Translations under genes and position numbers: made by a program
The notes under the pieces: model-generated
The model's input: the letters and a program-made list of their open reading frames with translations, nothing else
Database searches by the model: none
What the model was told of the DNA's origin: nothing
Shown here: positions 1 through 64,000 of the stretch, one piece after another
How positions within the stretch are numbered: the first letter of the stretch is position 1
How the letters are laid out: the number at the start of each line of letters is the position of its first letter
Source of the DNA: Axinella damicornis
Lineage: Eukaryota; Porifera; Demospongiae; Axinellida; Axinellidae
Reading direction: 5' to 3'
DNA: 64,000 nucleotides
Assembly (NCBI GenBank): GCA_963931865.1
Contig: OZ007506.1
Span: 19,379,853-19,443,852, forward strand

Positions 1-1
1 A

Positions 2-109
2 TATGCCATCAAGGTTGACCAGACGTATCCGAGTCTGTACGCACGTTTGGAGCTCGGCTACAGCTGGGATTCCACCCTGGAAGACGTGCTGTGCAAGTGC
101 CAAGCCTGA
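2..109 (+). CDS. 3' end of an unidentified protein-coding gene (partial)
   Basis: An open frame enters from the left edge and ends at TGA 107-109, giving 35 codons that finish with a Cys-rich tail (LCKCQA). The segment has balanced amino-acid use (YPSLYARLELGYSWDSTLED) and looks like a genuine C-terminus, but I do not recognise the family. It lies about 330 bases upstream of the first phosphofructokinase gene on the same strand. It could also be a chance open frame; the upstream sequence outside the window would decide. Confidence 0.4.
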   Translation, partial: YAIKVDQTYPSLYARLELGYSWDSTLEDVLCKCQA

Positions 110-440
110 TAATAGATTTGAACAAAATAACTACATTGAGTTGTGGCCTGAATGTGAACACTAATTTTTGCAAAGTAGACCAGAGCTATCAATTTTTGAG
201 TTTTTATTCTACGTACATGTACCGGGTACATTAATTTTGTAGCTAGCGTGTATAGTTTGTGTATACCGTAATTACAAGAAAATTTTAATTTTGCGTTCAC
301 TAAAATTTCATTACACGCGTACGCCTGCGCCTAGCGCCTAGCGCCTAGCGCCTACGGGTACCGGGTGGGTGTGGTTAATTATGTACTGATAAACAAATTT
401 GTGCGCAGAACGCGCGCGTGCATGGTGAAGATCGACTAGC
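110..440. other. Intergenic spacer / putative upstream region of the first PFK gene
   Basis: This stretch holds no gene. It contains four tandem copies of a 7-bp unit (GCGCCTA) at about 327-354, just upstream of the phosphofructokinase start, followed by a GC-rich stretch near 400-420. The position suggests promoter or 5' UTR sequence. No TATA box or other named site can be supported. Confidence 0.4.
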
Positions 441-2816
441 ATGGATATGGACGATTACAGTTGTGTGGGGACTCGAGTCTCCTTTGGAACGTCGATTACA
501 TCGAGCGTCGACCTTCTTACGGAGGAGAGAGCCCTGGGAGTCTTCACTAGCGGCGGGGACGCACAGGGTATGAACGCAGCCGTTCGAGCGGTCGTAAGAA
601 TGGCCATTTTCAACAAGATGAAAGCGTATGCAATAAAGGAAGGGTATCAGGGACTTGTGGAGGGAGGAGAGAACATAGTAGAGCTGCAGTGGTCAAGCGT
701 ATCCAACATTTTGCAGCGAGGTGGCACGATAATCGGAACAGCTCGTTGCAACGAGTTTCGAGAACGCGAAGGACGCCTCAAAGCAGCTCAAAATCTGATT
801 AAACGGGGCATCAACAATCTGGCGATTATTGGTGGTGATGGAAGCCTAACTGGGGCCAACATCTTCAAGGACGAGTGGAACGGGCTCGTGAAGGAGCTCA
901 GTGAATCGGGTCGTGTGACCGAGGAAGAGGCATCGAAATGCAGCTATCTGAACGTTGTCGGACTTGTTGGGTCTATTGATAACGACATGTGTGGGACTGA
1001 TATGACTATTGGGACTGATTCAGCTCTCCATCGCATCATTGAGGCCGTCGACTGTCTTACAAGTACGGCAGCAAGTCACCAACGAAGCTTCATCTTAGAA
1101 GTCATGGGTCGACATTGTGGCTACCTGGCCCAAATGGCAGGCATGGCAGGAGGTGCGGATTGGGTTCTGATTCCAGAGAACCCTCCAAGACCAGGCTGGG
1201 AGGAAGCCATGTGCGGAAAGGTCTCCAATTGTCGCAAGCTTGGTCGGAGGCACAGTTTGGTGATCATTGCAGAGGGTGCTGTGGACACTACTAATAAGCC
1301 CATCACATCGCAGTACGTTAAGGAAGTACTTGAGAAACGTCTGGGCCATGATACTAGGATCACCGTACTAGGCCACGTCCAGCGAGGCGGAAAACCATCA
1401 GCATACGATCGTGCCATAGCCTGCAGAATGGGAGCAGCGGCCACCCTCGTCCTTGTAAATGCACAAGGTGAGATACCACCAAAGATGATTGCAGTGCAAG
1501 GCAATCAGATTGTGCAGGTGCCGCTGATGGATTGTGTGAAACGCACGAGGGCCATTGACAAAGCCATGAAAGAGTGCGATTTCAAACTTGCATTGGAACT
1601 CAGAGGAGGCAGTTTCCAGCGCAGCATGAAGACCCTGAAGAGACTTGAGTCCTGTGGCACATCAGCATGTGGCAGCACTGATCTAAGCTCTGGAAACAAG
1701 TATCGATTTGCTATCATGAACATCGGAGCGCCTGCAGCTGGTACTAACAGCTGTACCAGAGCGTTTGTGAGGCTCATGGTGTATCAGGGTCACACTGTGT
1801 TGGGTGTCAGTGGAGGTTTCGAGGGTCTGTTGGAAGACCACATACATGAGATGACATGGCAGGAAGTGAACGAGTGGGGTTCCATAGGTGGTTCGAACCT
1901 TGGAACCAATCGCACCAGGCCTACTGCTAGTACCCTCCCTGAGATTGCTGCCAAGTTTGGCGAGCACAAAATCCAAGGTCTTCTCGTCATCGGTGGCTTT
2001 GAAGGCTATGAGGCCTTGCTTAGACTTGAAGAAGCTCGCAAGACCTACACGGCATTCAGAATCCCACTCCTTGGGATTGCAGCCACTGTGAGCAACAATG
2101 TCCCCGGCACCGATTACAGCCTGGGTTGCGATACTGCCCTCAACATGATCATGGCTGCCTGCGACACCCTGAAGCAGTCGGCTCATGCCAGCAGAAAGCG
2201 TGTTTTCGTTGTAGAGACGATGGGAGGTTACTGTGGCTACCTTGCCACAATGGCAGCCTTAGCTGGAGGTGCGGATGCTGCGTACATCTTTGAGGAGAAG
2301 TTTACGATTGCTGACCTTCAGCGGGACGTCACCTACCTCATTGGCAAGTTCAAAGATGGTCTTGAACGTGGGATGTTGCTGAGAAATGAGAAATGCAGCG
2401 GGAATTTCACCAATGAATTCCTTTGCCAGCTTCTGACAGAGGAGAGCCAAGGAATGTTTGTCACTCGAACCAATGTCCTCGGCCACTTGCAGCAGGGAGA
2501 TCGCCCGAGTCCCTATGATCGCATCCTTGGGGTCAAGTATGCATCACATGCAGTCGACTTCCTTATTCAGCAAGTCAAGGAGAACATGAACGCACGTGGA
2601 CAAGTACGAGCCATGTCCAGTGAATCCGCCTGCATGGCTGGCATACGAGGCACCATGTTCAAGAGCATATCGTTACAGGATCTCATTCCAGAGACGGACT
2701 TTGAACACCGCATTCCGAAACAGCAGTGGTGGATGTCACTTCGGTCACTTGTGAGTGTACTTGCAAAGCACAAGGAACACATCTTTTTGGGAGAGCAACA
2801 TCAAGCAACACTTTGA
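441..2816 (+). CDS. pfk: ATP-dependent 6-phosphofructokinase (animal two-lobed type), copy 1
   Basis: The product (791 aa) phosphorylates fructose 6-phosphate to fructose 1,6-bisphosphate, the committed step of cytosolic glycolysis. It has the duplicated eukaryotic layout. The N-terminal catalytic lobe has TSGGDAQGMNAAVRAVVR (36-53), GGDGSLTGAN (131-140), the catalytic loop GSIDNDMCGTDMTIGTDSAL (178-197; Asp180 corresponds to the bacterial general base) and MGRHCGYLA (222-230). The C-terminal regulatory lobe starts near residue 424 (RFAIMNIGAPAAGTNS) and carries the degenerate counterparts VSNNVPGTDYS and METMGG-like VETMGGYCGYLA, as in animal enzymes. Length matches the usual 780-820 aa. The gene is one uninterrupted exon. 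The ATG at 441 is the first in frame and has G at +4. A close paralog lies tail to tail with it at 3260-5734. Confidence 0.96.
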   Translation: MDMDDYSCVGTRVSFGTSITSSVDLLTEERALGVFTSGGDAQGMNAAVRAVVRMAIFNKMKAYAIKEGYQGLVEGGENIVELQWSSVSNILQRGGTIIGTARCNEFREREGRLKAAQNLIKRGINNLAIIGGDGSLTGANIFKDEWNGLVKELSESGRVTEEEASKCSYLNVVGLVGSIDNDMCGTDMTIGTDSALHRIIEAVDCLTSTAASHQRSFILEVMGRHCGYLAQMAGMAGGADWVLIPENPPRPGWEEAMCGKVSNCRKLGRRHSLVIIAEGAVDTTNKPITSQYVKEVLEKRLGHDTRITVLGHVQRGGKPSAYDRAIACRMGAAATLVLVNAQGEIPPKMIAVQGNQIVQVPLMDCVKRTRAIDKAMKECDFKLALELRGGSFQRSMKTLKRLESCGTSACGSTDLSSGNKYRFAIMNIGAPAAGTNSCTRAFVRLMVYQGHTVLGVSGGFEGLLEDHIHEMTWQEVNEWGSIGGSNLGTNRTRPTASTLPEIAAKFGEHKIQGLLVIGGFEGYEALLRLEEARKTYTAFRIPLLGIAATVSNNVPGTDYSLGCDTALNMIMAACDTLKQSAHASRKRVFVVETMGGYCGYLATMAALAGGADAAYIFEEKFTIADLQRDVTYLIGKFKDGLERGMLLRNEKCSGNFTNEFLCQLLTEESQGMFVTRTNVLGHLQQGDRPSPYDRILGVKYASHAVDFLIQQVKENMNARGQVRAMSSESACMAGIRGTMFKSISLQDLIPETDFEHRIPKQQWWMSLRSLVSVLAKHKEHIFLGEQHQATL

Positions 2817-2981
2817 TGTGTGTACTCAACTCCTTTATCTTGATTGAGTGTATCATTGTGGCATGAGTTATTATATACATGGTCATGGCCTATGTTGTTA
2901 TAGCAACCATCTCTTGTACATGTATCCATAGTGTAGTCAATTTGTTTGTCTGTTGCTTAGCAACTGATATAATTGGCAGAA

Positions 2982-2987
2982 TTTATT
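2982..2987 (-). terminator. Possible poly(A) signal for PFK copy 2
   Basis: TTTATT on the plus strand is AATAAA on the minus strand, 273 bases past the stop of the reverse phosphofructokinase gene. If used, the two convergent 3' UTRs would overlap. Confidence 0.35.
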
Positions 2988-3057
2988 TAGACCATAGATC
3001 TGTTGCTTAGCAACAAATATATATTTTTCTATAGACTTGTGTTGCTGATCATGGCAA

Positions 3058-3063
3058 AATAAA
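3058..3063 (+). terminator. Poly(A) signal AATAAA for PFK copy 1
   Basis: AATAAA occurs 242 bases past the stop codon of the forward phosphofructokinase gene. It is the only canonical hexamer on that strand in the spacer. Confidence 0.55.
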
Positions 3064-3259
3064 ACTTATGTGAGCATAGCAACGTACTGTTGTTAGTCAG
3101 TATAATTATACAATATTATAGGAATGGTCATCAAAATTAATTCAGCATTAATTATACACACCTACAATTGCAATACTGGCACTCAAATTAATATGGGTAA
3201 AGGTGATTATAATTATTATAATAATAATAATTATGTTCATCGATCCATGAAATGGAATT

Positions 3260-5734
3260 TCACTGTGTCTTGAGGTATCGTTCACCTAGAAACTTGTGGT
3301 CCCTATTTCTCGCAAGAACCTTCAGCAAGCGGCGAAGGGACATCCACCACTGCGTGCTAGGGATCCTGTTTTCCGAGTCTGTTTCACAGCGAAGGGTCTG
3401 AATTGGCGTGGCAACCAACTTAGTGCCTCTAATTCCAAGCATACATGCAGATTCGTGTCCAGTGGCTTCAACAGTACCGGATTCTTTCTGATTTTTTGGT
3501 AGTTGCTCCCGAAAGAAATCAACGGCATACGCAGCATACTGGACTCCAAGGATTCGATCGTAAGGGGAAGGGCGGTCTCCCTGCTGCAAATGGCCAAGAA
3601 TGTTGGAGTGCGTGACAAAGACTCCTTTACCTTCTTCTGCAAGTAGTTGGCACATGAAGTCGCTTGTGAAGTGGACGTTGCAATTTTCATTTCGTATAAT
3701 CATTCCTCGCTCGAGCTTATCTTTCTTGAACTTCCCTGTCAGGCAGGCAACGTCCTTTTGCATGTCTGAAATGCTAAATTTCTCTTCGAAAATGTATGCA
3801 GCATCTGCACCTGCAGCTAGCCCAGCCATGGTAGCAAGGTAGCCACAATTGCCACCCATCGTTTCCACCACAAAAACCCTCTTCCTACTAGCATGTGCAG
3901 ACTGCCTGAGAATGTCGCAGGACGCCACAATGGTGTTCAGGGCGGTATCGCATCCTATACTGTATTCAGTACCCGGGACATTGTTGCTGATTGTAGCGGC
4001 AACTCCAAGCATTGGGATCCTGAAGGAAAGGTATCGATCTCGGTACTTCTCCAAGAAGAGCAAGGTCTCATACCCTTCAAAGCCACCGATTACCAAGAGG
4101 CCTTGGACATTATGCTTAACAAACTTGGCTGAGATTCTCGGGAGATCTTGCTCTGTGGGAAGGATGCGGTTGGTTCCAAGGTACGATCCACCAGCTGAGC
4201 CTAATTCACTCACTTCTAACCAACTCATTTCATGAAACTTATTCTCAAGCAGGCCTTCAATTCCTTCGCTAATTCCCAAAACGGTATGGCCTCGATATGT
4301 CATCAGCCTCACAAATGATCGGACAGCACTATTCATACCAGCTGCTGGAGCACCAATATTCATGACTGCAAAGCGATACTTTGGGCCAGGGTCAGGAGAA
4401 AGACCATCACAAAGACAGTCTGCTGGACCACAAGCTGCAAGACGTTTCAAGATTCTTAGATTTCGTGAGAAACCTTCACCCCTCAATTCAACAGCCAGCT
4501 TGAAGTTGCATTCATCCATGGCTTTGTTGATCGCTCTTGTCCGTTCCACACAGCTCATTAGGGGAGCTTCAACAATTGTATTGCCCTGGACCCCAATCAT
4601 CTTGGGGGGGATTTCGCCTTGTGCTTGCATGAGGACAAGGGCGGCTGCAGCTCCCATTCGGCACCCAATCAACCGATCGTACACAGAGGGTTTTCCACCT
4701 CGCTGAACATGACCTAGAACAGTGATCCTGGTATCGTGGCCAAGTTTCTTTTCAAGCACATCCTTGACATACTTAGATGTGATGGGCTTGTTTTTGGTGT
4801 CCACAGCACCCTCTGCCATGATGACCAGACTAAGCCTCCGTCCTTGCTTGCGACAACTGGACAGCTTTTGACACATTGCCTCCTCCCACCCACGCTCTGG
4901 GGGCTTCTCCGGAATCAGAACCCAATCTGCACATCCGGCCAAGCCTGCCATCAGCGCTAAATAGCCACAGTGTCGACCCATGACCTCTAGGACGAAGCTT
5001 CGCTGGTGGCTTGCTGCTGTACTTGTGAGGCAATCGATGGCCTCAATGATGCGATGGAGGGCTGAATCAGTGCCGATGGTCATATCAGTACCACACATGT
5101 CGTTGTCGATGGAGCCCACAAGCCCAACGATATTCAGGTAGCTGCATGCAGATGCTTCTCCATCTGTTATGCGGCCAGACTTGCGGAGCTCGCTTATGAG
5201 ACTTTTCCACTCGCTCTTGAACACATTGGCTCCAGTAAGACTTCCATCTCCTCCAATGACGACCAGATTATTGGTTCCTAGCTTCACGAGGTTTTCTGCA
5301 GCTTTCAAGCGACCTTCCCGTTCGCGAAATGCTTTGCAGCGTGCAGTGCCAATGGCGGTACCTCCACTATGCAGAATGTTCGAAACGGAGGCCCAGTTGC
5401 ACTCCTCAATGCAGGCTCCACCGTCAACTAGCCCTTGGTACCCTTCATGGATTGCAAACGCCCGGAAGTTGTTGAAGAGTGCCATTCTCACGATGGCTCG
5501 GAGGGCTGCGTTCATCCCTTGGGCATCTCCGCCGCTCGTCAGCACTGCAATACTACTCTCGACTATAACATCATCGCTGGAATAGTCGATGCTCTCCGAG
5601 AGCAGCCTATTCCCACCGAAGGACAATCGCTTCCCCGCACAGCTCTCTGCCATGAATCTGTTCACTCTGCGTGTCGCCGTCTGAAGAAAATTTCCCAGGA
5701 CCGACTTTTTGGACTCCAGTTTACATTCTTGCAA
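3260..5734 (-). CDS. pfk: ATP-dependent 6-phosphofructokinase (animal two-lobed type), copy 2
   Basis: This 824-aa intronless paralog of the neighbouring gene has the same reaction and lobes. The N-terminal lobe has LTSGGDAQGMNAALRAIVR (64-82), GGDGSLTGAN and the catalytic loop GSIDNDMCGTDMTIGTDSAL, then MGRHCGYLALMAG. The C-terminal lobe has MNIGAPAAGMNSAVRSFVR, SNNVPGTEYSIGCDTALN and HLQQGDRPSPYDRILGV. It carries an N-terminal extension of about 30 residues relative to copy 1 (basic, starting MQECKLESKK); Met28 is an alternative start. All catalytic motifs are intact, so both genes look functional. Different N-termini and scattered substitutions suggest two isozymes, possibly with separate regulation (inference). 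The arrangement is convergent, with 443 bases between stops. Confidence 0.96.
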   Translation of the reverse strand: MQECKLESKKSVLGNFLQTATRRVNRFMAESCAGKRLSFGGNRLLSESIDYSSDDVIVESSIAVLTSGGDAQGMNAALRAIVRMALFNNFRAFAIHEGYQGLVDGGACIEECNWASVSNILHSGGTAIGTARCKAFREREGRLKAAENLVKLGTNNLVVIGGDGSLTGANVFKSEWKSLISELRKSGRITDGEASACSYLNIVGLVGSIDNDMCGTDMTIGTDSALHRIIEAIDCLTSTAASHQRSFVLEVMGRHCGYLALMAGLAGCADWVLIPEKPPERGWEEAMCQKLSSCRKQGRRLSLVIMAEGAVDTKNKPITSKYVKDVLEKKLGHDTRITVLGHVQRGGKPSVYDRLIGCRMGAAAALVLMQAQGEIPPKMIGVQGNTIVEAPLMSCVERTRAINKAMDECNFKLAVELRGEGFSRNLRILKRLAACGPADCLCDGLSPDPGPKYRFAVMNIGAPAAGMNSAVRSFVRLMTYRGHTVLGISEGIEGLLENKFHEMSWLEVSELGSAGGSYLGTNRILPTEQDLPRISAKFVKHNVQGLLVIGGFEGYETLLFLEKYRDRYLSFRIPMLGVAATISNNVPGTEYSIGCDTALNTIVASCDILRQSAHASRKRVFVVETMGGNCGYLATMAGLAAGADAAYIFEEKFSISDMQKDVACLTGKFKKDKLERGMIIRNENCNVHFTSDFMCQLLAEEGKGVFVTHSNILGHLQQGDRPSPYDRILGVQYAAYAVDFFREQLPKNQKESGTVEATGHESACMLGIRGTKLVATPIQTLRCETDSENRIPSTQWWMSLRRLLKVLARNRDHKFLGERYLKTQ

Positions 5735-5912
5735 GGTCAGTACAAGGTCGACAACGTGTATTGATAAGTATAAAGTGCGACGGGTTCACAACCTAGTGGC
5801 TCAAGCTAGTCCGGTTCCCCGGTTAGGTCTGGGAACCAGACTAGACAGAAAGTCTCGTTCGAAGGACACACTTGCCGGGGCCTGGGAACAAGGTTAGTTT
5901 GGCATCAATAAA

Positions 5913-5944
5913 CAAGAGTTCATAACAATTGTTATGAACTCTTG
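5913..5944. repeat. 32-bp perfect palindrome
   Basis: CAAGAGTTCATAACAA is followed immediately by its exact reverse complement, with no spacer. It sits about 180 bases upstream of the reverse phosphofructokinase start. It could be a cruciform, a dimeric protein-binding site or a miniature hairpin element. Confidence 0.85.
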
Positions 5945-6355
5945 GCATTATGATAGACTCTAGGGTATGCTTCCGGGACTATAATCGCAGCCGTGGAGAA
6001 AAACCACAGCTGCAAGGGAGGAGGCCTGGGAATGGGGCTACTCTTGTGCTAGGTAGCTATACGGTGTGTCCCACAGGAATTACATGATACTACACTACTT
6101 GTAGCTGAGAAGTCACATGTGAACTTTTGTGTGGTATGGTCAGGTTCATAATTGTAATTGTGCAATTTGTGATTGCCTAGTACATGTAATTGCAACTGTA
6201 ATTAGAGGCCAGTTTACATGAATGTTTTTTACCACCGATTTGCAACCCTAATTTACAAGCAGGAGTCCGGCGTGTGTCAGAGTTTCGAGGTGAGTAATCC
6301 TTGAATGGTTCCAGCTTGTGTTCCTTATACATGCAGCTGTGCATTAACTCCCCCC

Positions 6356-6386
<31 letters not shown>

Positions 6387-8337
6387 TGGATTTCTATACG
6401 TATGTTCAACCGTTCATCATGTGTGTGGAAACATGCAATTAGCTATAGTCTAACCAGGAGCTTATGAGCGCCGCAAAGTGTCATGAAGAAGTGTCAAACT
6501 ACTGTACTTGTTAGGTTCCATCTGTTGACAAGTTAGCAGTCCCACAACGCTCCTTGGACAGAAGGGCTACAACTTTGTTAAGGTTACGGGATACCGAATC
6601 AGTAATTAAGGTAATTAAAAGACGTCACTTCCTGTGTGCCATACAGATAATTTGTGGGGTTCATGTGTTCCCTGCATGATGTGTGAAAAACTATAGCTAA
6701 CTGTAGCAATCACTCATGATAGCACACACAACACCTGCCCACCTACGTACTGCATGTGGGCCTGGGTACGAGGCTAGAGCTGCTTATGCATCCAGACAAG
6801 AAGGTCATTGCTCCTGCACTGAGGGTGGTCGGGAATATTCTCACAGGCGATGAGGTCATTGCTCCTGCACTGAATATTCGATGATGTACAAACACAGGTG
6901 TAAGGAGTGTTAATTTTTGCTGTTTATTATACCCTGCACCTGATGGTTATGCTAGTTGGATGCTCCTTCCCGTTATGGGCTCCTGGTCTAACCTATTGTT
7001 ACACCATGTGCTGGTTTATGTACATGTACACATGGTTTATGTACACACACACACACACACACACACCATGTTGCTATGGAAACAGCATGTATATACACCT
7101 CATTAAACTGACCAGGACGTCGCGGGCTAGTCTTCGGCGCATTGCGCAGAGCGGCGCGCACTAAATAGAATACCAGCCTGAAGCACTATACTAACACATG
7201 GAGGCAGCCTCACACAAGCTACTAACAATTTTAAACCACAGAATAAAATCAGAAACATACCTGACAAGTTCATGACAACCACAGCTCACGAGTACCACTC
7301 TCGTAGAATGCGGGTACGTATCGTTTAGACGGACAGCTGCTTTGTATCCAGAGCAGGACGCTCGAGTACAAGCAAGAATCACCTTCAAGGACACATTTTA
7401 GGCTACAATTGGCTCTGTACTGCCACTATGTTCAGCGGTTAGACAAAAACTATACGTACCCGCAAAGTACAGTTGCTGGACATCCTGGATCTCTCTTTTG
7501 GATTGGTGTCCTTCCGTCAGTCAAACTGGGCTGTGGTTCAAATAACTTTCGCCCGAACAACAACAGCTTTAGCCAGAGACTTCGCCCACAAAACGTACAA
7601 CGACGCCTTGGCACGCACTGGCTGCCTCTACACTTTCCACGATGTCTAATTGACTTCCGCAAAAGGTCAATAGGTTCACGAAAATTGACAGTACAGCTGG
7701 AAAACAATACTCGCGCGTAGCACGCTAATTGAATTAATACGCGACTAGCCCGCGACCACCTTAGGCACATGTACAGGTAGCTAGCTATATCCAAACAGCA
7801 GTTGTTACTAATGTCGCTATACATATACCAACTGGCCATGGTCTGTGTAATAACTAGTGCATACGTGAATGCACGCAGAAGAGCCTCGCGGGAAGCGAGT
7901 TAGTAGTTGCTGTAAGACCAACTATCTGGCAATCCCAGGAATAGAGATTGTTATGTTTATGTATTCACAGCCTGGTACATGGTAAGTATATTCATGTGAC
8001 TCATCGGTGGCCGGGTAAGTATATTCACGATACCCATAATCATTTTTGGAGCTACAACTCTGTATTATAAGTAGCAGCAGACACCATAATATTGTAAGGA
8101 CGACATTCGCTGCGTTAGTGCCCACGCGCACTTGTGAGAGTTCACCCCGCGCACTTGCCTTGCACAGTGACAGTGCGTATGAGTGACGTCCTTATTGCAT
8201 TCCTGAGCGTTACAAACATATATATATATATATACATATTATATATATATATATATATACGCTAGCTCAGATTCGACTGCCCTGCTGCACGATTAGTTGC
8301 CTCGCTTCCCGCTCGGCAATTATAACATGCTGAAACG

Positions 8338-8992
8338 TTAAGGTTACGATGTACAATTTGATAAACGTTTTTGCTGGTAACTTTGCCGCTTTATATCTCA
8401 GGAACTATAATAGATATCAATCCGAAACAAGTTGCATTCCAACATTCCAACACCACATGAAAGAAGTATGAACACCAGGAACAGGAAAGTAAAATGCCTC
8501 AAGGCATTTGGACCTAGGCAATTAGACTCACTGTTCAAGCGCTTTTGCGCCAAATTACTGAGAGGCAGACGGTAGCCCAACCCTCAAAAATTCTCCAGCA
8601 CTAGTACACAGTACTTGCTAGGTCGTCACGAAGAGATATTCGGCGATCTGCGTCTACTTTTAGTTACATGTACAAAAACTTACCGGTTCAGCCAAGATGA
8701 GCATTCTGTAGGCATGCATAGCCTCTGTTTTATGCCCCAATTTCGTGATATCGCTTCGTGCCGCCCTGCAAAATACATCTGGCTACACGTGCAGCAAGTC
8801 AAAATTCATGAGAAACAATTTCCCTTTGTTATATTTGGCGCAAGGTATGAAATACTGTAAGGTCTCATTAGTCTGTTGTTAATTGAATTTGTACCGCGTT
8901 TACGTGTACCGCTTCCGCTATGAATAACATTATCTCGTTGTTTTATGTAAACAAACTGACAGCTGCCTCCTAATTGTTCATCGTAACCTTAA
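8338..8992. mobile_element. TTAA-flanked non-autonomous element (TTAAGGTTACG ends)
   Basis: The left end TTAAGGTTACGATGTACAAT and the right end are inverted repeats (20 of 21 positions) and both outer edges read TTAA, consistent with TTAA target-site insertion. The 655-bp interior has no transposase. A shorter relative lies at 18449-18657, and a solo left end TTAAGGTTACGG occurs near 6577. Superfamily is uncertain: piggyBac-like and Kolobok-like elements both use TTAA. Confidence 0.6.
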
Positions 8993-9059
8993 TGAATAAT
9001 GTACCTGCTGTTTCTATGGCAACATAGCATATAATTAGACTCCTGGTAGGGGGATCCGA

Positions 9060-9230
9060 AGTTCTGCTCAGTGCCAGTAAAATGCTCATGGTGAAACATC
9101 CTACCACCTTTTGTACTGCAAGTGACAAAAGCTGGGCAGAAGCTTGGGAACAACACTAATCTACCTACAGAATGTGAATAATTATGTTATTAACCATAGA
9201 TATATTTCCAGGCCTCTGTCCAGCCATCTT
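9060..9230. repeat. Dispersed repeat, copy A
   Basis: The words TTTGTACTGCAAGTGACA, CTAATCTA and CAGAATGTGAATA followed by TTAACCAT occur in the same order and spacing here and at 16125-16290, showing an old interspersed repeat. No ends or coding sequence were identified. Confidence 0.5.
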
Positions 9231-10277
9231 TAGTCACCTGCACTGTACAAGGTTTGAATGAACGCCTGTTTGGAGCAATGCTGCTTCCACTAGTAGCTAT
9301 AGATCTGGTGATACCCCAAGCCCAATGTTTGGTGGTGGAGCATCACATCATCAGGCATGTGGACACATTGGCCCCTCCCCCTCGTCTTAACTATTTCAAA
9401 TCTTCCAGTAGTTTGCAGTTCATCTAGGATGTATGGTAGGCCCATGCACGGCAACAATGACAAACTAAGCCCAGCCCAGTCTAAGTCTAACCGTGCCCTG
9501 GTTAGGTGCTCTAGTAGGCACCTCAAGAAATCTTCCTTTCATCATGTATTGTAACTTTAATTATTGTGCTGGGAATAAGATATACCATGTTGCTATTGAA
9601 ACAGCTCCAAACCAGTAAGATTGCATCACCGATGTACACCGACTTATACGGGATGTGCCGTAAGCCAGCCACCTATGAGCAGCCAGTGCACAAGGCTAGA
9701 TGTAGGTACGATCTGGTGAATACAAATACAATCACAGTCTGCTGAAGTATCCTCAAGGTGAGAGAAAGACCTGCAAAGCCTCATTCTGAAAGGTGAGTTT
9801 GCTGTGACAGTGAAATCGGTCAGTTAGACCATGGCATTGCAGCAGCTCGTTCGTATGTCTCCATTGTCGACACATTGTTGATGAGCTGTACTACGAAAAC
9901 TTTTCGTTAATGCCACGAAAATTTTACACACGAAATATTTTTAACACGAAAACTTCCCTATATCTACGGTATATAGCTAGATACCAGGAGTGTGATTGCC
10001 ACTTGATACCAATTCAATATACAATTTGAAGCATAGCACAATGAAATTGATGTGGGTGTGGTTATATCATTCACAGTACACACAAGCTAGCTATGCAGCT
10101 GCAGCTGCATTTATGGGTGAAGAAAATCAATTCTACAATGGCTTAGTATTTTGTTTTAACGACAAAGTTTGGACTTTACTCAAAACTGTTCACAATCATT
10201 ATCCTATTAGCTACATGTGTTCATGTTAGGGGTGACGAGTGCATGCAGTCAGTGTGGTGTTCCTGCCTCTGCAGTGT

Positions 10278-12605
10278 TCAGAAAACTTGAATTCGATTAT
10301 TGCTAAAATCAGCAACAATAATATAGCCATCTTTGTTCACATGAACAGAACGAGGGCTCCGAAACTGAGCATTTACTTCTCCCTTGCGACCAAATGACCT
10401 TCCCTCAATACTGAACACAGATACGCGGTTCTTGACATTTTCCGTTACATATACTCTGTCACCATCGATGGCAACTCCTACTGGGTAAGATAGTTCTCCA
10501 GGACACATGCCTATACCGCTCAAGTACTGCCCCTCTGGAGTGAACACCTGAATGCGATGGTTGGAGTGGTCTGCTACATACACATTACCACTTCTATCAA
10601 AAGCAACATCGAAAGGAATATTGAACTGTCCATTTCCACTTCCTCTACTGCCAAAGCTGCGGTGAAGGGTTAGGTCCGTTCCTAAGACTTGTATTCTGTG
10701 GTTGTCGCGGTCACACACATACAGTTTGCGATTCTTCTTGTTGAAGCCAATGCCAAGAGGGAGGATGAACTGCAAGTGCTTACTTCCACGTGTGCCGACT
10801 GAAGCAACGAACTTCCCATCTGAGGAAAACTTCTGAATACGGTGGTTATTATATTCCACTATGTAGATGTTGTCATCGTCGTCAACAGTGACACCGGCAG
10901 GAGAGTTGAACTGTCCCTCTGTTGAACTACTACTTCCGCTGCCTAATGACTGAATCTTAACCCATTCTGGGGAGAAGATGGAGACACGGTGTCCTCCCCA
11001 CTCCGTAACAATAATCCGACCCTTGCTGTCAGTTGTCACACCAAACGGTTCGTCCAAATCTGGAAGGACTTTGACTGGATTCCCGAGATCTTGGAGATTA
11101 GGTCTGACAATGACAGCATGTGGACAGCCTTTGACAACCTTTCCGTTGATTTTAATGTACAGTTGATGTCTTCCTCTAGTGGTAGGCCGGTAGCTGACAG
11201 TGTGTGTGCTCTTCCCTTCCCTCTTGATGTCACATTTGATTGTGGTGCTGTCCCTAGTGTACACTAAGCTAGCACTGATATCCTGGAGTAGTGCATCACT
11301 TTCTCTGTCATCCTTGTTCCTAGCATGTAGTGTGACTATTGCTTCCTCTCCGACTGTTGCAGTTTTCAGACCATCTCCAGTGACAAAACTCTTACTGCAG
11401 CAAACCGGGTAAACTGCTACAATTTCAGCAAACCCTTGGCAGGATATTTGGAGGTCAACTGCATCATCTGCGACAAGGTGGATATCTGCCTCCTGTTGAG
11501 GAGCTAGTACGTCGGGTTTAAACTCGGCAGCAATCTGTTCAATCTGTTTGAGTACAGGGATTTTCAATGCCAGTATCTCTCCCTCACTGCCAGTTTTCAG
11601 ACTTCCCTCTACGTAATCCAGGCAGCTACTGAGCTGGGTCTGGATTAGCTCACACTGATCCCTCTGTGCGGCCAGGCCTTTGAGCTTCTGCTGTGTGTGT
11701 TGATGTAACTGGCCAATGAGCTCTGTTCTCCGCTGGTCAAGTGCTTGGTGCAGGCGCTCAATTTGTGTGTGGATGTCAGCTTCGATGGTCATCCTCTGGT
11801 CTTCTATTTCCTTTGTTCTGGTGTCCAGTGCCTGGATTGCATTGTTGACAGTGGCTAGCTGTTGTTTCACTGGCTGCAAACTTGAAACTATCTCCTCTTT
11901 GTGTTTTGGAAAGGTGTCGGTGACCAGGTCATAGTTGTGTCCCTGGTGGAGGCGTATGGTGCAGTCGTTGCATATGAGTTCTCCACAGGTCTCGCAGTAG
12001 ATCTTGAGCTTCTTTTGGACGTGCTTTGTGCAGTACATGACCTTCTTAGTTGGAGGGACAAGGTCGGCAGCCTCTTGCTGAATGTCGTTGAAGCTAGCTA
12101 TCTGGTGGTTGGATAATTCATCCCAGGACTGGTGGATTTCAGTGCACTTGGCACACACAAACTTGCCACAATCACGACAGTAGCCTGTCGCTGTGAATTT
12201 TTTGCATTTCTCACACTGTGTCTTTTGTGGCTCTTTCACCTTAGTCAGTGCGGCATGAATCTCAAATAAGTGGTTGATGTGGAATGCTGTCTGCAGTCCC
12301 GAGACCCCAGCAAGGGGTAGCAAGGTGGTTCGCCGACAATTGGGACAGCACAGGGTGTGTCCGTCACGATCCTTAACAACCAAACGTTCAAGACATATCT
12401 TGCAGAACGTATGGAAGCATGGCAGCAGCTTGGGGTTGGTGTAGGTATCAAGACAGACAGAGCATTCCAGCTGAGCTGTGATCTTCTTTAATGCTTCTTC
12501 CGCAACTTTTGGGGGCTCAGCCATCACCAATCTGTTGGTATGCACAGTTGCACAGTGATGTACATTTAATTGTATGAATGAGTCGTGCGACACCCTCCAA
12601 AACAA
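10278..12605 (-). CDS. TRIM-NHL protein (RING, two B-boxes, coiled coil, filamin repeat, six NHL repeats)
   Basis: This intronless gene encodes a probable cytosolic E3 ubiquitin ligase / RNA-binding regulator of the TRIM2/TRIM3/TRIM71 class. Numbered from the first Met: C3HC4 RING 48-90 (CSVCLDTYTNPKLLPCFHTF), B-box1 131-168 (CEKC..CRDC..CAKC), B-box2 192-223 (CTKH..CETC..CNDC), coiled coil about 235-345, filamin/Ig-like domain about 400-495 and six NHL blades from about 505 to 775, with motifs such as NNHRIQKF, DNHRIQVL and SNHRIQVF. The true start is probably Met28 (codon at 12524-12522, MAEPPKVAEEALKK), giving 748 aa; the first 27 residues look like translated 5' UTR. The protein ends directly after the last blade (NRIQVF), as is usual in the family. 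Target RNAs or substrates cannot be told from sequence. Confidence 0.93.
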   Translation of the reverse strand: MFWRVSHDSFIQLNVHHCATVHTNRLVMAEPPKVAEEALKKITAQLECSVCLDTYTNPKLLPCFHTFCKICLERLVVKDRDGHTLCCPNCRRTTLLPLAGVSGLQTAFHINHLFEIHAALTKVKEPQKTQCEKCKKFTATGYCRDCGKFVCAKCTEIHQSWDELSNHQIASFNDIQQEAADLVPPTKKVMYCTKHVQKKLKIYCETCGELICNDCTIRLHQGHNYDLVTDTFPKHKEEIVSSLQPVKQQLATVNNAIQALDTRTKEIEDQRMTIEADIHTQIERLHQALDQRRTELIGQLHQHTQQKLKGLAAQRDQCELIQTQLSSCLDYVEGSLKTGSEGEILALKIPVLKQIEQIAAEFKPDVLAPQQEADIHLVADDAVDLQISCQGFAEIVAVYPVCCSKSFVTGDGLKTATVGEEAIVTLHARNKDDRESDALLQDISASLVYTRDSTTIKCDIKREGKSTHTVSYRPTTRGRHQLYIKINGKVVKGCPHAVIVRPNLQDLGNPVKVLPDLDEPFGVTTDSKGRIIVTEWGGHRVSIFSPEWVKIQSLGSGSSSSTEGQFNSPAGVTVDDDDNIYIVEYNNHRIQKFSSDGKFVASVGTRGSKHLQFILPLGIGFNKKNRKLYVCDRDNHRIQVLGTDLTLHRSFGSRGSGNGQFNIPFDVAFDRSGNVYVADHSNHRIQVFTPEGQYLSGIGMCPGELSYPVGVAIDGDRVYVTENVKNRVSVFSIEGRSFGRKGEVNAQFRSPRSVHVNKDGYIIVADFSNNRIQVF

Positions 12606-13945
12606 TGGCTATGTTTAACTTTTATATCAAGTCTCGGACCACACACTATGAAACTGGAGCCTGCATAGTTGTATCAACCCTGCTGGGACATAGCACAGTA
12701 TAAAATCGATTGTCAATGCTTCAGGTCACGTTCGATTCCGAAAGGGGTGGAACAGAATAAGCTGCTTTGGCTTCGATCAAGCACGAAATAAATTCAGATT
12801 GAGAAACATCCAGTTCAAGTTTATGTTCAATTTTTGTGTCGAGTATGAGGTCTGTAAAACCTAATGGCTTACCTGCTTGAAGTGTTTTTCAGCAATTTTT
12901 GGACTGACTGCCCAATTCAAGGTAACAAATAATTGATCACACACTAGTCTGTTTCACAGAGTTAACTTGGCAGTACTCACCAAATTCATATGCTGGTTGC
13001 AGGAGTGGTTACCTCGAATTGCGCAAATTGGACAACTCAAACTGCTTTAACTCAAAACTAACACCAATTTGCTACATTGTAATGGCAAATGCACATTCCT
13101 GGTGGGCTACAATCAGTTAGTGTATTCATGAAAGCATGTGGTAGTCCCACTTTACCTTATTTGGTCAAGGTCAGTGATGAGTACTACCCAATCACATTCA
13201 CTACACTGTAAATGAAATCTGACAGCACACAGGAAATGGTGTATCAGAATTCTGACTACACTTTCGTACTACATAATGGCTATAGCTACATGTAGGAATA
13301 GGCATGCATGTGCAGTATAGCAAAATGCCTCACACACATGCTATATTGCCAGCTTATTAGTAGGCATGGAACTAAAGCTGCGAAGCTGAAGCCATGCAGG
13401 ATGCCAGGCTGCCTGCATCTTGTGCGTTATTTGATTATACTATTACGTAACTTCGTGTAATTATCTTTGATCATGTGATGCTTCTCGTGCCCTGTACTGC
13501 TGATTTGAGATTACAGATTGAAGCATGGAGAAATGAGAGCGTTTTGCAAATCCCACACATCTATAGCTGAATTCTGTACCTGTTGCCAGTTGCCAATCAG
13601 CTTAACAAGGTAGGCACGCTTCTGGTCGCCTCCACACTGGGGTCCATGTTGCTACATATGGAACAGTCACCTGCACAATATGACATGACCATTGAATAAC
13701 ACAGGCCATGCAGCCCTGCCCACTCCAAATTAATGTACAGAATCTTGAATTGATATAGTGTCGTGGCTCAGCCGCTGCAACCCTTCTGCAGACACTGTCA
13801 TCCCCAGCAGGCCCCAAGGAGTGCATGAATTTAAAAATTAAGTTGACGACATTCACTTGAGATCATAAAACTGAGGTGTGGCTAATGTCATAAATAACAG
13901 GAAATAGCTGGAAAAAGACAACAGTGATTCCTGATTATCAAGGTC

Positions 13946-14320
13946 TAGCCTCGTTCCCAGGTCCGCGCGCCGCTTTCGGTTGCACGAAAGAACGGGCCTG
14001 GTTATGTTTCCTCACGTGAGCATTACGTAATCGACAAACGGCCAAAATTTTCAGAACGAAAAAGCAAAGTTTAACTTTTGCGTATTGTTCAACCGACTAC
14101 ACGTTCAACGCTTGGTGTGTATAACAGTCGCCCCCCGCTAGCAAAATACGTGTGGTAAGTTACCTCGTACCATTGCTCTTCTTGCTGTTCTGAGCCCCAG
14201 TTCTCTTGGTCCTTTCTATATTATAATACCACCTTTTTACCCTCGACGTCACGCACGTGAGGAAACATACCAGGCCCTCCGCGTACAACGAAAGCGGCGC
14301 GCGGGCCTGGGAACGAGGCT
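13946..14320. mobile_element. Full-length member of the CTAGCCTCGTTCCCAGG inverted-repeat family
   Basis: The ends TAGCCTCGTTCCCAGG(T/C)CCGCGCGCCGCTTTCG... and their complement (...CGAAAGCGGCGCGCGGGCCTGGGAACGAGGCT) form inverted repeats that continue inward through GGGCCTGG and TTTCCTCACGTG, about 80 bases with gaps. The element is 375 bp, has no coding sequence, and is flanked by CAAGGTC on both sides (13939-13945 and 14321-14327), a 7-bp target-site duplication. Much shorter hairpins made only of the two ends are scattered over the whole window. Confidence 0.85.
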
Positions 14321-14339
14321 CAAGGTCAGCAATAAAGGT

Positions 14340-14345
14340 TTTATT
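14340..14345 (-). terminator. Poly(A) signal for the DPY19 gene
   Basis: AATAAA on the minus strand, 87 bases past the stop codon of the DPY19-type gene. Confidence 0.6.
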
Positions 14346-14431
14346 GGGGTAGTAATAAATTCAAATACTGTATAGACAAGTGAGCAGTGTGTATATACTC
14401 TCATGGTTATGCCTACTAGTGTTACAATTAG

Positions 14432-17400
14432 CTAATGCGGCTGATCTGTTGACTGTTTTAGCGCATACACTCGGAAGGTTCTGTTCACAAATACGCGAGC
14501 AAAGTTCTTGGTATAATTTCCTCCATAGCGAACAGCATCACAGAATCTGAGCTGTTTTGGTGCAGTATCGTCAGAATATGAAGAGTCAACGACGTCTATT
14601 ATATCCGTAAGTCTGCAGCTGGAGTTATTGAGGGTCGGTGCAGCAAGGCATATGCTGTCTTCAAGTATGATGTAATTGGTGCCAAGTGATGAAAGAGCAT
14701 TGTAAACATCCTCAGGAGTTTGTCTGGCATACATTTGATAGACCTGCAATAGATGGAAGAAATTTATTGGTGACAGCAGATGTCAAACTTTGGGTGGAAT
14801 TTGAATTAGTGCTAGCTACATTGTGAACTCACTGTACCATTGAAATGCCGTTCTGTACTATACTATTTTAGTACATCACATGAGCTTGCTGGTTTAAAAC
14901 AAGAATTTACATGCTCTTCCCCCCTTCTGTTTTATTATGTGCTCTTGACCTGCAGTGTTCTTTCTCTAAGCTGTTTATCTTCAAAGTGTGGGTGGTTGGT
15001 GATGGTACGGCCGGTGCAGAGCTTCACCCCAGCAAGCAGCTGCATACTGCCAGCAAACACAGCATGTGTGGGGGTTGCAGAGCTACAGGGATAAAGGTTA
15101 GAGAGATCACATTTGGCTAAAATTTGACCAATCAGGGCTGTATTCAGCATCTAGACAGAAAGTGAAATCCAGCGTTGTTTTGTTATGGCTGTCTTAATTA
15201 ATATTTGGGTCCTGTAGACTAGTACCTTCGGTTAGTTAACTAAAATGGAAATGAATTTTAATTTAGTCGTGCATTATCGTGAAACATTAACCCTTTAAGC
15301 CCCATTGACACATAAATGTGTCATTTAGACCCTATGCACATGTAGGGCTTCTCGTCAGTCCAAAACGAGACCAAAAAGGCTTCAGAGGGCCTAGGGACAA
15401 CTTTGAGGAACAAACCCAAAAATTTGGTCAGGCAGCCCCCCTTCGCATGTCGTGGGAGGTTTTTGATATTCATCGACCCGAGGATTTTTGATATTCATAG
15501 ACCCCAGCCAGGGCCTCAAGAAAACATGCAAATTGGTGGTTTAAGGTGTGCCATCAGTCAGACCTGGCCCAAGTTTAGGGAAATGCTGGGCGAAAATCCG
15601 GCTGACATCCACCTTTGACCTCCGATTGCTGGGCTTGTGGGGGTCATGAATATTGTTAACGGTATTGCCAGAGGGGTCTCTCCACGTGTGTGAGCCCCAC
15701 CAAGTTTGGCCGCTGAGGAGCGAATGCTGTGGGAGAGGAGTACCTACGAAGGTGGTGTGCACTGAATGCATGAAAATGTGTTGTCTTGGTGGGAAGAATT
15801 CGGTAGTTAAAGGGTTAATTAACTTAACTTAAAGTCCTATTATTCGAAGATCTTCCTCTGAATGGCAAATGGGGATATGCTGCTAATCAGGACACATTTT
15901 ACGTGTTGTTTTAGCAACTATCATTTCAGTATGGCCTTTTGACTTCTAGTTCATCAATCTACAGCAGTCCAATCATTCATGCCCAAAGACTCCACAACTG
16001 GACCAGCTGCTAGCTGAGATGTTGCCCCAAGACTCCACAACTGGACCCCATGCTATGTCAAGATGGCCATTCGTTCAATGCTGCTGAAAATGGGCCACAT
16101 TAAACACCAACATCTCTTTACCGTTTAGGCCAATCACGTGATGAAATATCCCATCGCTCTTTGTACTGCAAGTGACACTATTTGCAAGCTGGAAAGATCC
16201 CTGGGAATGACGCTAATCTATTTAAATCAGAATGTGAATATGTTTAACCATGGATAGATTAGACCCCTCTCAGGACTCTGCCCAGCTTATGTCGCTTGCA
16301 GCAAAAGAAGCGGTGGGATGATCATCACTCTAAGGACACTAAAGTGTCCCTACAATTCTCACTGTTCACGAAGCAAGTTCCACATACATGATCCAACTCA
16401 TGAGCTCCACAGTATCAGGGTCATAGAACTCCCTCAGTTGGCCAAGGTGTGTGAGCACACCTGGCAACTCCTGAAGAGGTGGGGAACAAGATATCCTCAA
16501 TTCAAAACTTTCACCTCTGCTCATCACTGTTCTAGCATTCATGCAGTGCAATTGGCTGTAGTATACGTACGTACCTTCAAAACCAGTACAGCTATCAGCA
16601 TACCCACACCGAGCACATGAAGTAGTTGCCCCTGCAAACAGCACAAAAAAGGAAGTTTTGTTGGCCATTCTTTGATGTACGTAAATATCATCAGGAGTGG
16701 CCCGTGTGTCGCACATAATATATTCCACAGCTGCCATGGTTACTCAAGCTGACTTTGCTGGATCTTTCAGTGAAGGTTACCCGCCAAAGTAATTATTCCC
16801 CCCCCCCCCCCCCCCCCCCCCCCCCCTTGAATCTTGGATGCCCCCCTCCGTGAAAATTACCCAAGAAGTATTATGTATGCAAGGCAACTCATGCCACCCC
16901 CTTACTTTGCCATGCTACTATTCCATCCGGCCCCCCTTGTGATTTTCTAAATGAAGCGCTGACTACTTGGTTGTTTACCCGGAGTGTGTTTATTTATACA
17001 TACTAGGAATACGTATCCGCATCATGGCTCTCGCGCGCCACATGCGTAAACCTAACCACATGCTTATGAGTATGATCGATCTAGCTAGTGTGAATTTGAG
17101 AGTGTGGAGCTGGAGCTGAGATAAACATGTCGATTACACTCACTGTTCGACTCCACATGTAGCTGCTCTAGCTCTGGCAGTTAAGTATAAAGTGGCTGTC
17201 ATGGAGTTGCTGTATAAAACAGATGTTGACTGCGCTGACTGTTCATATGTATCTGCTCCAGCTCTGCAAGCCCTTGGAGGCACCACGTTCTCGTCCACTG
17301 ATCTGAGCCTCTAAGTTGTACTTCTCGTACCATCAAGCCCGTGCGGAAAATAGAACTCAATTGGCTGGCAGGAAACCCGCAACATATTCTTATCAACATT

Positions 17401-20400
17401 CCTGAGCGTGACATGTTCCGGTACATACCGTATGGCGCTTATATTTCGCGGGTCTAAATTTTCGCGAATTGCTCTTCGAGAACATTTCGTTGAAAAAATT
17501 TCGCGAATTCGCGGTAAAACGCCATGCCCACAGAATGGGTGTGGTGTAATATACTGCACTTGTGTGAAGACTCCCGTGCACGCTAAACTCAACTAACTAC
17601 CAGTCTACCACAGACCACTTCGTCGGTGCGTTGTATTCTGCGACACTCTCTTCCCCACTTCGACGCTCTCAGAGTTCGTTTTTAGATACCTGCCTGGCGG
17701 ATTGAGCTGACAGCTTCTTGGGAGAACTCTCCATGTGGATCCGAAGCTTACACTTTACTTCGACTACTGTCCATCCTGTTGAAGTACACAACAGAGCCAT
17801 CAAGCTAGCCGTCGCGCGCGTACGTTGGAATACTGTCCACGTAGCTGTAGGCGCACAACACGTGTCAAAAGTTTCGTTGAAATAATTTCGCGAATGACCT
17901 GTAATTCGCGAAATTCGCGAAAATTTAGACCTGCGAAATTTAAGCGCTATACGGTACGTACGTACATACGTATATAGTGAGAAATAGATCCCCCATTCAG
18001 TGCCTCGTGCTCATGCGCTCGGCAACAAACTTACTGCTCTCTCCTGCACTCCGAGCCTCTTCTGCAATTCCTTCCACACCTGACAATGGCTTGCACCAGC
18101 TGCTGCCAGCACACACACGTGGGGAGTCCACAGGAACTTGAATCTCACTGTAGAGAGGGCAACTGCTCCAAAGAAAACACTCTGAAAGAAGTTGTACGCA
18201 AGCTCCGGGGAGATTGACGGAAGGAGTTCTTGAGACTCTATGTTGGATGGGTCTTCATGCATGTCTTCACATCTGCAAGTGATCATACATACATTAATAG
18301 GCAACCAATCAGATGTCTTTATTCCAGGCCTAACAGGGTAGAGCAATTAGCCTAAACAGATTGAAACAGGAAAATATGAGCTGCTTGTAATCAATTGTGT
18401 GTTCTGTTGGACATATACACCCTGTCTCTAATCCACTAACATGATACTTTAAGGTTACGGGTACCCTTTAATTTATAAATGTATATGGGAGGGGTCAAGG
18501 TGTCCATGTAGCCACGCCTCTGCAGGAAGTTCGCCTTTCGAGAAGTAGGTGGGTCTGAATAGGTTCGAGTCCAGCACCACACTTTGTGCTAGGCAGTATA
18601 AGAATTCGACATGGATTGCATGCAGTTATTGCCTGATACGTGGGTACCCGTCCTTAAACTGGCTACATGAGCCAGTCTCCTTGCTACTCTGATCACAGAA
18701 GTCTCCAGCTAGAGCCATGACCTACCTTGTCGAGATGACTCTCCGGAGCTGGAGAACCACACACACCAGCAGAACAGCTGCGGTGATGACATAACATGGC
18801 AACAGAAGGGTTGTAGTGAGCCTGGCGAGCGTGTCCAGAGGGAGGTGCTGGAAGGCAGCCTGACACAGGTAGAGTAGGCTGTCAAAATCCCTGTAATGGC
18901 CAAGCAGTAGATTACTGGACACTTTGACACAAATCGATCACATGTTACAGATGTTGGCCTTCCACACTGGCAGAATATAATGGCTGAGCACATGCTGGAT
19001 ATCACCAGATGGCATACCTGCACTCACACAATTCAGATCACATAATTGTGTATGTTACGGGTAACAGTGTGCATACTATGATCGATACATCAGACTGAGT
19101 CCAGTATCTGTATGTAACCAGTTCTAGTAAACCAGTTCCAGTATCAGTTCAGTCATTCGCAGGTCATTCGTGGCAGCAACTCTCCTTCGCCTATAGCTAT
19201 TTCATACTTCATACACCTCAATACGAATATCATAATCTCAATTGCTGTATACCTTACTTCCTGTGTGTAAACCAGTCCAATCTTGGCCAGAACAAACTTG
19301 AAGACGTGGTCATCACTTGTGACGCTGCAGGTCCTCTGGAGGGAGGTGTGTGAATGCACACAGGAAGAAGACAATGTGACAAAACCTTCAGAATGAGGCA
19401 CCCAAGAAAGCGAGGATGCCATGTCTATATAGTTCTGTGCCTGTTACCAGCTGCTGATCAAGGCAGAAACAGCTTATGCACGATACAAGCTGGCATCCTA
19501 ATTTTCATGACATGGTTAATTTCATGTTCTGGTGTTATCTGTTGGGGTGTTCAAATGATTAGCATTAAGCTATGCCACACATATTATTGTTACTTATGTA
19601 CCTTGAGTATTGAATTGATGGCCACTGTGAGCACAGGGAGGGATACCACGGACAAACCGATCCTGAGGGCCGTTCCAACAGGTGAAGCATCACGAGGGTA
19701 CTTGATCCAGACCTAGTCATCAGACATGTGATTCATGGTTGACTCCACAGTGATGAGGGTGGAGTTTAGACAACACCATGACAACATGTGAAATGTTATG
19801 ACACAATAAGTGCATTATGCAGGTGCAGATCCCCCCTCCCCCCCTTTGTCCACCACTTTTCCCCCCATCCTAGCTAACTAGCGTCAGACTGGCCTGGCCG
19901 CCTAGACAAGGCTGGAGCTCACTGCTACATAGCAAGTGCAAGTATTGTCTGAAACCGAACATCTGGGAGCCGGAACGAGACCACGATTACGCAGGCCTAT
20001 ACATGTATACAGTACATCTGGGTAGTATGTGCACGTGCCTTGACAAACACCAACAAGTGGTTTGCGAAACCACTAAGGAAAACTCTGAGAAAGATGGCAT
20101 GGAAGCAGAAAGCATTGATGACTGAAAATGATGGTAGAAAAAGAATTTCCATGATTCGGTTTCTCACTTACTTTGCAGTCTCTGTAGGAGGTGAAAACTG
20201 AAAAGTACCTTCAGACCTCATGCCCGGTTGCTGACCACTGGTATGAATATTGTGCTTTTTTCAAGGCAAAACTCCAAGGAATGGGGGGGGGGGGGGGGAC
20301 CCTACCATGCACAACCCCTGTTTCTTACCTGGAGGGCAAACACTATTCCTGCAGCAGCTGTGAAGCTGGTAGCCAATGAAGCCAGCAGCATCATGTTGAA

Positions 20401-23400
20401 GAACTGAAGCACACACACAATCAGAAGTGATGACAAGTGGCACAAGAGAAGCCTCCACACCTGTGGATGATGTGTGGGTGGGTGGGTGGGTGAGGGAGGA
20501 AGACAGAGGGAGGGGGAGGGATGGGAGGAAGAGGGAAGGATGGTAGGGAGGGGGAGGAAGAGGGAGGGATGGGAGGAAGAGGAAAGGATGGGAGGAAGAG
20601 GGAGGGAAGGGAGAGGAAGAGGGAGGGAGGGGGAGGAAGAGGGAGGGTGGGAGGAAGAGGGAGGGAGGGGGACAAGGAGGGAGGGGGAGGGAAGGGAGGA
20701 TGATTACGACATACCGTATATCTTCTAAAAATTCGGCATCCCTAATTTTTCGGCACCCCTTCACGCAAATGAGAAAAATTCTCTCTAATTTCAGCAAGGG
20801 AATTCCCAAATATTTCAGAATTTAATCCCTAATTGTAATGCGTTTTCGGTAGCTTGCCGTCCTATCCGAGAGGCTTATACAAGCCCAGAGCCAGCCAGGA
20901 GAGAGATCGGTGAGTTCGGTGCTGCCTCAAGTGGTAAAAGCTCCAAGCTGTTGCCTGGGAACGAGGCTAATAAGCCCCTGAAATTGAAGTTGACCGATTG
21001 CATTCGACATACATGCCACATTGACCAGTTCGTCCAATTCAGGGTGAAAGCTCTACGCTGAAGTACACTCGCAAACCTCCGAGTCTTGCCCTGACCCTGA
21101 GAGTCAGCACAGATGAACATAGAACGACATGGGGTGAGTACTGGGGGTAGCTATCGGTCATACAGCCTGCGGCCGCACAGTTCGAGATCTTTCACTTTGT
21201 ACGCCGACAATTCCGACGCAGGTGCTAGTCGAAAGTATGGAGTGTCACAGTCTGTACCAAGAGGAAAGACACCCTACCGGTATAGCTGCTCGATCTTGCA
21301 GTTTGAGACTTGAATCTCGAGTGGAAAAAATCCGACCGACCGACCGCGGGTAACACTTCTAATTATTCGGCACTTCTGTATTTTGGTACAAATTTTGCGA
21401 TTTTACTTCTAATTATTTCGGCAAGGCTTATGAATAATTAATAAAAACCTGCTGAATTTTTAGAAGATATACGGTAGCTAATGTGTGAACACTTGGTGTT
21501 GGACCTACATATAGAGCCTAAGAGGTGATGTCATCATTATAATCTGCCTCTCTTCAGGCAGCTGTACCCACCTTGGATGTCGCTGTGACTCCCAGCAGTT
21601 GCACTGCAAAGAGTGCGAGACCTTCAAGCAGGAATACGAACTGAGCAAACTGCCATGTCAGAGCTACACACAGGCTGCTCAAGAACACGAGCCCCAGGAA
21701 GACTGTCTGCAAGGAAGGACAAGCTGCTGTACTAAGCACGCAATGCACAGTCTCACTGTAGGTTCTCACTACGGAAGAGTCTCACTGCAAACAGAGGGAT
21801 GGCTCTCATTACAAAAGGAGAGAATTTGATTTTCACTACAAAAGGTGCTCTCACCGCAAAAGGTGGGAAGGCTCTTGCTGCTAAAAGGGGAAAGGCTCTC
21901 ACAGCACAAGTGGGAAGGCTCTCGTTGCAAAAGGAGGGAAGGGACCAGTAGTTTTATTATGAGAACAATTTCTACATGCCTGCAAATTGGATCCCATGAA
22001 TGGTAGACAAGATGATGTGATGTATGTGCATGTGGGTAACCAGTAGTAACCTGGAGTTCAGACCTGCACAAGTGAATGAATAAATGCCTGGCAGTAAGGG
22101 GAGAAATTACCTGTAGTCTTTTCCCGATGAGTACCGAGTGCTTGAGGTACAGTGTGGTGAACAGAACCTGTGCTGTAATGAAGGGAAGTGCAAACGATTC
22201 CCTGAGAGGGATGGCAAACTCCAGTCGCGTGGTGTCAGTCCTGTGAGAGGGTGATTGAATCAGTATAGTAATCCAATCTCATGAGAGTCACATGGCACTC
22301 AACTAGTAACATGACTTATGTCCCTCCCACAAACAGTGACACTGTCAATGTGGCCATCATATGCCGACATGGCAAAGGGTAATCAGGCAATTCTGGTGCT
22401 TCCATCCTATGCATTAAGATACGACCACTGATCATGTGCCCGTGTTCATGACACTTACCTGTTGAAAAAGTAGAATGTATATGCCAGCAGTCCGCCCAAT
22501 ATGCTTCCAGAAAGTAGCCACGCAGTGCAGAACAGGAACACGGTGTATGCTCCATGTAGGCCAAACACCGTGTCGATGTAGAAGTACACCGGCTCCACAT
22601 AGTTCTGTAAGGAAGAGAGTATATACCAGCACTCGTTTCAGTAGACCATTCCCATGAAATGTATACTTCCTTCATTGTTTCTGTTGCTGTGGTAACCACT
22701 GGATACAAGAGGAAAGTCAGGTGCTCAGTGGGTGGGACTAGAAAAGTGAGGTTAATTGTGTTGTAGTTAACATTGATCATGCATTAATGCATTGACAAGA
22801 TGACATGATGATCTTTGCTAGCCTCGTTCCCAGTCCCATGCCCAGCTTTTCGTTGCTTGCAGTACTTACCGGTAAAGCAGGGAGGGCCTGGTACATTTCC
22901 TCACGTGAGCATGATGTAATTGAAAATTTTCAGAACGAAGACGCTACGTTTTGCGTGTTATTCAGCCATCTACACGTTCAACGATCGGTGAGTATGACAG
23001 TCGCCCCCGCTAGCTAGATACGTGTGGTATGTTACCTGGTACCTTCGCTCGTTCTGCATGAATCCAGCGTAGCTCATTACTCTGATGCACTGACAGCCTT
23101 GTGTGATAGCTAGTGGCAAAGATCTAGCCTCGTACCCAGTCCCACGCCCAGCTTTTCGTCGCTTGCAGTACGGTAAAGCGGGGAGGGCCTGGTACATTTC
23201 CTCACGTGAGTGACATCAAGGGTAGAAAGGGGTAGAAAGACCGGAAGTTTAACGTGGGCGTAGTGTGTCACAGTGAGGGAGGTGAGAGCTCGATCGTGAG
23301 TCCTCTGAAGAGAGAACTGTCATGTGCTGTGCTAATGCTAATGCCGGCAAGATCTAGCCACACAGGTGCACAGAGAGCTAGCCACCGGGTGCCAGCTTCA

Positions 23401-26400
23401 TGCAGACGCAGTGAGGGAGTAGCAGCTGAAGCGAACAAAGCTACTTGTAATTGTTCTGTATGCAGATCTGAGAACTGAATTTTTTTTCTCCAAGCCATTT
23501 CAGTGAGGAGGCTAAAGAAGACAAAGAGCAACAGGTGGAATTCAAACCTAGGATATTTGGTTGCAGTCAAAGAGACCTATACTAGTGAAAAACCTGGTTC
23601 TATGGCTTCCTTAAGAAAATCACCAACACTGTACCTCTAATTCGTGCATGGATGCAAATGTTGTTGCTGTGGCAAGGCTCTACCCAAAATGATTTTTGTG
23701 GTAGTAGTTATTAGTGGGTTCAGAAACTGGGTTTAGGTATGAGCACTCCCAGGAACCTACTCAAAATGACAGGCCTAAGCGGCCATGGCCAATAACGTGA
23801 AGGTGGTGTTGTGCCTGCAGTATGGAAGTCTTGATAGTACAGTAACCGTTTACCAAAATGCCAATTAAGGAGGATTCTCCTATAACGAACCTTCAAACCA
23901 AGTACATGGGTAACACAAACTGTGCACCAAACTGTTCCACAGTACAGCAACCATTTGCCAAAATGCTAATTTAGGTAGGACTCTCCTTTCACCAAAATTT
24001 TGCACCAAACACAACATTGCAGAGCATAGGCAGCGGAACAAGGGGAGCTAAAGCCCCCCCCCCCCCCCCCCCCCCCCCCAACTGTGCACGAGCAGGGGCT
24101 AAGCCCCTCCATGTAAAGAAATCAGTTGCTTACTGCTTGGCTCCGGATCCTTGTAGATTCAGAAAGTTTATTCCACCGGAACATCTACTAACAGCCTAGA
24201 GAGAAAAGGGTTATTTTGTATCGTAAACTGACGGGACGAAGGTACTAGGTGCCACGAGAGCCAATCCTGGTAACTGAAAAGTGAAGGCGGAATTGTTTTC
24301 CACTACCCGCCTCTATGCCACTGCCTTCAGCAGCGTGCAAATGTGCTATTAGCCCCCCCCCCCCCCCCCCTCATATTGCGTCTGCCGCCACTGTTGTAGA
24401 GGGTTTGCCCGTGAATTAAGGAGCTGCTGAAGAGCGAGATACTGTCTCTTTGCGATGAAATTTGGAAGGAAACTAGCCGTCTCACCTTGTAAGACCTCCA
24501 TTTTCCAGCATTCAAGGCTGGCTTCTCAACTAGGCCAGGTTATCAAAATAAAAATCAGTGGGTGTGGTTTTAGTCATATAGGACGGCTGAAATTACCTCT
24601 CTGGGAACAAGAAAGAGAGGAATTAAGGTATTTTTGAGGGATCTAGTGACTGAAAATGGTATACAAAAAGCTGTGGGTGGTAAAAGGTCATAATGACATG
24701 GTAAGGTAATGTACGAAGGCTCACTCTTCTTTTACGAACTTCGCCAGCGCTTGCGTGAATATCATTTTGGACAACATATTTGTCCTATTTTATTGTTGGC
24801 CCTGCTAACGGGACAGCACCCCGCGGGGCATCTAGGCCCATCCGCCTGGCTCAGCGGAACCAGAGGATTGGCCTGTGAAGGACAGCCCGTGAGGGCACCG
24901 CCCGCTGCCAATGCAATAGGTGTCAAAAAATGCAAATGGAGGTGAATGAGGTGAGGAGGGTGGGAAAATTTCGGTGAAGAAATACTTGGCACTGTGCTAG
25001 CAAGTGAACATGTGCGAATTGCGCACGCTTATTTAAGGCTGCGAGACTGTCCGCATTGAACGGAGGCATTGTAGCATTGTGAGGTTGCAGCGCCGCGCTA
25101 CGCGAAGCCTTTGCACTGAAAGCCTTGCATCCTAATTGACCATAGAAATCTCATTGCCAATGTAAACTCCAGGTGCTCTACGTTGTGGCAGGCTCAGGCA
25201 CAGCCTTCTACATTAACCTCTATTTAATTACTCAAATAGGCTGTAAATTGCATCCCACTTCACCTCAATTAAATGTAGACCCTTGCCTATTAGTGCACTG
25301 TCAGCCATGCTGTTAATAATACAGTTGAGACAACATTCCAGTGCTGTTTCAAAGGATGCAGTATGGCTACAAGCAACGTGCACCAATTGCTGGCATATTT
25401 CAAGAAGCCAGCAATTGGTGCACGTTGCTTGTAGCCATACTGCATCCTTTGAAACAGCACTGGAATGTTGTCTCAACTGTATTATTAACAGCATGGCTGA
25501 CAGTGCACTAATAGGCAAGGGTCTACATTTAATTGAGGCGAAGTGGGATGCAATTTACAGCCTATTTGAGTAATTAGGCTGCAACGCAGCAACTTCGTTG
25601 TTCCTGAGTAGGTATTCTGTATTACGAGCACATTCTTGCCTAACTGCCAAAAGGTTTGGCATACTGTGCCCAATTATGAAGTTCACCATTATGTTGGAAC
25701 CAGTCAACACGGAACCATGGCTAGTGATTCCTTCAAGAACACAGCCACTCCATTGGGCCTACATGTTTTTAACCAACTGGAGGTGTACAGAACGTGCATC
25801 CATAGACTACTTCACAGGAGAAACCACCTAAAGATACGGACTAGACGGCCAATGTAACCATCAGAACTTCTCCGTATCCACATCGTCCACATGCCCGTTG
25901 AGTCTGTGGTGGGACCATTTGAAGTTTCGTATTCGGCTTTTTCAGCGATACTCCTACATAGAGGAGTGCCCGTAGGTGTGGTCTATGCAGGAAAATAACG
26001 TAAGACTCAGAAGTTGAAGTGGTCCCACGATAGACTCAAACAGTGTATGGACGGTGCAATCACAGAGCAACTTTGACGACAACGGTGCCCGTCCAGTCCC
26101 GTATCTACAGCTAGTTTCTCCTAGCTGTGTTTATGGACCTAGACTACTCATGGACCCACGGGGCCACAGTTACCAAATAGACCTTATTCGGCTAACGGGC
26201 GCGCTGTCAATTGGCGGCAGATTCCAATTACTTGCGTGGGCGTTCTGCACAGCTGCAACTGTTATTAACTATCTTTGCTAGCCCCTTGCACTTTTCTAGG
26301 TAACAATCATCAGTGAATACAGTACTTCGGTTTGTGTAGGTGATAGAAGACTACATTGCAAGAGAGACCAGCACACTTACGGCGGCAGGTTTCGACGTTT

Positions 26401-29400
26401 GTGAAAGCACTTAAGGACTGCCACAGGATTCCAACAGCAAGCACTCAGCACCACCATCCCAGTGGCTCTGGGAGTGCAGCACCATGGACATCATCCTCTG
26501 TAAGCACTAGCTGATCAGAGTGGCTGTAATAGTACCGTTCTCCATGGGTGTGGCTTGAGGTGGGCGTGCTTTGAGGGAAGTGGCTCGCCAACTAGTTGCT
26601 GGACGTGCTCTGCAAGGCAGCTACGGTGAGGCTAGTGCCTTTTCAGTAGATAAATGCGCTCGAAAGTGTGGCTTAGCTAGCGCCGACTTTGCAATATGCT
26701 CTTTAGTGTGCTACGGTTGTCCCTGAGCACCTTCACAAACGTCGAAACTTGTCTCTCGTGAATGTGCTCTCTCTCTTGCAATGAGTCTTCTGTCACCTAC
26801 ACAAAGTAAGGTACTGTATTCACTCATGATCGCTACCTGAAAACGTACGTACAGTTAGCAAGAAGCTAGTTTATAACAGTTGCAGCTGTGTGGAATGCCC
26901 ACGCAAGTAATTGGAATTTGCCGCCAGTGTCGGTGCGCGCGTTAGTCGAATAAGGTGTATTACCAGATGCATTCCCCATTTTTGCCTTGACCTGTGAACC
27001 AACAACCAACCATGACATCGTAATGACGTGTGCGTAGTATACGGAGGTATACGGTCCAAGAAATAAGATATATGGAGGTGCACGAGTAATGGACACGTGC
27101 AGTGAAGGTTGATGAGCGTGTTGACGATCCGAGGCCGTGGAAGAAGCGCGTCCTCCTACCAAGAAGCTCTGCAGTTGTGGGGCAGATCGTTCATCACTGA
27201 GGGTATATAACACTTGGCTGGGTCGAATCGCTTGAAGGTACAGGCATTGTGAGTGGGCTGCGGGCGCCCACGTCCACCAAGAGGACGCCTGTGGTGCAGC
27301 GCCCGTGCGCAGAGCTGAAATTGAGGTAGTGAGAGGGCCTAGGGGGGAAGGGAGGTGGTTTTGACAGGCTAGAATCCCTGCAAGTACCAAATTGCCACTC
27401 CGAGTACTTTTTTTGCCTGAGGGGAGAAACAACCAACCAACTAAACTGGCATTGCATCTGGCAATTTGGTAACTGTGGCCCCATGCATGGACCTATAGCT
27501 GAAGATGGCGAGTGTAATTTCATCTGCTCATGCCGCATGTGTACGTGTCCTGCAGAGCACGTGGTGTGTTTGACCAGTGTGCAACATGCATATAGGCTAT
27601 GTGTAACATGCCTGCTAGAGTGCTTCAGCTAGCCTGACTCACAGTTCCCATGTTGTATGTAATAAAACGTGTATGAGTGTACTTCTTATGTAATACTCTG
27701 CCACTCAGGCTCGCCCCAATTATAACTAAAACTTGCCTAATTGCCCTAGCTTTGAGCCTACAGTGTCCAATTTGTTCACCAATCACTCTGGAATTGATGC
27801 TCACGCTATATGGCAAGTCAATGTATCATGTTTTAGAGGCAAGCAAACGTACTCTCAGCCACACTGTTGATTGTGACAGCATTCCAGTACTAATTCAATG
27901 AACTATTTGGACCCATGGCTAGGGTTTCTCTCCATGACGGAAATCAGTAATGTACCCAGCTACTTTGTTGGGTCTGAGTAGGCCATTCCATGCTATGTAC
28001 ACATTCTGCAAACGTTGATCATACTGTGCCAATTATGTAGTGCAGCATCGTTTATACTGAAACCAGTCAACATGGACCTCATTGACCCAAGAGTAAGGCT
28101 TCCCATATTCACAGCAGAAGTAGGAAATATGATGTCTATAAGGCCAATATAAATGTGCAGTTCAGACTAGAACCTCCATTCTAGGTTTGTTTAGTTTCAC
28201 TACTCAAAATATCTGATTCAAAAACAGACATTTCGGTAGCTATACAAGTACTAGAACCAAAAATCAGCGAGACTCCATTAAAACTGTGAGACTGCATCAT
28301 CATCCAGCTACTCAGGAGGACCCAGCGCCTTACCCAAGTACGCATAACTTACATTTCTGTACCCCCCAATAAAACTAAACCTTAAAAACGTTTTGAGCAC
28401 TACTGCAGGATGGATATCGACTACTGATGACTCAAAACTGCAGAGGAGGGGGAGGATAGGGAGGGAGGGAGGGAGTCCACTTTATGTTTCCACTGGAGGT
28501 GCTTCCAGTTGAATGCAAGAGCTTCAACGTAAATTCCACTAAAACACTGTACATTCATGCAGATACCGTAGAATGTAGCAGTAATGTTAGAAACAGGGTG
28601 TGGTCAAGTTGTATAAACCAGTCACTCCCAGGGACGAAGGTGCCACGAGAGCCCCTGGTAACTGAAAAATGAAGGTGAAACAATTTTCCGCGCTTCGCGC
28701 GAACTGATCAGCACCACACACCTCTACGCCACTGCCTTCGGCAGTGTGCAATTGTGCTATTAGCCCCCCAATCTCATACTGCTTCCGCCGCCACTGGCTC
28801 AAACTGCTTGGACAGACAGACAGACTGACAGACAAACCAGTCACTTTACTCCTGCTGTGCACATGCTCATGGGGTAATTATGTGCCTAAACAACTCAGAT
28901 ATGTACATACCTTGAGGGGAAGTAGGCGATAAAGAGCTGCCAGCACAACCTCTTGAAAGACGTTGAACCTCTTGAAGATGTTGATGGTTCTGCCACTCTC
29001 GGTAGTGTTGTCGTGCATCAGGTCACACACACCTGTGAAACATTTGATTCAGTTCCGGATCAGCAAGAGCACACCAGCCTCGTTCCCAGGTGCTTACCGA
29101 GCGCCTGGGAGCGCCTGGAAACGAGGCTATGTTCTGATATGCTTCTGTATGGTGAAGTCATAAACTGTGCTGAAAGTGGCCATCTGCCACTCACTACTTA
29201 GTATCAACACTTCCCAGAACACATGAGGTTGGTCTCTGTCATGCTAATCAGAGGATATTGTCACACCAGGGTTCTCAGAATGTATCAGGATGATAGTTCA
29301 AAGTACAAAGGATGTATACTGAACTATAATGAATTCCTGGCATATAGAGCAATTCTTAATTGAGGGCACTTCAACTACTTTCACCTGAAGAAGATAGCCA

Positions 29401-31179
29401 TGTTAACTTAAAATGCTCTCAAGAGTGTTTGTAAAATATTGCGAACATAATATTATTGTGAAAATTTTCCGTGAATGACTTGTGTACACTCCACTACACT
29501 GTCTTGTGCTATACAGGGTTCTGAGAATGATAGTTCAAAGTACAAAGGATGTATACTGAACTAATGAATTCCTGGCATATGGAGCAAATCTTAATTGAGG
29601 GCACTTCAACTACTTTCACCTGAAGATAGCCATGTTAACTTAAAATGCTCTCAGAGTGTTTGTAAAATATTGCGAACAAAATATTGTTTAGTGCAAATTT
29701 TCCGTGAATGACTTGTGTACACTCCACTACATGTGCAAGACACTGTCTTGTGCTATACAAGCCAGGTCTTGTTATCTGCGATGAGATGGAGACCCAAAAT
29801 TTTAACTCCTTGCCAGCAACTTATAGTGTTGCGTCCTGATCTCATTACTTTATACACACTTTTTCCTATAGTTACACTATGCCTATGATATACCTTAACT
29901 ATGGTAGATAGAGCGTTCAAAGCAATTTTAACGCTTCCTTTGACCATCCAACTATCACACTGTGCTTCTGGGAAAGAATGTTGACTAATTGAACTGACAT
30001 GCAATCACCTGAGGCCAACAAAATGTCCCCATTTGAGGAGAAACAAAATAGGGTTGTGTTTGTGGGCCGAGCCGCTGCCAGGATAAACAATACCAGACAA
30101 CACACAAACGTTTAGTGATTGAACGTCCTGCAATTTATTTTTAGGGGGACGGGAGGGAGGGTTGTAGGGGGTGGGGGAGGAGGGGGGGGGGGGGGGGGGG
30201 GCAGTCCTTGAATGAGTCTGCCTTAGTAGTTACCCATGAGTCTCCTTACAGTGGAATGATTGCAGATCGAGCGAACCTCGGATCCTTCCTCATTTTTGGC
30301 GTGATAAGTGACAAGACCACAAGCCACTACATTTACTTTTTCATAGCATCACATTCAATTTGCAGACTATTTAGTTTGAGGCGTAAGAATCTGGTACTAC
30401 ATCTATATTGCTCTTTGACCAGACACGGGATGAATTAACCTACATCTACCACTAAGTTTACAACAGGCCAGTGGCCAATATAATATTATAATGGGGAGGG
30501 TGTTCAGGCATGTTTACTCGAGCCACTATTGTGTGAAAAGCATGCTAACAGTGTGTAGAACAGTGGGTAGAACATTGAACTTTCAACTGGAGCGTGTGAT
30601 GTGGCATCATTGAACATGCAGAAAACCACAAAGATATTTCACAAATGTGAATGGTCACAGGTATAATATGTGCACAATGCCTGCATCTGTACCTTTGCTT
30701 AATGTCGGGGCAGCTACCAGCTGCTTGTAGTACGAGTAGTACAACCCCGCCTCAGTGCGAAAAGAGATCTCGCGTTCCATTTGCTGCAGAGGTCAACCCA
30801 TGCAGAATATTTATGATTGTGCTTTGGTATTCCTACATACATGTAACTAAACCGAGTTACTACACTATTAAACTATTACGCATGGGGCTAAAATTACTTT
30901 CCATCAACGACTAAGACTAAGGTAATTTGTCCATATTAAACTTACACTGATGTGCGAGAACCACAGCTCATTCTCGTGCAAGAGTTTAGAGTGCGTCGCA
31001 TACACGTACCCCCAGCAGACTGCGACAGCCAGTCCGAAAATCACGTACGCTACTGATCTCGCACTCCATGATTCTCCAAGTGGGTCATTTCCAATAACAG
31101 TCCTGCAACTAATGCGGTCTTTACGATGTCTCGCGGATCCCGGGGCTGGTTTCCCCAGCTTGGCTCTGTTTCGTTTCAT
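14432..31179 (-). CDS. dpy19l: DPY19-family C-mannosyltransferase (14 exons, 685 aa)
   Basis: DPY19 enzymes are multi-span ER membrane proteins that attach mannose from dolichol-phosphate-mannose to tryptophans of WxxW-type motifs. Exons (high to low): 31179-30946, 30783-30693, 29032-28911, 22604-22459, 22240-22111, 21706-21572, 20403-20329, 19712-19602, 19335-19253, 18890-18726, 18272-18035, 16470-16388, 15082-14950, 14743-14432. All junctions are GT-AG, phases are consistent, and the lengths sum to 2058 nt (686 codons with stop). Family signatures are EREISFRTEAGLYYSYYK (81-98) after the first membrane helix, FNVFQEVVLAALYR, PLRESFALPF, LTWQFAQFVFL, DDHVFKF, ISATPTHAVFAGSMQL, NHPHFED and the C-terminal PEDVYNALSSLGTNYIILED. 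Length fits the family (about 650-750 aa). I cannot say which vertebrate paralog is closest. Intron 3 is 6.3 kb and carries a 352-bp hairpin and a foldback element. Confidence 0.93.
15287..15818. mobile_element. piggyBac-like non-autonomous element, in DPY19 intron 13 region
   Basis: The edges read TTAACCCTTTAAGCCCC and GGTAGTTAAAGGGTTAA: a TTAA duplication plus short inverted ends CCCTTTAA, the pattern of piggyBac elements. The 532-bp interior has no recognisable transposase. It lies in the intron between the exons ending at 15082 and 16388. Confidence 0.55.
16125..16290. repeat. Dispersed repeat, copy B
   Basis: This shares ordered words (TTTGTACTGCAAGTGACA, CTAATCTA, AGAATGTGAATA, TTAACCATGGATAGAT, CTCTGCCCAGC) with 9060-9230. 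It lies in a DPY19 intron. Confidence 0.5.
16798..16826. repeat. Poly(C) tract, 29 bases
   Basis: An uninterrupted run of 29 cytosines in a DPY19 intron. Comparable runs occur at 24054-24079 (26 C), 24353-24370 (18 C), 38583-38599 (17 C), 40722-40746 (25 C), 20283-20298 (16 G) and 30182-30201 (20 G). Confidence 0.9.
17428..17954. mobile_element. TA-flanked element with CCGTA ends
   Basis: The left end CCGTATGGCGCTTATATTTC and right end GCGAAATTTAAGCGCTATACGG are inverted repeats that continue inward through GGTCTAAATTTTCGCGAA and TTTCGTTGAAA-AATTTCGCGAA. TA lies on each side. It is 527 bp with no transposase, inside the DPY19 intron between exons 18272-18035 and 16470-16388. This is compatible with a Tc1/mariner-type miniature element. 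Confidence 0.7.
18449..18657. mobile_element. TTAA-flanked miniature element (TTAAGGTTACGGGTACCC ends)
   Basis: The left end TTAAGGTTACGGGTACCC pairs with the right end GGGTACCCGTCCTTAA (one short gap). The element is 209 bp, non-coding, and a relative of the one at 8338-8992. Confidence 0.65.
20475..20701. repeat. Purine-rich low-complexity tract (GGGA/GGAAGA)n
   Basis: About 225 bases of almost pure G/A on the plus strand. On the transcribed sense of the DPY19 gene it is a C/T tract beginning 72 bases upstream of the exon 20403-20329 acceptor, so it could act as, or compete with, the polypyrimidine tract. Long reading frames across it are compositional artefacts. Confidence 0.85.
20714..21474. 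mobile_element. TA-flanked element with CCGTATATCTTC ends
   Basis: The left end CCGTATATCTTCTAAAAATT(CGGCA) and the right end (TGCTG)AATTTTTAGAAGATATACGG are inverted repeats of about 25 bases, flanked by TA. Subterminal words AATT(A)TTCGGCA recur in both halves. It is 761 bp, with no transposase recognised. It lies in the DPY19 intron between exons 21706-21572 and 20403-20329. Confidence 0.75.
22819..23240. mobile_element. Rearranged copies of the CTAGCCTCG-ended family
   Basis: 22819-23060 follows the left two-thirds of the element at 13946-14320, including TTTCCTCACGTGAGCAT, AATTTTCAGAACGAA, CTACACGTTCAACG and ACAGTCGCCCCCGCTAGC. A second left-type end starts at 23125 and corresponds to the inverted right end of the same element. 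The copy is therefore rearranged, with both ends facing the same way. It lies in DPY19 intron 3. Confidence 0.75.
24215..24400. repeat. Dispersed repeat (GGTGCCACGAGAGCC family), copy A
   Basis: This shares the ordered words GACGAAGGT..GGTGCCACGAGAGCC, TGGTAACTGAAAA, GCCACTGCCTTC and TGCTATTAGCCCCC with 28590-28885. A poly(C) run interrupts it. It lies in DPY19 intron 3. Confidence 0.6.
25225..25576. repeat. Near-perfect 352-bp hairpin (170-bp arms, 12-bp loop)
   Basis: Arms 25225-25394 and 25407-25576 are reverse complements with a single mismatch noticed (CACCTC against CGCCTC), around the loop ATATTTCAAGAA. As a result both strands carry the same open frame (ending KWDAIYSLFE). It sits in the 6.3-kb DPY19 intron 3, so the pre-mRNA would fold into a long double-stranded stem. 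Sequence like the right flank (CATACTGTGCC..ATTATG..AACCAGTCAACA) recurs near 28020, so the region is built from repeats. Confidence 0.9.
26181..26956. mobile_element. Foldback element with about 230-bp terminal inverted repeats
   Basis: The ends ACCTTATTCGGCTAACG and CGTTAGTCGAATAAGGT match, and homology continues inward through AATTCCAATTACTTGCGTGG, CAGCTGCAACTGTTAT, TGAATACAGTAC, TTTGTGTAGGTGA and TTTCGACGTTTGTGAA. The arms are about 26181-26410 and 26730-26956 with many substitutions, so the element is old. No transposase and no clear target duplication were seen. It is in DPY19 intron 3. Confidence 0.75.
28590..28885. repeat. Dispersed repeat (GGTGCCACGAGAGCC family), copy B
   Basis: This copy matches 24215-24400 in its first half. 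Its flanks (AACAGGGTGTGGTCAAGTTGTATAA; the CAGACAGACAGACTGACAGAC tract followed by GGGGTAATTATG) match 48085-48375, so the three loci define one interspersed family. It lies just downstream of DPY19 exon 3 on the transcribed strand. Confidence 0.6.
29267..29760. repeat. Tandem duplication of about 247 bp
   Basis: Copy 1 (29267-29513) and copy 2 (29514-29760) share CAGGGTTCT..GAGAATG, ATAGTTCAAAGTACAAAGGA, AATTGAGGGCACTTCAACTA and CGTGAATGACTTGTGTACAC with small indels. It is in DPY19 intron 2. Confidence 0.85.
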
Positions 31180-31725
31180 TGTGTGAATCGGCCGTGCGAT
31201 GTAAACGAAAACCTGCGCATGCGCAGAAGTGTTTCACAATCACATAAAACATGATGATACATCATACATCACACATACATGAACACATAAGCGAGAGCAT
31301 GCTTAGCATGCATGGTATATAATACCAGTGAAAACTGTGCACATGACAAAGCCAGGAGCAGTTAAAAATGAATGAATTTCAGTGATGATAGAATGGGATA
31401 GAAAAAACTATTATGGTTGGGATACCTCACCAAACACACACACAGATGCACAATTCAAATGGACATACACAAACTACAAAGACAACAACACTAAAGAAAG
31501 CGTCCATATGTCGCTGTGGCATCCTCTTGGAGGATTCAAGTGAAATAAACTCAAGGTAAACGATATATATGGTGACCCACAGGAGAGCCTCATTCAGTAA
31601 AATCAGAATTCTGGATATGATCAACTATTGCTGGTGTAGTGATGCCGGTACACCAGGCCCAAAAAATAAATGGTCCCTAAACAAAAACTAAAACAGGAGC
31701 GGGGGGATGGAGGGGGGAGGGGGAA
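31180..31725. other. Spacer between the DPY19 start and the first TRIM-like gene stop
   Basis: No gene is visible. It should hold the DPY19 promoter/5' UTR and the 3' UTR of the TRIM-like gene. No canonical minus-strand poly(A) hexamer was found for the latter. A purine-rich GGGG(A) run lies at 31697-31724. Confidence 0.5.
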
Positions 31726-34700
31726 TTAACTTTGGGAATCAGGGGGTTTGGACATCATTTGAGAATTCAGGTCGCTGGATGAACTTGCAGTACTTATCTG
31801 AGCTGCATAATGAGGATGAGGAGCTCCAGTGAACGATGGTTGGGTAGTTGTTTGTGCCGTGGTGGGGATGCCTCCCATGTTTTCAGGCTGATGAGAAGGA
31901 GGACGATGAGGATGAGGAGCTCCAGTGAAGGATGGTTGGGAAGTTGTTTGTGCCGTGGTGGGGATGACTCCTATGCTTTCAGGCTGATGAGGAGGACGAG
32001 GATGAGGAGCTCCAGTGAAGGATGGTTGGGTAGTTGTTTGCGCCGTGGTGGGGATTACGATCTGGACTCCTATGTTTTCAGGCTGATGATGAGGAGGGGC
32101 TCCAGTGAAGGATGGTTGGGCAGTTGTTTGCGCCGTGGTGGGGATTACGGTCTGGACTCCTATGCTTTCAGGCTGATGATGAGGAGGAACCCCAGCGAAG
32201 GATGGTTGGGCAGTTGTTTGTGCTGTGGTTGGGATTACGATCTGGACTCCTACGCTTTCAGGCTGATGCACAGTTACACCAGGAGCCGTAGAGTACTGGG
32301 CATTGGCATTCGTAGCTCTCAAGGCCTGAGAGTAAAGCGGTTTGCAAGGTTGGCTTGGCTGTTGTGAGGTTGCTGGTAACAGTGGTGCTAGAGTGGCAGG
32401 GACGGGCTCGGGAGGATGAACAGCAGCAGCATCTCGAGTGGTTGAAAGCAGGAACTCCGAATCCGCGGAGGCCAAGAAGTGCTGTGATAGGTCATTTGTT
32501 CTCTCCAAATCAACATCCATCTCCAATCCAATCACTTCAGACACAGGCTCCAGCTCAGATGATGAACTAATTCCAGTAGACCCAGTATAAACACCTGTTG
32601 TGCCTGATAGCGAACTGTGTCTACTGCCACTGTTTTCACTCGCCACGCTTGACTGGCTTGACTGACCCACCAATTGGGGTGGGTGAGAAACCTGCTGCTG
32701 GACATTTGAATCAACACGAACAATAGCTGTGATCGGGGGGGAAACCACTCTATTGGGCTGGGTGTCATTAGCAGGCTCATCAGTGGGGTAGGGTGGAGCG
32801 ACTTTCTCGATCAAGACACTTCCATGGCCTTCATTCCCAATCTTCTTCTCAACGTCAATGCCATCTTCTCTCACATAGCTCCCTCCTCCTCCTCCTCCCC
32901 GCCCTCCACCTCCTCCAGAGTATCCACCTCCACCGCCTCCACCGTACACTCCCACGGCTCCTCCTCCACCAAACCCACCATACTGCCCAGCATCGCCACC
33001 GCTAAGGAAGCTGCGTGCCGAGGACGCATTCTGCAAGAAACCAGCACCACCATATCCCCAACAGGGCCCAACAAAATTGGAGGAATTTGCATCTTCTCCA
33101 GGGCCTCCATCAACCCCACCTTTTCCGTGCTCGTGACCACGACCATCCGTGCCTGAGGGTTCCAGGCTAGCATCGCAACCATTCTCGTCTCGATCATCAA
33201 AGCCACGAGTACCACCTCCCCCACCAGCTGCAATGAGCAGGTTGTCCTTGTTGATTTCGTTCACAGCGATAAACGTTCCTCCTCCTCCCCCTGTGTTGCA
33301 GTACTGCAACTCAGACATGCCGCCACACAAGACGATGAGGAGTTCCCCAGCCTTGAGCGAGAACACTGCAGATATGATGGCACCACAACCACCAAAACAC
33401 CTCTGCCCATCCTTGGCCTTGGCACCACTGGCAGTGATCCGGTAGTAGCCATTCTGGGGGATCCGGATACGGTGGATCTTCTTGGTGTACCCAAGGTTGA
33501 AAGGGAAATCCTCACAAGAGCTTATCACCTGGTTGCTCCACATTCCCAGCCCAGCCGCATTTGAAGAACGGATTCGGAATCGGTACGAGTATCCGGGACA
33601 GAGGTAGCTGATGTAGGCTTTGAGAACATTCCCTGGGATCTCAATGCAATGGGGCTCGGTATCGTGGTAACTCGTGTCAACCACACCACTTCCTCTCCAG
33701 CCAACGTTCTGTTTGTTCGGCAGATACTCGTACTCAACCTGGTAGTGCAACACATCGCCGCACTTGGGAGGAAGTTGCCAATCGAGTCGCATCAGATTGC
33801 CCCACTCTCCGGAGGGTTGGCATTCAATCTCGGTGGGAGTCGGCCCTCCCCCGACCGCCCCCAGGACACGCAACTCAAGCAGGATGTCCTTGGGCACATA
33901 GAATGGGATGTCTTGGTGTGCAACGGGTCGATACAGACTCTTGTCATCATCTCGAAGCAAATTTTCCATCCTCTCCACAACCACTTGGTATTTGAGCAGA
34001 AACTCGACGTCAGACTTGGGGAGAAGCGTGTTGAGGTCCTCGTGGGCATCAACAAACTCTCGTGTTGCCTGCTGGACTTTCTGCAGCTGTTTCTCAAGGT
34101 TGTGCTGCCGATGAGTGCACTGGAAGGAAGAGGGGAAACATGATCAACAACCAACTAACGGGACAACAGTTGTGCTGAAAAAGTGTATGAATCTTTGTCA
34201 CACAATTTACTATTACCCCAGCTCTATTGAGTTTGTCTGCGGGAAAAAGTCTTCCTGCAAATATGTAGTTGATAATCGTGAGGAGTTCCCCTTTGAATGT
34301 TACACATTCAAATGAATTTTCAGATCTCAGAACATTTGTGCATGTTACTGGCACCAATATCTAATTAGTAGCAGTCATGAGGATGTCTGAAGCCGCGTCT
34401 GCTACTAACGATGACCCTACTAGAGAATCTACCAGTAGTTTTCATCAGAACAGTTTGATGAATCCTAGTCATAACAAGTGCACGCACGGACCCAGTGCAC
34501 GTTCGTGACAAAGGCCAGGGGATAAGTAATTACCCCTTGAGTTCAAGCCGAGACAGCAGTCATTTCTAGATACATTCGTGATTTGAGGAAAGTGTCCTGA
34601 TGGTTGGGGACCAAAGTGGATTGCACAACAAGGTGTGCCTGGATCTTCTTCCAACTGCTGTGGTACATGGAAGGCAACAGATTCCAAGGCTACAAGGTTC

Positions 34701-37700
34701 CAACTGCAATGTTCATGTTCCGCAAACACAAAGGTTCATGTGCTAAAGTATACCTGTAATTCTCAGCCAAATGCTAAAAGAAGATCAGCCATTTTGTCAC
34801 TGCTGATCATCAGTATCTTACAATCTGGCAAAAAGCTGAGCAGTCAGATAGCATAGGTGGGAAGCTGAACCAGACTGTGACCCGACTGTGTGTGAGGCGT
34901 GAGAGCCTGCATGACCAAGGATGAAATACGGAGTTGAATACTGCAGGAAAATGATAGTCCAATCTGTGAAGCCTGTAGTCTCAGTACCAGATGGATGCCC
35001 TGTACCAAACCCTTCTTACACATGCAAGGTTCTGGAAGTCCAGTACAATGTAAACGCTAGTGCTGGCCTCCGTGGTTTAGTATGTACACTATGGTATACC
35101 AACGCCATTGAACTAAAATAAATTATGAGAGAGTGAATTTGTGAGGAGGGGGGAGGGGGACATTTTTGTCTTCCCATGTGGCCACCATTGCAGGTATAGC
35201 TTCATACCCAGGCCCCGCCCCACTCAAAAAAAGGGCCTGGTATCTACTGTTAGCACATGCATGTAATTATATCGGGCAAGATGATGAAGGGAGAGGGACA
35301 TATGCACGACGTAGCTACGTGCTGATGATATGATGCTCCACCAGAACAAGATCGATCGAGCCAGGATATCACCAGAACTACACGACAAGTAGCGATATAC
35401 TGCCCTGGATTGCTAGCAACTCTTGCATCCATGACAAACATCGTGAGCCGTGCAAATGCCTTACTTTCAGAAATGCAGGCTACGTGTTCTGGCTGGAAAC
35501 ACGTACATGTACAGGAGCAAGAGCGCATGATGACATCACTGTTTTTTCACGGTGGAGGAGGAAGAGCGTGTGACTGGCAAAAATTTGAAACAGGCGGAAT
35601 CTCTGGCATGTACTAAAAATAGAACACGTGAGCTCAACACGTTGGCTTCATCACGGATATCACGCACTGTACTCGTAGTAAAGTTGCTAGCTAGCTGTAA
35701 ATGGAGCGCTCAGCGCTCACCTTGCGAAGTCTGCGTTCTCACAGCCATTATCGACACAAAGCAATTCGTTCTGCGTTCTACCCGAGCCTGAAAGTCGGAC
35801 GGGGAGAAACGGTGGATGATTGTTTGCTCCACGAAGTACTTTGAAGTTGAAAGGGGTGATATTGACCCAGTTCTATCTCTGACTGATAGTCCTCTGGCTC
35901 GAGATCGACTATTTTGCAGCTGTACCGTTTCTCACGCTCTGTTCTGACCCGCAATCTAGATACAACGTGACCGGATGTGCTATTTTTAGTACACGCGAAA
36001 GATTCTGTTTTCACCACGAGAGAATACGAAGTCACACGCTCTTCCTCCTCCGCAACAATGATGTCATCATGCGCTCTTGACAGGAGTACTTAGCCATTGA
36101 AGGTCACAAGAGAGAGCGCTCAATCGTCCAACTCCATCGTTGCTCGGGAAAGTTGTACAGACCATATTGCGATATAGTACACGATTTGGACGTTGTAGTT
36201 GCACAGTAGTCCACGGGAAATTAAACACATGCACAAACAGTGGATACCAGGCCAGTTCTTTATTCGGGCGGGGCCTGGGTATGAGGCTAGAGTCCGTATC
36301 ACCATGCAATCTTCTCTGTACGTGTCTGGCATATCTCGTTCACTGTTATAGTATACCAAGTTGCACTAGGCGTTCGCATGATCTTACTACTTGCAGTGGA
36401 TAACCTTTCAAATATAAAGTCGGACAATGTCATGTGCAGCTCAAACAATATCAATGTGAAAATCAGGTGTCTAAGGATATACTGAGTGACTTCACTCTTC
36501 TTTATCTGTCTTCAGATGGGCTAGTTGCATGTGACTCCCTCACGCTGGTTTTTGGCACAAGACTTTCCAGTTTTAGCTGGTTCCGAAAGCCGTACTTCCA
36601 TTGATGTCACTTCATGTGTCCACCCACAGAGCTACTATGGAATGCAAGGCACTCAGTGTCTGCTGTGGATTCTGTGGAAGTGATTTTCTTCACATGACTT
36701 CCTGGAAGCCACACATACCCGCTATCATAATTCCCTCCCACACTATCCAACATGAATATGACAATCACTCCAGCTCCTGTAACACCTTTGCATAGAGGTA
36801 GCATTAATTCCCATTTTAGCAAACCACATTTCATTCTCAAAACAAGAATGCAGAAGTCCTTTTTATCCTCCAGCTTGCTGCTCTTGAGTTCCTAGCTAAC
36901 TAATTCTGTACGCCTGCCAGTGCATGCCGTCATTGTGTAGCAGTACTCTACACAGGGTAGCCATCACACCATGTGACTGACCACAGCACAATCTCAGACT
37001 ACAGAGCTTATCATAATATTATATGAAGTACACACACATGCACAACACAGAAACAGGCCGATTCTCGTAAGAAACCTTCCGGTTTGTGGTGAAGCTGAGC
37101 TGCAAACAAATGCTGGAAAAGCGTTCCAAGTCTCGGCGTCATAAAGACAGGTATCGTATGATTTAATACGTTCTGCACAATGATCCAGCACCCAATGTAC
37201 ACGACAAGCATGTGTACGTACACAATTTACACAGACTAGCGTGAAGGAAAATACTTCCAAGTCCTTTCAGCCAAGGGCTGGTCTCCCAAGGGGAGGAGGG
37301 GTAAAGAAAGCACTTTACCTGCGAAGCAACAGGTGGGTTTTGAACCTGGGACTTTTGGTCCACAGTTGAATGTTTCAACCACTTGATTGTAAGATAGTCA
37401 CACATAGGGCTTTGGTCAGGCTCATCCCAGTCACCAATGCAGGACACAAGTTAACCATAATTAATGCAAATGAGGTGGAACTTTAGAGAACTTTAGAGCA
37501 GGAAGTTGGAGGAAGTTCATGCATTCGTTGCCATGGTAGCACTTGTTCCAACTGTAGAACTTACCATGGCAACACAACAGGTGACAGGATGATGTCACAT
37601 GATAATTTGATTGTTCCTAAGGCTGCTAGTTCTAATTATCCTCTCTCTTGATCAGTGGATAGCTCTTGAAAATGAAAAACGGAATCCAATATTAAGCTAC

Positions 37701-40700
37701 TGTGCACCATGGAGGACCAGACTGCTAGCTACAGCTGCAGCACACGCCAGCTACAGCTGCAGCACACGCCAGCTACAGTAGCAGCACACGCCAGCTATAC
37801 AGTAGCAGCACACGCCAGCTGCAGTAGCAGCACCCGCCAGCTACAGTAGCAGCACACGCCAGCTGCAGTAGCAGCACACACCAGCTACAGTAGCAGCACC
37901 CGCCAGCTACAGTAGCAGCACACGCCAGCTGCAGTAGCAGCACACGCCAGCTACAGTAGCAGCACCCGCCAGCTACAGTAGCAGCACACGCCAGCTGCAG
38001 TAGCAGCATACGCCAGCTGCAGTAGCAGCACACGCCAGCTACAGTAGCAGCACACGCCAGCTACAGTAGCAGCACCCGCCAGCTGCAGTAGCAGCACACG
38101 CCAGCTGCAGTAGCAGCACACGCCAGCTACAGTAGCAGCATACACCAGCGACCAGCTGCAGCATACGCCAGCTGCAGTAGCAGCATATGTTAGCAGCATG
38201 GAGTATTTTTTAAGGTGATCCTTGGGGTCAATAGGCTACTAGGTTTAATGGCTATGCAGCCACAACACATACTGTGGCAATTCTACTTCATGGTATGTGC
38301 TTACCAAAGGTTTCTCATTAGAGGAGCCTGTGTACTAGCTACCTGCACCAGAGACACCTAATTTGTGCCCTTACATGTTAAGTAGTTCCTATCAACTAGT
38401 AGGCTCACAGGTAACTGGAAACTAATTTCTAAATCCTGCAATAGGTGGGCTTTCACAATAAACGGAGGCGTCTCAAGTGCCCATGCAGTCTGATGTTAAG
38501 GCTCTGTGACGCTTCACCAACAGGAAATTGCTGTTCTAAAAGTCACCAGTTACGTAAGAGACAATGTTACAATATCTATCTACCCCCCCCCCCCCCCCCT
38601 TTATACATCCACCCTGCTGCCCAGAGGGGGAGCACAGAGATTAGGCTGCCATTATCAAAACCGTCTCTGTAATGTACACCTCCATCGTTATCCACAATGG
38701 GGAGCCACAGATAGCAAGGAGTCATTCCAAACTAGGGAACAGGAAAGGCTATAGATGGAGCTGGTAGGTACGGTAGCATTCACCGTTGGATCCCTGCCAT
38801 AGTATAGTGTGTACAGCAGAACCTGGTCATTGTTTATGGCAGCCACCTCGCTGGTCTCTAGTATGATCACTACTGCTGGTCCCAGTTGCATCAGCTCTGT
38901 ACAAAACAACTTGCTAAAGCAGCCACCTGGCCCAAAATACTGGTCCCATGGGTTGACCACCATAGACAGCTTCCACTGTATGACGCACGCAGGAACCCAA
39001 TCAGGCAGAGGTAAATTTGAATATCCAGATGGACTCCAGTTCAAAGGTCACAGCAAGGTACTGCTATCATATCATCACAATGCCCATGAATTACACTGTC
39101 CAAAATGATTAATGGTACAGTACACTGGACAATGGGTATCCATTACACCCTTTCAGGTCATAGTGGAGTATCCCTAGTACCTTTTCACTGGCTTGCCAAT
39201 ATACTGTACAATGGTTGCACTAGGAGTCACAATAGTACAGGAGCCACAATGCTTACGCGCATATCTCACTAAATCTCTCATCGGATAATTTTTTTCACTT
39301 TCTTGTCCGTAGACATAAGAGTCACAATAATACAGGAAGCCACAATGCCACATTTCTAAGAACACTGTTGCAGTGTCTCACTCCACCTTATTTCTTAAAG
39401 TCAGCGACAAGAAACCGGCATTCAATCAAAGGCACACCATACATTAGGAATAGGACGGTGCACGCGTTTCCAATCCAGTCCCTTGTGCTCCACGGTGCAA
39501 TACATAATTATCGAGTGGCACCTTCAAGAAGTGAGTTGGTACACAGAATTCAAAATCTACCCAGGAAGGTCTATAATGGGGGCTATACGGTATAAGTATG
39601 AACGATTGAGGCACTTTGTGCTCTCATAGGCCCACTGTGAAGCATGTAGGGTACCATAAGTTGAGGAAATACGTATGCAACTTACTTCGTCTTCAACGTA
39701 TTTGAGGAGGCTCTGTTGACGCTCCTGGATGATGTCCATCACCTCCCCAAACGTTTTCTGAATCTGGGATTTGGCAGAGCTCGCTGAGGGTCCCAGCTCA
39801 TGGATGATCGTGGATAGGGACCTGTTCGAGCCCGTCAGCCTATCAATGACATCCCGGCTGTACTGGTTCAACTTTTGAGTCTGTGTCCTCAATCGTCTCA
39901 CAGCTTCGTGAAGTGGTTCGAACTGGGGTCCTCGGGAGACCCAGTCTTGGCTCATTTTGCATTCGTCACACGCAAACTGACTCAGGCTTACAGAGTAGAG
40001 TGTTGCGCTGTTGTTGCGGTGCACAGTACAGATGATATGAGCAGGCGGGGGGTTGTCAATCGGAAATCGCCTGTGCCGACGAACCGGTGCAAAGGGACGG
40101 TCGTGTTCACTGCAGTCGCACGTTTCACAGAACACAAACTGTGACCCCGGAGAGCAATCAAGACACACAACCGAGGCCGGTCTTTCGTTGCAAGCATCAC
40201 ATTTAGGTTGCCTTGCTTCTTGGTTCTCAACTGGTTCAACGTAGTCTTTAACTATCTCCATGACGGCATAGTTTGGTGGGAGCTGCGACACGTCCGGACG
40301 CTCAAGATTGTGCCACATGCTGCATACAGGGCACTTGATGCCCCTCGTTGTCATAATCCTGAAGAGACATTTCGTACAGAAGGTGTGGCCGCATCTCAGA
40401 CTTCTTGGGTTGTGGTCAAAGAATTGGCTGTACTGCTCGACACAGATGCTGCACTCTAGAGCAAGGCTTTGCTGACTCTGAAAAGAGGGACATACGCCTG
40501 TCAACATTATCTCCATTTACAGTCAGTAGTGATGGCCACGGCAGTAGCTATGCGAGCCGCTAGCTTAACTGGAACATACACACTGGAAAGACTTTGGGCA
40601 CGGGGCTACTACTTCACTACTAATAAGAGTCCCTACTACAAGCCTCTGCTACCATTTGTATTCCCCTCTTAGGCCAGCATAGGTTGGCTTCCTCAAAAAC

Positions 40701-40903
40701 TATTGTCAGCTCATACTCATGCCCCCCCCCCCCCCCCCCCCCCCCCAACACACACACACACACACACACACATACATACACACTCACATATAAACTAGTT
40801 CAGTATTTAAAAACACAGCCTACTTCTGTTCACTCACCGGTGGCGGTTGCAGCGTTAACGGTGGATGGACCGGGGGGTCCGGTGACGGCGATTGCGTGGT
40901 CAT
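31726..40903 (-). CDS. RING/B-box/coiled-coil protein with FN3, ALK/LTK-type glycine-rich domain and PST repeats (1083 aa), paralog 1
   Basis: Exons 40903-40838 (MTTQSPSPDP...), 40477-39686 and 34119-31726 join at GT-AG sites in phase 0 (3252 nt). Domains: C3HC4 RING 31-74 (CSICVEQ..RCGHTFCTKC..CPVC), B-box-like zinc sites 115-157 and 172-195, coiled coil about 200-345, fibronectin III about 381-488 (ending RFRIRSSNAAGLGMWS), glycine-rich domain about 499-726 with LLIVLCGGM, GGGGGTFIAV, LLIAAGGGGGTRG, GGFGGGGAVGVYGGGGGGGY and NEGHGSVLI, the order found in the ALK/LTK glycine-rich module. The 727-1083 tail is Pro/Ser/Thr-rich with five repeats of about 25-32 aa (IPTTAQTTxQPSFTGAP). There is no signal peptide or membrane helix, so it is probably an intracellular E3 ligase (inference). 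Its function is unknown. Confidence 0.88.
31810..32275 (-). repeat. Coding tandem repeats (five units of about 75-100 bp) in paralog 1
   Basis: On the minus strand the units read PES(I/V)GVQxVIPTTAQTTAQP followed by SFTGAPxHHQ. Each contains the plus-strand words GATGGTTGGG(C/T)AGTTGTTTG and TTTCAGGCTGATGA. Units nearer the C-terminus have lost VQIV and gained PHPHRPP. This is length-variable, probably disordered sequence. Confidence 0.85.
35518..36079. mobile_element. Inverted-repeat element with CAAGAGCGCATGATGACATCA ends and 7-bp duplication
   Basis: The ends CAAGAGCGCATGATGACATC and GATGTCATCATGCGCTCTTG are exact inverted repeats, continuing (with gaps) through GGAGGAGGAAGAGCGTGTGACT. 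ACAGGAG flanks both sides (35511-35517 and 36080-36086). The element is 562 bp and non-coding. It sits in intron 2 of the TRIM-like paralog 1. A 65-bp relative lies at 46271-46335. Confidence 0.85.
37727..38188. repeat. 22-bp minisatellite, about 21 copies
   Basis: The unit is CAGCT(A/G)CAGTAGCAGCACACGC. Variants ACACC and ACCCG alternate in a higher-order pattern. Because 22 is not divisible by 3, all frames cycle, and the Cys/Leu/Ala-rich open frames seen on the minus strand are artefacts. It is located in intron 2 of TRIM-like paralog 1. Confidence 0.9.
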
Positions 40904-41150
40904 CCTTCGCTTTTCCTAGCTCTAAATGTAACTGAACGACAGAAAGAACATTCTAATAGCTGCTCCTTCCCAGCCACTTATATCGCCGAGAACTGAGACC
41001 TCGAGGGCGAGTTAGTTAGAAATTCCTGACAAACCCGACACACTCATGCCTTTCCTCAACTTGTGCGCATGCGTGCTAAACTAGCACGTGTTATCACGTG
41101 ATCACTATTTCGGACTCACGTGCTTATTCAGTATGCAATGCAATAATATT

Positions 41151-41156
41151 TTTATT
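41151..41156 (-). terminator. Possible poly(A) signal for TRIM-like paralog 2
   Basis: AATAAA on the minus strand, about 250 bases past the stop at 41409. Confidence 0.4.
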
Positions 41157-41176
41157 ATGCAATATTATGCGCATTT

Positions 41177-41234
41177 TAGCCTCGTACCCAGGCTAGGCCC
41201 TCACGTTCCGCGTGAGGGCCTGGGTACGAGGCTA
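41177..41234. mobile_element. Hairpin element (TAGCCTCGTACCCAGG ends), 58 bp
   Basis: TAGCCTCGTACCCAGGC and its complement enclose a second stem CCCTCACG/CGTGAGGG. It is an almost perfect palindrome between the two TRIM-like paralogs and belongs to the abundant CTAGCCTCG family. Confidence 0.85.
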
Positions 41235-41408
41235 TATGCATTTACTGTATATGCAGCTCAATTTTCTGTTACATGTTAGCGAACTCATTGCATTTCTGCT
41301 GTCTTGGAAGGTCGTATAATTATGCATGCCTTTCAGCGAAACAATGATTATGTACAGTCCACTATTACCAGTACTGCAAAAGAATTGTGTACAAAAGTTA
41401 TCAAAACT

Positions 41409-44400
41409 CTAGATTTCAGTAATGACACGGACAATTGTCACAGAACCATGGTCTTCGTTGCCCAAACTCCTCTTCTCATCAACCCCCAGGCCTTCCTTCA
41501 CATAGCATCCTCCCCCTCCCCCTCCACGCCCACCACCTCCTCCTGAGTATCCCCCTCCACCACCTCCACCATAATAACCAACAGCTCCTCCTCCACCAAA
41601 TCCACCACTGTCACCGGGCTCGCCACCGTGCAAAAATGACTTTGCTGTACTTGACGCACTATCAAATCCTGCCCCTCCCCACCCCCAGCAAGGCCCAGCA
41701 AACATAGCATCCTTCCCAGCTCCTCCTCCAGCGCCACCTGCTGCCCACTGTGATCCAAGTCCATCTGTTCCTGCGTCTGAGTGGATATTAGCATCCCGGC
41801 CATCGTGATCTTCAGCATCGTATCCCCTTGTCCCTCCTCCTCCCCCAGCTGCAATCAGTAGCTCTTTTCGCTTGTTCAGGGCCACAAAAGTGCCCCCCGC
41901 TCCACCTGAACTGGCGCCAACTTTCCTAGACATTCCTCCACAGAGAACGATCAGTGTGTCATACCTATCAGGAAACGGAAGAGTAAAGATGAAGTGTGTG
42001 CCCCTATTGGCACATATGCTTATAGGCAACCCTCTCAGCAAAAACCAACCATCTTGGTTGTTAAATTATGTGCGTTCAAACTTCAGAATTTGAAAGAGTA
42101 GGGACCCACGGATAGGAAAAAGGAGAGAAAGGAGGGAAGAGGAGGGGGAGGGGATGAAAGAACGCGTAAGCGAAAGCATGAAGGGTATCAACATGACTAT
42201 GAGGTATTGGACATAAGCATCACCTGCCGAGATGAAACTTGGCTTCGATGATTGCTCCCCTTCCTCCCTTGCGGGTATCCCCGTCAGCCGCCTTGGCCCC
42301 CCTCGCTGTGATGCTGTAGTACCCGTCAGAAGGAATTTGGATACTTAGGATCTCACCAGTGTAGCCGATCTCGAGAGGAAAGTCGGGGGTCTGTCCCACC
42401 ACCGCAGAACTCCAAATGCCCCAGCCAGCACTGTTGAGGGAACGGATACGGCAGCAATACTTTTTCCCCGGAATAAGGTTGTCGATTCTTTTATTGGAAA
42501 CGCGCCCCTTAATGCTGATTGAGCGAGGAAAGCTGTGCTTGTACTGGATGTAGGTGTAGCTGGCCATTGTGATTGCATCGACATCCTCCTCTTCCATCAG
42601 CTCCACACGGATCTCATACTCTTGGGTCGGTTGGTCTTTCTTGTCCGAGTGTTCCCACGTCATCATCAAGAGGCCATTATCTGCTATGCACTGCAGTTTC
42701 ACCGGAACCCTCCCTCCCCCAACCATCCCCAAGTTGTCAATTTCCTGCAGAAATGCAGGGTTGATGTTAATGGGGATGCTACCATTTGTTACCGGCCCCT
42801 TGTAGAGAGGGAATTCCACATCTGCAAGCTGTGAACGCATGTTTTCAACGATTCGTTCAGCTTGGTGGAGGTAGCTGTAGTCGGACATCTGCAGTAGCAT
42901 GTTTGCCTGGACGATTGCAGTGTCTGCGGCTCCTTGAGCCACTTCAAGCTTCTCTTGCTGCTCCGTCAGTTTCTTCTTCTGGAACTGGGCCTGAGGCGTA
43001 AGAGGAAAAGATGGACATAAACTCAAACTCTCTCTCTGTTCTCAAACCACAACCGGAAGAGAGCTGGAGAATCTTGTCAACTGTGGGAACGATCCCAGGT
43101 ACACTGTTAGTGACCATAACTCTTAACAGACCTCCTGACTGCCCAATTCACAGCCCACAGTACCACACCCTCCCTCCCTCCCTCCCACCTATCAAGTGCC
43201 ACACCCTCCCTCCCTCCCACCTATCAAGTGCCACTCCCTGCCTCCCTCCCTCCCACCTATCAAGTGCCACAGTCAAAGATACTTCTCAAACAGCTTTGAG
43301 CATTGGGTTTAAATTCCATGCACTCAGGAAGCAAAATTCCTCTGAGGTTATTACCTTGTGCATGCACATGCAGCATGCATCTGTGTCTATCTGTCTGTCT
43401 GTCTGTCTGTCAGCTAAAATATATTGTTCAAGCAGGTTAGCTAAGGTGACCTATCTGCAATTAATAAGGAGGCAGCCGTTGTGGTTCGCTGGCTCCACCC
43501 ATTTTTAACTCATAATTATGTTGAGATCATTTGCCATGCGCCAGGTGCCAAGGCTCAACACGTGGGTGGAGTGTATAAGTACTAGGGACACGCATATTAT
43601 GCGGGAATTTCTTTGGGAATAATAGGCGGAAGTTTTGAAAAAATAATAATGGGCACGTTTCCGCATGATATGACGTCATGGCATCATCACGTGAGCTAGA
43701 TTGCAGCGATCGACGTGACCTCGTGGCTCGCTCGACGATATATCGTGGTAAAGATGGATGCAGATGCCACAGGCACGGCTAGCGCTAGCAGCACAGCTGG
43801 CGCCAGTAGTAGCTATGACTCTGAGAGTGAGTCTTCTACCTGCCCGTCGTGCCCGAGTCTCTTGGAAAAACTGCGAGCTCCACGGCCATCTGACCTAGGG
43901 CGAAAACGGAGAATACACGCGAACCCACCAGTCGGGAAGAAGTGGTCTTTGTATTTTACCGAGTAATAATGACAACTTTTTCGTGGAATAAAATTGGGGA
44001 AAAATAAAAAGAATAATGGGATCACCTTTGGGAATTCGGGAATAGAATAATGGGCAAAGTTTGGAGCATAATTGGCCTGTCCCTAATAAGTACTATACAA
44101 GTGTCTGAAGTATGCAGACTGTGATCCTCTGTCCTATGCCTTTTTCCATATATGGAGAGAAACTAACCTCAAGGTCATGTGGGATGCTGTGGTTACATGG
44201 GGACAATCACAATGGTACTAGTACTGTACAACAGCAAGTCTGACATCATGAAGCCATTTCCGTTCATTGTCAAGAGAAGATTGGAATGCTGATTACCATA
44301 CAGAAGCCAGTCTATGGGTGGTTGCAGTAAGAATAATGAGAAGTGGAAAGCGCTCAGAGTAGTTCAGGGAATAGATTCTGATCTAGGGTATACACAATGC

Positions 44401-47400
44401 ACATTGTGAGTAGTAATGCCAAGCCAAGTCAATCGCAGCCTGCCTGGCAGTGGTGAGCACATTGCTTTTCTGTCACTGTGTTTCATGCAGAGGAGACTGT
44501 TCTCTGTGTGACAGGCCTAAGATCGTTTTTATTGCTATGGGCTGGAGTACAGATCTATCCCATCAGATGTTCACAAGCTCACTGTCTTGCACCTAACACT
44601 AGTTCACCGGACATTCTGAGTGGAGTACATACACCTGTTCCTAAGCATTCACGCATCATGGATGACAAGATTCAACTAGACCATGCCAACTTCTCCAATT
44701 ACAATTTATTTCCTGCCTAGACAAATCAGTTGTGCTTTTACTTCCTGTCTAAGGGCCAAATGCAGCCCTCTCAGTCTGGTTGTGTGTGGTCTGGGGGGGA
44801 GTCTGTAAACACTGGACTGGACTGGACTGGACTGGAATACTGGAATGACCTTTGAACCCCAAAAGTGATGTAATTTCAAGGGAAATTATGCAGAAGTTGA
44901 CGCTATGAACTGTACGGTGGCTATGGACTGTATGGAGGACAATCTGTCTCAATCTGGCGTAGCAGGGTCAGCCCGAGATAATCCCATCACCATAGATGAC
45001 GACTCAGAGTGTGAGTCTCTGGTCAAAAGGGCTGAATACTACCGGTAAGTTGTACTTGAAACTTGACGCTTTTGCTAAAGTAAACTACGACATGTAGTTA
45101 GCTGTGTGGTGATGTAGTCATACGCATACTCAAACATACCCTACAGCATTACAAGTAGGATGACTACATCACCACATAGCTAACTACATGTACTTAGCAA
45201 AAGCGTCAAGTACAACTTACCGGTAGTATTCGGCCCTTTTGCTGATTTTACCGGAGACTCACACTCTGAGTCGTCATCTATGGTGATGGGATTATCTCGG
45301 GCTGACCCTGCTATGCCAGATTGAGGCGGATTGTCCTCCATACAGTCCATAGCCACCGTACAGTTCATAGCATCAACTTCTACCTAATTTCCCTTGAAAT
45401 TACATCATTTTGGGGGGTCAAAGGTCATTCCAGTATTTCAGTCCAGTCCAGTCCAGTCCAGTCCAGTGTTTACAGACTCCCGGTCTGGGGTCAGACTGGG
45501 GAGGGGGGTATGAGCTAGGGGGAGGGAAGGAGGAGGGAGGGAGGGAGGGAGGGAGGGAAGGAGGAGGGAGGGAGGGAGGGAGGGAGGGAGGGAGGGAGGG
45601 AGGGAGGGAGGGAGGGAGGGAGGGAGGGAGGGAGGGAGGGAGGGAGGGAGGGAGGGAGGGAGGGGGAGGGGGAGGGGGAGGGAGGGAGGGGGAGGGGGAG
45701 GGAGGGAGGGGGAGGGGGAGGGAGGGAGGGGGAGGGGGAGGGAGGGAGAGGGAGGGAGAGGGAGGGGGGAGGGAGGGGGAGGGGGAGGGAGGGGGAGGGG
45801 GAGGGGGAGGGAGGGAGGGGGGGAGGGAGGGGGAGGGCGGGGGAGGGAGGGAGGGGGAGGGGGAGGGGGAGGGAGGGAGGGAGGGGGGGGGGATACTTCT
45901 TAAAGAGAATTATCCCCTGCTAAATAAGGTACATTTATCTGCTGATCTGAGCAGACACTCCACCTGCATGGTCTCTCTCACCTCATCCTCCACCTGTGCA
46001 AGGACCTGAGAGAGCCTCTTCTTCAGACACACCTCAAACTGGTTGAACTCGACCCGAACAAAGTCTAACGTCCGAGTCTGGGGGAAGGGAGGAAGGCGTG
46101 GAGATGTAAGGGAGGAGAGGTGGTGGCAAATCCATCTCATGTGTGAAGCTATCTCAGTGTACCGACCTGTGGTCTTATGACGTGCCCCAACTGCATCAAA
46201 ATCATTCATTACACATGGGTTGCTAGTGCATACCTCCATGTGTAAAAGGGAAAGGGCAGTTCATGTATGGCAAGAGCGCATGATGACATCATTGTCATTT
46301 TGGCGGAATGGCAATGATGTCATCATGCACTCTTGTGTATGGTAGAGATCGATTGAGCTACCAACTGTGAATCAGGGCTCTAACAACTGGCTAATTTCCC
46401 TGCGATTGTAATTTGCACAAGTAATCGAGTACTTATTGAGGAACGGCACTATAGTCACCAGTGGCACTCACCTCTACCTGTACACAGCAAAAATCACTTC
46501 ACTGAGTCAGTGACATTACAATATTTCTTGCATGTCTACTAGCCAAGAGAGTCAGCTTTACTCCAAAGCATGATTAGAGTGTTTGAACAAGAAATGTATG
46601 ACAGTAGTCAACTGCCTCAGGCCAATACTCCAAACCCCATCTTTTACTATGTACACCGCTTGTGGACACAGTGTCTAGGGTGGTGATTGAATGAATTGAA
46701 CCCCATGCCACTCACATTACCACAGCCACATACTCTCTACCATGTATGGTTACCATATTGCGTGCCATTTGTAGACTACAGGCTGTGAATGGTTCAACGT
46801 TTGAGTGCATGTTTGGTACACACTCGAAACGTGCGTCCTGCACACAGTGGATGACTCCATGGTAACACCTAGGCTAGGAAACTAAGGGAAGATTAGGTCA
46901 CTGACTTTTTTATACAGCTGTAAAATAGGCTAGAGTGGGTGGTTGATATCGTCAACGGACGTGTGAACATATTTCTATATCACTGAGCAGCTCAAGCATA
47001 GCACAAGGCAGTAACTAGCCTCGTTCCCAGGCCGCGTGGCCTGGGAACGAGGCTAGGCAGTATCATAATGTGCACAACTGATCTTGTGCACCAGACCTTC
47101 ATACAGAAAAGGGTGGCTGGACTAATCAGATACATATGACATCATCTGCATGATCATATATGATGTCATTTGCACAGTGCATTCCACAGGCATAACTAGT
47201 ATAGTGGAAGCTGACCAGATCGTCCTCTTTCATGCGAGGGCCTGGCACGTAAGACTAGCATCAGAGGTACTGCGCTGAGGTTCTACCCACTGACATAGTC
47301 TCGCAAGCAAGCAATAAATACTACAGAGGGGATGGGAATAATACGTCCACTCGGTACACCAGGTTTCCATACCAGCATCCTCTTTCACTAACCACACACG

Positions 47401-49099
47401 GGCCATGAAGACTCTGACCGGCTGCCACCACAAACTGCCCAACTAGGGAATCGATGGCATTGAGATCGTTTAGGTGTGTCATTTGCTAGGTCGTTTATGC
47501 TAAGACAGGTGACAGGAGAAACTCCACAGACGTCCACAGAAGAGATATATGCATAGCCTTGTTCAGGGCCTCCGCCCAGAGCCATGGAGAAATCCTGATT
47601 TGTCTCCACGGCTGTGAGTGGGCGGAGGCCTGGGAATGAGGCTAATTCACGCATACTTGCAACATAATCACATGATTACAGCAATTTCATTGGCTCTGTT
47701 GAGATTCTGGCGGATGGAATGGAAACCTGGTATAGCTGACCAGATGTATTCTAGTCTAGCCGCTAGCCCCTCTCCGCCCGGCCGGTCAAGCGGGCTTGAC
47801 CGGCCAGGCGGAGAGGGGCTAGCGGCTAGACTGGATGTATTCTTATTCACTCCATCAGGAAAAAAAGACGATTGGTCCGCAAGACTACCACTACCACTAG
47901 CACCGACAGACAAAGTACAACCATAACTAACTAGAGGTGCTCAGCAGAGCACGTACCCCGTGCGCAACTTTGACTTGACAGCTATAAGCTTAGGCCTACC
48001 ACCGATTATTCATACAGCATGCACGATGAGCTAGCTAGGCCACGATTATCAGCATGCATATGCAGAATGAGATACCGTAAGTTGTGGCAGTAATGTTAGA
48101 AATAGGGTGTGGTCAAGTTGTATAAATTAGAAGCACATGAAGCACGACTTTCACGCAGCTTTTCTCGGCCTCTCGAGTAGATCTCTGGTCTGTGAGTTAC
48201 GTAGATGCTAGTATTTTCTGAATTCTGACACTTCTATCCTGAAATAAGCCTTCAACAAGGCCTTCACTGCTCAAACCGCTCTACATCTATGGACAGACTG
48301 ACAGGACAGACTGACAGACAAACCAATCACTCTACCCCCTGCTGCGCATGCGCACGGGGTAATTATGCATACGGTTGCCATGCCAGCACAGGTACAAACT
48401 GTCCCTTGCACAGACCTTCTCACTGTCCACTCGTCCCAGGAGCTCCTCTAGTTCCGCTCTCGTGTGCGAGATGTCATCCACACGGTCGCGAGTCAGCTGA
48501 ATGAGGCCTGGCACCTCGTCCCGAATCTGAGACACCGCATCGTCAATCGGAACGTACTTATCTTCCTTGAAATTGCGTTCTTCTTTACACACCTCGCACC
48601 CAAACTGGTTCACTTCAAACGAAAAGAAGAGACAGGCCTTTCCGGGATGTATGGAGCAGTTGGGGACAGGAGTCGTAAACCGGACACTTGCAATCGGCTT
48701 CGGATGATGCTCTCTCACCGGCCCAAACGAGCGGTTGTGCTCCTTAGTAGAACAGCTGTCGCAAAATTTGAATCCAGCTGGAAGGCACTGGAAGCAGATA
48801 AGAGTGGCTACGTTCTGTTGGCAATCCTGGCAGATTGCCCGCTGGGGAGCGGGGACCTGATGGACAATTCGCTCATGCTTCACATTCTGTGCGTCCACAT
48901 AGTTCATAATGGTGATGTTGGGAACATGGGGTTCAGCGCTGACGAGGGAACATTGGGGGCACTCCAGTCGGTCGCCCGCTTTAGGCTTTAAACCGTCAAG
49001 GCACTTCTGGCAGAAGGTGTGTCCACATCCGCTGAGAAGCCTCGGCTGGAATTCCCCAGTAGTGGTATACTCACCCTGGCACAGTGGGCAGGTAAGCAT
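41409..49099 (-). CDS. RING/B-box/coiled-coil protein with FN3 and ALK/LTK-type glycine-rich domain (700 aa), paralog 2
   Basis: Exons 49099-48416, 46077-45982, 42990-42224 and 41964-41409 join at GT-AG sites with consistent phase (2103 nt, 701 codons with stop). Domains: RING 4-50 (CPLCQ..GCGHTFCQKC..CPQC), B-box-like zinc sites 90-131 (CQDC..CFQC..CDSC) and 148-171, coiled coil about 180-330 (ending VEDE/AQFQKKKLTEQQEKLE), FN3 about 355-453 (YCCRIRSLNSAGWGIWS), glycine-rich domain about 474-695 (LIVLCGGMSRK, LLIAAGGGGGTRG, FGGGGAVGYYGGGGGGGYSG). It stops right after the glycine-rich domain, so the Pro/Ser/Thr tail of paralog 1 is absent. Met1 was chosen because the RING begins three residues later. 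An in-frame AG acceptor at 49139-49140 means an upstream exon is possible. It is divergent from OSCP1. Confidence 0.87.
43583..44085. mobile_element. hAT-like element with 8-bp duplication and N-terminal transposase remnant
   Basis: The ends TAGGGACACGCATATTATGC and GCATAATTGGCCTGTCCCTA are inverted repeats, flanked on both sides by the 8-mer ATAAGTAC (43575-43582, 44086-44093). The plus strand carries an open frame from about 43754 to 43966 (MDADATGTAS..., then CPSCPSLLEKLRAP and RKRRIHANPPVGKK), which looks like the start of a transposase or host-derived protein cut short. It lies in intron 3 of TRIM-like paralog 2. Confidence 0.8.
44771..45498. repeat. Large inverted duplication carrying an exon-like segment in each arm
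   Basis: Arms of about 340 bp are reverse complements around a loop near 45121-45160. The matched pair GGGAGTCTGTAAAC (44797-44810) and GTTTACAGACTCCC (45468-45481) fixes the symmetry. Each arm holds ATG-started sequence MNCTVAMDCMEDN..., then GSARDNPITIDDDSECES, followed by a strong splice-donor-like CCG/GTAAGT (45044/45045 on plus; mirrored near 45222 on minus). Short CTGGA repeats lie at the outer ends. It is in intron 2 of TRIM-like paralog 2. Confidence 0.85.
45500..45894. repeat. Polypurine (GGGA)n/(GGGGGA)n tract, about 395 bp
   Basis: This is almost pure G/A on the plus strand: mostly GGGA tetramers, then GGGGGA units. It is capable of triplex or G-quadruplex structure. On the transcribed strand of TRIM-like paralog 2 it is (TCCC)n, starting 88 bases after the exon 46077-45982 donor. 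The glycine-rich reading frame across it is an artefact. Confidence 0.9.
46271..46335. mobile_element. 65-bp miniature of the CAAGAGCGCATGATGACATCA family
   Basis: CAAGAGCGCATGATGACATCATTG and its near-complement enclose about 17 bases. TGTATGG flanks both sides (46264-46270, 46336-46342), again 7 bp, as for the 562-bp relative at 35518-36079. It is in intron 1 of TRIM-like paralog 2. Confidence 0.85.
47016..47055. mobile_element. Minimal hairpin of the CTAGCCTCG family
   Basis: TAGCCTCGTTCCCAGGCC plus its complement with a 4-base centre. GGCAGTA occurs just outside each end (offset by two bases on the left), suggesting a short target duplication. Confidence 0.8.
47554..47644. mobile_element. 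CTAGCCTCG-family element, 91 bp
   Basis: TAGCCTTGTTCAGGGCCTCCGCC pairs with GGCGGAGGCCTGGGAATGAGGCTA. It lies in intron 1 of TRIM-like paralog 2. Confidence 0.7.
47752..47833. mobile_element. Mutator-like miniature element, 82 bp, 9-bp duplication
   Basis: TAGTCTAGCCGCTAGCCCCTCTCCGCC pairs with GGCGGAGAGGGGCTAGCGGCTAGACTG. GATGTATTC flanks both sides (47743-47751, 47834-47842). A 9-bp duplication is typical of Mutator-type elements. A relative is at 61819-62003. Confidence 0.8.
48085..48375. repeat. Dispersed repeat (GGTGCCACGAGAGCC family), copy C
   Basis: This shares AATGTTAGAAA(C/T)AGGGTGTGGTCAAGTTGTATAA at its left and the GACAGACTGACAGACAAACCA tract plus CATGCGCACGGGGTAATTATG at its right with 28590-28885. 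The middle part is different or lost. Confidence 0.55.
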
Positions 49100-49402
49100 G
49101 GTACACCTCTTGGACACTCCAATCAGGAGTATATAGCCCTGAAGAAATAACCAATAATTTGTAGTTGGGATGGAATGAGTTTGCAGTATCTGTAGATTCT
49201 CACTGCACACTGAGTATGTCAGTTCATGAGAAATTTGAACTCACACAAACCACAGTACTCCTTTGCCGGCCTCCCGCTTGTGCTAGCTCCAGCCGGTTCC
49301 GAGAAACGGGATGGAGTGGGAAATCCCCCATTTTCTTTCTAAATTAGCGTATAGAACAGAAAAATTTCGTGGTCCTGAAAGCATCTATGCTGAAAGCCGG
49401 CC
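49100..49402. promoter_or_regulatory. Putative bidirectional promoter between TRIM-like paralog 2 and OSCP1
   Basis: Only 303 bases separate the divergent start codons. CCAAT boxes occur at about 49119-49123 and 49150-49154. Part of the interval may be 5' UTR: an AG acceptor near 49139 on the minus strand would place the paralog-2 cap site inside or beyond OSCP1 exon 1. Assignment rests on gene arrangement, not on a recognised core promoter. Confidence 0.4.
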
Positions 49403-56365
<6,963 letters not shown>

Positions 56366-56794
56366 AATTTGAATTTTACTCTGTCAAACTTTATGCTACA
56401 AGCGACCCGGTCACTTCAATATGTGTAGTACATTATATATTTCTGTCGAGGCTTTTTGGTCAATTATGTTTGAAGGGTAGCATGTGCACTTGCCTGTAGC
56501 CGGCCTGGAAACAAGGCTACACATGCTTGCTTCAGCACATGGTCAGAAACAATTTGTGCATAGTCAATCATAATTATGGTAGAGTCTAGCACAGTACAAA
56601 ATGCATGCATGTATAGTGCATGCTGTGAACTATTATGTACGTACATGCATGTTATACGGTATCACCTTGGTAATGAATAGGGGCTTCCTTAGCGGGCAGC
56701 CATGTGTACTGACGTCATCAAGTTTAAAAACCATCTTTTAGCACCTGCATACTGCTATAACGCTACCCACTACCAGTTGCTCCTGAAGTTCAAG
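56366..56794. other. Spacer between OSCP1 and akirin
   Basis: No gene was seen. It includes a degraded family end (GGCCTGGAAACAAGGCTA near 56504) and short ATGCATGCATGT palindromic runs. It must hold the OSCP1 3' UTR and akirin promoter/5' UTR. No AATAAA was found on the plus strand. Confidence 0.5.
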
Positions 56795-59700
56795 ATGGCC
56801 TGTGTGACACTAAAGCGGCCCATAGATGTACTGGGAAGCCCCCACCTAGCGGAGCACCAGCCAATGGCCAAGAGAAAACGCTGTGGACCGTCTCTTTTCC
56901 CGACTACACCCCCTTGTAGTCCCTCGAGAGGACTGGGCGTGAAAAGAATAAAACGAAGACTGGAAGCAGACGACCATTACTCGCCTCCTAGTACGAGCAG
57001 CGCAACTGTCTCTCCTTTTATCAATGCTGCGCCGCCAATTCAGACAGGTAAAAGCATTTTCCTGTAGAGGTCACTAAAGGTAGCCATTGGATGTGACCTC
57101 TCTTGTGGAATTATATCTTTCCTAGACGATTTTTTCCCTGATTCTATAGTATTATAATACCGGTATTAGTGGGGTATTAGTACTGGTGGTAGTGCTCTAC
57201 GTTTGTAAAAAAGGTTGTGCCTCACCATTTTTTTTGTTAACGAATTGTTGACTTTGTGGTTATGGAGGAAATGAGCTATTTGGAGGCCAGAAACCACAGA
57301 TCATGAAGCTGATATCCTCCTCCTACTTGGATTGGTCTGGCAGTACTCTGTGAATACTGATACATTAGTAACCAGGTCATTTTCCATATGGCCTGTTGCC
57401 CGTAACCATTCCCACGCTCACGCTCATTCAGTCCCAGACTGGTTGATTCAGCACAGTAGATGGTGAAGTATAAGCAGAGCAGGAGAGAGCCTGGAGATGA
57501 GGCTATAGGCTGACAAAGTAGTTTCTTTAAATTTTCTTTTGTGTATAGACCTAGCCTCATTCCCAGGCCGTGTAGGAGAAACGGCCTGGCAACTTGTGCA
57601 AGTCCAAATTGTTCTGCTGCCAGAGAGTTGGCAGTTTGGTCTCATTGCCATTGACGTACACAGTTATATATAGTGTATACTCAACTACACATCTTAGTCT
57701 GATAGCTACGTATACTCAACAACACATCGCTGGTCGAGTGGCAAAAAGACGGCATGTCCTAACATAACAGCAAGCAGCTACATAACTGTCTTGTTGACCT
57801 TAACTGTTAAATAGTCGGTGTACCTGGCTGATCCCTACATAGATAGCAAGAAATAGATGACTGCCAATTACTCTGTTTATGCCACTCAAATGTTTCGCCA
57901 CTTGCGCGCGTGGTATGGTAGTCAATCTGCAAGCACCAAGTAACGGGAGGTCACAACCGTGATCAATGCTAGTCTCGTTCCCAGCAGTCTGGGCATGAGA
58001 CTAGATCACTGCTACAATGACTACATTCAATGGTTGATGTTGAACATGCTTGTGGTTACTCCTATTTGTTCCTTGTCAGTCCATCTTGAGCTGTTTCAAC
58101 AATGATTAAATTAAATTATGTGACAATGAACAATTAGAGTAGGAAGTGTAATCTGACCAGGAGCGCATACCTCATTATGCGCTCCTGATCTGACCTATGA
58201 TGTCAGATGCTAGGCACTAATTAGAATGTCATGTGTTCAATGACGAGCCCATAGTGGTAGAGAAGGTAGGATATAATGATGTCATAGTTTAGTTTGTACA
58301 TGCTCTAGGGAGAACGTGTCGATTCCTTGTGCATAACTTGTGAACACAAGTTGGCTATCCCCAGGTGCTTGGGTATATTTGGGGATTATGTTAATATCAA
58401 TTACCATAGTCGCGCATTATTAGGAGCAGCTCAATTGTACTTGTAGGTGCATGTTAGTTGTTAGGCACTGGTTTGACTCTCGTCCCACCTGGAGTCTCCA
58501 GAAATTCTGCTGTTTTCGATCCACGAAATGAAGAGCACTTCCAATTCAAGGAATGTCATTTGTGTTGTAGGTGTATATTTCCTTCATGTGGAGATATAGG
58601 AGGCGCATGTGCCAAATAATGAGCAACTACAGTATGTCACAGCTGTGCACTAAGTAATATTTAAATACCAGTTTGCAGTGCATTGCGGGTTTTAGTGCAC
58701 GAGGGCAATCTAGTTAAAGGTCGAGGGCGAGATAATGCACGAGCCGAAAGCAAGTGCATTATCTGCCCGAGACTGTTAACTAGATTGCCAAGTGCACTAA
58801 AGCCTGTAATACACTGCGAACTGGTATTTAAACTATTTAGTGCAACTCACTGACCCGAAACAGCCATTGATCTTTGAAAAGTGATTATCTAGATAATGCA
58901 CGTGGAATAAGCGATTTAATGCTCCGTCATGTGATCGAGTCTGAGGTGTCTGATTCGTTGAAGGTCACGTGAGTAGCACTAAGTGCTGTTCGACTGCCCA
59001 CCAGACTAGCTGCTGGGGATAGTCTGCAACATCAGTTAGAACTTCTTAGAAGTAGAGTTTTGCTTACATCCGTGCAATCTTGAGGAAGTTGCAAACGTTG
59101 AGACTACTACGGATTTTCATGCATTATGGGATTCTCATGTATTATGGCCTGCATGAACTTCTTAACAAAGAAACCATACAAGGAGTTTGCTAGTTTGACA
59201 ACACCTGGAACCTAAAATGTACGCCAGTCGGATGCTTCTTTGCGCCACTTCATAAGCTCCTGTGATCTCATTCTTTGCTGGTGTCCATTTGACTAAGTAG
59301 ACAAAGTGAACTGAGTACAGCACTGAATTGCAGCACATACTATCATTACTACCGTAGTTGCGTGTTATTAGGCGCATGCGCCTATAGCTCCACAGGAAGG
59401 AAATATGTGCCTATAAGCGAGATGCGCCTAATAATGAATATAATGACATTCCTCGAACAGGAATAGCTGTTTTCCACTCCACTGCAGCGCTTAACAGCGA
59501 GTACCTGGGACAAGAGTTGAACCTTAGCCTAACAGCGAATAAGTGAGCCGCCTAATAACGCGCGACTACGGTATGGCATAAGTGACCTACCCTCAGGCAG
59601 TAAATGCCATGTTAGACGCCCATTCATAACTGCTATTACTGGCTGGCTCTTACATGGCCTCGTTCCCAGGCACTGCGTACAGGGAGAAGAGTGCCTGGTA

Positions 59701-60825
59701 TCCACTGTTCGCGCATGTGTTGCTGGCTCCCCAGGTTTTTCTAGGGAACTTGGAAACTACTGTTATACTAGACCGTGTTGCACGAACGTACATTGCTGAA
59801 ACGTGGAAGTCTACAAAATGCAGTTCAACCAAGCCGTGTCGTACACCCTCGGTAAGGTTGAAGGACGAGCAATACAACACATACATAATGGCAAGAATGT
59901 GTTTCTATGGGTACATACATCCAAGTCAGATTTGCTATGGGGTTTTACTGCCTCACATCCACTTTGGAGAGGCAGAAGCGGCAGATCGCCACCATCCACA
60001 GACTTGGAGACCATGGCTCTGCATGATGTAGCTGCATATTGTAGGCGTGTAATTATTTCTCTATGTTTCAGCTTACGTATCAGTAACCACATCACAGGAT
60101 ATTAGGCCAGGAAAGGATGGGGAGCACCCTGGTACCCCCTTTGTGAGAAACACTGCATACGAGGTCATCAGAATAGTGAGATATGTCAGACACTGTGAGG
60201 AGCGAGAGCTCGCGAGACTGCTGAACAGAGAACTGTCATGCACCGCACTAAATGTGAACGCCTCGAGGGGGGCATCAGCTCACCAGAGTTTTGCACTGGG
60301 AGCTGTCCAGCTGGTTGTATAATACACTATTACTGTTTGTGTGTTAACGTTGACAGTGACTGTTCATTTGTTGCAGACAAACTCTTAGCTCACGTGGAGC
60401 AGGAACTAAAGCGTCTTCAGCGACGGAAAGCTTTCACGAGTGAAGACTCCTCCAGCAGCAGTCACTGTCAGCCGCAGTCTCATGGCACAGCAGCCCCCCT
60501 CAGTGGTAGCAGCAGTGGTAAGGATCAACCACTCTTTACACTAAAGCAGGTGACCATTGTGTGCCAGAGGATGTTGAAGGAGCGTGAGGAGCAGATCAGA
60601 GGGGAGTACGACAAGGCATTGACCTCCAAGCTAGCAGGTACGTAGCAGCAAGTGTGAGACTGACTTGCACGTTTTCTGACCTCATAACCTTCCTACACCT
60701 TGTCTCTTGTTTCAGAGCAATATGATGCTTTTGTGAAATTTAGTCATGATCAGGTAGAAAGAAGACTGGCAGAGTCGGCATTTAGCTGTAAGTTACATGT
60801 GTGTGTTTGTGGTGTGTGTATCTAG
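56795..60825 (+). CDS. akirin: Akirin (nuclear transcription cofactor)
   Basis: Akirins are small nuclear proteins linking transcription factors (NF-kB type, Twist) to chromatin remodellers. Exon 1 (56795-57047) encodes the conserved MACVTLKRPIDVL start and basic nuclear-localisation clusters (MAKRKRC; GVKRIKRRLE). Exon 2 (60377-60637) encodes DKLLAHVEQELKRLQRRKAF, then QPLFTLKQVTIVCQRMLKER. Exon 3 starts at 60716 (EQYDAFVKFSHDQVERRLAE). Introns 1 and 2 are GT-AG, phase 1. The 3' end is uncertain. Reading through gives CKLHVCVCGVCI and a stop at 60823-60825 (207 aa); splicing at the strong donor AGCT/GTAAGT (60788) to an acceptor at 61584 would give DVSGVRGCR, stop at 61616 (205 aa). Neither clearly reproduces the usual short Ser/Tyr-containing akirin tail. 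The upstream ATG at 56702 is less likely as the start. Confidence 0.9.
58404..58632. mobile_element. TA-flanked element (CCATAGTCGCGCATTATTAGG end)
   Basis: The left end CCATAGTCGCGCATTATTAGG and the right end CCAAATAATGAGCAACTACAG are diverged inverted repeats, with TA on both sides. It is a relative of 59352-59571. Confidence 0.6.
58646..58844. repeat. 199-bp foldback sequence
   Basis: TGCACTAAGTAATATTTAAATACCAGTTTGCAGTG and AGTGCAC..GCAATCTAGTTAA on the left pair with TTAACTAGATTGC..GTGCACT and CACTGCGAACTGGTATTTAAAC..TTTAGTGCA on the right. An inner stem GATAATGCAC/GTGCATTATC sits at the centre. Confidence 0.8.
59352..59571. mobile_element. TA-flanked element with CCGTAGTTGCG ends
   Basis: CCGTAGTTGCGTGTTATTAGGCGC pairs with GCCTAATAACGCGCGACTACGG. 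TA lies on both sides. It is 220 bp and non-coding. Confidence 0.75.
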
Positions 60826-60907
60826 AAACACCAAAATCTATATAACAAGAGTATTTACTTTGGGCCGTGGTCGTAGTTCCAGTTAGAGTCAGTGCAGGCA
60901 GACATTT

Positions 60908-61243
60908 CACTACTCAAAGGGCAGGTGGTACACTTCTCTTGACCATGCCCACATTACTCAAAGGGTGGGTGGTAGACTTCTCGACCACACCCACACTGCT
61001 CAAAGGGCAGGTGGTAAATGTCTCTTGACCACGCCCACACTACTCAAAGGGCAGGCGGTAGACTTCTCTTGACCACGCCCACACTACTCATAGGGCAGGT
61101 GGTAGATTTCTCTTGACCACGCCCACACTACTCATAGGGCAGGTGGTAGACTTCTCTTGACCACGCCCACACTATTCATAGGCGCTAGGCAGGTAGTAGA
61201 CTTCTCTTGACCACGCCCATGCTACTCATAGGGCGGGTAGTAG
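60908..61243. repeat. 44-bp minisatellite, about eight copies
   Basis: The unit ACTACTCAAAGGGCAGGTGG-TAGACTTCTCTTGACCACGCCCAC is repeated with point changes and one partial unit. It lies just after akirin exon 3, within the possible last intron. Confidence 0.88.
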
Positions 61244-61616
61244 TCTCGTGCCCAGCCCCGTCTACACGCAACCCCTCGGAGAGAGGGTCTGGTCTTTTGA
61301 GTGTGATTTCTTGTCACTAACACCTTTTCCATCTGGAATTTGAGATGGCCAATGAAATCGATGAGCGCGCACGTAATTTGCTACTAATTGTCATGGATTG
61401 CTTCACTTATCGATCGAGGAGTCAAAAACAGCTCAGTTTAAACAGCTAGTAACGAGGACTCGAGGACTTACTTCGTTGTTGGTTCATGACACCCCTTCAT
61501 GGCTACTAAGAACCTTTCAGCCATCTCCAACTTCGAAAACAAGTTTACGCAATACCGGAAAGTCCACCACCCTTCTGTTAGCAGCCGATGTTTCGGGGGT
61601 TAGGGGATGTCGCTGA

Positions 61617-62792
61617 CTGCTTGAAGGTAGGAAATAGTACAGAAAGGAGCGTTTATCTTCAAATTTCTCTGCATTCTTAGTGCAATGAGCACATGTTGAG
61701 TGTTTCAGCCTTGTTCTGTTCAGTAGGTGGGATAGTAGCTACAGTATACGCCTATGATGCCACTCCCACACTTAACATTCTTCATGCCATTCCATTATTG
61801 TATCATTAGTAATGACAATAGTCTAGCTGCTAGCCCCTCTCCGCCTGGCCAGTCAACTCGTCCTCAACTCTACCTCGGTTCACAGGTACATGTAGTTGGC
61901 ATTCCAGAGAAACGTGATCAAACGCAATGTTTGCTAGACCCTCTCCGCCCTTCGCCACGCGCCCACTTGACCGGCCAGGCGGAGAGGGCTAGTGGCTAGA
62001 CTGTAATGACAACAGAAGAGAGATATGGGCTGGCCGGAAAGAGGAAGCTATTCAAGTATCCATGATACTTCTCTCCACTATTATGCAGATGTATCCTGAT
62101 TGTGCATCTACCTACGACCGTGGCTTCTAAGTCCTTAGCGAACAAGACACACACTCCTCTCCGAACAACTGATCGCACGACTGCAAATTCTTATGTATCA
62201 TCACTCCTCCACTTCATCCACACTGAGTATTAGTGGAATTGATCATTGTTTGGTATTTATCTCTATTGTTGATTGATGTAAGTTGCTTGCTCATAATTCA
62301 TTATGTTACTGTTTTGACTGGAGCAAACTGTTTGGGAATGGTGTATCCATGTAAGCATGAGCTCATTGACCCCATGTGCAAGCACATTAACCTCGTTCCC
62401 AGGCTACAAAAAGCTGGGGTGGAGCCTGGGAACGAGGCTATGAGCACACAACTTACCACCCAAGTTAAAAGTATGAAGAGCAAACAGTGGGCTACGTCCA
62501 AGTGCATGCATACTGCCAATTAGTGAGTGACTGAAATCCAATAATGGAAGGCCTATAGCTCATTCATGGGCGGGGCCTGGGAACAAGGCTAACTGAGATT
62601 ATGCACAAAAACGAACTGGATCGCCCAAAAATCTGTTTCATGCCCAAATTAATTTGCACAATATTGTTGCACTCTATATTGTCCTTGCACCCTGCAAGAA
62701 GTGGGTGTAGCTTCAAATTTGGAAAGGACATGGAGGGATGGTTGGGGATCGGCACTGCAGATTTAGAGTGGGGCTGGCTTGCAAGACTAAAA
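61617..62792. other. Intergenic repeat-bearing region
   Basis: No gene was recognised. It contains the Mutator-like element 61819-62003, a CTAGCCTCG-family hairpin at 62388-62440 (ACCTCGTTCCCAGGCT/AGCCTGGGAACGAGGCT) and a half-copy ending at 62592. Confidence 0.65.
61819..62003. mobile_element. Mutator-like miniature element, 185 bp, 9-bp duplication
   Basis: TAGTCTAGCTGCTAGCCCCT-CTCCGCCTGGCC pairs with GGCCAGGCGGAGAGGGCTAG-TGGCTAGACTG. TAATGACAA flanks both sides (61810-61818, 62004-62012). It belongs to the same family as 47752-47833 but has a longer interior. Confidence 0.82.
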
Positions 62793-63738
62793 TATTTTTT
62801 TTATTTTTATTATTATTATTAGAACTTTACAGCAGTACAATGGCATTTGAACAAGGATAGTAAAGTGATACATTTGAATAAGGACCGCTGACAGACATAC
62901 ATCAATGATGATGATGATGCTGAGATAAAAAATTATTGTTATCCGACAAGGTAGTGACTTGAACAGCAGTGATCGTTACCTAGTACTTGCTAGAGCAACA
63001 CATTTATTGCAAGGACATAGAAAGTGGTAAGTGCATACATTCTCAGGATCAAACGTTGTTTGAAAGTGGAGCCATAGGCGAGAAATAATTTGGCGCTTAA
63101 CGCTGTAGATAGACTGATTGAGGTCTATGGTCGGGAGAGAGTTCCATAGCCTGACAATACGATTAAAGTAAAAGTGGCGTGATTGTGAGTATCTTGTATA
63201 GTTGTGAACTAGTTTCCCTGATGATGCTGATCTGGTTTTCCCAGATGCAAAAGTAACATAATCGAAGAATCGATCGTGTCTATCGCAAATGCTTGTGTTC
63301 TTCTCAGATATTTTCAAGAACGTCGAATTGCAGCAACCAACTGACATAGTTTATCTTGATTTTAGAAAGGCGTTCGATTCTGTGCCACATGAAGAATTGT
63401 TGTTCAAACTATGGAGACTTGGTATCACAGGACCTCTATGGTTGTGGTTTCGATCTTATTTGAGCAATCGTTCGCACTCAACTTGCATTCTTAATCATTT
63501 TTCAAGCTACTTACCAGTCTACTCAGGTGTCCCCCAGGGAAGTGTCCTGGGGCCTCTACTGTTTTTGGTCTACATAAACGACCTTCCCGACTCTATACTA
63601 TCTGCAGATCCTTTCTTTTTTGCGGACGACACAAAATTAGTGAAATGTATTGAATCCAGTCTAAATCAACAACTCTTGCAAATCGACCTTGACAGCTTAT
63701 CCTCCTGGTGTGACACCTGGAATCTTGGCTTATATGTA
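62793..63738. mobile_element. Non-LTR retrotransposon fragment with inverted 5' part
   Basis: From about 63320 to 63735 the plus strand encodes a reverse-transcriptase core: YLDFRKAFDSVPHEEL, GVPQGSVLGPLLFLVYINDL and the catalytic FFADDTKL. From about 63300 down to 62976 the minus strand encodes the C-terminal part of such a protein (HFYFNRIVRLWNSLPTIDLN, stop at 62976), followed by an A-rich (TAA)n-type tail (plus-strand T/A run 62793-62820). The 5' piece is thus inverted relative to the 3' piece. Both pieces are truncated and the element is dead. Confidence 0.85.
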
Positions 63739-64000
63739 CGGGGGGTGGAGCCTCTGCGTTCAACGTTCATTGTCTAGCTAGTTTAACTACTGTTTTGTAG
63801 TCATATAGTTGTGTACATGGTTGCTGTTGTGTACTTGGGGGAGCACTTACATAGGCATAGGTAGTACTCCTGACCTTTTGTGCAACCAATGTACATGGTG
63901 CAACCGAAAGCGGCGCGCGGGACTGGGATCGGGACCGGGAAAAATGAGGTGCAAGGTGCATAATGCATGCATGCATGCTAAAGCGCTTGCAAGCTTACGG
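63739..64000. other. Right-edge sequence
   Basis: No gene was seen. AACCGAAAGCGGCGCGCGGGACTGGGA at 63903-63929 matches the right end of the 13946-14320 element, so another family copy probably starts here. Confidence 0.5.

Follow-up and report, generated by a model that had tools for sequence, protein, structure and literature searches.

A tandem pair of TRIM-like genes with a predicted ALK/LTK-type glycine-rich domain in the sponge Axinella damicornis

Can the glycine-rich module of the ALK and LTK receptors also serve as the C-terminal domain of an intracellular ubiquitin ligase? The question is raised by two neighbouring genes, A and B, in the window, the 64,000-nucleotide stretch of Axinella damicornis DNA analysed here. 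A preliminary description of this DNA had noted a RING, a coiled coil, one fibronectin type III (FN3) domain and a glycine-rich module in both genes, and all of these are present, on the minus strand (Table 1). Both kinds of component were already known; what is new is their combination, in which a module best known extracellularly seems to be built also into a probable intracellular enzyme.

Table 1. Positions of genes A and B and of their parts, in window coordinates
Feature	Position	Strand	Description
Gene B exon 1	48416..49099	-	RING 48950-49090, B-box1 48707-48832, half B-box2 48587-48658, start of coiled coil
Gene B exon 2	45982..46077	-	Coiled coil to VEDE, phase 0; located via splice sites and alignment to gene A
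Gene B exon 3	42224..42990	-	End of coiled coil, FN3 42382-42723 (Pfam fn3 30.7 bits), start of TG domain
Gene B exon 4	41409..41964	-	Remaining TG domain, stop immediately behind
Gene A exon 1	39686..40516	-	ATG at 40516; RING, B-box1, half B-box2, first part of coiled coil; donor GTAAGT
Gene A RING finger	40322..40453	-	Pfam RING models above cut-off; TRIM32 RING match in PDB, E 5.5e-10
Gene A B-box1	40073..40201	-	8 of 8 zinc ligands
Gene A degenerate B-box2	39959..40030	-	C,H,C,C ligands only
Gene A exon 2	31726..34119	-	End of coiled coil, COS-like helix, FN3, TG domain, Ser/Thr/Pro/Gln-rich tail, stop
Gene A FN3 domain	33508..33855	-	Pfam fn3 27.8 bits
Gene A ALK/LTK-type TG (TNF-like + glycine-rich) domain	32803..33507	-	Predicted fold
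Gene A acidic loop within TG domain	33160..33195	-	EF-hand-like pattern; motif family-wide
Gene A low-complexity C-terminal tail	31729..32802	-	About 4 tandem 90-bp repeats

Gene A comprises 2 exons and encodes 1074 residues, gene B comprises 4 and encodes 700; all introns are GT-AG, and about 0.9 kb separates the stop codon of gene B from the start codon of gene A on the same strand. The TG (TNF-like plus glycine-rich) domain of gene A is followed by a tail of some 350 residues, rich in Ser, Thr, Pro and Gln, which gene B lacks. Over query residues 267-449, exon 4 of gene B and gene A share 63% identity. Between exons 3 and 4 of gene B, a GT-AG junction that preserves the length of gene A was preferred to a GC-AG splice and to an in-frame extension. 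The intron behind the VEDE residues is in phase 0 in both genes, a shared position that is a sign of their paralogy. A quick-method tree of 139 of the 141 domain cores (without P0118 and P0140) places A and B in separate groups; gene B and P0110 form long branches in it, and for this reason nothing more is concluded than that the pair seems not to stem from a recent duplication. Two introns hold tandem repeats: a 22-bp minisatellite of 20.7 copies in that of gene A (window 37727-38185) and a GGGA-type repeat of 97 copies in the second of gene B (window 45520-45893).

By prediction and homology, the exons of both genes appear to be joined across RING, FN3 and TG. In favour of a split into separate genes with no fusion, one holding the RING exons and one those for FN3-TG, are the 5.6-kb intron of gene A and the 117 of 120 listed proteins (403 matches in all) that are devoid of the RING pattern searched for. 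This is nevertheless highly improbable, since the other three listed proteins (P0095, P0099 and P0110, from other assemblies) hold the whole architecture within one frame, P0110 runs through both loci in order and the exon ends of both genes meet at one shared VEDE site, in phase 0. P0110, which bears a EukProt/TRINITY (transcript) name, has Pfam matches to RING and FN3 and a TG domain evident from alignments. It is collinear with gene A (residues 142-401 on exon 1, 404-825 on exon 2) and with gene B (142-361 on exon 1, 404-645 on exon 3, 646-822 on exon 4); the 32-residue exon 2 of gene B was left unmatched by P0110 in the genome search. P0095, a frame of 759 residues whose longest contig measures 2669 bases, is most simply a spliced message.

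The N-terminal part of both products has the makings of a TRIM protein. Pfam zf-RING_UBOX exceeds its cut-off in gene A (35.2 bits) and gene B (37.1 bits), as does fn3 in both (Table 1); in alignment A2, zf-RING_UBOX is found at E<=0.01 in 5 of 58 members, the remainder being frames without the RING exon, and fn3 in 55 of 58. The nearest solved RINGs by sequence are those of TRIM32 and TRIM23, followed by RNF4 and TRIM2. One point against a ligase is the residue behind the last RING cysteine, a position that is often a 'linchpin', which is Ser in both genes. The two B-box-like zinc sites of the preliminary description hold up in part: B-box1 retains 8 of 8 zinc ligands in all six family members aligned at full or almost full length, while B-box2 is degenerate and in the same six is reduced to C,H,C,C, which suffices for one zinc site. 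An intact B-box2 is not obligatory for every TRIM. Pfam zf-B_box gives gene B 17.9 bits, under the 24.1 cut-off, and gene A is absent from its matches. Long helices occupy the coiled-coil position in both AF2 models, Pfam TRIM_CC matches weakly, with E<=0.01 in a single one of the 58 sequences of A2, and a further helix is predicted between coiled coil and FN3, at a COS-like position. RING, at least one B-box and a coiled coil, the elements that define TRIM (RBCC) proteins, are all found in A and B, the coiled coil by prediction; both would be E3 ubiquitin ligases.

Class I TRIM proteins of the MID1/MID2 type consist of RING, B-boxes, coiled coil, COS box, FN3 and PRY-SPRY (PMC10526110). A and B share this order through FN3 and differ in having the TG domain where class I has PRY-SPRY, and in a B-box2 that is down to four ligands; at the place of the COS box they have a predicted helix. 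Pfam detects no SPRY in the exons of either gene, and the 20 SPRY matches across the genome all fall outside the window.

The C-terminal domain of A and B is predicted to have the TNF-like plus glycine-lattice fold of ALK/LTK. The preliminary description had proposed a search with Pfam ALK_LTK_GRD (PF12810), and its outcome is mixed: gene A scores 12.2 bits against a cut-off of 24.5 (profile positions 6-203 of 243), exon 4 of gene B has no match, and among full-length relatives P0095 (9.8) and P0099 (17.5) stay under the cut-off and P0110 is unmatched, whereas 3 of 10 scanned relatives pass (P0008 28.1, P0098 27.8, P0108 28.6). In alignment A2 the model is found at E<=0.01 in 29 of 58 members, 2 of the 58 being RING exons that are unable to match. 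Searched genome-wide, PF12810 gives nothing at E<=0.001, here or in any of 14 control genomes, and at E<=10 its matches are gene A (12.7 bits) and, on contig C5, a partial one of 19 bits with one stop, a sensitivity too low in this genome to judge the presence of a separate ALK-like receptor. A profile built from 7 other family members scores gene A at 357 bits and gene B at 293 bits; among 400 shuffles that preserve composition the top score is -18.4, and reversed gene A reaches 20.6. Scores so far from the shuffles show that the similarity is not one of chance glycine composition. Comparison of predicted structures, likewise proposed earlier, bears out the same fold as in ALK/LTK (PDB 7nx1, 7lrz and 7nx4), with a Foldseek E of 1.0e-11 against PDB. 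That the region is a simple low-complexity glycine stretch merely resembling ALK is almost certainly wrong: the Pfam model falls short in gene A and is silent on exon 4 of gene B, as such a stretch might have it, and the shuffles lend this reading no support.

It is important to point out that 'ALK-type' denotes the nearest solved structures, with closest ancestry unproven; predicted viral proteins (BFVD) give lower E values, 1.4e-18 and 3.9e-14, in a library of different size. Several phage proteins in BFVD are called 'receptor protein-tyrosine kinase', apparently for carrying the ALK-type glycine-rich fold, and these names are probably an annotation artefact of public databases.

Beyond the fold, A and B depart from the ALK/LTK receptors in several respects. 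The receptors have a kinase, of which Pfam detects nothing in the exons of A and B, and the N-terminal hydrophobic stretch of the receptors is missing from both. In the alignment, judged by eye, the cysteines of LTK and ALK lie off the conserved cysteines of the family, and the family's acidic loop is missing from the LTK and ALK (7mzy) rows. Membrane helices are customarily called at a hydropathy above 1.6. By hydropathy neither A nor B would have a transmembrane helix: the sole peak above this threshold is one 19-residue window of gene A (mean 2.02), located in strands of the modelled TG domain, and the maxima of the other four proteins are 1.13-1.53. The domain layout of ALK/LTK used for comparison is that given in PMC10605310.

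The TG domain is well conserved. Across six full or nearly full proteins, mean pairwise identity is 59% for TG (48% without glycine), 47% for B-box1 (49%), 41% for RING (42%; 10 pairs), 34% for FN3 (32%) and 24% for the coiled coil (25%); with glycine removed, TG ties with B-box1. An alignment of 99 sequences, which mixes paralogues and whose entropy is no test of selection, gives TG the lowest mean entropy at non-glycine positions (1.65 bits, against 2.08 for the COS-like region, 2.17 for FN3 and 2.46 for the coiled coil). Variable positions (entropy > 2.6 bits) account for 39 of the 238 in TG, and three short variable runs are seen at residues 247-250, 278-281 and 353-358 (exon 2 frame).

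Behind a 'GTRG' segment the family carries the signature x-D-[ED]-x-D-x-[DN]-G-x-[DN]-A-[SN]-L-[ED]. The anchor of this acidic loop is present in 128 of 141 sequences, of which 93 match [DEN]x[DN]x[DN]Gx[DN], 26 have a shorter form and 9 have neither; the central Asp is found in 127 of the 128 and the Gly in all. Calcium-binding loops follow the pattern DxDxDG with an acidic twelfth position. The acidic loop resembles this pattern, and we hypothesize that it may bind calcium; the loop of gene B deviates, with Ala as its first residue and His as its twelfth.

In the 226-Mb assembly (120 contigs), the TG domain is found with confidence at at least two loci, A and B, using gene A exon 2, the domain alone and P0110 as queries. 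Among the best first-look candidates scored, no third convincing locus was found; five weaker matches, at E 0.006 and worse, were short or contained stops. The RING exon of gene A as a query hits 68 places, A and B included, the next best after B being C9:7800242-7800958 (E 1.2e-16). This locus, L021 (G000:C9:7794000-7803000), holds a RING/B-box/B-box frame, with a RING of 24.6 bits slightly under the 25.2 Pfam cut-off, and a same-strand frame that ends in FN3 and seems to contain a long low-complexity insert. Judging by strand and distance, the two frames would be one gene; no glycine-rich domain was seen in these 9 kb, a region that falls short of the gene's C-terminal end. With P0110 as query L021 does not appear among the places listed, where NHL-type TRIMs on C6 follow instead. 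Descent of A and B from a RING-B-box-FN3 (class I-like) TRIM is only a suggestion, drawn from one locus and one query.

Relatives are known from another demosponge, Dysidea avara, which has two related proteins, one carrying the name Midline-1-like; both are among the 43 proteins found with profile A4. A region search with P0099 residues 1-360 returned P0099 alone among 1796 candidates, and was so insensitive that it missed even the D. avara neighbour P0080. The TG profile A3 confirmed none of 600 seed-pattern stretches in viral contigs and, among at least 584 stretches in prokaryote genomes, 1 locus (38% over query residues 11-91). Recent transfer of TG from microbes goes unsupported by these searches, whose seeds were narrow.

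The sole other match of the RING exon in the window (10278-12608, minus strand) is a TRIM in which Pfam finds filamin and NHL repeats beside RING and B-boxes. RING/B-box matches occur by dozens on C6, C14, C3 and C9, most densely on C6 at 10.4-14.8 Mb; many of those clustered have open frames roughly 740-760 codons long, and one C6 copy resembles, by eye, the NHL/filamin TRIM of the window. To go by the match lists and the one copy read, these clustered TRIMs would have undergone a large expansion in this lineage and would be more promising than A and B as candidates for immune diversification.

What, then, might the TG domain do? A and B are probably paralogous intracellular TRIM-type RING ubiquitin ligases in which TG holds a partner that is then ubiquitinated. 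The coiled coil would dimerise the ligase, the RING would recruit an E2, and the C-terminal side of the dimer would display FN3 and TG, of which TG, with help from FN3, would hold the partner for ubiquitination by the RING; we infer both the dimerisation and a cytosolic location. Substrate recognition by SPRY, NHL and other C-terminal domains of TRIM proteins provides the analogy by which a substrate-binding TG would be the simplest reading; the glycine-lattice domain could be structural instead. Conservation of TG and its acidic loop, together with low copy number, favours one conserved endogenous partner, possibly calcium-associated, over variable non-self ligands. The interpretation in the preliminary description is supported in part: its proposal that the glycine-rich fold may have become the recognition domain of a sponge E3 family is well supported, while its suggested link to immunity or allorecognition is not. 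If the reading of A and B as partner-binding ligases is right, they would add a C-terminal domain class to the TRIM superfamily, put a module best known as a cytokine-binding receptor ectodomain into a probable intracellular enzyme, open the question of TG partners outside ALK/LTK signalling and offer a low-copy gene pair for functional work in sponges, with the half B-box2 and the acidic loop as testable structural differences.

A role as non-self sensors, with TG recognising ligands of microbial or allogeneic origin and the TRIM part responding by setting off degradation or signalling, we consider unlikely. TRIM proteins are often immune, and P0021, P0023 and P0024, whose longest contigs are equally long, suggest local duplicates elsewhere; yet the genome has two recognisable copies, and TG is the least variable of the four regions in the mixed-paralogue alignment. 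This reading is kept alive by the variable TG loops, since the three short runs could form a hypervariable tip. Such a tip, on a conserved stem, has been described for the tail fibre gp24 of the myocyanophage Pam3, whose TNF-like plus glycine-rich fold was likened to C. elegans ALK (7LIR) and proposed to act in recognition of the host receptor (PMC9608196). Pam3 gp24 can be likened to A and B by description, being a trimeric phage fibre with a hypervariable tip for which the text available describes no RING.

Rather unlikely, too, is a TG domain that chiefly self-associates or scaffolds, building higher-order TRIM assemblies that compensate for the lost half of B-box2. B-box2 aids assembly in other TRIMs, and its four-ligand form in all six members, like the long low-complexity tail of gene A, would fit such a role; against it, the TG domain of ALK/LTK is chiefly ligand-binding. 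Titles of PDB entries have ALK/LTK TG-fold domains binding cytokines. In favour of self-association, the Pam3 fibre of the same fold is a trimer, though chiefly via its helices (PMC9608196).

Distinctly less likely still, the ALK-type TG domain of early animals may have been an intracellular, calcium-modulated ligand pocket of a TRIM ligase that ALK/LTK later used extracellularly. A and B would then be intracellular receptors that convert ligand binding into ubiquitination, a logic that we know of for no other TG domain. Among the literature matches listed (titles and abstract starts, most subscription journals being outside the scope), none describes an ALK-type glycine-rich domain in a TRIM or RING protein. 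Elsewhere in the window, two convergent single-frame phosphofructokinase genes adjoin each other (429-2816, plus strand, and 3260-5785, minus strand), with PFK scores of 639 and 634.5 bits.
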